Shown piece after piece: positions 1-64,000 of a stretch of 64,000 nucleotides of DNA. The translations under genes and the position numbers were made by a program. The notes below the pieces were generated by a model. That model saw nothing but the letters and a program-made list of their open reading frames with translations. It searched no databases and was not told the origin of the DNA. Numbering within the stretch: position 1 is the stretch's first letter; each line of letters starts with the position of its first letter. This stretch comes from Amaurobius ferox (Eukaryota; Arthropoda; Arachnida; Araneae; Amaurobiidae), in NCBI GenBank assembly GCA_951213105.1, contig OX578137.1:75181104-75245103 (forward strand), read 5' to 3'.

Positions 1-3000
1 CCAATTTGTTATTAACAATAATTTTCACCCTATGTTCGATAAGACATTTCCCTTAATTAGTTGCAATAACTCCTGTAATATTTTATTTTATGAGTCCTCT
101 TTCATTTATATTTTAAATGATTCTATTTGCAATTCTGATCTCGTTCAGACCCTCAGTTATGCTTGGCATCTTAATCTCGATTCACTGGGTGTTAAAATAT
201 TGTATAATTTTCTGGATATTTAGCACCTTTATTCTTTTGCATCAGACGACATATCTGTTGCTTACCTTGTAATATCTTTCATCATCCTTTCTTTCATCAT
301 TTATGCATTTTGTAATTAAATCAGGTTTTTTAAATATATCGATGTTTTAAAAATGATTAATATACAAATTTTGTTTTGTGGTCGTGGCCTATACATTAAA
401 GCTCATGTTCGCCACTTATTTTTTACTTTGCCACTGATGAAGGACATAATAATGTCAGAAAGCACTCTGGTTATGTAATTTTTATTAAATTGTTATTTTA
501 AAACTGTGCTTGTTACTAAGAAAATACACATAGTGATCAGTGGTTATGCATTGGTAAAGGCGCTCAAACATTTTATTTATGACTTAAAGTTATGTCTTAG
601 TTGTTATTTGTATGGTCAGAAATGAGTGGTAAATATAAAACAAAACATGTCTTCACTAATAGAGCAATTTTCATTTTAAATTGCAGGTGTCCACTACTGA
701 CATTTAGGTGTCACTGAATATGTAGCCTTGTTTTTGATATGGTTTTTTTTTATGTTAGATTAATGAAAAAGAATACGAAGTTGATAGTTAATACACGAAT
801 AAATATATAAAAATATTTTATGAGAAATTATCATTTTATAATTTATTAAAGTTACAAAATCTTTAAAAGTGTCTACTACTGACGTGGCACATTATACTAA
901 CTTTTTCAATCACAAAAACTGGTACTCATATTGATGGGACACATTTGGCAAGTTTACAAACTGGTAACTAAATTTGCATATTTCTATTTTCCCTCATGTG
1001 AAATTGCTAGATTTCTACAAAACAAAATGGACAAGTAGAGTCAAGTGGTAATAGTAATTTTGAAATTCCGTCCATTTCCTGAATATGAAAGCATAAATTA
1101 TGTAATCCTAACACCAATGTGTTTGTAACAGGGCTATCGCATTACAATGTTCGATTCAATATTGCCATTTTGCGAATGAATTATAAAAAATGCATAGCAA
1201 AAGTGCAACTTAAGAAAATCCCTCCTCCCCCCGAAAAAAAATCTGATGTGGGCAACATATGACTTTCCTTATATAATGCAAAGAATTTACTATTTTTACA
1301 GTAAAAAAAATAGGTTATTCTTATAGTAGATACTTATATTCTTTCAAAGATATTGAATTTTTGTCAGTTAGTCGTCATTTTTATCCATTTGGTGAGATTT
1401 TAGTTAATTTGGCAACATTTTAAAAAGTTGCCAAGTTGGCTAAATTCTGCCAAAATCTCGCAAAGCGTTATGGATGGAGAAATAAGTTATTCCTATAGCA
1501 GATAAATGACTATTGGCGTTCAAATACAAAAGTATTACTCAAAGTATCTTTTCTCATGAATGGAACGAGTTAGATCCACGAGAATGATGTCACCAAATTT
1601 ATCGCATGATATTACATATGAAAAGTAAACATGTTTCTCAACAGTTAATATTTTTTTTTAATTTATGAGATTTTTTGATAAATTTATTTGAAAAATGTGC
1701 AATATCTCGAGAATAGTTCATGCTAGCGTTCGAAAGTTTATGTCAATCGTTTTCTAAGGAAAAATTACATAATGTCTATTTGCGTAACTTTATTAAAGGT
1801 TTTGATTCTTTGATGATTTTTTCAAAATTTCACTCAAAAATTTAGGGGGGTTCTCAACATTCGATTGTGTATAAAAACAATAGGCTTCCAGTATTCATGG
1901 ATTGTGATTTTTGTACCAAATTTAATTTGAATCGCTCCATTCGTTCGTGAGATATCGTCTCCACAGACTTACTGACACACACACACACCTCAAAAATGTT
2001 TGATTCGTGATCAGGGATGCTTGAAACGTGCTCTCCGGTCGAAAACTCAAATTCGAATTTTCGACCCCGTCACAATACTTTCCTTATACATTATACTATG
2101 TATATAAGAAAAATAAAAATCAATTCAAATATCTAATGGCTTATGTTGATTTTGACCTTCCAAAAAAGGCTTTAGTTGCACTGGCTATGGTTAGTTTCAA
2201 ATCTTGGTTACTATAAAGCACTTCACTCACAGCATCTGTGCAGTACTCCCCCCAGTGTCATATGTCCCCTTCCATACGTGATGACATTAGTGACTGTCTA
2301 GTAAATATATCATCTTGCTCATAGAATCGTATTGAGATTGTCAGTTTTCACAAGTGTAAAGCAAAATGAATGCTCCTCCAAATAAAATTAAACTATTGGT
2401 TTTTCAAAATTGGTAAAATTACATTGATCCAAAAAATGTGGTCTGTATAAAAATGGCAGATATTCCTTTACAGCAGTACAATTCCTTTGATGGCATGGAA
2501 ATATTTTTCAAAAAGCCATTTAGAACCACATAAAAAATAATCAAACTTGAATTGATAAATGGGTTAATTAACAAAATTTGTCATTGTGCTAGACTCTTAT
2601 TAATATATTATTGTTTACTATCTAGAGCAAGGGTTTGCAACCTTTTACCATTAACCAGAACTCTTGTATAAAAAAAAATTCTCCAGGAGCACCAGACATA
2701 AAAAAAAAAAAATAGATTAGTAGATATTTTTACACTTATGAGAGTACTGGTGCTTGCTACATTAAATACGTCATAGAACAAGTTAAAGAGAATTTTATGA
2801 AAATTAGCTAATGAGTCATTTCTTAATCCTTCATTAATCTGAAAATTGTTATATAAATATGTATAATTGCTAATCAATTTTGACTTTAATTAGCAGTTTT
2901 GCTAATTATTTTTGAATCCTTACGGAAAGCCCTTGTTTATAAGTAAGAGTAATTTAAATGTCTTTCTTTACTTTTAAATATTTGAAATTTGTGTGTTAAT

Positions 3001-3699
3001 AGCTTAAACATTTTATTTACGTTTATTTGAATTTATTTTTTCATGGGAATGGTAACCCATATACGTAGAATGACATAATTATGGGATATGCTATGTGCAC
3101 GGAGGATGATGGAGTGAGTGTTGTGTTCATTTGCTGTGTTTCTATGGCATGTTATATAATCATATGCTAAAGGATGCAAAAACTCTAGCTTGTTTGTAGA
3201 ATTAGAAAAGTCTTACAACCATATCAAGACTGGAAATTGCCTGTTCACACTTGAATAAAAAATTATAAGAACAGCCATTTAAAGTTGCACTGTCCTCTGT
3301 AATGGGTTGCACAGGATCCTTGCACCTGTGCCAAGTTGTGCCATTTTTACTTAGATGTTACATTCTACTACAAGAATTAGATTTTCACCTTCAATTGCAC
3401 TAATTTTCAATCACGATTAGCAAAAAATTCATCAAAAATCTAACAGAAATCTTTTCATTATCAATCCAAACTATCATCGAAATTTGAAAATTTTTACGAT
3501 ACTTTGTATCACTGGGGATGAAATTAAACTCTTTTTGTGGAAAAAAAAATCCTTCATTAGATACAATTTTGGAGAGCACAAATTAACAAAGAAAAGGCTG
3601 AACAGATACATAGGTATATAGTAGCACATTTTAGCAGTGTAGATAATGAAAATATAGATTGTAATTAAATTCATACAAAATATAAATTACAAGTCTTAC
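1..3699. other. Non-coding AT-rich flank, downstream side of derlin
   Basis: No exon could be recognised here on either strand. Short ORFs (for example near 2028-2216 and 2608-2877) have AT-driven composition and no family resemblance. The derlin C-terminal exon(s), which should follow 3700 on the minus strand, were looked for and not found, so they probably lie beyond the left edge. Small structures present are a hairpin at 1384-1477, a CA run near 1976-1989 and a possible hAT-like terminus near 2626. Confidence 0.5.
1384..1477. repeat. Imperfect inverted repeat (hairpin)
   Basis: The segment near 1384-1415 (CCATTTGGTGAG ... TTGGCAAC) is followed, after a short AT spacer, by its imperfect reverse complement ending at GGATGG near 1477. 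The arms are about 35-45 bp. It may be a decayed foldback element. No target-site duplication was identified. Confidence 0.45.
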
Positions 3700-3895
3700 C
3701 CATAAGATCCACAATTACGGAATTTCCAAGTAACAGAGAAAATGCAAGCAAAACCCAAGGAAGGTATGGTGCTTGAAAGTTTAAGAGACCAAAAAAGTTC
3801 ATTCGCACATAAGGGTTTCGTCTACTCCAGATGTAAACCAACATAATTGTAAATGCTTGACCCAGGAACAATAAATTGACAAACATAGCAATAAT
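3700..3895 (-). CDS. DERL2: Derlin exon 4
   Basis: Sixty-five codons plus one base run from [15 protein letters not shown] to SVIVDLMG. The acceptor is CTTTAG and the donor GTAAGAC. It ends in phase 1. It contains the signature [20 protein letters not shown], nearly identical to vertebrate Derlin-2. The in-frame read-through after the donor stops matching the family, which supports the donor. Confidence 0.95.
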
Positions 3896-4576
3896 CTAAA
3901 GATGTTAAGCAAAACAACATGCTTAGGAAATCTTTAAAACTGATAAAAGCTACCTCTGAAGTAAAACTAGGTTTTATAAAATAGGAATTTTAGCATTTTG
4001 ACTTTTGATATGAAACAGTTTAATTGTAAAAATATATTTCAGGCATCTCATCCTTTTAAAGTCAATTTTAGTAGTATGAAATAACAACATCTTTCGTTAC
4101 ACCATATGTTATCTTTAATCACCAAAGGTGGTTGCATGATATTCAATTACCAAGTGGTGGTTATATGTGAGACTTTCACTTGCTCTAAGTTCTGTGCATA
4201 ACAATTCTTTAATTATTATTTTACCTTATTAAAAATCTATCTATTCTCGTTCACTGTGGCAGCCGCTAGTAATAAAGGAAGATGTCTGTCTGTCTATTCA
4301 TTTGTAGTGGAAAATCTATGTAATATACGGTTATGAAGGTATAACAGGTGCTTTAAAACCGGAAAGATGCATCTCAACATTTTTTTAAATTCAAATAAAT
4401 TTTTTAGTTATTTTTTGTTTTAAAATTTTTTATACAAATTGGTCCCTTAGCGACTGAAAAAATATTTTCTCAGAGCTTCCACAGTTTGTTCAAAATTTAT
4501 ATAGGTTTATTATTGCCTAGGAGTATACGAATGTCTTTTGTTTATGCTGTCTACATTGTGAGGAAAAAATGGCTAA

Positions 4577-4610
<34 letters not shown>

Positions 4611-7600
4611 TTTGAAAAATTTATTGTTGTGGCACTAGTTGAATGACAGAATTGGTTGAATGCATCTCAAGAAATCTTTCTATTTTGAATCTTGGAATTG
4701 GAAAATATTTGCTTTACAATGTTCAAAATTTATTTATATTTTTTGTAAAATTTACTTTTTTTTTTGAAAAATTTGTTTTGATATTTCATGGAAAAATTTT
4801 AATGCATTTTATTTTTGAAAATTTCTTGGCAATTTTGTAAATGTTGATTAACTAATTATAGTTTTTTTATAGTTGATTAACTAATTATAGTGAGAAATTT
4901 ATTTTGAAAATTTTTGATAAAAAATCTATTTTGGACATCATTTTAGACAACTTTAGTCCATAGTCCATATCGTAAAAGACTTTTCTTGTGGCAGTACTTG
5001 GAGAAAGCAGTGCGGACCTGGCCTACCTCTTGGTTTACAGGTTTAGTTCCGCACCCCTGAGAACTTACAGACCCACATGTTTAGCGTGATCGTACTCCGC
5101 GTGAACACGGCGGCAGTTTTTTCTTTTTCCAGCGGAGGGAATCGAACCTGGGTCTACCGAGTGCAATTCCCACGTGCTGACCAGTGAGCTACCGCGCCTT
5201 TGTGGCAGTACTTAGAAATAATATGACAAAATAAGGTATAGTCTATAAATTTGAAAATTTTATTTAATCTGCAAAAATCTTGTGTTTTGAGAACTGGCAG
5301 ACAAAGAGATCTCAAGATTAGGACGAAGAGATCTCGAGAGAGCCCACACTCCTTTACTGCAAATATATTTATCTACATTATATTTGCTAAACCTGTAATC
5401 TGATTTTCTTGAAAACTACATCCAGACATGAAAGATTATAAAAGTTGATAATTTTAATTGCTGCTTGAATATGGAAAAAATTTAATTGTTTGTTGTTTAC
5501 TACGATGTTTTGAGAGCTACATTTTTGAAAATTATTCTTAAAAGCATGAGATAATTTAAAGAAAAAATAATGTGTGAAATTATAGTATATGGAAATTATT
5601 GCATATATTGGAAGTTTTTGCCACTTGCCATTCATTTGGAGAAAAAATTGTCTCAGTAATTTAATATGAAAAATGTTTTAAGAGTAATATGATAAAAAAT
5701 GTATAACGAGAACTTTAAGAAAAATTGTTGTTATGCAATTCTTAGCGAATTGAGACACAAGTTCCCACTGGCATTCCTTGTTGTCACAAACTTGATGATA
5801 ACAGGGATAATAGCAGATTTTCTAAAAATTTTAGGTAGGAATTTAAGGATTTTTTTTCAAAATTTTAGGAACTAATTTTTATTATTTCTATTATTAGTAC
5901 TGTTTAATTACCATTCTTTTCATTAATTAAAGGAGAATTGATACAAAAAACAAACATCATTGAAAGAAAAAGGTAATATTTTGAATATTTTTCCTATTTC
6001 ATTTTTCATTTTAATGCTCTGTAGACTTAAAAATTCAAATTATCACTTAGTATCCAGTGGCCACTTTATCACAGGTATTTTTTGTGTAAATATATAGATA
6101 CATACACACTATATATATGTATGTTAGAAAAATATTAGTTTAGTTTTCAAACAACTTTATATAAACAGAAAAAGAAAATCTTAATATAATTAAATAAAAA
6201 AGAATCCAAAAAGCTCAAAATCATATTTAAAATTTTTGAAGAATTGTAAAATAAAATACAGCCATAAGAGCAAAAATCTAGCTGGTAAGTTAGTAGTTAT
6301 TGCATGAAATGTACAAGGATTGCATGCACCCGCACAGCGGGCGGGCTTAAAGCAAATAATGCTAATAAAAGCCAATTTATTTTGGGAAAAATATTTATCT
6401 GTTAGTTCGAACCCTCCTAATGGGCTGGAACGCGATTGACAGCTATTTCAAATCTATGCAGATTGCATGTGCCTGCGTAGCGTGTATATCGTTATTACAT
6501 GCAGTAGAATTGTCGTTATTGCATATATCGTACGTGGATTGCATGCACCCGCTAATAAAAGATGATTCCTTTTATACGCAGCAGCTGTATCATTACCCGT
6601 GTGCCCGTATTGCGGTCGGAAACGCGATTGACAGCTACTTAATGAGTTAGCCTTAACTTCCGCACGTAGCTGAGGTGTGTGATCGACAGCAATTTTATAA
6701 ACTGCATCATTAGCCATGAATTGCGCATGTTGCTACATCGTTAGCCATAACTTGGCCGCGTAGCTGAGGTGTGCAATTGACAACTGCTATATCAACTGCA
6801 CCGTTAGCCATGACTTGCGCGCATAACGAAGGCGTGCGATTGACATCTACTCCATGAACTGCACAGGTAACCACGATTTATGCATGTAGCTGAGGTATGC
6901 GATAGACAACTACTTAATGAACTGAACCATTAGTTATGACTTGAGCGCATAACGAAGACGTACGATCGATAGCTACTTCATGAACTACATCGTTAGCCGT
7001 AACTTGCGCATGTAGCTGAGGTACAAGATCAACACTTCATAAACTGCACACTTAGCCGTGACTTGCACATGTAACGTAGGTGTGCGATCGACAGTTACTT
7101 TATGAACTGCCCCGTTATTTATGGCTTGCGTCGCAGTGGTGCACGATCGACAGCTACTGCAAGAAAGGTATTGCAAGTTTAAAAATTTTTTAAAAAACAA
7201 TATGGCTGGTCGCCGAAGGCAGTAATTAAATAATATGAGGGAAATAAGTTATCCTATATTTCATTAAAGTTACTGCAACGCGTTAATCTAGACACAGCTA
7301 TTTCCCTTCAATCATCCTCTGTTTTGATAGAATCAACAAAAACAAGTACACAAGTTCCTGCGGCTAAAAGAACTGTAGTCCAGAAAACTATATTTTTAAA
7401 TATTGGTTTTTGAGCAAAAATTCTTATAGAATTCAAATCTTTGGTACTTTTCATCCCAGATGCATACTAAACATGAAATAATTTGACAAAATTTAAAGTT
7501 TAAAAAGAAATGAAAACTGTTTAAAAGTTTTATCTGTTGGAAGCGGGAATGTGTTTATTTAACATTCTTCACATTTCTGCTCTTTCATTGTTTTTAATTT

Positions 7601-10600
7601 ATTTTTTATGGGGAGCACGATCCAATTGCGGGACCTCCCTACTATGCCGTATTTTATTTTATCCATTGCTTTTCTTCATAAACTGCTATGTGGTCCAGGC
7701 CCCTACGCAATGCATCCTTTTGAAGAGATATCCTTTAATATCATCAATGCCTAGAGAGGTTGCTAACAGCAAACAAAAATTCCTTCTCTACTCTCCTGTT
7801 TTGACATGGCGTTGATCAAATATTACGTAATGAGGGGCATAAGAGAATCATAATCCGACTAACTATATTTGTATTATTGGATTTAGACCTAAAATTCTTC
7901 AAAATTTTTGCCCACAATTGATTCCCAACAAAGAATAGTTGAGCAAAATTTTAACTTTGCAAAGAGAAACTTCATGATTTATCTAGTAAATATGAGGAAG
8001 CACACTATTCAACAATCAAACCCGTCTTTTTCTATTTTACTCCTTTGAGAGGTTAAAGGCTTCTAGGTTTGTTAGCTTGCACTGGAGATTCCTAAGATAT
8101 CCTGTGGAGATTCCCACTCCCACAAACAAAAGAATCTCCCCCATCTCCGGTCGTAAATAATCACGTGGGTCGCCATTCGTCTTGCGATCGTATTTCACTA
8201 AAACTGCCCGCGGACAGAGAGGATTTAACCACATTGAGAATCGGCGATTTTGTCGTGATTGACCCTTTTGTCGTCTTTGTAAAAAATGAGTGCTATTTTG
8301 AACAACGTTTTAATTTGTGAAGTCTTTTTAACATCGATTGCCGTATGAATGGAATGTATTTGGGCGATAGTAGAGTAAATTTAACGCCGCAGCAAAACAT
8401 TACAAAATTTTAGGATGATTTAAAAATTTTAGGTTAATTTTAGGAATTCAAGGGAAGCTTCAAACTTTTAGAAATTTTAGGACGAATGCGATCCCTGTGA
8501 TAATATACTGATGTGTGCCAAATAGGCACAATTTGTCTAGCAGATTTGGATGTTAAAATGTTGTTGTGGTATCCACTGGACCAGGTTTGTTGTGTTTGAG
8601 TATGGTCAGGCATGTTTTGTATACTATTTTATTGTTTTTCAAAATTTTTATCCTTGTGTGTTACTTATTAATATGTATTTTACAGTGTGTCATTATGTTT
8701 AAAACTAAAGCTGAAAAATTTATTTAAAAATAAGAAAATCTTGACAGTCATTTAATTTGATGTGGTCATTAATATCTAAGAAAATTGTTGTTCAAACGGA
8801 AATAAGCTTTTATTAAAAATCAAAAATTAAAGCTGTTGCCAATTGCTTTATGTACTACAGTTTAGACATGCAACAGACATGCACCATTAAATTTTCTTTG
8901 AATTGTCTCTTGGGAGAATTAGCTAACTTTAAGCAACTGATGCCTACATGTACCTGCATTACAATATTTATTTATATAGCTTTTGTGTAGATTCCTGCAT
9001 TAAAAACCATACGTATAATTTAAATGTTCGTGAGTTAAGCATGCGGAGAGAGAAATTCCCATTTATACAGCCTTTTACATTATAAATTCCATTTCTAACA
9101 TCAAACTGCAACAATTCAAACTGCATTTTATTTCGGCTTTTTAAGTGTCAAGTACATGTATTATCGCTCATTTCCTGCCTTTGAACTTTGTCAATGCTTG
9201 GAGGCTTTTTGGCTGTGAGGGTGAAGAGCATATGTACGGTTATCGGACTTTTCTAGCATAAGAATTTTAAAATCCTGGGATTTTCCTATGTCTCTACGAG
9301 GTCTGCGTATAGATTATATAGGTGTGGTTGTGATTTTTGAAGGGGGGAGAAACTCCTGATCTGCTACTCGAATCTGAGTTCAAGACGGTTCGGGCTTGTG
9401 AGCCCATGGTAAGGAGGCTGGCTATTTATGTCAAAGGTGTCGATGAATGAATGGAATGGAGTTCTGTAATAGAGAAGAGGGTTTAGCTATGATTTCTGCA
9501 TCATTGGAGCAGCATGATGAGGTCAATAAGTTTCAAGTGTGGGTTGAATCTTGGTACATTGGTGGAATAGAATATTATCACCAATTTTTATTTCAATATG
9601 TGAGTTATGATGTCCAATATAATTATGTGTCATCAAAACAAGCTTGTCAACTCTTATTATTTTATTATGACATATCCATACATCCCTCGAAATGTATCAA
9701 TAAAGTTAGATCTCCTAAGTTATTGGGTGGCAGAGCTTATCTTGACTCCCACCTCAGTGAATGTCTGGTGTTTCTTAACGGAGGTAATTCTACCATTTTG
9801 TATCACTTAAAGTTATGGAGGTAAGACATTTTATTTCTTATTTCGGAAAGTGTGTTAGTTATAGCAGGACTTCACTAGAACATTACCCATGAAATGGAGT
9901 TTTGTTTAGAACTTTACTGAACTCTCCTTACCCAATAAAGACTTAATTTAGGAATTATTTAGGAATTGTATGTCAAAACGACTTGGAAGTTTTATAATTT
10001 TACTTTTATGCTATATCATGACCTTAGGTTTAAAAACTTGTTTATTTGATAAATTATAATATGATATCTGCTAAACTTAACGAAATATTAAATACATTGA
10101 TTTTTACAATAGATCCAGTGCTTACCTCTTCGTAATTTTCTGACTATGCTTATTTTATATGTGATTAATGAAATCCTATATGTTGTAATTAAATGAATAT
10201 TTAAAATTCACTGGAATTATTTTGAGGTCCAGTGTAGAGATATATAATTATGTATAGCTAAATTTCATAAATATTTTTATGTATGAAATTATTGTAATTA
10301 ATAAATATTGGTAATTAAATTTGAGTGATTATTTGGGTAGAGTAGTGAATTGAATTAATTTAACCCGATGTGCTTAACAATTAGAAGATGATGGTGTTTT
10401 AAGGTAAGAGTTTTTATTTTGGTATTTAACCTTTCCTAAATTATGTCTATGTTTACTTTGCAGGCCATCTTGGAGAATTTATTCTCCAGACTTGAGGGTT
10501 ATAAAATATTGGGTTGCATAAATTACTAAATCACTATTAAATAAAATAATATGAATTTTAAAATTTTGTTTTTATGTTGTTGTCAACTTTGTCAGGCACC

Positions 10601-13600
10601 ACCCATATGACAATATATAACTCTATTTGAAGTTAAATAAAATTCTGTAAAAATAGTTATTTAATTATGGGTAAGATTTTGTCATAATTACTTTTTTTTG
10701 CACTAAAAAATATGTATTATTTGATCTGAAGTTAATTTAATTTAAATAAATATATGGTTCATGTTTCATTAGAGGGCTGTATAATAATTAATCCACATGT
10801 GTCCAAAGATATTAGGACTGCTAGAGCTTCATTCTGATAATGATTGCGAGACAAACAGAACTAAATACTATGAAATATTACAGTCTGAAAAAGTCGAATG
10901 ACAACTCACTCCAGAGGTTAGATAAAAAGTTACTACCAGATATAAAACATTAAAAGATACTACATTGCAGATGCTCTACATGGGTACAGCTAGTACATTA
11001 TACTATGTGTGTAGGGAAAGTAATAATGGCAGGCCTACTCAAAGGTTAATATAAAATAAGTTTTAAATTATTTGGGTGATGAAAATATAGAGAATACAAA
11101 AATCTTCTATATTTAAAATGTCTTTACATCATAGAACAGCATCATTTGCAACAAAGTAATTTTTATTTCAGTCTAACTGACTATAGCCCTTTTTTTTTTT
11201 TTTTTATCTATATTGATTTTGCCATGCAAAAATTCATTTTACTTGTGCATTTCAATGAAAATATGAAATATAAGATATTAAGTTTTGAGTATAGATATGT
11301 GAACTACTGTTTCTAAAATGATTTTAAAATTATATGATCTGAAAAAATTCTGCAAAACAAAATGATAAATATAAAGGATACAATCATTAAAGTTCCACCA
11401 AAAATGAACATAAAGAAAAAATCAGCTGGTCGACCTCGAAAAGATCCTTCTTCTAGCATTCTGCAATAGCGGTAAGTGAAGATAATATTGAATAAGAAGT
11501 TAAATCCAAAAGTACCAAAAAATAGAAATGTAGTGAACAGCCTCCATATCTGAAATATATATGAATCATTAAAATATAACAAATTTTAGAAATTTCTAGA
11601 TACTTCATCTTTATATCAGATTTTGTTAAAGCAACTGAGACTAAAAATAATTAGAAAATATTGATATAAATATATTATTAACTAGTATTTTCAAACAATT
11701 AGTCACTAAGAAGTTTAAAAACATTTCAGCTTTTACTAATTTTCTCTTCTTACAATTATTTTTTATAATGTATCAGCCCGATTAAAGTCTCTAATTGGAT
11801 GACTATAAATATAATTTATGTCTCAAACAGTGTCAGTTTAGATCATATGGCTCACTGGGACCTTTTTTAACTTTAAATGGCATTGTATTATATAGATCAA
11901 TTATGCTAAGAATAAAATGAAATTTTTACAGTACTTATGTGTTAGCTTAGATGTATGTGCCTTTCTTATTTCTCTAGATTCAAAACTGAAGAATTACATC
12001 AGAGAAAATTTAGTATAGTTATTCGAGACTAATTTAAATTTCTGCAGATTTATCAGTAAATGTATTTGAGACTTGAAATTTGGGAGATATAGTCAATTGC
12101 TAGATGTGAGAAATTTTAGTTTATCAATATATTTTTCTTTTTAATGCTGCACACCAATAAGTGAGAGAGACTTGAAATTTGATGCATGGGTGACCAGTTC
12201 GAAGACCTATTGGAAAAATAGAATTGCTTTAAAATTTACATTTAAGGGGGATGTGTTACACCAAAACATTTATATTATAAACTGTTTAGAAAAATCTCTT
12301 TTTCCTAATTGCCAAGTGTCCGTGTGTCTGTCTGTCATGCTTTTTTAGGTACTTCCCGAATAGATAGACTTGCAATTTGGTACACGGCTCGATTGTTCAA
12401 TAAAACCCTCTGGAAAAATCGAATTTTTCGAAAACGTTCTCTAGAGGGGGGTGCTCCACACCAAAACGTTCGAAAAGTGAAATGATGGGAAAGCGTGCTT
12501 TGCCATAAGATAGAGACTTCAAATTTGGTGTATGGGTAAATCGTTCGAAAGGAAGAAAGTGTGCAATTTCAGATTTCCAATATTTTCTACTTAAGGGATT
12601 ACCGCATACCAAAATTTTTGATTTACCGAATAAATGAGAAATGACTCCTTTAAAAATTGATAGAGGCTTGAAATTTGGTATATGGAATAATCATTTGATA
12701 AAAACAACCAAGACGATTATAGTTTTTCAAAAATGTTCGTTTAAGGGGGTGCTCAAGAGGAAGACATTCGAAAGGTGAATTGATAAGAAAACATTCTTTG
12801 GGATGAGATAGAGATTTGAAATTTGGTGTATGGGTAGATAGTTTGGAAGGAAGAAAGTGCACAATTTCAGTTTTCCAATATTTTCTACTTTAGGCGGTGT
12901 CACACACAAAAATGTTCGATTTTCGAAATGAAGTAGAAACACTCCTTTCAGAATCTGATAGAGGCTTGATATTTGGTATATGGGCGATATTTGGTATACG
13001 TGTACAATTTAAAATTTACAATATTTTCTACTTTAGGGGGTTCCGCACACTAAAATATTCGATTTGCCGAATAAATGTGAAACGTGAATTATTAAAAAAA
13101 TGACAATATTCAGTGGTTGCTTATTGCGAGACCATTGATTTTCAACGGGTATTCGGCTAGTCACTTACTGATAAGATAGAGACTTTAATTTTGTACCACA
13201 ATAGGTTGTACGATGGGAAAAAGAGAAACTCCTATATTCATCTTCAGAAAGCTTCAATGCAAGGACTGGCGCAATATTAAAGGTCAAAGGCAAGCAAAAA
13301 TTCTCAACTGGAATTGCCCCAGTACACATCAGGAGTTATTCAAGCTCAGTAGGACGGGTATCAGAAGGGCTGTGGGGCTTCTCACTGGGCACTGCACCCT
13401 TAAAAGGCACCTTAATATTATGGGTGTCATTAAAAATTCGCTTTGCAGGGGCTGCAATTACAGCGAAGAAACGGCCACTCACATTCTCTGTGAATGTGAA
13501 GTCTACTCTGCTCACAGATTCGAACACTTAGGTTGACATGTGATTGAACCCTGGGAGCTGAATGACATTCCTGTCAAGTGCTTGCTCATCTTTGCATCGG

Positions 13601-16600
13601 CTACTGGTTCCTTTTCTTAGAGATCTTCATTTTTTTGGCGGGGTGAGGGGGGGGTGTAGTAAAATAGACCTCTGGTCGATGTCCTGGGCTCTCCTTGAGC
13701 CACCCGCCTTTATTTCATAGTCAACTCCTATATTGCAATATTTGGTATTTTGGAAGTGCCACATTCCGAAATGTTGGATTTGCCAAATAAACAAGAAATA
13801 CACTCTTTTAAGTTAAATTGAGATTTGGTACACTTGAGATTTGGTGAACACTTCGATAAAACCCAGTGGAAGAATTGAATTATTTAAATATTTATTCAGG
13901 GCTTGCTTAATGTAACACTTTCAACAAATAATTGGCCAGTAACATTTTAAAAACAAACAATTAAAAATGAAATTGAATGCGGAATTAATTATAAAATAAG
14001 TTTTTATAGAATTATAAACATAGTTTACCTGATAATTTCTTATTATTAGATCAGGGTTGAAATATAACTGAAATGGAGAGACAAGGTCCAATTGCTGTAA
14101 AAGAAAAAGAAAGGTTTGTAATTTATAACATCTAAGGTAATACCTAAAAATCTATTTATCAATGTTGGAAACTTAAGATTTTATCATATGTATACAATAT
14201 AAAACTTTTCCTATGAAAACTTTCACTTTTTTTTTAAATAATAAAAAATGTTTTAAATTTGATCTATAAAGGTAGCATTTGATCTATAAAGGTATGCCTG
14301 TAGCAAAAAAAAATCCAAGCATCGTATGGTCATGAAATTTGGTACACAGGTACAGGATCTGGGATGATGCGACTTAGCTAGATTTTTTTAAAATGTGAAT
14401 TAATTTTGTAGTTATTCTATATTTTAGCATGATTTTGAGTGATTTTCACACAAAGCAGTACCTTAGTGACCAAAAATATTATCACAGAGTTACCATCATA
14501 ACACTATTGGAATGGTTGAGTTGAGATCCAGACCGTCCGACCTACCAGAAAGATGTAAGGTAACTGTTTGGACGGCCGGGAAGAGTCACTCAATTTAGAC
14601 CGGAACCCAGTGGGGGAGGCATCCACAGGCACTGTACCCTCCTTCCCCTACCACCAACCTCTCGGAAGGACTTACGGACCCACATGTTTAACGTAATCGT
14701 ACTCCGCATGAACACGGCGGCAGTTGTGGCAGCGTGCAAATCCAGCGCGCAAACCACCGGGCTACCGCGCCCGAAATGTGCCAACAGCATGCGGTGTTCC
14801 CAGGTGGCCACCCACCCAAGTACTAACCGCACCCGATGCTGCCTGACTTTGGTGATCTAACGAGAACCGGTGTTTTTAGCACGGTACGGCCGTTGGCCTA
14901 TTGGAATGGTTGAAATTTAATTTTTTTTTTTCAAACAAACAAACTTTGAATGGAATTCATACTATTAATAGACAAATTTTCTTGAATTTAAAAATATATA
15001 TATACTTTTTGTGTATTGAAGATATAATCTATCATTCTTAATAATAAAGGAAGATATTGGTCTATTTTTGTCATCTGTAGTGAAAAATCTAAGTATTGTA
15101 CGGTCATGAAATTTAGTTACACGGGTACTATAGAACACAGAACAATGCGCTTCAGCAAGACTTGTTTAAAGTTCAAACTTGTTTTTCAGTTATTTTATGC
15201 TTTAGCATGATTTTGAGAGATTTTCACCTAAATCGCTTCCTTAACGAATAAACATATTCACAGTTTCCATCTTAATACCATTGGAAAGATAATATATTTT
15301 TTTAAACAAACTTTGAATGAAATCCATACTATTATTAGACTAGATAAATTTTCATGAATTTTTAAAATATATATACTTTTTATGTGTTGAAAACGTAATC
15401 TCCAGGGGAGACCGGTTACCCCAAAATTTTGGCAAATAAGAGAATGACAATATTAAATCATTCTGTTTCAAGCAGGTCTTAAGCATATTTCTTTTGTAAA
15501 GAAACTAGTTTTTGACAGAATTTGTGTTCCTAAGTAAGAATTCAAGTTGTAGATCATCAGTTACCACTTGCCAATTTAGCGAATAACTTATAAAAAATAG
15601 CCAATAAAAAAATGAAGATAGTATTTGACAAAACTGAAAAGTAAAATTTCTTTGTAGAATAAAATGTGACCATCTACTACTTTTCTTTTCATTTTATGCC
15701 TGCCAATTGTTGTATCACGTTAACTAGAACTGCTACAGATCAAATTTTAATTTGAAAATAGAGTAGGAGAGACCGGGGTACAGTGGATCAAGGGGCACAG
15801 TGGGGCAATAGATTTATTTACTAGGGTAAAAATGTTTAAGAAAGGGAAAAATATGATACATTATGCCAATTTGTGTGGCAACACTGTGCAAACAGATCAC
15901 AGTCGTCATTTGTTTTGGAGGGAGGTGATAGCCATTATTGTTCTCATTTGACTTGTTGGGAAATTAGGTAAGTGTTATTTTTTTGTATTTCTGCACTAAA
16001 TTGTCTTCCAATAATCAATATTGGAATATCCATATTGCATTAATCCATAGGTTAAATCTTTTTTATTGCATACTAGCCGCCTTCGGCGACCAGCCTGTTT
16101 GCTACCCTTGAAAATTCTGACCGTGTCAAACTCGCTGATGCCATAACCTTGTGGAGTTAACAAAGTTTGTTTTAGTTTAATGACGTTAAAACTAATAATG
16201 AAATTTTAAGATGAAAAATAATGTTCTGGGGGGGGGGGGGGGGGGGGGGGGGTTCTTGAAAATTGATTTGTAAAGTGAATTTATTCGAATGTTTGTGAAC
16301 TGTGAGATTCTGAGGATTTCTGTACCTGTATCCCTAGGAAAGAGATCCCTTTAATGTGTACTCACAGCTGGGATCAGCTGCTCCTACGTTTTTTATAAAG
16401 GTATGCTCCTCTATTTTTTGTTTTACATAAATGAAATTGTATCCATTTGTCTGCATTTTTAGTATTGCATCGCAAATGAGATGAAAGTATTTTTGAGACT
16501 GATGATGTTGAATGTGAATTTAGTATTTAAGAAATAATGATGCTGCTCAGTGAAAAAAAGTTTTTCTATTTTAAAAGATTGTCCCCACCACCACCCGATG

Positions 16601-19600
16601 CATAAATGTACCGCGACAATCTCCATAACTTTCTTTTTATTTATTTTTTTATTTCTTCATTGTTTTAAGTTTTCTCATTGTGGTCCCAACCACCACCCGA
16701 TGTAAACAATACATCGCCACAATTCAATCCAGCATAATTCAATCATTTAAATTTTATAATGACCATATGCTAAGATCTTAATTCCATCATTTAAAATATG
16801 ACGCTTATCATCATAAGTGGTTAATCCCATTATAAAAAGTAATTTATTTCGAAAATAATTTTTTATTCCAATAAAATGGATAAATAATTTATTCCAATAA
16901 AATGGATGGTTTGTTTTAGTTTAATGACGTTAACACTAAAAATTAAATTTTAAGATGAAAAATAATGTATTCCAAAAACAAAAACATTCATTATTTAAGT
17001 TTGTATATATTAAAAGCTTTTTTGTTTCTAATAAAAACACGAAACAAAATTATAAACACCCATAATACCAATAGTCCACTGTTAAAATAAACTCTAAACT
17101 GAATAGAATGTTTACAAATTAAACAAACATCTAAATACAATTCTAGAATAAAAGTCAAAAATAGCCAAGGTCCGTAGAATATCTTATATATAAGGTTGTT
17201 TTGTTCGGGGAAAAACTTGTCCCCGGAAGGAAAGACGAGTGATGTCACTGCTAGACCCGTTTTCTGACAGAGACGAGAAAAACTATTGAGAAACGTTGAT
17301 CGGAAACTATTTAAATATTTATCTAATAGTAACTGTGTGCAAGCAATATAGAATAAAATAAAACAGTATATGCATAGTAATGTGAAGTTTATGAAAATAA
17401 ATTCCGTACATATGAAAAGAAATAGCAAATTTTTGAGGAGAGGAGAAGCTATTAAAATTTTAACATAAGGGAAGTTTATACAAAGATTACTGAATGCTAT
17501 GTTGAAAAATAATTGAATGATCAAAGGTTAAGTATTAACCCCTTGCCTAACGCGGGCGTATATATACGCCTCGCTAAGTCGATGCGTTAACTGCCCTGGG
17601 CATATATATACGCCTTTCCGAAGTACAGTTCTTTGCAATGCACCGCTATCAGTAAAACTAGTACTCCCACGGCTTTTGGAATGCTATAGAATGACCTTGA
17701 CAGTGTTTGCAAAGGATTTACTTATTTTAGAGAAAGGGTGGGGGAATTGGAAAGGAGAATGTTTCTGGAACGGGGAAAGTCATTGCTGTGCAGTTATTGC
17801 TTGTGTTTCTTTTTTAGTAGTTCATGCTTTTTTATTCCTCTTTCGCTTCTATTTTTGTTACCGTGTGTAATAAAAGCTTTTTATTTTTTTGTACGAATAT
17901 GTCTGATAGTGATGACAGTGAGTTAGATGAGTATTTTCCTTCATCTTCAGGATAAGAAACGTCAGAATATGATATTACGTCAGATGAAGAAGATTCTGTT
18001 TGTGACTATTCTCTGCAAAATGCCTGACGTTGGACACGATTGGATATAAACAAATTACCTGTGCCGCCTCCACGCTTTCTCTTTTCGGGACAGCTAGGAA
18101 TACAGAAAAATATAACGGTTATTTCAAACCCACTTCTCTTTTTTGAATTATTTTTTGATGAGGAGCTGGTGCTCCATATTGTTACTGAAACTAACCGTTT
18201 TGCAGACCAGTATATCAAACAATATCCTGGAAAAGAGAAATCAAGACCAAAGTTGTGGCATCCAACCGATTCAGGGGAAATATATGTTTTTTTAGGTATA
18301 ATGATTTTACAAGGAATAACAGTAAAATCTAACATTACGCTTTACTGGTTTAAAAATAAACTGATCGAAACTCCAATTTTGGGGAAATTCATGAGTAGAA
18401 ATCGTTTCCAGCTTATCATGAAGTTTCTGCACTTTTCCGATAATGATACTTTTGATGACAATTCACATCCAAACCCAAAACTCAGAAAAATATGGCTAGT
18501 TTTTTCTGACTTGATGAAAACCGGTGGCACTGGTGATCGAATCTCGTAAGTTTTCATCGGCAGGTAAGGGGTTAACAAATAGTGAATGATCAGAGAAGAG
18601 CCAATAGTTGTTAGGTGCATTATGGGAATCGGTTTGAGAAGGATATAAATATATATTTTTAATCTAAATGGGGCAAATCAGTCATCATTTAAATATTGAC
18701 TGTATTCCGAGGTTTACAGACATGAATAACGCAATATAAATTATAATAAATATTATTTCTAGGCAATGCAATGCATACCTATTATCTAGTTCAAATATTT
18801 TACATGTTTTAGAAAAAATATATCGTCCAGATTTGAGAGAAAGTCAGGAAACTTTCAAAATCATCTGAAGAAAAAACAGTAATTGATTTAAATTTGAAAA
18901 CACATATTTTATCAAACCATTGCAATAATAATTATTAGTCACATCAAATGTAGTTTGTTAAGAATTTTTTTGTTAGTAAATTTGTTAATAAAGTTTCTGT
19001 TAAGGCAATTATATCAAATTGAAAGGCTTCATCATGAGAAAGACGTAGTAGTTTCGATTCAATAAAAATGGTTTTTGTTCAAGAAAGGGATATTCATAAA
19101 TTAAAAAAAACTAGTGTAATTTTATGGATAATTTTGTAAAAACAAAATAAATTTATAGTCGCATTAAAATAATACATTTACAGCTATTTATTTTAAAGCA
19201 AATGGTGAATGGAATCTTTTTAGTTTGAAGCTCCTTTCCCATAAATATTGGACAAATTTCGGAGAAAAAAAAAATTTGTCTTCGAATAAAATGATAAAAA
19301 AAGCCTTTGTTTCGTTTAACATAAAATTCCGGATGATACCCCCCCTTTTATTTTCCACGATTTTCTGTCGCATTTTAAAGTGCCAATTGATGGAATTCTA
19401 CGGTAATATCTGTACCATAAAACACACAAATACTTCAAATAAACAAAATTAAACAGCAGATGTATATCATTAAATATATAGAAACGGGTTTTTTTTAAGC
19501 ATATAAAATGAAAATATTAATTACATGCATTGAGCATACAATGATACAATCTAAATATTTTAAAATCAAATCGATGACCTTTTTCAGAAAATTATAAAGT

Positions 19601-22452
19601 TCAAATATTTTTTGTATAGGAACTATTAGGAACGGAATGGTACGTTTACTTTTACTCGACAGAATATGTACCATAGCTTTTATATGCAGGAAATTTTAAA
19701 TCATCAAATTTGTAAAGAAATATCAATGTAATTGCAAATTGATAAAGATAATATGGAGAGTTTTATAGAAATAAATCTTATTTAATTCTGTTTTAACATA
19801 TTTCTCATTAGTTATATCCTATTTCAAACTTTCAAACCTTTAATAGACAATACAGACAGTAAAGAGCACAATCTCTATTTAATGAATTTGAACGGGATAT
19901 TTCGTTTAAAATCTTTAATGTGTTGTAAAAGTAATTGTTAAAAAATACTATATTAAAATCCATATTTATGCAATATATTTGCGAGTAAAAATATTAATAA
20001 AGATTATCAGTTTACACATGAAATATGTAAATTTTATGTAAAAAAGAAGCTGAATGTATTTGTTTATCGAAATCATATCTTTGCTATAATTTGTCAAACA
20101 GCTGTTTTTTACTCCTTCATCCATTAATTACAGCAATTTAGTTCATTTTGAATTCAAATTTGAGTTCATTTGTGATATTTCAGAGTTAGCACATTATTTT
20201 AGGAAATATTTTATGTATCTCGCTGATGTTTAAAGCAAGGCATTTTTAAATAAAACTGTGCTGTTTTCCAACGTTTTTCTACGAAGCGCCGCTGGTCTAC
20301 AGATAGGAAGGTCTAGGCACTGACGTCACAGCTCGCCCAGAAGTGTTACGATGGGGAGAATAGCGCACGAGAAAACCTGTTAATATTCTATTAACCTTGG
20401 AAATTAGCCCCTGTTTAAATAAGAACAATACACTATAAACGTGTAAATACACTTAATACGTAATGTTATAAAAAGAGAAAGAGAAGTTTATGTTTTAAAA
20501 GAACAATAATAAAGTAAAATAAATTCTTATCTTGATATGGATAAATCGCTCCAAAGAAACTGCTAACACAACGAAGTGAAAGGTTTGGGTTGAGTTGTAA
20601 GAAAAAATGATGTTTTTAAAAAATTAATAAATGCACTTCAAACAAATTGAAATTTAAAATGAAAAGTAATTTATTTCAAAAATAATAATTTAATCCACTA
20701 AAATGGATGAATAATTTATTCAAATAAAATGGATGGTTTGCTTTAGTTTAATGACGTACATTCATTATTTAACAGGCACAAATATCGAATGTTCTATTCG
20801 ATTTCGCTATGCATATCTGACGAAGTCATAACCTCGCCCACCTCCCCTCCACCATAGAAACACCGTGCGTCTGTGTGCGCATGTGAGTAAAAAATCGATC
20901 ACTTCTTTTGAGAAATTGAAAATCATTACTTCCTTAAAATCCGGATCGTGCGGCTACTTTTTCTTATTTCTCGACCAGATTGAGCTTGTAAGAAAGCCTG
21001 ATCTTTGAGCTTTTTAAAAATGAAAATTATTATTCGAAATTGTTGGTACTTTTCCCGATGCGAGGATTTAAAAACGAAATTTCGTTTTTTTGAGTCAAAA
21101 GTGACTTTTATTTCAAAATCTTAAAAAATATTAGAATTTGTCCGAGATTTGAAATTGATATATTTTTACTCACAATTGTTTGCTTTTTCCGGTCGTGTGA
21201 TTTGTTTCTTTCTACAACATCTGGATGGTGGAGAAGAAAAGGAAAAAAACAGTCGAAATTGCATAAGACATTAAATAACAAAAAGATAATTAAAATTTTA
21301 AAAATCGGTTTTAACATGTCACTATAAAGACATTTGCATTATGGCCAGTAATGGAATATTTTGAAACAAGGGGAACTAATTGGTTATTAAATCCAAGGCA
21401 GTGATAGCTTTGTATGTAAAGAATTACACTATGACAGATATTAATCTCTCCAGAGTTTCTGAAATTCGCCTAAAAGTTGTTGGTTCCCAGGGACAATCAT
21501 CTTGAGAATGACTCACAAAATTTCCTCGGATACAAGAAATATCTCTTATAATTACATAATTACAGAAGAAATATGAAAAGACTTTTGTTCCTAGGGCATT
21601 TAAAGTTGCCCTTCTTTCGATTAGGAATGCTGAGAGTGAAATCAGCAGAATTTTCTGGCCATATGAGTGTTGCCATCCTCCATAACTAAGAATAATACTA
21701 ATAACTAGACTTTCTCTCCTGTTTCAGCCTATTTTGGTATCCCTTTGGCTAATACTTGATTGCTGTGTCTTTTTGCTCTCTTGATTGTTGTATAGTTTTG
21801 CTCTCCTCTTTTCATTGCCTTTGTCCTGCCCCCAGCTTGTGAGTGGCTCACTCTGCTCATTGCTCAAAGTCGTACTTACCAGAACACAATTACCCCCCCC
21901 CCCCCCCCCCCAAAAAAAAAAAAAAAAATTACACTTCTGCTGGAGAGTTATTCTCCACTTTTTTTAATTTTGTGATTCAGGGGAATTGTGTAGGGACTCT
22001 GTCCTAATTCTTTTCAGAGTTACTTCCACTGATATCTCTCTTTTCTTTTTATCCTGTGGGCAATTTTAGATAGGAAATCCTGTTGCTCTGGTAATTTATT
22101 TTGATACTATTTACTAACTACCTCGCTTTTCTGAAACCAATTTGGAAAATATTTTTTCAGTTGTTTTATAAAATTTTTCATTTAAATAAAGCTTTACATC
22201 TAAAATGAAAATAATCAAAATTCTTCAACAGAAAAAAAAATTTAAAATTTTTATTACAACTATAACTTTTTTACCAACTAAGGTACTTTTAATCAATGTA
22301 ATTGAATGACTAGTGACAATAAAAACATAAATCATAAAAGTCGGACATGAAAATAAGCTTACTACAGCTGTGGTCGTAAGGACACAGGCAGTGGCATATG
22401 CCTTTGTAATTATAGGCATTTCCATATATTCTTGCTGCAGCGAGTGAGCCAT
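3700..22452 (-). CDS. DERL2: Derlin, DERL2/DERL3 type (partial gene, four exons)
   Basis: Derlins are multi-spanning rhomboid-pseudoprotease membrane proteins of the endoplasmic reticulum. They take part in ER-associated degradation by moving misfolded proteins to the p97/VCP system. Exons on the minus strand are 22452-22363 (30 codons), 14094-14029 (22), 11549-11382 (56) and 3895-3700 (65 codons plus one base). All junctions have AG acceptors and GT donors, and the first three are phase 0. The joined frame gives 173 residues that align without gaps to the animal Derlin-2 N-terminal part, including [36 protein letters not shown] and [21 protein letters not shown]. The start ATG at 22452 sits in AGGATGG. 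Animal Derlin-2 is about 240 residues, so roughly 60 C-terminal residues are missing, presumably left of the window. Introns 1-3 are 8.3, 2.5 and 7.5 kb and full of transposons. The DERL2/3 assignment over DERL1 rests on the near-identity of the last exon. Confidence 0.95.
4270..4520 (+). repeat. Dispersed repeat family R1, copy 1
   Basis: It begins AATAAAGGAAGATGTCTGTC, then has TAGTGGAAAATCTA, ACGGTTATGAAG and CCTTAGCGACTGAAAAA. The same order of motifs recurs at 14308-15030 and 15040-15395. The CTAGT just upstream could be the terminus of a neighbouring element. No coding capacity. The class of element is unknown. Confidence 0.5.
4570..4602. repeat. (AT)n microsatellite
   Basis: Alternating AT run followed by a T run. 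Confidence 0.8.
5138..5148 (-). promoter_or_regulatory. SINE Pol III B box
   Basis: GGTTCGATTCC matches the tRNA B-box consensus GGTTCGANNCC. It is about 33 bases after the A box, normal tRNA spacing. Confidence 0.8.
5181..5193 (-). promoter_or_regulatory. SINE Pol III A box
   Basis: GGTAGCTCACTGG matches the tRNA A-box consensus TRGYNNANNNGG. It lies about 7 bases from the SINE 5' end. Confidence 0.7.
6590..7170 (+). repeat. ~62-bp minisatellite, about nine degenerate copies
   Basis: A unit of 59-63 bp repeats with the order CGCATGTAGCTGAGGTG, TGCGATCGACAGCTACTT, ATGAACTGCACCGTTAGCC, ATGACTTG. Copies have diverged by many substitutions and one is shortened. Related half-units occur just upstream (6425-6590). 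The array is markedly richer in GC than its surroundings. It ends about 35 bp before a Helitron-like terminus near 7204-7222, so it may be internal to a non-autonomous element. Confidence 0.85.
7204..7222 (+). mobile_element. Helitron-like 3' terminus, degenerate
   Basis: The 17-mer GGCTGGTCGCCGAAGGC is identical to the reverse complement of 16079-16095. There it forms a CGCC-GAA-GGCG hairpin next to CTAG. Here the CTAG is decayed (AGT only). It marks the right end of the element carrying the minisatellite, by inference. Confidence 0.45.
11382..11549 (-). CDS. DERL2: Derlin exon 3
   Basis: Fifty-six codons run from [12 protein letters not shown] through [19 protein letters not shown] to GGTLMI. 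The acceptor is ATTTCAG and the donor GTATCC. It encodes the second membrane segment, the conserved cytosolic loop and the start of the third hydrophobic segment. Confidence 0.95.
12130..13160 (+). mobile_element. Non-autonomous Helitron-like element with ~148-bp internal repeats
   Basis: Successive units of about 148 bp share GGGGTGCTCCACACCAAAAC, GATAGAGACTTCAAATTTGG, TGTATGGGTA and GAAAGAAGTGTGCAATTTC-like motifs. Alternating units form a ~296-bp pair. The right end has a 13132-13148 hairpin (CCATTGA / TCAACGG around a TTT loop), then TATTCGG, then CTAG at 13157-13160 followed by T. That is the 3' architecture known for Helitrons (hairpin, CTRR, insertion before T). The same family lies inverted at 45583-48824. 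The left boundary is uncertain. ORFs inside (12397-12942, both strands) are repeat artefacts. Confidence 0.6.
13213..13725 (+). pseudogene. LINE 3' fragment (I/Jockey-like, RNase H C-terminal part)
   Basis: The frame 13213-13536 encodes a segment ([17 protein letters not shown] ... [20 protein letters not shown]) that aligns with the C-terminal end of the LINE at 32854-33525. It includes the Cys-rich CRxCNYSEE-AxHILCECE tail. The catalytic RNase H and reverse transcriptase parts are missing. The downstream sequence, GACCTCTGGTCGATG and GAGCCACCCGCC near 13668-13710, is the element's 3' UTR, which recurs inverted at 32695-32850 and 59216-59270. It interrupts ~148-bp repeat sequence, so it inserted later. 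Confidence 0.85.
14029..14094 (-). CDS. DERL2: Derlin exon 2
   Basis: Twenty-two codons encode [20 protein letters not shown] followed by YQ. The acceptor is TTTTACAG and the donor GTAAAC. It is phase 0 on both sides. It is too short to appear as an ORF and was found from the expected derlin sequence between exons 1 and 3. Confidence 0.95.
14308..15030 (+). repeat. Dispersed repeat family R1, copy 2, split by a SINE
   Basis: It shares ATCGTATGGTCATGAAATTT, TTTAGCATGATTTTGAG and AAACAAACTTTGAATG with copy 3 at 15040-15395, in the same order. It is interrupted at 14520-14897 by a SINE. The target duplication CTATTGGAATGGTTGA lies on both sides, so the pre-insertion site can be read directly. 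Confidence 0.65.
14520..14897 (-). mobile_element. Chimeric 5S rRNA/tRNA-headed SINE
   Basis: Read on the minus strand, 14897-14780 (118 nt) is a near-complete 5S rRNA relative. It starts GCCAACGGCCGTACC, then has GGTTCTCGTTAGATCACC, GGGTGCGGTTAGTACTTGG and GGGAACACCGC, and ends TGTTGGC. It is followed by a tRNA-like unit with an A box GGTAGCCCGGTGG (14766-14754) but no good B box. Then comes the body shared with the SINE at 5000-5199 and a tail with GTCTGGATCTCAAC. The 16-bp duplication CTATTGGAATGGTTGA flanks the copy (14504-14519 and 14898-14913). The 5' end coincides with 5S position +1, as expected for a Pol III transcript. Confidence 0.88.
15040..15395 (+). repeat. Dispersed repeat family R1, copy 3
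   Basis: It starts with AATAATAAAGGAAGATATTGG, close to the start of copy 1, and continues with ATTGTACGGTCATGAAATTT, TTTAGCATGATTTTGAG and ACAAACTTTGAATG. It is the most complete copy, about 355 bp, immediately following copy 2 in the same orientation. Confidence 0.6.
16073..16260 (-). mobile_element. Helitron-like 3' end with adjacent poly-G
   Basis: On the minus strand the end reads GCTGGTCGCCGAAGGCGG then CTAG (16076-16073), with T next. CGCC-GAA-GGCG forms a short hairpin. The element body should extend to the right; its 5' end was not found. A run of about 22 G lies at 16230-16252. Confidence 0.5.
16839..16930 (+). repeat. 92-bp direct repeat, copy 1
   Basis: GTAATTTATTT through TTTAGTTTAATGACGT recurs at 20666-20757 with about 90 percent identity by eye. 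The last part (GTTTGTTTTAGTTTAATGACGTTA onward, split here as two motifs) also recurs at 16165-16226. The repeats bracket a 3.7-kb block containing the hydrophobic ORF and the piggyBac. Confidence 0.65.
16991..17524 (-). pseudogene. Hydrophobic open frame, unassigned
   Basis: A 177-codon open frame without any internal ATG; the nominal first codon is TTG, preceded by an in-frame TAA. It has four or five long hydrophobic stretches rich in Phe, Leu and Ile, separated by a polar loop near residues 85-110 ([20 protein letters not shown]). A possible acceptor (AACATAG) lies within its first ten codons, so it could be a terminal exon of a multi-spanning membrane protein. It lacks any chemoreceptor C-terminal signature I know. 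It ends 10 bp from the piggyBac insertion site. In AT-rich DNA such a frame could arise by chance. Confidence 0.25.
17539..18571 (+). mobile_element. piggyBac-type element, internally deleted, TTAA-flanked
   Basis: The element starts CCCCTTGCCTAACGC and ends GGTAAGGGG, with TTAA on each side at 17535-17538 and 18572-18575. This is the target duplication diagnostic of piggyBac. A perfect 16-bp palindrome GGCGTATATATACGCC lies at 17555-17570 and a near copy follows about 35 bp later. Only the N-terminal part of the transposase remains, joined directly to the right terminus. The element is therefore non-autonomous. Confidence 0.9.
17899..18549 (+). pseudogene. piggyBac transposase, N-terminal fragment
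   Basis: The frame starts at ATG 17899 ([18 protein letters not shown], the acidic leader common in these transposases). It is broken by TAA at 17953 and TGA at about 18025, then stays open to 18549. The later part has the DDE_Tnp_1_7 N-terminal features: [20 protein letters not shown], then [15 protein letters not shown], then [20 protein letters not shown] and [15 protein letters not shown]. The catalytic Asp region is missing entirely. This is a dead gene. Confidence 0.9.
20273..20360. other. Locally GC-richer segment with TGACGTCA palindrome
   Basis: ACGAAGCGCCGCTGGTCTAC, then CACTGACGTCACAGCTCGCC. TGACGTCA is the ATF/CREB consensus. Being in a large intron it could equally be part of a transposon. 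No function is claimed. Confidence 0.25.
20666..20757 (+). repeat. 92-bp direct repeat, copy 2
   Basis: Direct counterpart of 16839-16930, sharing AATTTATTC, AAATAAAATGGATGGTTTG and TTTAGTTTAATGACGT. Confidence 0.65.
22363..22452 (-). CDS. DERL2: Derlin exon 1
   Basis: Thirty codons from ATG, beginning [13 protein letters not shown] and ending ACVLTTTAV. The donor is GTAAGC. The family hallmark [13 protein letters not shown] is clear. The exon ends in phase 0. Confidence 0.95.
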
Positions 22453-24718
22453 CCTTACTCTTTAAATGCAATCTATATACAGGTGATAAACTATCTTTAA
22501 CAAGTAAACCAAACGTATTAATTGCACGCGTCTGAATAAAATATGTTAACGATAAACAAATTTAAAGCATATAATTCATGATTATTTAGCATTTAATTTA
22601 AATTCTGCACAACACAGCAATTAAAAAATTTCATGTCAAAAATAAAAGAAGCGTCAACTTAAGAACACAAATACGGTCATGGATCACGAATGCAGGTAGA
22701 AGAAATTTTCTGTGTAAAAGGCTAAAAGGTTAGTACTCTGATAAGTGTCAAAAAGGGATAAACTGAATCCTTAAACATAGTTTTTGGTTTTTATCATGCA
22801 TTAGAAAATTTATTTATAAAAACATTTTTTAGACATTTGTTGAAAAAGATTCTTTTTGAAATTGTCTGCATCTGGCAATATTAGCTTTCTGTCATCCTGA
22901 GTTTCTGTTTACAGAGAGCTGTCGGTAAACATTGTATTTGTTCGCATTTATTTAAAAAGAAAAAAAAAATCATTATTATCAACTCAATTTTGAAGCGTTT
23001 GTACATATTTAAAACACGTTTAATTATATAGTATGTCTGTAACCTTCAATTAAAATAATACGTCATTGTAAGTGTTTATTCATATTTTTTCATGTACTGT
23101 ATTGTTCTGTAGTTTTAGTTTATTTAGTTAAAATAAAGTTTTTACTAAAGATAAACAATTTATTTAGTACGCTTGAAAAGACGTATTTAAATTTTTTGTA
23201 ATAGCTTATAAAATATACTATAGTTTTTCGACCAGCCATGAGCTTTCTTGTGACAAATCTGTGTATGTTATGTGTTACCAGAATTTACGTCGTTAGTTAT
23301 TTTTTAATTGTAGGATCGTAGAAGTTATTTCTTTGTACGTACTTTCAGTGGCGACTCATAGTAGATATTGGGGTCAAAAGTTTTGGAAGTTGGTAAGGGC
23401 TGGAAATGCATCAGGATTGCTTCTTTCAACAAGTTAATCATGAATTGAAATGTTTCAAAAGTAATTAGAAATAAGCGAGAAAAACAAATTTGTCCTTTAG
23501 TACCTTGTTTTCATAACACATTAGTTAATGAAAGTATATCAATATGCATTTCAGTCATAATAAATTGTTTGTTCATCTTTATGGTTTCTTTATAACAAAA
23601 TATTTTAAATTGTACCATATCAGTAAAACAAAAATTTTATTTTGTATCTAAAACTTGGAGTAAAAAACAAGTATATCAACTATTCTTATTTCTAATAGTT
23701 TTTTACAAAATAGTCATGTTTCATCACATTCCACAGTAAAATATTTAAAGAATTTTGTTAGGTAATAATATTTATTGGCAAACCATCTAAATAAAAGATA
23801 ACTTCTGTAATAAGAGCCAAAGTGAAGGAAATGAGCTAAAATAATAACGAAAAGTTCAATGAAAAGTCATAGCTAAAATAAGCAATATGTTATTTACTAT
23901 TTGTAAATGCTGCTATTTTATAATCAATAACCTTGCAATTAACATTCAGTAATATCCAAGAAAATCCATACTATTGCAAAAAAAAAATTTTTTTTAGTAG
24001 TTGTGTTACGTTATATTACATTATTATCAGAGTTAGAAATTAGGACTAGAAAGTAAGATGTCAATGACACCTAACCATTTTTCCTCAATTGCCAAAATGT
24101 TCTGCGTCGATGCAATTTTGAAATTATTTATTTACTTTGTTATTCAACTGGAAAAATAAATCTCCTTTCATTAGTGACCCTACTTTTGTCCAGCTGCATG
24201 GGCATATGCAATCCACGATTTAAGTTGGTTAGGCTGTTAGAAGAAAAAATAAATGAATCAGTAGAAATTTGTTCATACATGTGAAGAAAAGCAGAAAAAT
24301 TAGACATAAAAAATGACAACTGGGTGTAAGTCACAGTCATCAAAACAAAATTTTTATGTGCAAAATATGACTAGCAACCAGTAATTTTAAACCCTGATTA
24401 TTATAAATGTTATATATGATAAAAGAAAATTAACTTTTAAGCATATTGTCTCTTTCAGAAGTTAATTCATCAGCAAGGATCTGTTTAGATGTAATTTGGA
24501 GCCGTTTTCATACCCTTCAAAATATTTTGTCATAAAATGCATGTTAATTTGGGTTTTAACCTATAGGTTTAAGGTAAAAGGCTTTTCATAGCAAATGAGT
24601 TTCTAATTATTCTCTTCGTATATAATTTTGTTTTTCTGTCAAAAATAAACTACTCATTAAACAGGAGGACTAAAACATCTGATGGTTCATTCTCTCAAAA
24701 GTGTACATTTTCAACATT

Positions 24719-24760
<42 letters not shown>

Positions 24761-27700
24761 GAGTTCATCCGAGGCATTTTTCGCAGGGTGACCCGCCGAA
24801 AACATCTAGGAAGAATTATAAAAGAATTATAAATCGTCAAGAATTATAAATCCTGCCCTGCCTGCCCCAGTACTACAATTTTGTGCCCTGACATCGAAAA
24901 ATACCGCCCCACAGACTCCTTTTCAAAATGACACCTTACCATGCATTTTCAAATTATCAAAACATCGAGAGGTGCGACGTTTTTTCACATTCATTATTTA
25001 TTAAAGTCACACAAATATCACAGCAGTATTTACAAACAAATGGGGAGTGTACCGAACTGAACCCTTCTGGAGGCTTCCTCCACCTTTTGTTTGCAGCCTG
25101 CGCTCCTCAAGATGAAAATGCATCCCTCTGAGCTGGACCACTCAAGTAGGCGACACCAAAGAGCTATATACTCTGTGTTATCATAAAGAGTTTTTCATCC
25201 CCCTTCCCAGAAAAATATTCCGTAGATATTCTATTCATTTCTCCAGCCGTTAAAATTCCCACTTGCCTTGGTGATTTAATTTAAATGAGCTATTAACGAA
25301 ATCGTGATCGGTCTAATTACGATAGTCTAAAATGACTCCTTTCCTAAACAATCCCTCTAGGGAGCGAGAAAAATCCATCAAAAATCACCACAATACTGCT
25401 ATGGCTGTTAATTTATTGCACTTGCAGCCATGAATGAGTGCAATCCACATTCCTATCTCCTTCCTCCCCGTGGTCACGGATGTGTTTACTTTTCAAGGTG
25501 TGCCCATCCACAGTGCATTCTATCAATTGACTTCACTAGAGCCTTACTGAATTTCGGAGTGCCCCCACTTTTACATAGTACTAATAGGGCTTTAATCATT
25601 GTTACACTTGTCTCAAATTTTAAAAGGTTTCCGAAAGTGGATGCTCAAACAGAATTTGAAGCGCGTATTAAAATAAAAATGCCCCCGCTATTTTCGGCTT
25701 GTAAATTTATTTATTGGTTAAATATTCATAACATATTTTGCATCATGATAAATTAAAAAAAAATAATCTATGTGCAATAGTTTCGGGTATACACTGTAGC
25801 TGGGGATGCCAGGTGCTAATAAAGGGCGTCAACCTTCAAGAAGCTTTTCGGAGCTAAATTGCCAATATTTCGACATTATGTATTGTTCTATTTTAACTTA
25901 CATATGTACGGTCCATAAATGATCATACAGTAAATATGAACGACGATGGCAAAAATAGTGCATTTGGAAGCTTTTATGCTGCCTAGATATTATAGATCAA
26001 AAGAAATTGTTAAAGTTTCAATCGAGGAATAAGTTTCTCGATCAGATAAATTTCAGATTTCCTGTTATACATGATACCCTGTTTTAAGTTATTAATCTGT
26101 CATCGATGATGTAAAAAATTAAAAATGCTCGTATTTTTAAACTGTTTACCGCTTACTTGTGTTTTCAATAGTGCCAACGGTAAACAATTATTATCAATTC
26201 AAAGTTAAATCGGCTCGATTTTCAACTTATCTGCGGCCAAAGTTGGTTCATGCCCCATCTCGTTGATTGGAAAATTTGAGTAAAGCAATGTTCGGTCTAT
26301 GTTCTTAGTGATACAAACTGATATTTTTTAAATTCAAAAACATCCAAATATTAAATAAAATCAAATTTGTTCAAAGGGATAAAGAATTAGTTGTTATGAA
26401 ATAAACATATTGGGGAAATTTTACAATAAAAATGGTTGCTAAGTTTATAATGTCTGATAATATAACGGGAAAAATAACCGAAATATCGGGGTCACGATGA
26501 TTTAAAAGTTACAGAGTAAGTAAACAAAGGTAGAAACAAGAATACAGAATTAAAAAGCACCGAAACTCATTGGTAAAATCCCATAAATTAAAGAAAAGTG
26601 AGTGGCTGACTTTCTTAATAAAAAAGGCATAAATATTAATAGTAAATGTTTCATCAGCTGTGAAAAAAAGAGATCAAGATAAGAGAATTTAAAAACTTAA
26701 GAAATAGGCATATTCAGGAGTAATCTGTAATTTTGGCAAAAAATTAAAGCTGGAAAAATGTTGAATAAGTAAAGTCTTATGGGAAAAAAGGAATTTAAAA
26801 TTGCCCCCAAAAGCATTTGAATGCTTCATGGTAAATGAATCTTTTTAGATGACTTGGGAAACAATTATAAAACACTGAAAAAGACCTATAATAAAAAACT
26901 TGGGCAAGATTTAAAATAAGGTTAAAAAAATGAGTGACAATAAATGTTTAAAATATTCAGAAAATGGATAAATGAAAGATCAAATTTTGAAAACTTTCAA
27001 GAAATGGAAAAGATGGGGATACTGACAGTGACTTGCAGAAAACTTAAGATTTAGAAAAAACCCTAAATTAAGTTTTGAAAATGTATTCAATGTCAAAAAT
27101 GAGAAGTTAGCAATAATTTATTAACAATTTTACTCATTAAAAAATAAAAATATATTTGTAAATTTGTTTTATCAGAAAAAATTAAGTTTTGTATTTTGCC
27201 AATTTCTTAAATTTTCCTTACAAAAGTAGATCTCTTAAGGAAAGTTTTCCTTGATAACAGACACAGTAGTGTCTTGCACCTAACTGAAGTACTCGCCAGC
27301 TCAAGGTATGCAGAGAAGGATCAGTTTGACTTATGTCTACCATATAATAAACCTATAAATATGTATGGGTAATATATCTGTAAATTTTTTAACTATAATA
27401 TAAAATATTTAAACACAATTTTGCATAACATCAAACAAGTTGGAGAAAAAAATCGCACATATTTTAGTTGTCAACAATTGGTCTCATCATGAACCTACCA
27501 ACCAGTGACAGACTGCTGTGAGCCCAGGCATTGTTTACAATGGGTTTTATTCCTTCCCTTTAATTAATGTTCCTTATTGTTTCCTATAAGAAGTGTATTT
27601 GCATGACACATGAATATTTATTTAAAGCAGGGTTGTTAAGCACCATTGTCACACAGATTAGGAAATAACATACAATGTTCTTTTATGAACCTCTTACAAA

Positions 27701-28679
27701 TATTCCCCCTCCCCCCCCCCCCCACACTTACATACACCCACCCACCCATATTATAAAAATTTATGTTTGTGTATATAAAATGATGCATAAATATTTCTAT
27801 CTACTTTTCTGATCTTAAGCAAGCAGTATAAATTATGAGAATTCTAACTATTATCTTCAATTTGTGCAGTTAGAAAATTAAATTTATAAAGACTATATTT
27901 TAAAGTAAGAGATATGTGTGTGTGTAATCATAAAATTTTCTGTATATTTGCAATTTTGTTTTATTAATTATTTATATGCTTTGAACTTAAGTTTTGAAAT
28001 AGATAAATTATCTGTATCTTTTTTACATTTTACATATGGACCACATTATGCAATGCATGCTTTAGCTAAAATTTATAATTGTGCCCTTTCGTATGTAATG
28101 TGCCCTTTTGAAATCCTAGAATGAACCCTGTATATATATATATATAATATATATATTTTCCTTAATTTTTATGTATATATGTTATCTAATAAATCATTTA
28201 TACCAGTATCCAAACTAAAGTGCTTATATTTTATTGGTAACATTTTACATAAAAACATATTCATTATGATAACAAGACTTATAGGCCTTAATGAAAAAAA
28301 GGGAATCTTTGTAGAATTTATATTCAACTCAAAATTTCTGAAAACCCATGGAAAATTGTATTTTGTCATAAAACACTTAGAAAACGTGTTTTTCTTAGAT
28401 TTTTAAAATATATTTTAAATTTTATTAAAATATTTGGTTAGTTTAAGTATGTTATACATCTGAATATTAAACATTTACTATTAAATTTCATGTAATTTAC
28501 CCTCACCTTTATGTATAGTGATGATTAAAGTGATTTACGAAGTTGAGAATTATTTTATTTTAGTTAACATTTTGAGGTACTGAAACTAACTAGTTACTGT
28601 CTTAAACTATTAATATAACTTAAAGTTTTGACATACTTAAGATACATTAGAAATATATTATGTTCTGTTTAAATTGTTC

Positions 28680-29421
28680 AAAGAGGGAAAATCATGAATA
28701 ATTCAAGATGCATATGGGTTCTTGAAAATCTGGAAAGTACTTGAATTTTAGATGACCATTTTTAAGGCCTTAAAAGTACCTGAAAATTTATATTTTTTGG
28801 TAAAGCCCTTGAAAGTACTTGAAAATAGCAAGCAGGGATTAAAATGTTACTCTGATCTGTTGTGTTTATATTTTTTCTTAAGTTCAGCTTTTTATGAAAA
28901 TTTTCTACAAAATATAATTTTTTTTTAAAATTTGCCCAGAAGTACCGCTGTGATACACCATTCTTCACTGGGTATAGATAAGTCATGAATGCCTAAAACC
29001 CACAACATAATAGGTGCTTATGGGAAGGGGAGGGGTCAATTTATTTAAAAAAGTTGAGTTGATTACTTTTAAATCATGACAACAATTTTTTTATTTTATA
29101 TTCCTTTTGTAAAGTTTGTGTGGAAAATATCAGAGGAAGCCTGTCAACCCATTGGTTTTGCAACTGTCAACAGATTACTTAGGAATCCATTGATAAGATA
29201 ATTTATTTGATCTAGATGTTTCATAAGTGCTTGTAAAAGCTAGCTTTTAACATATTTTGGTATTATAGATGTTTTAGCTTTTCAATATGTTGCTTAATAA
29301 ACAATAACATTAGTTTGCTATGATTTTTCCTTCCTGAAATGTATACATCATTGAACAAAAAATTGCATGGTACTTGAAAGTCCTTGAAATTTTTTTAAGG
29401 GAAAGTGTACTCACCCTGATA
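28680..29421. mobile_element. Possible decayed hAT-like element
   Basis: The motif GTACTTGAAA or its variants occurs repeatedly near 28735, 28775, 28812 and 29372. The right side reads GTGTACTCACCCTG, whose reverse complement starts CAGGGTGAGTACAC. Such ends with repeated CCTTGAAAGT motifs are seen in hAT non-autonomous elements. The left end and a target duplication were not identified. Confidence 0.3.
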
Positions 29422-29703
29422 ATAATTTGCTAACCAAGGACTAAACTTTAAATATTTTCTCTAAAATTAAACTTCTTGTTTGCTTCTTCACTGACAAACT
29501 ATATGGGTGTTTCTGGTCAATTTGGTAAATTAGGGATAGTGCATATACTGTTACTCATTATTTATATATTTAAACTTTATTAGATATTCACAGAGGTGAA
29601 AAAATTTGAGATGATACTTTTCATTGTTATATTGAGCTCTAGATAATTAGTATTTTTAAAATAACAGTTAAATCTTACAGTGTTTTGTTATGATAAAAAT
29701 ATT

Positions 29704-30173
29704 ATATCTCTAAACAAAAACAAAAAAGTTCTGCCAAGTAATGAAAAATGTCAACAAAGAAAAAAATAAAATCACATATTTTGACCTAAAGTGCAATTTC
29801 ATCCAGGTGGGAAGGTACCATCAATACTTTCCACTTATAACTAGAATAAGCAAAATGCCAAAAGAAAAGGATAAAAGGTTCTATATACCTTGATGCCCTG
29901 TTTCATAAATAAAGTATTCATAAAGTTCCTTCAGTGTAGCTTGGCTGCAGTAAAGTATTTCTCGTACAGTAAAAACCGAAATCCTGGCAGAGAGCCAAGG
30001 TATATGGAACATATCCTCATTCTCTTTCAGCATTTTGCTTATTCGAGTTTAAATGGGAAATATTGGTAGTGCATTTGCACCTAAAGTATGTGATTTTATT
30101 TCTTTTTTTGGGCGATACTTTTCATTACTTGGTGCAATGTTTCTGCAATACAGTTGTTTTTGTATAGAGATAT
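29704..30173. mobile_element. Foldback MITE, ~470 bp
   Basis: The left arm starts ATATCTCTAAACAAAAACAA and the right arm ends GTTGTTTTTGTATAGAGATAT. The arms, each about 170-190 bp, are imperfect reverse complements. They share CCAAGTAATGAAAA, AAATAAAATCACATA, CACCTAAA-type and GAATAAGCAAAATGC motifs. The centre (about 29890-30000) is unique. No coding capacity. A fragment of the same arm (TTTCATTACTTGGTGCAAAA) is at about 31188-31210. Confidence 0.75.
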
Positions 30174-30517
30174 CACATCTTTTTGTGGCGAATATTTTTT
30201 TATTTAAACAAAAGTGAGATTTGTGCATGCATGCTTTGCTCTGTACTACATAACTGTGATGTACGTCTGGTTTAAATTTTTAGGAATGCATGATTTTTGT
30301 CAGTGTGTGCTTCAAACATGCATTGTGTCTGTAAGGATTTGCGATGCAAAGTTGATTAAGAAATACCCAAGCATGCAGTTAGGCAATTTTCTTTTTATAG
30401 AATTTACTGCAGGTCTGATAATTTTTTAGAGATTTAACATCTGTGTGCTTCTGTAATTTTCTAACCCCATCTTGCAGCGTATGTTTACTGTGTTGTATGC
30501 AATACAGTAAGTTAATG

Positions 30518-30575
30518 TTATGACCTACCAGAAGGTTTAAGGTAACATTTTGGATGGCTGGAAGAGCCACATTTG
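30518..30575 (-). mobile_element. SINE tail fragment
   Basis: TATGACCTACCAGAAGG, TTTAAGGTAAC and TTTGGATGGCTGGAAGAG resemble the 3' part of the 5S-headed SINE at 14535-14590 (GACCTACCAGAAAGATG, AAGGTAACTG, TTGGACGGCCGGGAAGAG). It is highly 5'-truncated. Confidence 0.5.
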
Positions 30576-31187
30576 TAATTTATCCTACGTAAATAAAAAT
30601 GGTGACAATAAAATAGACCTTCATTTCAAGAATGGGGGTAAACAATCTATGATTTCAAGTTTTAAAAATTTTATCTAATGTATCACACTTGAAATAAATA
30701 TAAACATTGTTAAATTTCATTGTTGGGTTATTTATTTTCTGTCACCAAATGATCTACAAAATTTTTACCTAATTCTTAATTCCTTACTTAATTCCCACAG
30801 TAAATAACTGAAATTTAAATTTCTTTTCAAAAAGCACACTCTTGGATTATAAGGAAAAATATTGAAAAAATATCATCAAAATCGGTTAACTTGTTTGGCT
30901 TGTAGGCTTTTCAACAGAAAACATGATGACAACAAGAATTAGGAGAAATGTTACATTCAAAAAGACAGTTTCCAGTAGTATTTTTCTCTACTTGTATTCT
31001 ACTGATTTGAATAATTTTTTTTTTAATTTTCGTCTCTAGGCTTGCCCCATTATAGCTATGAAAAGATTATTCCTTTAGCTTTAATTGCGGCTTAGATACA
31101 GGGGGCTGAAAAACCCATATTGTGTTGTGAAGTAAATATACACTTGGCACCGCTCACATTATGTTTCATTTTCAACAGTTTTATTTT

Positions 31188-31215
31188 TTCATTACTTGGT
31201 GCAAAACACTACTAC
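31188..31215 (+). mobile_element. Fragment of the foldback MITE
   Basis: TTTCATTACTTGGTGCAAAA matches the right arm of the element at 29704-30173 (30121-30140). It is an isolated piece. Confidence 0.4.
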
Positions 31216-31750
31216 ATTCCTAAATAGTAGTAGTTAATTTGATTTTTTTGATATAAACCAAAAAATAATACAAAATAAGCATCAATCTTAGGATTGAGAC
31301 AAGTCACCGAGGTGAGATCTCCCATACTCTGTGAAGTAAAAAAAAAAAAAAGAATGGCAAAATTTCAAAAATTAATATATATATAACCTAATTAATTTAG
31401 TCTTATTCTAAACTTTAAATACAACAAATTAGTATACTTTGCTGTAATAGGAAACATAAAATGTATGATTTCTGGAGAATGACCCTGATAACTGGTTTTA
31501 AATGTCATGTAAAGCAAAACTAGTAAGTTTAGTGAAAAGTTTCCAACTTTCACAAAGTTAATTTGATTTTCATAAAAATTGACTCTAAAGAAAAATATGG
31601 TCAAACGTCTGATCAGCTAAAATTATGTTAGTAGAAATATCTAAGTTTACATATTCAAGTATTAGTTCAAGTTTTGATTTTAATGCATAATAAATCCTAT
31701 TATGTTTCATTGCTAAATTTATACTTATATTTGTAAAATTTGTTTTTAAG

Positions 31751-31866
31751 ATCAATGGAAATAATATGGCTTTAGATGTAGTTCAAGTTGAAGGTTGCTA
31801 TGTCTCCTCTAGTTTGCCTAAAGCACTTTATGTTCCTGCCAGAACAAAATATCATAAAAGTCAAAG
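31751..31866 (+). CDS. RSPH3: RSPH3 exon a (tentative)
   Basis: The acceptor is TTTTTAAG and the donor GTAATT. Thirty-eight codons plus two bases; GNNMALDVV may match the family's RGNTYA segment. It ends in phase 2, which joins the next exon in frame as AG|A. Low conservation makes it less certain than later exons. Confidence 0.6.
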
Positions 31867-34800
31867 GTAATTGTTTATATTTGTAAAATTTTACCTGCAA
31901 CTTCAAAACTCTAAAAGCAACTTTGATTAAAAATCAATCAATTTAGATCTATTAAATTTTCTTTTCACTATCACTATTTGTATTTATTACTATAGGATAT
32001 ATTTATATTTATGTATAAGTCAAGAAATGTTGAACAAAAATCTTATACAAATTAGGGGGGGGGGGGGGGAGCAATTTAAAGATAATTTTTTTCCTCTAAA
32101 GTTTAGCTGTCAAAAAATATTTATGTACTTAAAATACCCAATATTTGAATTCTTTCATTAAAAGAAACATTTGTATGTTACTGCATTTGATGGCAAATGT
32201 GCAATTACATAATACAGGGTGACACAGAAGTTATGCCACAATAATGCATTTTTTATTAATTTATTTTATTTTTAGTAGTGTTACACTATAATAGAAAAAA
32301 AATATTGAATTAAGTAAGAAAACTTATGTAAATGACTACTGTTTATGGACTTACATAATTGGGCTCTTTTAATGTGAATAGCACCTATTGGGGTATCTAT
32401 GGCTGAAATTAGAGCGTTACTAAAAATGTAAACACTTTGAATGTCTATATCTTCGAACCTAATAAAGAAAATGTAAACAATTTTTATTTATTTTATCAGA
32501 AATATGGTACAGATTATGATTATATAAAAATAATTTCAATATTTTATTTTGATTTTTTTTTCTAAAAAAACAAAACAAATGTTTTTATCTGTGTGAGATT
32601 TTCCTTTGCTTTGTTAATTTTTACTTGCAATATCTTTTATAAAATATGGATATAAATAGTAAGTTTAATGAATGAATGAATGAATGAATGACATGAAAAT
32701 GGGTGGCTCCAGGAGAGCCCACCACATCGACCAGAGGTCTGTTGTACTACCCCAGAAAAGAGAAGGTTCTTAAGAAACGAGACCAGTAGCCAAGGCAAAA
32801 AAAAGCAGGCACTTGACAGGAATGTCATACAACTCCCAGGATTCGATCACATGTCAACCCAAGTGTTCGAACCTATGGGTGGAGAACACCTCGCATTCAC
32901 ATAGTATGTGTGCGGCAGCTTCTTTGCTATAATTGCAGTCTCTGCATAGCAAATCCTTAGTGACACCCATAATATATAGGTGTCTTTTAAGGGTGCAGTG
33001 CCTATTAAGGAGCCCAATAGCCCTTCTGATGCCCGTTCTACAGAGCTTGAATAATTCCTTTTGATGCATGCTAGGGCATTTACAGTTCAGTTCTATCACC
33101 TGCCTTTGACCCTTAGTATTATGCCAGTTCTCACACTGAAGCTTTCTGAAGATGTCATATACAGTTCTTCTAGTCAGTTCATTAGGAACACCCAAAGCTG
33201 CCTCGGGACCAACAAAAGGTGTACTTGAACCTTTTCTAGCCAATTCATCAGCCATCTCATTTCCTGGAATGCCTGAATGTTCAGGCACCCAGTAAAGTAT
33301 GACTTGATTATTGCTAGCAATTTTACCAAGTGCAGTATAGCACTCCCAGACAAGGGATGATGTCATAGTAGACTTCCCTAAAGCCAGAAGAGCAGCCTGA
33401 TTATCAGAGCAAATAAGTATTTGGTTGCTCCTGTAATTCCTGTCATAGCAAATTCTACAACACATAAGAATGGCAAAAACCTCAGCCTGAAAGACAGTAG
33501 CATAACTGCCAAGAGGGTAAAACAATTTTGTATCATCATCTGGACAGCATACTCCAGCACCAGTACTAGTGCCTAGCTTAGAGTCATCAGTATACCATAC
33601 AATACATTTCTTTTATTGTAGGTATTAGTCCTCTTCCAGTTATCCCATAAAAGGACCTGAATTTCATAAGGCTTGTCAAATGTATATGTGACAAGAATAC
33701 CATCAGATGGCATATGGAAATAAGGATGATTTATGACATTACTGTTTTGACCACTGTAAGATAAATACTTTGAGTAATCTTTCCAGTGTTTCAGATATTT
33801 AAGTCTGTTCATGCAGATGAGAGCCTCAGCTTCAATATTCATGTAGAGTGGGTGCAATCCAAGCAATAGTTCAAGAGTTGCAGTAGGAGTGGTTTTCATG
33901 CATCCAGAGATCTCAGTACACACCATCCTTTGAAACCTAATTAAGTCTAATTTAGCAGTTTCACATCGTATTCTAGACCACCAAATAATGGAGCCATAGG
34001 TAATGATGGGACAGATTACCATAGAGTAAATCCAACAGATAGCCTTGGGATTCAATCCCCAGGTCTTCCCATTAGCATTCCTACATGACCAGAAAATTCT
34101 TCTAGCTTTAGTTATGCAGTATTCAAAGAGTCTTTTCCAATTGAGACCCATATCAAAGTAGATTACTAAGAATTTTACCTCCTTGGAGCAGATAAGCTTC
34201 TGACCAAAGAAGCAGATGTCTCTAAGATTAAGAATGCATTTTCTTGTAAACGCAACATTTTTCAACTTAAACATTTTTCATATTTGCAGTGTATCTGGTT
34301 CCAATGCATGGATTTCATCCCAGATATTAATCTTCAGTTGCTGAAAGGATATAGGCTTTTTAATGCATGTTACTTTCTTTAAGTATCCCATAGACAGATA
34401 TAAATAAATATACTTTAAATATCCCATAGACAATATCCAAAATTATATATATATATATAATTTTGGGCAGACTTATCTTCCAGTAAAAAGTAGTGATGAT
34501 GCTAAAGAAACTTTGCACGTTCATTATTATTACTAGGGAAAAAGTGTGCATTAAAAGGAAATTTGCATATTAGGTGAAAAAGAATGATGATACATGTAAA
34601 TGTATAGTACGCAAACTTATTAGTTCATATTGTAAACTTGAGGTATGATAGTTTTCATAGAAATACACATGTCAAAGTTTTCTACTGAACTGGTTGTTAA
34701 AAATTTTGGCAGCTCACTATGCTACCTATCACACTAAGTCAATAGAAACATTCGCTTCCCCCATATGTTTTAGAAAAATAGCTGCTTTTCCAGCTGAAAA

Positions 34801-37800
34801 TTCACATTGTAGTAGTTTCCTGTTTTCAGACATGGTACATTCTAACATTTACTTATAAATCCTAATATGAATGTTTAGATAGATGAAATGCTGGAAGACA
34901 AGTGATCATGTCGGAAACACTTGGGTTTCCTTCTTCAATGTGAGCAGGCCAGAAGCCTCTTCACATTTGGTATTTGACAAAAAGTTTGGTGCTAATACAA
35001 ACTTTTGCAGAATGCAGCAGATTAATTTTATTAAACTCATTGCTTGTTCATTGAACAGAGAAGTCAAACCCCTTAATTTTTTTTTTTAAATGATAGTTTT
35101 TGTATTTAGACTAAAATAATGCCTTATAATGTAGTTTTAAAGTTACTTTGGCCCATTAAAAACAAATAAAAGTGACATATTTCTTCCTCTATTGATCTAG
35201 TATCTTGTAAAAAGAATCACATGCTTAACATAACCTAAAAGCAGTTTGTGTTAATGTCAAATTAGGTTAAAAAAATCAGGCCCATGTCAAAAACCATGAC
35301 CCATATACCTCACTACTCCCTACTAATATAACTGAACATCATCACATGCATTTTCCTTTTGTATAAATTACAATACTTTTGGAATTTTTTTCTGCATATA
35401 CAATTTTTCAATCTATCTGATTGTTTACGTTATTGAGGTTAAATTGTAATCATTTATAATCATAAATTTCAAAATAATTGTCTTCATTCACAAGTTTTGA
35501 TTATACTACATATTGAACTACTACATATTAATTTTAACTTTTGAATTTTATATAATAAAGGTTCTATACTGAATTTAAAAAATATCATGTTTCTGTTTTG
35601 TAAACTAATAAATTCCTATGCAAATTGTCTTTGTTGGAAGGATGCCAAACATCTTTGAAATCAATCTTTATAAAACTAAGAAAGGTATACCAAATAAAAC
35701 TAATATCTAAAAAAGGCTTACACCGATGTTATCTAGAAAGGAGTATGTGTGAATGCGGTATGTTTGGAAAACTTGGATCTAAAACATTTTGTTTTTAATA
35801 TTGATCTACTTTTATATTAAGACTACTTAATGTAATTCTATTAATTTTTTTATTTAGAAAATGTAATATAAATTTTAAATTTATTCATATTTATTCTAAA
35901 AGGTTTTATTTTTTTTTATGATTTATTTTATTATCTATCATTATTGCTTTTTTTTTTCTGTGTACTTAATCATACTTATTTTCTACAGAGTTGCTCCTCT
36001 TAATACTGATGTACTGTATTTGAAACCTGAAAGAAGAAATGTGCAAGTATGCCTTCTTTTGTACATTTAAAAAAAAAATGTTAAATGAATTTATATTTAA
36101 AACCTGATATATATGATTTAACTTTGAAATCAGATTCATTAAGTGTGTCTTGTTTTATAATATAAGGAGCTGGTCTAATTGTGATTTTGAAACATATAAT
36201 ATTCCTTTTCCAATAAGATGTCACATTCTCAGAAGAAGATATAGAGGGATATAGGGGACACAAGAAGATGTAGGGGAGGATACAGTAGAATAATGTGAAG
36301 GAAATAACAATGGGAAATATTCATGAACTAAACTTGGTATACAAATGGGAAACTTGACTAATAAATATCTCCTTTGTCACATTTTTAAGTATACATAAAT
36401 TTCTACAAACATTTCTAAAAATAAGATGAAATAGATCTGAAAATAGGCACTCACTACAGGTCGATTAAACAACACAATTTGGCTATTAAATGAAACAACT
36501 AACCGGCCCACCTTCCCTATTCCACACTTTTTTGCCAAATGCTCCAGGTGTTCTTACTCCAAATTAGAGTGAATTTTTTTTCAATTTCTGGCATTGTATT
36601 CTCACTCCCTGTGAAAAGGAAACCAAAGGTTTGCTTTAAAAGTTCTGCAACAGTTCATAACCAAATTTCATCAGATTTGGCAACAACTATGCATGTGCAA
36701 GACTATAACTTTTAAACATTTCTGTACTACAATATCATTTTATGAGGATTAATTACAACAATGCATATTTTATTTAATATTAGGAAATGGACAAAAGAGC
36801 TAGACTCGAAGTTTGCTTGACTATAATCTGGAATGCTAGTAAATAACTTTTTTAAATTATCACTCTGTCATTTTTATTGAAATTTTATTATTTTCTGTTT
36901 GATTTTCTTGTGTTCTGTGATAAATATTTTGTCTGTGATAAATATTTTGTTCTTTTGTAGAAGCTAGAATTTAAAATTATTTATTTTTTTCACAGTTAAT
37001 CAAAGAAATTGCAGCCTTTCCTGATGCTGTCTTACCGGTTCCTGGCAGACAACATTCATCCATACAAACAGATCTCTACCTGGAGGAACTTTGTGATGTC
37101 ATTGAAGCAGCAGATGCTGAAAGTGAAACAGACCCTCTCTTAGATAGACCCCCATCTCCTCTTTTTATCCCTGCAAAATCTGGTCCAGATGTAGCAACAC
37201 AGATCTATCCTGGCGAAGTATGTTATAGTATGTACTAGTACAATGCCTGATTTGTAGTTTATAGAAGACAATACATGTGGCTATTGACGCCCCCTTCAAA
37301 ACATTTTAGAATTTGTGTACCATGAACAGTAAATGCATTTTTAAAGTATATAGAAAGTGTGTTAATGACACAGAATTCTACATGTATATAAATATTTATT
37401 TGATATAGTGATATAAATTTAACTGAAAATCACAGTAAATATTTTTTAAACTATATAGTAGCATCTTTTTCATTTTACTGGTATTCTCAGTTATTTAAAA
37501 AATCATTTTTCAATTTGAGAGTTTGATAATTTTTTTGAGAGTTTGAGATATGCTTTGTGAGTCTAAATCAGGACAAAGTACAAATTCATATATAATAATC
37601 CCTTTTATCAAGTCTGTTCAGAAATAATGAAGAAAGTATTATATGTTTCACAGTACAATATGTCCCCGGCCGTCCAACTGGTTACTCTAAGTCCTCTGGA
37701 CGAGTCGGACGGTCTGGGTCTTCAACAGTACAATATGTCCAAGAAACTTTTTAAACTGAGTTTTTAGTTTATGGAGTCATTAGAAAATAAGATTTATGGA

Positions 37801-38841
37801 AATTCGACTAGGACATGGGTTCATAAGTAGGGTTAGTATATGTTAGGGTGAAGTAAAAAGAAGGTAACTTTTGTTTGTTTTCTGTTTAGAAGTAACAATA
37901 AAAGCTGCCTTTTGATTATCTTATCAAAAAGTATATATATACAGGGTGTCCCAAAAACATTGACCTCGGCTTTTATTCCTTAAATATTGATCTTAGGCAT
38001 ACATAATAAATTACAAAGTTGCATAAAAAAAGGTACAGAATTTTTTGAAATCGATTAAAATTTTCAGAGGATTAAATTTGAAGAAATGCAAAATTAAAAT
38101 TTTTATACGGCCCCCTGTGCAAAAACATTTCCAATGAGTAAAATGTGCCCTATACACTAATAAGGTAATGTACAAAATTCCAGCATTTTATCATAAAAAT
38201 TCCCAGAGATATGAAAAGACAAAAGTGCTGACTTAAACCACTTTTCGATTCATCGACATGGGTTCGCAGTGGGGAAAAATTATGTCGGCAGATCGCGTTT
38301 CACGGGTCATGCACAAATTACGAAAGAAAACAATGGTTACATAAATAAATAATAATTTTGCTATTTAGTGGTACAAAAGTATCTACACTGTGTAGAAATA
38401 ATAACTTTACACAATTATTACAAAGCTTGTTCAAAATATTTTCCATCCATACCTATACAGAGCTGCATTCACCTGATAACAAGCCTATGATGCATTTCTG
38501 CATTGCATCATTTGCACTCTTGCTGTAAACATTTACATTTTAATTTATGATTAATCCCTCAACAACTTTGTTTAAACATATCTAGGACTTTTTATGATAA
38601 AATGCTGAAATTTTGTACATCACGTTATTAGTGTATGCGGCACATTTTAGGCATTGGAAATGTTTTTCTATGGGGGCCATATAAAAATTTAAATTTTGTA
38701 TTTCTTATAATTTAATTCCCTGAAAATTTTAATGGATTTCATTAAAATTCCGTACCTTTTTTTACGCAACTTTGTAATTTATTATACATGTCTAAGATCA
38801 ATATTTAAGGAATAAAAGCCAAGGTCAATGTTTTTGGACAC

Positions 38842-38891
<50 letters not shown>

Positions 38892-41800
38892 ATTACTTAT
38901 GTAGATAAAGCCTCTAATAATTATGCTATTATTTGTAAAAAATTCTATATTCAATATCTGCTAGATTATTTAAAAAATAATAGTCTATTTAAAATTGATT
39001 CACACTCTCTTAATAGTATCAAATTGAAAATTATCAATATGTATAGTGATTTAGATATTAATAATAAATTTTTGACATTTCCATATATTGTGCTTATACC
39101 TAAATTTCATAAAAATCCTATTAAATTTAGAACTGTTACTAGTGGTCATAATTCATACTCTACCACTGCTAGTAAATTATTACTAAATTATTTAAATGTA
39201 CTAAATAGCAATTTACGAGATTCTGGTGATAGCTACATTATTCTAAATAACAGTAAGGAATTAAAAAATAAATTAAAAACGCATGGTAAAATAATAGGAT
39301 TTCAAACTTTTGATTTTAAAGATCTATTTAATAATATTAAGATCACTGATCTATATGATGTCATTTTAGCTTTATATAATGCTTATATTACTAAACATTC
39401 TAATCTTACAAAATTTACCAATTTTCCTAAGCTTCTCCATTTTGTTCTTTTCAATAATTATATCTTTCAAGGTAATAAATTATACTTACAAGTCTCAGGT
39501 GTTCCACAAGGTGGCTGTAGTAGCAGTATGTTAGCTAATTTATACCTATATCATTATGAAAAATTCTTTACTTCAACTGATTATAAAATTTATAGATATG
39601 TAGATGATCTGATTTGTCTTGTATTTACTGATAACTATGTCATAGATATAGATTTCTATCCGGATAATTTGGAATTAATACCTAATGAAACTTCTATTAG
39701 TAATAATGTTTATTATTTGGATTTAAATCTAATTATAGAACCTGCTCATGGGATAGTTACTAAATTATATGATAAAAAAGATTTTTTTAAATTTAATATT
39801 AATAAATTATTACCTTTTAATTCCTGCAACTCGATTCAATTGTTTAGAAATATTATACTTAATCAACTTTTTAGAATTTATAGATTATCAGATAAAAAAT
39901 TTCATGCTTTGCACATTAATAACCTCAAAATTACCAGTAAAATGTATCAATATCCTGCATATTTAGTCAATAGTATAGTTAATAAGTTTCGATTAGCCTA
40001 AAATTCTCATATTCTCCCCTTATTATCTTATTTTAGCCGTACTTCTTCATTCTCCTGCAATTATATTTTCATCTTTTTATCTCGAAGCTTTAACAGTTGA
40101 ATAACTCATTTTATTGCTTTTGCGCAGTACTGTTTTTATTACTCTCTTTGGCAACAGCAAATCACATCTTTTCATTTTGGCATATGGCAACGATGATCCA
40201 GTCATATTTTGCTCGTCATGGTTGCGCTGAAGAGGTGCGTTTTGAGGTATTTATGTTTCCTTTATTGTTCCAATCTTTATGCTTGTCGTCCATATAACAC
40301 AAGTTTATAGATAAAATCTATCTTGTGTTTCAGAAACAAGCATTTTTGTGTTCATTTCGAAAAGATATATGGACCCGATGAGAATTTTTTCGAAATGAAC
40401 TTTTCGTAAGCCTAATCTCGTAAGCCTAAATCTCCTCCATGTGCAAGCTTTTTTGCTTGATTTTTTTGTTTTCTTATTTGCATTCCTCATTTTTGAAATT
40501 TCTTGATTGTCTTTGTCCTTATGACTTGCATTATGCTTTATTATTTCCTCTTGTATTTGTAGAAAATTTTGGAATAGTGTATTATGAGTTACTACATACA
40601 TTCTAACTTTGGATTTAATAATTTATTTTTATATTGAAAACATTTTATTTATTAGCTGCATTTGCGCAATAAATTAAATGTATATTGCATTGTCATTTAC
40701 ATTCTTATACTACACTGTTTAGTTTATCTAACTTTTCATTTATGAACTATCCTTATTCCTAATTCCTTTTGTATGCTTCGTATTAAAGAAACATTCTATT
40801 TGCTATCTATTCAAATTTATGCTGCATTTGCGCTAAATTTAGTAATAGAATTTATTTTAATTCATTTTAATTTTTTATTATGTATTACTTTCTCTACTTT
40901 CATCCATTGTTAATTGTAGTTTATTGTGGCTCATTCTCCTATTTTATTCTTTTCTTTTATTTGCATAGGTTACTTATTATATTTTTGCTTAAAGTATTAT
41001 TAATTATTGTCTTCCTTTCTGTTTTATTATTTGGTAAATATTTGTATTGCAATTATTCTTTAGCTATTAGTAATTTAATATTAGAATTTCCTTATTCTAG
41101 TGCTGCCATCTATCGTTTTTTAAAGCTAACTGCAAATTTTCTTCGCTATTAGTAATTAAATATTAGAAGTATCTTATTCTAGTGCTGCCATCTATCGTTA
41201 TTATTTCTTACTAATTTATTGGTTTTGTGTTTTTATGACTGGGTAATTGCAATTGGGATTTTTGTATTGATGTTATAGATACCTTTTATAAACTGTACTT
41301 TTTAGTGCAATCTTTTTATTACTTTTTTGGACAGGATTCTATGTGAATTCCAGATTTACACAGTATATATTTTATTATACCTTGTGTTTTAATTAATCTA
41401 GTTTAGAACTGATTATATTTATATTGTTAATCAATTCTTTTTATCTTGTAATATCCTACTTATTACATTTTATTAGGTTTACATGGACTTAGTTGTATAT
41501 ATTTTTATATATAAGCAATTATTTTATTTTTATTTATATTATTTATAAATGTTAATGCTATTCTCTTTATATTACTTTAACTCTTATGAATTACACATCT
41601 TATTTGATTTAGTGACTGGCAAATATATTTATTCTTGTTATTATATAATTTGATAAATATTGCCCGGTATTTACAATTTAGTTGGGAATTGTTTAGACCG
41701 TTATCATTTTACCAACAGTGTGCCATGGATTGTTTTGGATATAATAATTGCCCAGCTAAAAATTATAACTTCAATGAATGTAAGAATAAAAATTGTAAAA

Positions 41801-44800
41801 CCTGCCCATATGCTTCTAACTCACAAATTACTAATCTAAATAGTCATAAGACTTTCTGTAAAATTTTTAATTGCATCTACAAATTATCTTGTAATATATG
41901 TAATATATCTTATATAGGACAAACCAGTAATCCTATTCATCTACGTATGAATGTACATAGAGATCATGTTAAAAAATATGTCCACAATAATAATTTTCTT
42001 CCTACTTCTAATAAAATCGAATATAAACACTTTGCTCATCATGGTTTTGAAAATATAACTATACATATTTTGGACATTAAAATAAATACTGTTGATAGAT
42101 TATTCTTTGAAAACTTCTATATTAAATCACATTGTACTCTGTTTCCATATGGATTAAATCAGTTATATCTCAATGGTAATATTGTTAAGAATAATTTTGT
42201 AGATAATAAATATTCTATTTTTAATCACCTTTTTTTTAAACCTCTTTTACATAATAGTAAATTGGCTAAACTCAAAAGATTTAAACGCGGTAAAGGAAGC
42301 TCCTCCCAATATGATATTAAAGCGGAGATTAAAAGTATGCATCAACAATTCAATAACACATATCAATGGAAATTTATTAAATCATGGGTATTTGCAGTTA
42401 AGAAAAAACAATTAAACACAGTTTATGCTATTTTCTTAAAGTTAAATCTTACTAATGAACATTTTAATCATATTTTCTATGATTTGCTCATTACTAGATC
42501 AAAATATTTAAAAATAAAACTTAATCAATTTCATCATAATAACTGTTCCAATTCTTATTGTGTAATATCATTTAAGCATCCTATTTATAATTCCATAAAC
42601 TTTAAGAATTTATTTAATCAATTTCATCATTTATTGCCTGTAAAGGATTTGAATGTTACAAAAACTTTTAAATATAACAAGCCTATTGGAAGTACCATTT
42701 TTAATTACAATGCAATTTCAAAATCTCTCTCAGTTGACATAGATTCCTCAACAAATTTAGATGGTGAATGTATTTGTAGTGCTGATAATTATGCTGAATT
42801 TATAAATCCACAATTGGGTCATATAGTTACTGGAGACTTAGCCATTGTAAAAGATAAATCTTTAAGAACTATAATGTCATTTGGCACTAAATTCAGGTTA
42901 CCTTCATGTAATAATTCTAAACAAGTGTTAAAGTCAATCAATCTGGACCTTGATAAATTTATTTATGGATTAGCTTCTAAATATGCTCAGCCTTTAGAGG
43001 CATTTAATATGTGGAAATTTACTATTTTAAGATCTATTAAAAATACCATTTGTAGTATTAATTTATCTAGATCCATATATAATATGGATAATATAAAGCA
43101 TTCTGTTAATGATTTACATAGATCTTTTGTTATTACTTATGTAGATAAAGCCTCTAATAATTATGCTATTATTTGTAAAAAATTCTATATTCAATATCTG
43201 CTAGATTATTTAAAAAATAATAGTCTATTTAAAATTGATTCACACTCTCTTAATAGTATCAAATTGAAAATTATCAATATGTATAGTGATTTAGATATTA
43301 ATAATAAATTTTTGACATTTCCATATATTGTGCTTATACCTAAATTTCATAAAAATCCTATTAAATTTAGAACTGTTACTAGTGGTCATAATTCATACTC
43401 TACCACTGCTAGTAAATTATTACTAAATTATTTAAATGTACTAAATAGCAATTTACGAGATTCTGGTGATAGCTACATTATTCTAAATAACAGTAAGGAA
43501 TTAAAAAATAAATTAAAAACGCATGGTAAAATAATAGGATTTCAAACTTTTGATTTTAAAGATCTATTTAATAATATTAAGATCACTGATCTATATGATG
43601 TCATTTTAGCTTTATATAATGCTTATATTACTAAACATTCTAATCTTACAAAATTTACCAATTTTCCTAAGCTTCTCCATTTTGTTCTTTTCAATAATTA
43701 TATCTTTCAAGGTAATAAATTATACTTACAAGTCTCAGGTGTTCCACAAGGTGGCTGTAGTAGCAGTATGTTAGCTAATTTATACCTATATCATTATGAA
43801 AAATTCTTTACTTCAACTGATTATAAAATTTATAGATATGTAGATGATCTGATTTGTCTTGTATTTACTGATAACTATGTCATAGATATAGATTTCTATC
43901 CGGATAATTTGGAATTAATACCTAATGAAACTTCTATTAGTAATAATGTTTATTATTTGGATTTAAATCTAATTATAGAACCTGCTCATGGGATAGTTAC
44001 TAAATTATATGATAAAAAAGATTTTTTTAAATTTAATATTAATAAATTATTACCTTTTAATTCCTGCAACTCGATTCAATTGTTTAGAAATATTATACTT
44101 AATCAACTTTTTAGAATTTATAGATTATCAGATAAAAAATTTCATGCTTTGCACATTAATAACCTCAAAATTACCAGTAAAATGTATCAATATCCTGCAT
44201 ATTTAGTCAATAGTATAGTTAATAAGTTTCGATTAGCCTAAAATTCTCATATTCTCCCCTTATTATCTTATTTTAGCCGTACTTCTTCATTCTCCTGCAA
44301 TTATATTTTCATCTTTTTATCTCGAAGCTTTAACAGTTGAATAACTCATTTTATTGCTTTTGCGCAGTACTGTTTTTATTACTCTCTTTGGCAACAGCAA
44401 ATCACATCTTTTCATTTTGGCATATGGCAACGATGATCCAGTCATATTTTGCTCGTCATGGTTGCGCTGAAGAGGTGCGTTTTGAGGTATTTATGTTTCC
44501 TTTATTGTTCCAATCTTTATGCTTGTCGTCCATATAACACAAGTTTATAGATAAAATCTATCTTGTGTTTCAGAAACAAGCATTTTTGTGTTCATTTCGA
44601 AAAGATATATGGACCCGATGAGAATTTTTTCGAAATGAACTTTTCGTAAGCCTAATCTCGTAAGCCTAAATCTCCTCCATGTGCAAGCTTTTTTGCTTGA
44701 TTTTTTTGTTTTCTTATTTGCATTCCTCATTTTTGAAATTTCTTGATTGTCTTTGTCCTTATGACTTGCATTATGCTTTATTATTTCCTCTTGTATTTGT

Positions 44801-44862
44801 AGAAAATTTTGGAATAGTGTATTATGAGTTACTACATACATTCTAACTTTGGATTTAATAAT

Positions 44863-44901
<39 letters not shown>

Positions 44902-45012
44902 ATTCATATGAAAAAATGAGGGAAATGACCAAATGCAATGTGTGCTGCTTTGCGCCAACTTCTGGAGAATAATTGGATAACTGTGAAAATAATTTTAATT
45001 TTTTATGTTTAC

Positions 45013-45054
<42 letters not shown>

Positions 45055-48000
45055 TGTATATATATATATATATATATTCTGTATATATATATATATATAT
45101 ATGTAATGTATGTGGAAATAATCCAGGGAAGAGACATTTTCACATAACCAAAATCTATTTTATTATATCACATTCAAAATAGATATAATTACATTGGACA
45201 GCCGAGCTCTGGTATCCAACTCTCAAGAAATCTTAATGCCGTCTTCATAGTTCTCTACAAGTACAAATTGCATTTATATTGGAGGGGGAGGGATGATATG
45301 AGGCATGTGGCTGCTGTCTTCGCGTTGATTAGGCTTTAAAAATGTGATTGGAATGCAGTTTCATATGAGAACATTTAAGATTAGTGACCATATATGGTAT
45401 GATCGAGGAAAAGAGGAAGTGTCTGCAGACCTGTTAATATTAGTGGCGTGGGATAGAATTTAATGAGGTTGCAGCATGTGCTGGACATGAGATAGGAATT
45501 TGGAAATATAATTGTGAAAGAAAAGGGCATGTTATTGGAATAGGCTTAAAATTTATGTATCATATATATGTATATATATATACTAGCCAAATACCCTTTG
45601 AAAATCAACGGTTTCTTAATAAGCAACACCCCTTTTGAACTATCTACCCATACACAATCTTCCTTTACAATGTCAATTTTTGAATAATCCGTGTTTCACA
45701 TTTATTCGGAAAATCGAATATTTTGGTGTGCAGAACCCTTTAAAGAAGAAAATATTGGAAAACATGTTGGGGGGGGGGGGGGGGAGAAAAGAAGAACTTT
45801 ATGATATACCAAAGAAAATAACATTCTTAATATTTCTGGAACATACCTAAACATGTAAAGTATCTAAAATCTGAAATAAATCTGGAAATGCGCCATTTGA
45901 TCAGTTTCTCCCTAAGTGTACAAATATGTACTCTTGTAAAATATTAAAAAATGGCACTTTCCTAAGAATAAAAAACATTAAAAGAAAAGAAAGAGAACAC
46001 AGATTTTAGGCTTTCAAAATCTAACGTTTATTAAAATTTAAACTTCATTTTAAAAGAATTTTCAAAACATTTTACATCTCATTAACTAGACAAATTAAAC
46101 ATCTTAAATAATTTAAATAAATTGAATTTATACAAAGGCCGGTCGTTTAGTGGTTAGTACAAACGTTAGAATATTAAATTTAAAGTTAATATGTTAAACT
46201 TATTCAATTATTTGTCAAAACTAGAATTTGGGATAAAAGAACATAAGTTAGCCAAAAGGGAATTTAGAACAAAATTTAAAACCTCAGGTTCAGGTGACCT
46301 AAAATATATAGGTCAAAAGGGGTCTTATTTAATGCTAACTCAATTAAACTTTAAAATAGTCTAAACCAACAGAAGCAATTAAAAATTAGCATTTAAAAGA
46401 TATCACCCGGATGTAGAGCCGTCATGGAACATGCTGGATGCATCAGATCCCAACAGATGAGACAAAGATGGAAAGGCAAAAGTCCAATGGAAAAGCAAAA
46501 GTCCAATGGAAAAGCAAAGATGGAAAGGCAAAAGTTCGCTTAAATACGAGGAAAACTATCCATTCCAGTCCAAAAGAAGGACCGTTCACACGACAGCAAG
46601 CTCCTCAACGTCATAAAATTTGATTAGCACAAACTCCAATCAACGATTTCTTCATCGGAACAATGGACACTTCTTTACTCATCAGTACTAAACGCCGAGC
46701 ATATAGTCCAGTAATCACATATGGAAATGCCGACTCAATACGTCATTTAAAGAATGCACACGGATAGCGATAAACAACCATTTAATTGGCGTCATAGCAC
46801 TTCTCAAATCTACAGGGCATGCGAGAACTTGTAGACGCAATAATTTCAGATGCTCTTGAATGTTTATAATAAACATCGCCTCCACGGCAGGAAAAACAGA
46901 TTGAAGATGCTACAACTTCATAACAGGTCAGACGTTTAATTAGCCGGGATTAACATTTTATTTTATACGCAGCGTTAAGAGTACGCACTTAAGTCATAGC
47001 AGGAAACTTGAATCGTTAGCTGAACATCGTAAATTAAAAGCGAACAAGATTAAAAGTCGCGAAAATAAAACATTCCACAGAATGTGTCTAACGGCACAGG
47101 AGAGCTTAATAGCTTACATCCTTTAGTTCTAATCAATAAGAAGAAGAGAAATGGAATTTCAAAGCAGACAAAAATTAAAAAGAAATGAAGTGAAACAATT
47201 TGGAAATATACGAATTCGGCAATAATTTAAATATGAACGATTCTGAAATATTTAAAAAGCTGAAAATAGAATAAAACTGAAAAATTGCAATGAATTAACG
47301 AATTTTTAACCGAGAGCAATAAATTTGGAATCAAATCAAAGGGAATAAAAAGGGCAATAAATGGAATTGCAAATTAGCCAATTTAAAAAAATTTAAATTG
47401 CTAAAACCTAAAAAGGAACAAACTTTCGCTGTTTTTAACACAAAACCTATGGAATAGAATATATTTGGAACAGAAGAATATCAAAACCAAAACAGTTGGA
47501 AAATGAATAACTAAAAGAGAATGACTATGTAAATAAGACCCCTGAACACGTTTAAATTAAAAACGAAATTCCTAAAATTATTAAATATCCAAAGGTATAA
47601 CCCAACAAACAACCCCTCCCCCCCCTTAAATAAACATTTTTGAAAATCTCCATTATTCTTGGGTTTTCTATCAGATGATTCACCTATATATGAAATATCA
47701 AGCTTCTATCACATTTTAAAAAGGGCATTTCTCCTTTATTTCGAAAATCGAACATTTTGGTGTGCGGCACCAGCTGAAGTAGAGAATATTGGAAAGCTGA
47801 AATTGTACATTTTCTTCCTTCCAAATTATCTACCTGTACACCAAATTTGGAATCTCTATCTCATCCCGAAAAATGCTTTTTATCATTTCATATTTCAAAT
47901 TTTTTTCTCTGGAGCACCCCCTTAATCGAACATTTCCGAGAAACTCTATTCGTCTTGGGTGTTTTCATTAAATAATTAGCCCATATACCAAATTTCAAGC

Positions 48001-51000
48001 CTCTATCAAAATTTAAATGGGAATTTCTCATTTATTCGGATAATCGAACAGTTGGGTTTGTGGCACCCCCTAAATTAGAAACTATTAGAAAACTGAAATT
48101 GCACATACTCTTCCTTTCGAACTATCTACCCATACACTAAATTTGAAGTCTCTATCCCATCCCGAAGCATAGTTTTTCGTCATTTCACTTTTTAAACGAT
48201 TTTCTCTGGAGCACCCTCTTCAACAAACATTTTTGAAAAACTCTTTTGTCTTGGGTGTGTTCTTGGGTGTTTTCAAATGATTCATCCATATACCAAATGT
48301 AAAGCCTCTTTCACATTTTAAAAAAGACATTTCTCCTTTATATTGAAAATCGAACATTTTCATGTGCAGTACCCCCTTAAGTAGAAAATATTGGAAAACT
48401 GAAATTGTACACTTTCTTCCTTCCAAAATATCTACCCGTACACAAGATTTGAAATCTATATCTCATTGCGAAACATGTTTTTTTATCAATTCACCTTTCG
48501 AACATTTTCCTCTGGAGAACCCCCCTTAAACAAACATTTTTGAAAAACTATATTCGTCTTGGGTGTTTTCATCAAATGATTAGTTCATATACCCAATTTC
48601 AAGCCTCTGTCAAATTTTAAAGGAGCCGTTTCTCATTTATTCGGAGAATCGAACATTTTGGTGTACGGCACCCCCCTTAAGCAGAAAATATTGGAAATCT
48701 GAAATTGCACACTTTCTTCCTTTCGAACAGTTTACCCATACACCAAATTTGAAGTCTATCTTATCGCAAAGCATATTTACCTATCATTTCACTTTTCGAA
48801 TGTTTTGGTGTGGAGCACCCCCTAGTGCATAAATCGATTAATATCTGTGCGTACAATCAAACCAGTAGCCATGAAATAGCACATAGTAAAATTAGCTTTC
48901 TATTAGCATAGTAAAACTAGTTCATGGGCCAATATATCCAAAAAGTGACTAGTGAAAGTTGTATATATATAACAATACAATTAACATTTTAAAATATAGA
49001 ATCGAGCCCAAAGGTCAAGTGCATGAATATAATACACACAACCCCAAAATTATTACTATTTATACACAAAGGTACTATAATGAAAAGAAGAATTTTAATG
49101 TTAATTAACATTTAAAGTTAGTCAAACATAAATAAATAAAAGATTGATAGCGTAAATATAGTTAAGAAGTATTAATTTTTTTTATAACATATCAGAGTAA
49201 TTTTAGCATTAATAATAGATAAGTAAATTAATTAAAATTTAATGAATTAACCCATTCACAACCGCTGAGTGAAGGAAGAAGCACTTCCGTGAGACCGTGC
49301 ATAACGAGAATCGTTTGCTGCTTCAGGCCCAAGCACTTTTTTGATGCTAAATCTAACGTGGCAAAATAATTGTATTTAAGCTTTGCTTTAAAATACATCT
49401 ACCATTATCACAGAAATACATTTGTTTTATTGCATTTTGAGGGACCTGACTTCATCATTGTTTTTCAAACGTGAGCCTTGAAAACCTGTTTGTTTTGTTT
49501 ATTATTACTTGTATAATATCGTCAATAAAATACAGATTAAAAAATAATTTTCTTTAAACGAGGCTTTGAACTGTTTATATTTAGTCCAGGGTTCATAAAA
49601 CTAAAAAGATAGCAGATCTTCGAAATTTGAATTCTATTTATCTGTACCCAAAGTATCAAAACATTATCCACCCACATTGATTCTTTTAAATAAATTTCTA
49701 CACTAAAGCACACAGTAACTATTTCACTTTCTTCACTATGAAATTCATTCATCAATTGTTAAATTTTACTTTTAGAAATATATTTTACTGTTTTTGTCAT
49801 GATTATTTCAATTCTTCTGACTAAATACTTACAAGCTTATATGCGCTCCCCCTGAAACCCAGTAATAAGAATTTTCAGCCCTAAGTATTTAAGAACTATA
49901 CATATCTATATATATAAAGAAAAAAAGTATGTATGTATGTATGTATGTATGTATGATCCAACATTAAGGGAGAACGGCTGAACCAAATTTGATGAAATTT
50001 GGTGGGTAGTCTTGAAATAGCCTCACTTAAAATTTAGTCCATGTTTTGAGTTTCTAACACCAGGTGTTGTCGCAATATTAATGAAAAACAAAACTTTTGT
50101 TTGTCTCATCATCACAGGAGAACAGCTGCACCAAATTTAATGAAATTTTGTGGGTAGCTTTGAATAGCCCCCCATAAATTTAGTCTAAGTTTTAAGTTTC
50201 TAAGACCAGGGGGGTTCTCGAGATATTAATGGATAACAAAACTTTTTCCTAAAACTTCTACTCCCTAACTCCATGATTCCCAACGAAAAATATGGAAATT
50301 GTTTGTTTAAAACATAGTCAATTAAATCGCTGAGTTTTGTGGGAGTTTATTGAAAATATTAGTCACTTTTGAAAATCGCAGGTTTGAAATATGAATTTAA
50401 ACGGAAGCTCTATAGTCATGGCTTATTTTCAGAGGCTTACTCAACAATGAAAAGTATTAAGAAATCAAAATTATTATTTAATTATTAGCATTTTATGAGG
50501 AAGATTCTTTCTTATATCATGACAAGTCATTTGACTCTGCAGTGGACACTGATGATGCCGTTAATTACCTACCATTCAGCTTCAAACGAGTCCAGTTCCC
50601 AGTTAGACTGGCATTTGCCATGACTATCAACAAAGCTCAAGGACAAACCCTTAAGTTTACAGGCATGAATTTAGAAAGTTCTTGCTTCTCTCATGGCCAA
50701 TTGTATATGGCATGCTCAAGAGTAGGAATTTCACAAAATTTGTATGTTTTAGCTCCGGGAGGTAAAACCAAAAATGTGGTTTACAAGCAAGCATTGCAGT
50801 AAAACGTAACAAATTAGGATAATATCATTTAATTTGTTAACATTTGCATTGTTGTCTAGCGCTTAAGAGTAAATTTAGTTTTCTTTTCAAACTGTACATA
50901 TTAACTGTACATCAATTATGGACACCTAATAATCACATTCCCAGACGTTGCCTGCCAGGGCCACCCTTCCATAGGACCTAGCTGCAAAGGGCATGCTGTA

Positions 51001-54000
51001 GGCATGCTGAAAGCAGCTATGACTTATATAATGCAATTATTTTTTTTTTTCTTACATAATGCAATGAATTTACTTCTTTCACAGTGAAAACACAATGTAT
51101 CAGATTCATGGCCCTATATGTTCTAGTGCAATTGTTATCAGAGTTTTGCATCATAAATCCCGAGCAATGTCGGGTAATCGCTGCTAGTAGGAAATTGTAT
51201 AGTAGCATAATATAACAAATACAAAGGGTGGCAAAATCTAATACAGTATACTAGAGTATAATATAATATTAAAATCTAAAGTACAAAGATATTATCTTGA
51301 TCAGCAGAGTCTGCACACTTCCCATGCTACGTTCAGCACTGCTGGTGGGACCTTCGTTAAAGTAGGTATTATTTCCCTCTCACAAACAGAATTGGATATT
51401 TCCAATTTTGAGCTACCACCTTTTTTTACATCTCTTCCAAACAAACATGAATGCATATGAAAAATGGGGTTAAATATTGAAACATATCAATGAGTAATAA
51501 AAACAGAATAAACAAAGTGCAAATTAATTGAACTTGAATATACAATATTTGCAATTTCTTGTATGAGAAAGTTCTTGCTCTTAGAAAATTTCAATGCTTT
51601 TTATCGAATCTTGTGAAAAGTTATTATATTCTACAAGCAATAATTGAGAACATTATTAGTTGTAAATCACTACTTTATTTTTTATAGTATGGATTATAAT
51701 TTATGACATCAATAGGACATATGCTTTAAACCATGCCTGCATTCACAGCCAAAATAAATTTTTCATAGTACATATCCAGGGATGTATCGAGAGAAATGTG
51801 AGTGGTGGTTGATTTTCCAGAATAAATATAATTGCGAATATATAATTTTGAAACAAGCTTCACGTTAATTCGCACACACAAACAGTATTAGTATTGTATA
51901 CTTTTATATTAAAGAAAAACATTTGATAAAATTGAATATAACTTTTTTTAAATGTAATTATAATATGTATAATTTTTTGGATGAGTGGTGGTCGGCAATT
52001 GAGTGGTGGTCGGAAATTCTGAGTGGTGGAAACCCCGACCACCGCCGACCACTGTAGATACATCCCTGCATATCTATATAACTAATAAATACTCGACATT
52101 TTTTATCCTGTGTTTAATCATCTTTATTATATTCTCTGTAGTTGTTTGATTTTGATGAAGAAGTGGAGCCATTATTAGAAGCCTTAGTAGGCCAAACATT
52201 AGAACAGGCATTAATAGAAATAATGGCAGAAGAAGAATTAGCTGTTATTGGTGACATGCAAGAAGATTATGAAGTTCGTAGAAATGTTGAGTTGGCAGAA
52301 CTAAAGCGCTTAGAAGAACATGAGCGAAGAATTTTTGAAGAAAGGGTAACTATAAATAATCAATCTAACATCCATTTTTCAAAGAAAAGTATTATAAGAT
52401 GTAAAAAGTTTTCCCATTCATATTATAAAATTTTAACGTACAAAACTGTGTAAAATATTAATGCTTTAAAAATTGCTAGCAAATATTTCTCTGAAAAGTT
52501 TTGTATTTTGAATGTAGTTTTAAAAATATATGTATATTCAGCCCCCATTGTGATAAAATTACTAATTCAATATATCTTCTTTTATATTTCAATCATCTAG
52601 TCTTTATATACTAAGAGTATGACTAGTAGAAAAGTGTAAAAAATAAATCTGAGTACTAAAACAACTCGCTACCAAGCAACTCTCACTTTAATTAAACATT
52701 ATTCAAAAAAATTTTGCTCTTATTTTGAATATGTAAAATTAGAATAAAAGTTGGTGATGGGGTGAGTATTCCTGAGAGCTATGCTGGTAGTAGCTTTGGT
52801 ATTGACAGGGTTTTACAAGCTGGACATGCTAAAGGTGAGGCTCCTGACAAAACGAGACATCCTTGTCATTTAAGTTTGGGGTTGGGCGTGAAGCTAACAA
52901 CTTTACCCTGTAAAAAAAATTCTTGTTGCAAAATCCAAAGAATAAAATTTTGAATTGCCTTTTGAGAAATGGACTGAAAAATGCTTTAAGGATGCGAGAT
53001 TTAATTTTTGGAATGTACTTTCTTTGTATCAGAGGGGCTTTCTTTGCTTTTCATGTGCTTATCGACAAGATTGATAAGAATAATATTGATCTAATGGCTA
53101 TCCAGGTAAAGAGATGGATTGATGAGGGAATTTCGGAAAAAAGAAATCATACTATATTCTACAGCTGTAATGAAAGCAAAACAACATATTTTTGGTACTA
53201 GTTTTATAATAAACAAGAAAGATCAATCATGCATAAGCATTGATTATGAAACACTTTCCAACTGAAATGTAATTTCATTTAAAAATTTCTAAAATGTGAT
53301 TCATTCAGTGGTAATATCTTTTACATTATCACAGTACTACAGTAATTTATTATACTTAAATATCTAAAACTGTATCGAAATATAAATCATCTGATTCTTT
53401 ATGCAAAATCAATGAATATTTCATTCATATAACTTGTATTCCAGACTCCAGAGCTAAATAATTTTGTGTGAAAAAAATTCAGCAATTCTTATGTAATTCA
53501 TCTTACAATCGCTTGAGATATTTGCATTCTGCATATGTTAAAATTAGGCTTCCTTGAAGAAATAATAAAAGTTTAGGGATCATTTAAAATCACAACTATT
53601 GTAATTGCATAGGCACGGAATTTAGATACACAGATAATACACAGATAATATATATGTGTATGTGTATGTACTCAAAGTATTGGAATCGTGCCGAAGATCG
53701 GAACTCGAATTTTCAAAGGATCTACACGTTTTGGGACTTCTAGAACACGAAAAAACTACTTTTAGGAAGACGTCTGTGTGTGTAAGGGTGTATCTGTGTA
53801 TGTTTCTGTGTGTCTGTGTGGATATTACATCCACTCTAATTGAAAAACTAATGGACCGAATTTCATACAATTTGGTAGGTATGTTTTTTGTGGGAAATCC
53901 TGATGTTCATTAGATTATAGTACGATTCGTAATAAAAGAATCTGCCTTCTTTGCGAAATGGCCGCAGAAATTGCCTTTATCCACTCTAGCTAAAAACTAA

Positions 54001-55197
54001 TGAACCAAATTTAACAAAATTTGGAGTATAATATTTCAATAACCTACAAGTGATTTATATACCAAATTTAACAAAATTTTGTATATAAATCATTTGTAGG
54101 TTATTCTACTACGATTCGGGAAAAAGGAACGGGCTATTTTTGCGAAATGGCCAGCAAAAATCGTTATATATAAAAATAAAAGACTACGTGTGCTCAATTA
54201 TATCAATTAAATTCCTATTTTATATGTGATTTTTGACAACAAAAAGAATAAGACTAACCCCATTACTCTAGGACTAGCCGTTCTTGAGATATTCTAGTTT
54301 TTTCGCGTTTTCGCTACGCCACCTTTGACAATAAGTCCAGCTATCAAATGAGAACCAAATTTAAGTTTAACGTGTAAATTCAATGTCATTTAAAATACTT
54401 ATGTTGTGCAGATAAACTCAAATTACCATTGAATAAATAAAGAGAACGAATATGAGTCTGCAGAGAAAGACATGTGCTGTCCACATCAGAATTTTTAACA
54501 ATATTACACCAATGATTTATAGAAGTGAACGGGGATTATTTTCAGGCCATTTCGAAAAAAATGCATGATCTATATTTAAAGATCCATCAAATTTTTGTCG
54601 AATAAAATGTTCAACAAATTTAAGCTGTGTACCAAATTTTAACTCTCTAGGACGTAGGAAAGTGCATTTAAAATGCCATCAACTAAATTTATCAAGAAGA
54701 GTTATATAAAATTTAAAAAAAATGAAAAATTGTTATCTACCAAATCTATTTTAAAATATGAAGCCACTCCCATATGCAAAACGTTTAAACAAATGGAGAG
54801 ATATTTATTATATAATATCTCTCTCTTTTCTTTCTGGAAGATATCCCAAAGTCAGAATTTAATTGAATTTGTTTTTTTCCCTATATTAAATAATTTTTTT
54901 AATTAAAAAACTACTTAACATATTTTACTGAATTTTTTTTTATATATTCTATGGGATAATGTGAATATTTCCTAAAAATTTCGAAGCAATTCGTGAATTT
55001 TAAATTTACTTAAAAAATGTTTGAAAAATTAGGTCCCATAGGGTTCAATGTATTTCATTTTTTCAACCCGGGTTCAATAAAAAACTAATTGGGTGATATT
55101 ATTTATTTATATTCCCATAGGTCCTACAGACCGTCTGAACAATATACTAAAATTTCATTTTGATAAACTCATTTTTACGGCAGTTATCGTGCTAACG

Positions 55198-55235
<38 letters not shown>

Positions 55236-58200
55236 ATGAACAAAGTCATAAACACTTTTCAACTTTGTTGTAAAGTGTTAATAAAACATTAAAATATCTT
55301 GTCCAGGATTTCAAGGCTAAAGCACCAAGACTCATTAGAATTAGGAGATTGTTCTTAAATTACTGTATTGTAAGCACTCATGCACTAACTGAAGATGAAG
55401 ATGAAAAGATCTTTTTTTATGAAGATCTGGATGACGTATACTATAATTGCCCCCAAATTACATCAAAATTATTATGGGTGATTTTAATGCAAAGATAGGT
55501 AAAGGAAAAGAATATAAACCTGTAATTCAAAAAATATAGTCTGTATAATGAAACTAATGATAATGGAGACAGACTTATAAATTTTGCAGCTGCACATATG
55601 ATAATCGGTAATAATATATTTGAACATAAAAATATGTACAAGATGACCCAGAGGTTTCCAGATAAGAACAATTTTAATCAAATTGATCATCTTCTTAATG
55701 ACTAGACATATATTTAACTTATTGGATGTTAAATCTTGCAGAGATGCAAATATTGATTCTGACCACTACCATGTGATGTATAAAGTTAAAGGGAGAATCT
55801 CAAATGCCAGGAAAACACGAGGTGAATAACCAGAGAAGTTTAATTGTGTTAGACTGAAAGAACTTGACATAAATGAATATCAAACTACACTGGATAAACA
55901 GCTGACAAATGACACTACCAATGAAACAACAATGCGTATAGACAGCTGATGGAACTCTATCAAGGAGAGTTTATTGGATGCTGCTGATTCCAGTCTTGGA
56001 AAAACTAAAAATAACTTGTAGATTAATTTGATACTGATTGGGGGAGGGGGGGGGGGGTTGTTGTTGAGACCCAGACCGTCCGACCTACCAGAAAGGTGTA
56101 AGGTAACTGTTTGGACGGCGGGAAAGTGCCACCCAATTTAGACTGGAACCCAGTGAGGGAGGCATCCACAAGGACCATACCCTCCTTCCCCTACCACCAA
56201 CCTCTCGGAAGGACTTACGGACCCACATGTTTAACGTGATCGTACTCCGCATGAACACAGCGGCAGTTGTGGCAGTGTGCAAATCCAGCACGCAAACCAC
56301 CGGGCTACCGCGCTCGAAATGTGCCAACAGCACTCGGTGTTCCCAGGTGGTCACCCATCCAAGTATTAACCATGCCCGATGCTGCTTGACTTCGGTGATC
56401 TAACTAGAACTGGTGTTTTCAGCACGGTAGGGTCGTTGGCTCTGGGAGAAGGGGGGGTCGAAAGCCCAGGCCATCCGACTCGTCCTAGGACTCAGAGCAA
56501 TTAATTGGATGGACAGGGGGGGGAAAGGGGGGTTGTTGTTGTTGTTGTTGTTGTTGAGACCCAGACCGTCCGACCTACCAGAAAGGTGTAAGGTAAATGT
56601 TTGGACGGCCGGGAAGTGCCACCCAATTTAGACCGGAACCCAGTGGGGGAGGCATCCACAGGGACAGTACCCTCCTTCCCCTACCACCAACCTCTGTAAT
56701 AACTGAGAAGAAAAATGAAACCTAGATGTTACATAGGAGACACTCAAGAAATGCAGTTCAGGAGTGCAAAATGATAAGGAGAGAAGAAAAAAAAGGATAC
56801 ACAAAAGAAAGAAAGACTAAACAAAGAAAGTTTACCCAGAAAGAACACCTTAGGCATTCCCATGAAAACAGAGCTTTCTATCAAGAAATTAACATGTGTC
56901 ATAATTTAAACCAAAACTAACTCTTTGTAAGATTAATGATGGAATTATCATATGAGAGTGAGACAGAAAATATATTTGATAGATGGATTGAATACTTTTA
57001 CAAATTACTGAGCACTAGTGCTTTCGAACATGTAATACATTCAACAGTATATGGAACTTTGAAGCCCTCATTTTTATCCCCATAAAGAAACTTAAGAAAA
57101 ACTAAAAAGTAATAAACTGCTGATCCTGATCTAATACCGTCAAAACTACTAAAATCTGCAGGACCAATTTTGTTAAGACAAATCAATTAAGTAATACTCT
57201 CTGAACTAATACTTACCAGTAGATTAGAAATTAAGTATTATGTGTCCAGTTCATAAGAAAAGAAATACTGTGAATTGCTCAAATTATGGAGGAATCAGCT
57301 TGTTGTGAACAGCATATGAAATTTTCTAAAATCTTTTACTTAACAAATTGTTCCCTTTTGTTGAGGATACTGTTGGGGAATACCAATGTGGATTTAGAAG
57401 TGGAAGATCCACTACAGAATAAATCTTTACTCTACACTAGATTCTGGAAAAGTATAAATAATTTGATGTTGAAACCACCTTATTTTAAATCTGCTTATGA
57501 TAGTATTGACAGAGGTGGTCTTTTGCAGGCTATAAAGGAATTTGAAATATTTGAAAAATTAAATAGACTGGTAGATCTTACATAGACTCATTTCATTATA
57601 CTAATCCAAGGTGAAATCTTAAAATCTTTTGATATTAAAAGCTTGCTTTGATATTAAAAAAGGCACTTGCTTGTCTATTTTTCACCTTAGCCCTAGAGAA
57701 AGTAGAGATTCTAATATCAACACTAAAGTATATATCTACCACAAATCTATTCAAATTCTTTCATATGCTGATAACATTAATATTATAGCGAGAACCACTA
57801 AAGATCTAAAGGAGGTCTTTCTTGCCTTAGAAAACACAGCTGATTGAATGCATCAGAAAATTAACTAAGACAAAATTAAATGCACTGCTTTTACTAGAAG
57901 TGGGTCTATCCCCCCTCATATTTGAGGCTGATTTGTTACAAGTTAACAATTTTGGTGTACAGTAATTGTTTTCAGATTTATTTCTTAAAGCATTTTACTG
58001 TTGTACATGAAATAAGCATATATAGTTTAGAAGTTTAATATATAGTTTAGAAATTTATTTTTAAAAATATCTAGGAACAAAATGTTTTTTGCTGTCACCA
58101 ATAAATGCTAGTTACAGGAATTGTTGTAGTTTTGAAGAATAACCACCATCTCACCATGCATTTGGTTTTGAATTTATAAAAATTCTGTTGGGGGTATTCA

Positions 58201-59436
58201 AACTTCTACCTTTTAGGAAACTTTCATAATTCTTAAAGATCCCCTTTTTTATAGTTAGGTTAATACATAGTTATATAAAAAATGGATTCTATATTATTTA
58301 CAATTTTTTTTTTCTGGTTTTAGAAGAGAAGGTTAAAAGAACAAGAAGAAGCTATTAAATTAGAAGATGAAGTAGCACAGAAAGTGGCTGCTTGTGTATT
58401 CTCTCAAAATTATTTAACACAGTTAGTTCCTCAGGTATATAAAAAGCTTGAAACTCAAGGATATTTTGAGACAGAAGATCCAGATATGAAGGGTAAGTTA
58501 GATTTATATGTTACTTGTAATGCATATATAAAATTAGCATATTTATTTTTAGACCAGCTTGCCGTTAATTATGGACTTCTAGGTCTGCCCTAAATTAATG
58601 AAACTGGTTTTATCATGGATGTAGAAAAAACTAAATGGATAATAAGCTATTATATGTGCTTCTCAAAATCATTACTATAAAGGCAAACAAAAAATCTTGA
58701 TTGAATGACATGAATGAGTTTTGTTGTAATGTTATAAAGTTGTTAAAAACAGTGATGGATTTACTATGAAGTTAACAAAGCTTAAGCTTTGGGGTCCCAG
58801 ATTTTAAAGACTTTTTAGTGTTGAGTACTTTTTATGTTTATCATATAGATTTGATGTCCAAATGACTATCTAAATTGTACATTACTTTAAAATGCTTTGA
58901 CCAATTTTGATAGTTTTTTTTTGTATAGTTATATCTCATTGAGATAGAAATTGTGACGAAGCCCAAATTTTGAACCTATAAATTTTTTTAATTGATTAAA
59001 AGTTAATGAATGTTAGCTCTATGGAAAATTTTTATTTGCATAAAAATACACGTACAAACAATAGAAAGCAATTTTTTGTTTACAATCATACCTTATTTCA
59101 ACATTGTTACTTCCCATTTCCTAGCACTTTTTGCATGTTGCACTCCACTCCAGTATGTGCAAGCATTTTATGAGATAGTCCCAGACAGCAAACCTAACTT
59201 ATATTTATGACTTAGAGGTGGGTGGCTCAAAGAGAGCCTAACACAGCGACCAGAGGTCTATTGTACTTTTATACTTATATTTAGTTTATAAGTTAAATAA
59301 AATACTGCATATGTATTTATACTTTTAATAATTTTGTCTATATTTGCAGAAATTGAAGAGGAATTTTGGCCATGGCTTTTGAATGAAGTAGATAGTGAAA
59401 TTGCCACTCTAGAAGCATCATACAATCTTCTTGACT
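31751..59436 (+). CDS. RSPH3: Radial spoke head protein 3 (partial gene, six exons)
   Basis: RSPH3/RSP3 is the stalk scaffold of axonemal radial spokes. It dimerises and anchors other spoke proteins (RIIa/DPY-30 domain partners) in motile cilia and sperm flagella. Exons: 31751-31866, 35989-36046, 36996-37217, 52142-52345, 58324-58492 and 59350-59436. Every intron is GT-AG and the joined frame is open for 285 codons. The match to vertebrate RSPH3 is strong from exon 3 on: SIQTDLYLEEL, DRPPSPLFIPAKSG, DVATQIYPGE, LFDFDEEVEPLLEALVG, RRNVELAELKRLEEHERR, FWPWLLNEVDSEI. A Glu/Arg-rich coiled-coil stretch spans exons 4-5. Exons 1-2 (INGNNMALDVVQ onward) are less conserved and rest mainly on phase. 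The start codon exon and the C-terminal exon(s) are missing. The 14.9-kb intron between exons 3 and 4 carries the Penelope-like element and other insertions, none of them in coding sequence. Confidence 0.92.
31867..35988. other. RSPH3 intron a-b
   Basis: Contains a G run (32056-32068), a single TIR-like terminus (ACAGGGTGACACAG near 32215), an AATG-repeat LINE tail and the LINE at 32695-34275. 34276-35980 is AT-rich with nothing recognisable apart from a short AT run at 34444-34460. Confidence 0.5.
32665..34275 (-). pseudogene. 5'-truncated RNase H-bearing LINE (I/Jockey-like)
   Basis: Minus-strand frames 34274-33573 and 33525-32854 belong to one ORF broken by a frameshift near 33590. The first gives the reverse transcriptase thumb (KARRIFWSCRNANGKTWGL, then YSMVICPIITYGSIIWW, then LDLIRFQRM). 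The second starts in the RNase H domain: WYTDDSK (first Asp), QAEVFAI (Glu), CSDNQAALLAL (Asp) and YWVPEHSGIPGNEMADELAR (His and last Asp). It ends with a Cys-rich tail (CRDCNYSKEAAAHILCECE). The 3' UTR runs to about 32695, followed by an (ATTC)n-type tail at 32665-32694. Endonuclease and most of the RT are missing. Related 3' fragments are at 13213 and 59216. Confidence 0.9.
35989..36046 (+). CDS. RSPH3: RSPH3 exon b (tentative)
   Basis: The acceptor is TTCTACAG and the donor GTATGC. It encodes VAPLNTDVLYLKPERRNVQ and ends in phase 0. Support comes from splice sites, frame continuity and position. Confidence 0.6.
36047..36995. other. RSPH3 intron b-c
   Basis: A 949-bp AT-rich intron. Nothing recognisable. 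Confidence 0.6.
36996..37217 (+). CDS. RSPH3: RSPH3 exon c
   Basis: Seventy-four codons with the conserved SIQTDLYLEELCDVIEAAD and TDPLLDRPPSPLFIPAKSG followed by PDVATQI. The acceptor is TTCACAG and the donor GTATGT. Phase 0. Confidence 0.95.
37666..37725 (+). mobile_element. 60-bp SINE-tail insertion with 15-bp target-site duplication
   Basis: The insert contains CGAGTCGGACGGTCTGGGTC and ends TTCAA. Its reverse complement resembles the tail of the SINEs near 56065 and 56465. It is flanked by CAGTACAATATGTCC at 37651-37665 and 37726-37740, a perfect 15-bp duplication. It is a very short 5'-truncated retroposition event. Confidence 0.85.
37942..38845. mobile_element. Long-TIR MITE, mariner-like ends
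   Basis: Starts CAGGGTGTCCCAAAAACATT and ends AATGTTTTTGGACACTCTG, with TA on both sides. The inverted arms are about 260 bp and roughly 85 percent alike by eye (shared AACTTTGTAATTTATTAT and TTATGATAAAATGCTG-type motifs). The ~380-bp centre is unrelated and has no ORF. The CAGGGTGTCC end and TA target fit Tc1/mariner-derived MITEs. Confidence 0.8.
38845..38888. repeat. (TA)n microsatellite at the Penelope-like insertion point
   Basis: About 40 bp of TA between the MITE end and the first base of the truncated Penelope-like copy. Confidence 0.9.
39024..40001 (+). pseudogene. Penelope-like reverse transcriptase, C-terminal fragment
   Basis: The 325-residue frame is identical to the C-terminus of the full-length protein. 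It has FDFKDLFNN, GVPQGGCSS and YRYVDDL. It lacks the N-terminal nuclease and has no natural start, so it is part of the truncated copy and not a gene. Confidence 0.92.
40285..40396 (+). ncRNA. Hammerhead-ribozyme-like motif, upstream copy
   Basis: Predicted layout: cleavage triplet GUC (40285-40287), stem I GUCCAUAUA (40288-40296) with UAUAUGGAC (40366-40374). The loop between them carries an internal hairpin (AACACAAG/CUUGUGUU). Then core CCGAUGA (40375-40381), stem II GAA-UUUU-UUC (40382-40391), then GAAA (40392-40395). Stem III would be only about 3 weak pairs (UGA with UUG). The consensus core is CUGAUGA, so the U4 position is C here. Hammerheads are known in Penelope-like LTR-like regions, commonly with very short stem III. 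Activity is doubtful because of the U4 change. Confidence 0.55.
40635..41724 (+). other. 5' region of the full-length Penelope-like element
   Basis: AT-rich, before the first ATG of the main frame. It contains a duplicated segment with CTAGTGCTGCCATCTATCG at about 41098 and 41181, and two GCTGCATTTGCGC motifs (about 40658 and 40824). A 90-codon hydrophobic frame starts at ATG 40880 (to 41152). It may be chance, given the composition. Confidence 0.5.
41725..44241 (+). CDS. Naiad-type Penelope-like element protein (GIY-YIG nuclease plus reverse transcriptase)
   Basis: An uninterrupted 838-codon frame from ATG 41725 (context GCCATGG); it is open from 41608 but no earlier ATG exists. Residues about 1-60 hold a Cys-rich stretch (CFGYNNC, CKNKNCKTC). 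About 50-125 form a GIY-YIG endonuclease: CIYKLSC, then SYIGQTS, then LRMNVHRDH, with a later Glu in LFFENFYIK. A long linker follows. The reverse transcriptase occupies the C-terminal ~330 residues: LIPKFHKNP, FDFKDLFNN near 608-616, GVPQGGCSS near 673-681 and YRYVDDL near 703-709. Canonical Penelope elements have the nuclease at the C-terminus; here it is N-terminal, the permuted order described for Naiad/Chlamys elements. The intact frame and identical flanking repeat suggest recent insertion. It sits in the sense direction inside an RSPH3 intron. Confidence 0.93.
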   Translation: MDCFGYNNCPAKNYNFNECKNKNCKTCPYASNSQITNLNSHKTFCKIFNCIYKLSCNICNISYIGQTSNPIHLRMNVHRDHVKKYVHNNNFLPTSNKIEYKHFAHHGFENITIHILDIKINTVDRLFFENFYIKSHCTLFPYGLNQLYLNGNIVKNNFVDNKYSIFNHLFFKPLLHNSKLAKLKRFKRGKGSSSQYDIKAEIKSMHQQFNNTYQWKFIKSWVFAVKKKQLNTVYAIFLKLNLTNEHFNHIFYDLLITRSKYLKIKLNQFHHNNCSNSYCVISFKHPIYNSINFKNLFNQFHHLLPVKDLNVTKTFKYNKPIGSTIFNYNAISKSLSVDIDSSTNLDGECICSADNYAEFINPQLGHIVTGDLAIVKDKSLRTIMSFGTKFRLPSCNNSKQVLKSINLDLDKFIYGLASKYAQPLEAFNMWKFTILRSIKNTICSINLSRSIYNMDNIKHSVNDLHRSFVITYVDKASNNYAIICKKFYIQYLLDYLKNNSLFKIDSHSLNSIKLKIINMYSDLDINNKFLTFPYIVLIPKFHKNPIKFRTVTSGHNSYSTTASKLLLNYLNVLNSNLRDSGDSYIILNNSKELKNKLKTHGKIIGFQTFDFKDLFNNIKITDLYDVILALYNAYITKHSNLTKFTNFPKLLHFVLFNNYIFQGNKLYLQVSGVPQGGCSSSMLANLYLYHYEKFFTSTDYKIYRYVDDLICLVFTDNYVIDIDFYPDNLELIPNETSISNNVYYLDLNLIIEPAHGIVTKLYDKKDFFKFNINKLLPFNSCNSIQLFRNIILNQLFRIYRLSDKKFHALHINNLKITSKMYQYPAYLVNSIVNKFRLA
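44525..44636 (+). ncRNA. Hammerhead-ribozyme-like motif, downstream copy
   Basis: Exact repeat of the motif at 40285-40396, shifted by 4,240 bp: GUC at 44525-44527, core CCGAUGA at 44615-44621, stem II at 44622-44631, GAAA at 44632-44635. With both copies in one transcript, cleavage at the two sites would release a 4,240-nt unit, if the ribozyme works. Confidence 0.55.
44870..45110. repeat. TA microsatellites flanking the Penelope-like element
   Basis: TA runs at 44870-44899 and 45019-45102, the second interrupted by TATTCTGTATA motifs. The ORF-like frames over them are low-complexity artefacts. Confidence 0.85.
45110..45581. other. Unassigned stretch
   Basis: Mixed composition with a GGAGGGGGAGGGATG patch near 45283. 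No frame or repeat recognised. Confidence 0.4.
45583..45760 (-). mobile_element. Helitron-like 3' end with one ~148-bp repeat unit
   Basis: On the minus strand: a hairpin near 45611-45594 (CCGTTGA / TCAAAGG), then TATTTGG and CTAG (45586-45583), followed by T. Next to it lies one diverged ~148-bp unit with ATCTACCCATACAC, TTTATTCGG and ATTTTGGTGTGCAG. It is the inverted counterpart of 12130-13160. Confidence 0.6.
45766..47632. other. Unassigned A-rich insertion between repeat-array parts
   Basis: It starts with a G run (45768-45783). The rest is A-rich and non-coding. It has a small tandem repeat at 46465-46530 (GGAAAAGCAAAAGTCCAAT) and a GC-richer part at 46600-46950. It separates the terminal unit at 45583 from the array at 47633, so it probably interrupts that element. 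Class unknown. Confidence 0.4.
47633..48824 (-). repeat. ~296-bp higher-order tandem array (two ~148-bp half-units)
   Basis: Four long units start near 47634, 47930, 48226 and 48533. Each is two related halves of about 148 bp. Both halves share ACCAAATTTGAAGTCT/ATTTCAAGCCTCT, TTTCTC/TATTTATTCG and CGAACATTTTGGTGTGC followed by GGCACCCCCCTTAA. The first halves keep ATTCGTCTTGGGTGTTTTC. The second halves keep ATTGGAAA-CTGAAATTGCAC. Same family as 12130-13160, opposite strand. ORFs inside are artefacts. Confidence 0.85.
48825..49904. other. Intron sequence without recognised features
   Basis: AT-rich; no exon or repeat recognised. The short frame at 49537-49755 has no support. Confidence 0.5.
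49905..51187 (+). mobile_element. Helitron, internally deleted
   Basis: The 5' end TCTATATATATAAAGA follows an A. The 3' end is a hairpin CCCGA-GCAATG-TCGGG (51159-51174), then TAATCGCTG and CTAG (51184-51187), followed by T. These are the canonical Helitron termini inserted between A and T. A GTAT microsatellite (49928-49955) lies near the 5' end. The copy keeps only the C-terminal helicase segment (50542-50802); Rep and most of the helicase are missing. Confidence 0.8.
50542..50802 (+). pseudogene. Helitron Pif1-like helicase, C-terminal fragment
   Basis: Eighty-six residues with PFSFKRVQFPVRLAFAMTIN, KAQGQTLKFTGMNL, FSHGQLYMACSRVG and LYVLAPGGKTKNVVY. This is the late Pif1 helicase motif block of Helitron RepHel proteins, with a natural stop. 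The frame extends open upstream to about 50485 without an ATG. Helicase Walker motifs and the HUH Rep domain are absent. Confidence 0.92.
51777..52068. mobile_element. hAT-like MITE just upstream of RSPH3 exon d
   Basis: Starts CAGGGATGTATCGAGAG and ends GTAGATACATCCCTG. The terminal 12 bp CAGGGATGTATC are perfectly inverted. GAGTGGTGGTCGG repeats several times near the right end (51982-52035), matching CGACCACCGCCGACCACT there. It is flanked by CATATC on both sides (51771-51776 and 52069-52074). That is shorter than the usual 8-bp hAT duplication, so the superfamily is uncertain. It ends 73 bp before exon d. Confidence 0.8.
52142..52345 (+). CDS. RSPH3: RSPH3 exon d
   Basis: Sixty-eight codons: LFDFDEEVEPLLEALVGQTL, then EQALIEIMAEEELAVI, then YEVRRNVELAELKRLEEHER. 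The acceptor is TCTGTAG and the donor GTAACT. Phase 0. It is the best conserved exon. Confidence 0.97.
54038..54105. repeat. Near-perfect inverted repeat, ~30-bp arms
   Basis: The left arm starts AATAACCTACAAGTGATTTA and the right arm ends TAAATCATTTGTAGGTTATT. They differ at about two positions across 30, and the loop is about 8 bp. It lies within a repeat-like region. Confidence 0.75.
55196..55234. repeat. (ACAG)n microsatellite
   Basis: About nine to ten tandem ACAG units following CTAACGG. Confidence 0.9.
56058..56440 (-). mobile_element. Chimeric 5S/tRNA-headed SINE, second full copy
   Basis: Same layout as 14520-14897. On the minus strand the 5S-like part is 56440-56323 (118 nt; GCCAACGACCCTACCGTGC ... 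TGTTGGC). Then come GCGGTAGCCCGGTGG, the common body and a tail ending GTCTGGGTCTCAACAACAAC. The (CAA)n tail runs into a C-rich run on that strand. It is inserted in the LINE, so it is younger. Confidence 0.88.
56441..56530. mobile_element. SINE-tail-related fragment
   Basis: TCGAAAGCCCAGGCC, ATCCGACTCGTCCTAGGA and CTCAGAGCAATTAATTGG resemble the reverse complement of the insert at 37666-37725. It lies between two SINE copies. Confidence 0.5.
56531..56697 (-). mobile_element. Same SINE family, 5'-truncated copy
   Basis: From the (GTT)n/(CAA)n tail to CACCAACCTCTG it matches 56058-56212 closely. The whole head and most of the body are missing, a 5' truncation. Confidence 0.85.
58324..58492 (+). 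CDS. RSPH3: RSPH3 exon e
   Basis: KRRLKEQEEAIKLEDEVAQK, then VAACVFSQNYLTQLVPQVYK, then YFETEDPDMK. The donor is GTAAGT, ending in phase 1. An alternative acceptor three bases later would drop one Lys. The upstream T run is a strong polypyrimidine tract. Confidence 0.93.
58493..59349. other. RSPH3 intron e-f
   Basis: An AT-rich intron. Its only recognised content is the LINE 3' end remnant at 59216-59270. Confidence 0.6.
59216..59270 (-). mobile_element. LINE 3' UTR remnant
   Basis: GGTGGGTGGCTCAAAGAGAG, CGACCAGAGGTCTATTGTAC match the 3' UTR of the LINE at 32695-32750 (GGGTGGCTCCAGGAGAG, CGACCAGAGGTCTGTTGTAC). A very short 5'-truncated copy. Confidence 0.75.
59350..59436 (+). CDS. RSPH3: RSPH3 exon f
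   Basis: EIEEEFWPWLLNEVDSEIAT and LEASYNLLD correspond to the family's GFLPWLMNEVEKTM region. The acceptor is ATTTGCAG and the donor GTATGT. It ends in phase 1, so at least one further exon is required. Confidence 0.92.
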
Positions 59437-61942
59437 GTATGTATTATACTAGTTTACTAATTTAATTATATATTTGTTTTTAAACTTAATATGTTAAGCA
59501 TATCTTTGTTATAAAAATAATTTTTATATCAAAATGCTTTTTCAATAGGAATATGAGAGTTTATTAGAAGTAATTTCTATTAAATAAACTTCTTCATAGA
59601 AATCGAAATAATCTATTTACAATATCTTGCTATTGAATTGCACTAGTATCACTTCAGTCTAGTATCATGCTGGAATACTTATTTGAATCTACAAAGTGAC
59701 TATGTGTAGTGGCTATGTAGCCCATGTATCACTATGACTTCCTGCATGTTCACATAAGTTAACCAATAAATTTTTATAGAAAAAACTGACAATCTCACTT
59801 TCATTTGGACGATCCTTATATATAATTAATATACTAAGCTAATAAACAAGCACTTACCTTTCAGTCAAATCTAGAGTATTAAAAGAAGAGGACAAAAATA
59901 AACACAGCCAAGTAGTTGCCTAACGAAACTTTTATTTAAACAACAAAAATTTAATTAATTACAAAACCATAACAGATAGTAAGTTAAAAATTCTTAAATT
60001 TAATATTTTTTCAAGTTTGAATCACTCTCAGGTCTGAAGATCTGAGTTTGGTCAGTCTGGAGCTGTCAACCACAAACGAGAAATATAATTTTATATAAAA
60101 GGAATAATAAATTGATCTTCAAAATACAACCTTAAATTTCAAATGGATGATAAACATGTAAACATTTTTAAGATATATCAATTAAAAGGATCATAGCAAA
60201 TTTAAAAATCAAGCACTGATTTTTATATAAACCATGAACTAATTTATTAACCATGATAATTTATTTTACACATAAAATAAGTTTTATGACAATTATTTTA
60301 CAGAAGCATTTTATCATTGTTTTCTAAAAAGCAATAAAATTAAGCTGATATTTTCTTGATTGTATCATCTAATCATATAACTAATTTGTGTTATACATGG
60401 GGACAACTTAACTTGATTATACTGTAAAGTGGATCCTTTCATCATAAAAATATAGTTCTTGAAACATCACAAATAAATTGCAGAAAGAATGAATGATGAA
60501 TAAAAACTTTTAATGAAATTTGAAGATACTGAATATTTGTGAAATTAATTGCTTTACAGTTTTAATTTTAGTGTACTTTTTTATATTACTAACTACGCAT
60601 GTCATACTTTTTACAAATTAAATGCTCGCAGAGCTTTTGTGATTTTTTTGCAACCGCTGAGAAAAGAATAAGTCCCCTTGGCATCCGAATTTTACCGCCT
60701 TTTCCATTTATAACATATTTGTTCCTTTCATGGATTTTATGAATTTTTAGATTGATTATATTTAAGCTCTCATATATAGAAACATTTTATCGAAATATGA
60801 GATATATTTTTAATGTACAATTTAATGTTTATCATATCTGTAAGTGCATATATTAAATGCTCTAACCTAAAACAATTTTTTGCAGTGATATGCTTATGCA
60901 AAAGTTTTGCATACTTTACAAAAAAATTCAAAATATTTTCAAAATAAATTGCAATCTTTTCACTTGTACCCTATTCTTTTCATTTGTTCATAATTTTGAC
61001 CAGAAAGTGGTAAGGAATGCTTAAAAAAATATAATATTACAGATAAAAAAAATTTAATGAAACATAAATTTTATTCGAATGAAAATCATGCCAAATATAG
61101 TACCTTCTCTCTCACTTGCCTGTGATGTACTATTAAGGATGAATTCAAATAAAGTGTCATATCGGGATCCGGACTTTCTTAAATTTTGAATTTGGAAGAT
61201 ACACATCAGCACCACCATTACAAACCCGTGATCGAATAGACCACAAATAATCCATTTGGGTTCACCCTTCTATCCGGAGAAGTAAATCTTCTAGATGACC
61301 TGCCCGAAAACACAGAAGAACCAAAACACTTATGTAACCACTTACCGAGAGGAACTTCATCATTTTCAGAAAAAATATAAGTAATACAATCAATATCACA
61401 GTAAAGCAAACACACCAAATTTTGGAATTAATTAAACATCACTTATTCTCGGAATTAAATCATGGAGAATTAAAATTACAGCTGAATCCTTATCAGCTTC
61501 ACCCACTGGACTCAGGTGCACAAGGATCAACCAATGCCACAAGCTTTCCATAAGCTTCAAACAGTAGTAATCAAATGTAATAAATTAGTGGCAAAACATA
61601 ATTATAAATCTCATAAATTATGGTATGGTCAATTAAACAGGGGCGAGCACTCAAAAAAGGAATTCATATAAAATACTGATTTCAATATAAATTTAGAATA
61701 TAATTAAATTTCAATTTGAAGTAAGTGATGAATGAATTTAATTTAGAGAGCCAGCAAAGAAGCCAATAACTCTCAGCTCGTAGTTCGTCCAGGAGTCATC
61801 TTCTGGTATTACAAAATAAACTGAGATACCACGGAACATCAGTGTTCCGAAACGGGAACGAAAAAAGGGCTTACCTCAACCCACGAAGAAGTCATCACAT
61901 CCGGAGGCGAAACTCAGAGATGGAACTAAAAACATCAGTATG
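59437..61942. other. RSPH3 downstream intron, no recognised gene
   Basis: No convincing final RSPH3 exon was found. The stretch 59880-61940 might be part of a larger element, because the same kind of sequence continues past the TIR element at 63406, but no domain is visible. The frame at 61218-61418 (minus) is unassigned. Confidence 0.4.
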
Positions 61943-63405
61943 CATACCTGCCAACTTTTACGCATTATGCGTAAAATTTACGCATTTTAACTGCTCTGCT
62001 GCTATATTTTACGCATTTCCGCATTTATTTGAATTTTTTAACATTACTAGGGAATCAATCTCTGACGAAATTCGGCTTTTTTTGTTTAAAATTTATCAAT
62101 TAACCAGACATGGTATAATATCTCGGAAACACCGATTTCCCGCTTTTTTAGCACTTATTTCTACCATTCCCGGGATCGTAGCAAATCCATAATAAAATGC
62201 CAGGTAATACCAATCAAATTAACTGAGATTTACAGCCATGTGTAATGTAAATGAAGATCTGGATCGCTTATTTTATGAAAGTAATAAATATACTTCTTCA
62301 AAGGTTGTTTAATTCAGCATAAATCGCTAAAATGTTATTTTGTTCATTAATTTCGCATAAACACTGCGATTGCGCAATTCAGTTTGTTCTTATGAACCGC
62401 CGAGAGTACAAAAGTATCTTTTTCCATCCATTTCAATCTTCTAAATATTGCATTTTTGATTGACTAAACTAGCTTATTTTCATGTTCTAATTAATTATTA
62501 TGGTTAATTTCTTAATTATTTTCACATAAACAGTGCGATTGCGCAATTCAGTTACTTCGCGTGAATTGCCGAGAGTACCTTAATATATTTTTCCATCCAT
62601 CTCCATCATATAAATTTTGCATATTAGATCTACTAAACCAGCTAATTTTCATATTCTGATTAATTATTACGGTTAATTTCTTAATTATTCTCGCATAAAC
62701 AGTGCGATTGCGCAATTCAGTTACTTCGCCTGAATTGCCGAGAGTACGTTAGTATCTTTTCCCGTCCATCTCCATTATTTAAATGTTGCATATATTAGAT
62801 CGACTAAACTAGCTTATTTTCATATTATGGCTGATTATTAAACTAGCTTATTTTCATATTATGGCTAATTATTAAACTAGCTTATTTTCATATTAAGGTT
62901 AATTTTTTAATTATATTTGCATAATACAAATTTTTCTATTTTGAAAAATGGGTATGAACTCTGTGAAGGGATATTTTCCAAAAAGTGGTATTAAAACAAT
63001 GATTTAGGCAAATAAAAAGGAAACCATTTTGGCAGGAATATAATTCAGTGCTATTTTTTCTTTTATTATTATTAAAGATCTATATTCGTTACTCTCTTTA
63101 GTGAAAACTTGTGTTTTACCAAACATAAATATTTGTTTTCATTATAAAGTAAATTTCATGGGATAAAACCTTTATATATTTTTTGTTAATTTATTGTCCT
63201 GAAATTTTATAAAATTGGTGTCTTGTATTTTCATATTCTACTAGTACTATGCCTGATATTTAATGCAGTATTTTTTTACTGCAGGTACTTGTACATAGTT
63301 AAATTCATTAGAAATGTCGTTTACCCGTGTAATTAAAAAAAATCATTATAAATGTCATCCACGCAAAATTTTACACATTCCAATTTTCCCAGGTTGGCAG
63401 GTATG
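61943..63405. mobile_element. TIR element with internal 169-bp tandem repeats
   Basis: The 13-bp termini CATACCTGCCAAC (61943-61955) and its exact complement (63393-63405) are inverted. Diverged subterminal matches follow, built on TTTTACGCATT and CGTAAAATTT. TATG flanks both sides (61939-61942 and 63406-63409), a possible 4-bp duplication. Inside are three 169-bp repeats (see separate entry). No transposase frame. Superfamily not assigned. Confidence 0.7.
62340..62910 (+). repeat. Three 169-bp tandem repeats plus a short ~32-bp array
   Basis: GCGATTGCGCAATTCAGTT occurs at 62366, 62535 and 62704, exactly 169 bp apart. Each is followed by GCCGAGAGTAC, CCATCCAT and a T-rich tail. A shorter unit (AAACTAGCTTATTTTCATAT, about 32 bp) repeats three times near 62813-62900. 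Confidence 0.9.
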
Positions 63406-63409
63406 TATG

Positions 63410-64000
63410 TGGTACCAAACGGAACATTACCCGTTTTTCGTAGAGAAAAGGTCAGCACACTTATGTAACTAGGCAGCACTAGACATGGACCGGCCTGGGC
63501 ACACTGCATCATATAGGTACCGGCTTCATTTTCACTCTATCAAGACATGGCCTTGGGCCATCCCGACAGGAAGCGTAAACTCATTGATCCGACAGGGCCT
63601 CAGATCGTCCTCGTACATCCCAGGGCCACATTTTCCCAGACACAGTAACAGGAAGCATCTGCCCACGAACCCCAGGGAACCGGCAATGTCAGGCTTAATT
63701 CACAAGGACCAGAGTGAGCATCGAAAAACACTTGGGCCGAAGCCCGGACAGCCGTAGTAACTTTAGGCAATCAAAGGGGGAAATTGTGTGCTGCAGAATC
63801 ACTCAACCAGCTTTTATGCACAAATACTCGGACCGTCAAGAAAGCTTTAGAATATCATGGAACAATCCAGGACAAAATCCTCAACTGTCAAAAAGGTTCC
63901 TACGCCAATCAAACAAAAGTGAGACATTATGCCAAGACTCAAAGGCAGGGAAAACAACTGCATAGATAGATGAGCTTTCACATTTATATTTCAGCATGAT
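63410..64000. other. GC-richer unassigned block at the right edge
   Basis: 63480-63970 is much richer in GC than anything else in the window. It holds overlapping open frames (63485-63757, 63714-63965, 63784-63969) with Pro/Arg/Ser-rich composition. No known domain. It could be part of an LTR or another mobile element cut by the window. Confidence 0.35.

Follow-up and report, generated by a model that had tools for sequence, protein, structure and literature searches.

What kind of retroelement lies in an RSPH3 intron of Amaurobius ferox, how recently did it arrive, and how did it come to stand there as one full and one partial copy? We addressed these questions in a 64-kb window, the whole stretch of DNA that was analysed (64,000 nucleotides). 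Very probably, the locus holds a recent insertion of an autonomous Naiad-like Penelope-like element (PLE), with an N-terminal endonuclease (EN) and no insert between motifs A and B of its reverse transcriptase (RT), into a (TA)n microsatellite within the intron. This reading builds on the observed anatomy of the element, its domain order, motifs and predicted folds, its position in trees, the identity of its two copies, its target and its gene context.

Layout and age of the tandem

The full-length unit measures 4,240 bp (40635–44874, + strand), which is also the period of the tandem, and consists of a 5′UTR (40635–41724, +), an intact open reading frame (ORF) of 838 codons and a 3′UTR (44242–44874, +). 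Within the 5′UTR lies an 82-bp tandem repeat in 1.8 copies (41048–41199). Upstream of the unit, a 5′-truncated copy (38888–40634, +) comprises the C-terminal part of the ORF and the 3′UTR. An earlier note on this DNA had described the last 1,746 bp of the element as repeated head to tail; 38889–40634 and 43129–44874 are exactly equal, and a blastn self-comparison added 1 bp, so that 38888–40634 matches 43128–44874 over 1,747 bp at 100% identity. The self-alignment proposed in that note thus gave 0 mismatches rather than several percent divergence, and by the rule of three (0/1,747) the two copies differ by less than about 0.17%. The repeat itself stands, while calling that end of the unit ‘last’ is a convention, since the truncated and full copies together equally form a 4,240-nt repeat traversed 1.41 times. 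At the inner junction (40634), only TATAT (40630–40634) precedes the 5′UTR, and an identical TATAT runs into the TA tract downstream of the element.

Other routes to identical copies are gene conversion and a mistake of assembly within (TA)n. Conversion can occur between direct repeats in cis, and an older insertion might in this way have kept its copies alike; we consider that history highly improbable, given that the part of the ORF outside the repeat (41725–43127) is also intact and that 0 of 1,747 sites differ, right up to the copy ends. Judged on its letters, the locus holds a genuine, young and apparently intact permuted Penelope, whose kind is known and whose RT is a clear variant. Elsewhere in the window we found no Penelope remnants (0 of 431 tblastn pieces of P0001–P0211 fell outside 38800–44900). 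In the truncated copy, an open frame of 401 codons (38796–39998) begins within (TA)n itself and runs from IYIYIY into the RT.

Insertion site and gene context

The tandem is bounded by (TA)21.5 on its 5′ side (38846–38888) and (TA)15 on its 3′ side (44870–44899), and these microsatellite flanks mask any target-site duplication. The insertion of a head-to-tail template in one event explains why the two copies match perfectly, why TA tracts flank the tandem on the outside and why no long one separates the copies. An assembly artefact, in which one full-length insertion had its 3′ part doubled through a misjoin at (TA)n, would likewise place one breakpoint within (TA)n and leave identical copies. 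Such an error is nevertheless very unlikely: the truncated copy begins abruptly in coding sequence beside (TA)n and runs at its 3′ end into the 5′UTR of the full copy, which is the partial-tandem layout of other Penelopes (PMC3846280).

An older foldback element with terminal inverted repeats occupies 37932–38855 (arms 37932–38210 and 38578–38855, 88.6% identical). Its right end enters the (TA)n that the Penelope used, which makes the foldback element a possible source of the target.

Putative RSPH3 exons in open frame lie on the + strand on either side, which places the element, in sense orientation, within a putative RSPH3 intron of roughly 15 kb. The upstream exon lies in an open frame at 36975–37235 (+) and ends in ...DVATQIYPGE (about 37194–37217); its place in RSPH3 was read by eye and fits the query made from the joined exons. 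Two downstream open frames with exons, 52142–52450 (+) and 58324–58590 (+), match PF06098 with E values of 7.8e-27 and 4.8e-10, respectively. The joined query returned 851 matches at E 1e-10 or better. Among the best 120 of these 851, two unnamed proteins (75% and 64% identity) led, followed by spider RSPH3 from Trichonephila (69%), Caerostris (67% and 66%), Nephila (69%), Larinioides (68%) and Uloborus (66%); next came two further unnamed proteins (61% and 59%), the spider Oedothorax (54%), and then fish (48%) and Limulus (45%). The best named matches are thus spider RSPH3 proteins. The sense insertion into an RSPH3 intron proposed earlier appears sound.

The encoded protein

The ORF (41725–44241, +) starts at an ATG in a GCCATGG context and encodes 838 amino acids; a mechanically called frame with a TTG start would give 868. 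Its N-terminal GIY-YIG endonuclease (residues 45–150; 41857–42174, +) has all five catalytic positions filled (Y52, Y63, R74, E129 and N145). A CxC motif (C349-I-C351; 42769–42777, +) follows in the linker. The RT core (residues 468–800; 43126–44124, +) matches PF00078 (E 3.8e-9), with motif A at D610, motif B (GVPQGG) at 672 and motif C (YVDD) at 705, its aspartates being 707–708, and without an insert between A and B. The predicted structure has a mean pLDDT of 89.9; residues 47–150 match I-TevI, and telomerase is the closest solved fold to residues ~317–838, the part that the structure-match list mainly tests. Motifs, profile match and predicted fold therefore agree with the earlier description of one 838-codon frame with GIY-YIG at its N-terminus and an RT bearing GVPQGG and YVDD at its C-terminus.

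Like canonical Penelope/Poseidon elements such as anole PAc (PMC11167929) and Adineta Pen2 (PMC3846280), the element combines GIY-YIG and telomerase-like RT in one ORF, has an AT-rich target and forms a partial tandem with a 5′-truncated copy, laid out as in PMC3846280. It differs from them in domain order: their EN is C-terminal, whereas here, as in N-terminal EN+ PLEs, the EN precedes the RT and CxC lies between the two.

Relatives and phylogenetic position

A protein search with the query yielded 92 proteins, among them one Penelope with a C-terminal EN (P0092). The query and the other 91 gave 92 rows, all of which carry both cysteines of CxC. In 68 rows, all five EN positions are filled and the RT aspartates are present; 66 read exactly YYREN, and 64 of these have CCHH too. 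The EN is incomplete in 19 rows. A second search with P0092 gave 662 matches, and canonical proteins were sampled from the best 120 of these 662. Viral contigs were also searched and contained no relative.

The RT tree comprised the query, 42 of the 91 permuted proteins and 28 canonical proteins from that sample, with the A–B region dropped. Permuted and canonical proteins separated at 100/100, and the query formed a clade with P0001–P0011 (100/100), joined by P0013 and P0014 at 100/92. The 27 insert-bearing rows formed one clade (90/93, under the tool's star mark). Nine rows were flagged as compositionally unusual, and eight of these sit within or beside the query clade, so some compositional pull in this tree is possible. 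An EN tree of 40 N-terminal and 30 C-terminal rows, built from 103 columns, separated the two kinds at 100/99; the small number of columns and three long branches drew warnings from the program. Both trees thus set the query apart from the canonical, C-terminal-nuclease Penelope/Poseidon group, in line with the earlier assignment.

Two unrelated deubiquitinase-type domains turned up among these proteins, one per Penelope branch: a PF00443 ubiquitin hydrolase in the permuted P0039 (near its C-terminus) and P0043, and a PF02338 OTU protease in the canonical P0092 and P0098. For P0043 and P0098 the domain comes from precomputed annotation.

A permuted RT without the A–B insert

The distance between motifs A and B is 62 residues in the query, 60–64 in all 12 rows of its clade and 60–70 in P0012–P0015. 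By comparison, 68 of the 76 further permuted rows measure 81–96, one of these values (P0070) being untrustworthy for want of a proper motif B or C, and the remaining 8 are unmeasurable. All 28 canonical rows fall at 57–61. The insert of a long relative (P0022; model pLDDT 87.9) appears as three short strands (704–726) between two helices, a position at which the model of the query shows just a short loop (638–646). Motif B also differs: it reads PQG in 11 of the 12 query-clade rows (PMG in P0010) and in none of the 80 others, including the 49 permuted proteins left off the RT tree. The long relatives have PMG there, and the 28 aligned canonical C-terminal-EN proteins have [AS]MG. PQG occurs in motif B of TERT as well.

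Craig et al. 2021 (MBE) reportedly gave as Naiad traits a permuted EN–RT order, a CxC linker, CCHH in the EN, a microsatellite target and partial tandems, and reportedly described an insertion in the fingers (IFD), located between motifs A and B of the RT, in N-terminal EN+ PLEs. The insert of the long relatives is presumably this IFD. The query shares these five Naiad traits, with CCHH present as C56, C59, H78 and H102. It has no Rfam hammerhead match, and its 3′UTR can form a hammerhead-like U4C fold (below). It differs in having no IFD-like insert and no in-frame UGA, spider Naiads being reportedly selenoproteins. Chlamys is said to share the permuted order and to lack the CCHH that the query keeps. 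The Naiad-type assignment of the earlier note therefore holds for permuted order, CxC and CCHH, and breaks down at the A–B insert carried by most permuted relatives. Both names, PLE/Naiad and PLE/Chlamys, appear in an Orthoptera transposable-element library.

Is the query then an ordinary member of the published Naiad set, in which the A–B region varies and which already included this clade? We put this a little short of evenly probable. The five shared traits favour it, as does an AU test in which all 16 short rows as one clade, at the base of the permuted side, were not rejected (p 0.163). Against it stand the gap between the 16 short and 68 measurable long A–B distances, the confinement of PQG to the query clade, and the mere 11 query-clade relatives among the 92 proteins found. 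We prefer to name the query a relative outside the insert-bearing group, as it lacks the A–B insert of most permuted relatives found. On present sequence evidence, it is a Naiad-like PLE (permuted, CxC, CCHH) that appears distinct from the well-sampled lineage, on a seemingly little-sampled branch without a piece that better-sampled relatives carry. The ‘Naiad’ label is supported by reportedly defining traits, scored on relatives without informative names.

A folded 3′UTR and a hammerhead candidate

Among the 120-nt UTR windows tested, only two, covering 44482–44641, had a folding z below −2. The best (z −3.5) marks a strongly folding stretch with two long predicted hairpins (44522–44641, +), repeated at 40282–40401 in the truncated copy. 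An alternative fold of nearly the same stretch (44523–44638, +; 40283–40398 in the other copy) resembles a type III hammerhead, with would-be cleavage between 44527 and 44528, or 40287 and 40288 upstream. In the upstream copy, C17 falls at 40287; stem I has nine Watson–Crick pairs, stem II three, GAAA is present and stem III is weak, two of its four pairs being wobbles. A canonical hammerhead has the core CUGANGA...GAAA, three stems and an NUH site; here the core differs by one change (CCGAUGA, U4C), and the other parts are present. A type I reading was rejected by eye for its failing stem I; both score matches here are type III.

Several observations bear on whether this fold works as a ribozyme, cutting tandem transcripts into units of 4,240 nt. 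A descriptor scan of both strands of the window gave exactly two matches, at the same place in either copy, compared with a mean of 0.017 in 1,295 simulated windows, none with a stem I that long. With any one change in CUGANGA or GAAA allowed, 30 of 20,130 simulated units reached the observed score. These simulations keep only neighbouring-base frequencies, so that a UTR already rich in hairpins is not modelled, and the two scoring schemes were drawn up with the candidate already in view. Rfam ribozyme scans found no hammerhead, giving sub-threshold matches to other families only, and the plain core pattern matched 10 times in the window (3.5 expected), never in the element. N-terminal-EN PLEs are not known to carry canonical hammerheads. 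The hammerhead conformer is also 16 kcal/mol less stable than the competing hairpins (−23.0 versus −38.9 kcal/mol). The fit remains a lead, being rare by chance yet energetically disfavoured.

According to PMC3088659, U4C considerably reduces hammerhead activity in vitro, a natural U4C viroid hammerhead nevertheless keeps enough activity in vivo, and a weak stem III is a frequent feature. The anole Poseidon hammerhead does not cut without its protein (PMC11167929). These two precedents keep the idea alive, and we rate a working ribozyme here as unlikely. A longer chain of events is more doubtful still: a type III U4C hammerhead blocked by competing hairpins, perhaps activated by protein, would release 4,240-nt units that may circularise, and rolling copying of such circles would give the 1.41-unit insertion. 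If the U4C hammerhead were active, a ribozyme not known from N-terminal-EN Penelopes would have persisted in them or come back.

Proposed course of the insertion

For the recent insertion that we favour, we propose the following course. The single protein would bind its own RNA, with the folded 3′UTR as the likeliest handle. The active-site residues and the TA flanks suggest that the GIY-YIG domain nicks (TA)n DNA; the telomerase-like RT would then copy the RNA from the nicked end, the TA-repeat end probably annealing to UAUAU at the 3′ end of the insertion. Such priming by TA annealing does not fit a PLE studied in vitro, whose RT initiates where there is no homology to the cleaved DNA (PMC11167929). 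The template would have been a head-to-tail RNA, either circular or transcribed from a source copy that was itself in tandem; copying that stopped after 1.41 units would leave one full and one 5′-truncated copy in a single event.

Implications and other features of the window

The A–B insert is reportedly used to tie permuted Penelopes to telomerase. The RT of the query clade lacks it, and the closest solved fold to the query is still telomerase, from which the query differs in encoding an endonuclease and in having no IFD-sized A–B insert. This combination yields a testable alternative: the insert was gained once within permuted Penelopes, or lost in the query branch. A PLE protein shown to be active in vitro has the canonical order (PMC11167929), so an intact, young, short PQG-type permuted Penelope would be a good starting point for biochemistry.

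Other repeats in the window include a related family, ~76–87% alike, at 12363–13105, 45671–45763 and 47620–48823, some members in opposite orientation. A retroelement remnant with RNase H (PF00075) lies at 32857–33612 (−), and a transposase remnant (PF13843) at 18028–18546 (+).
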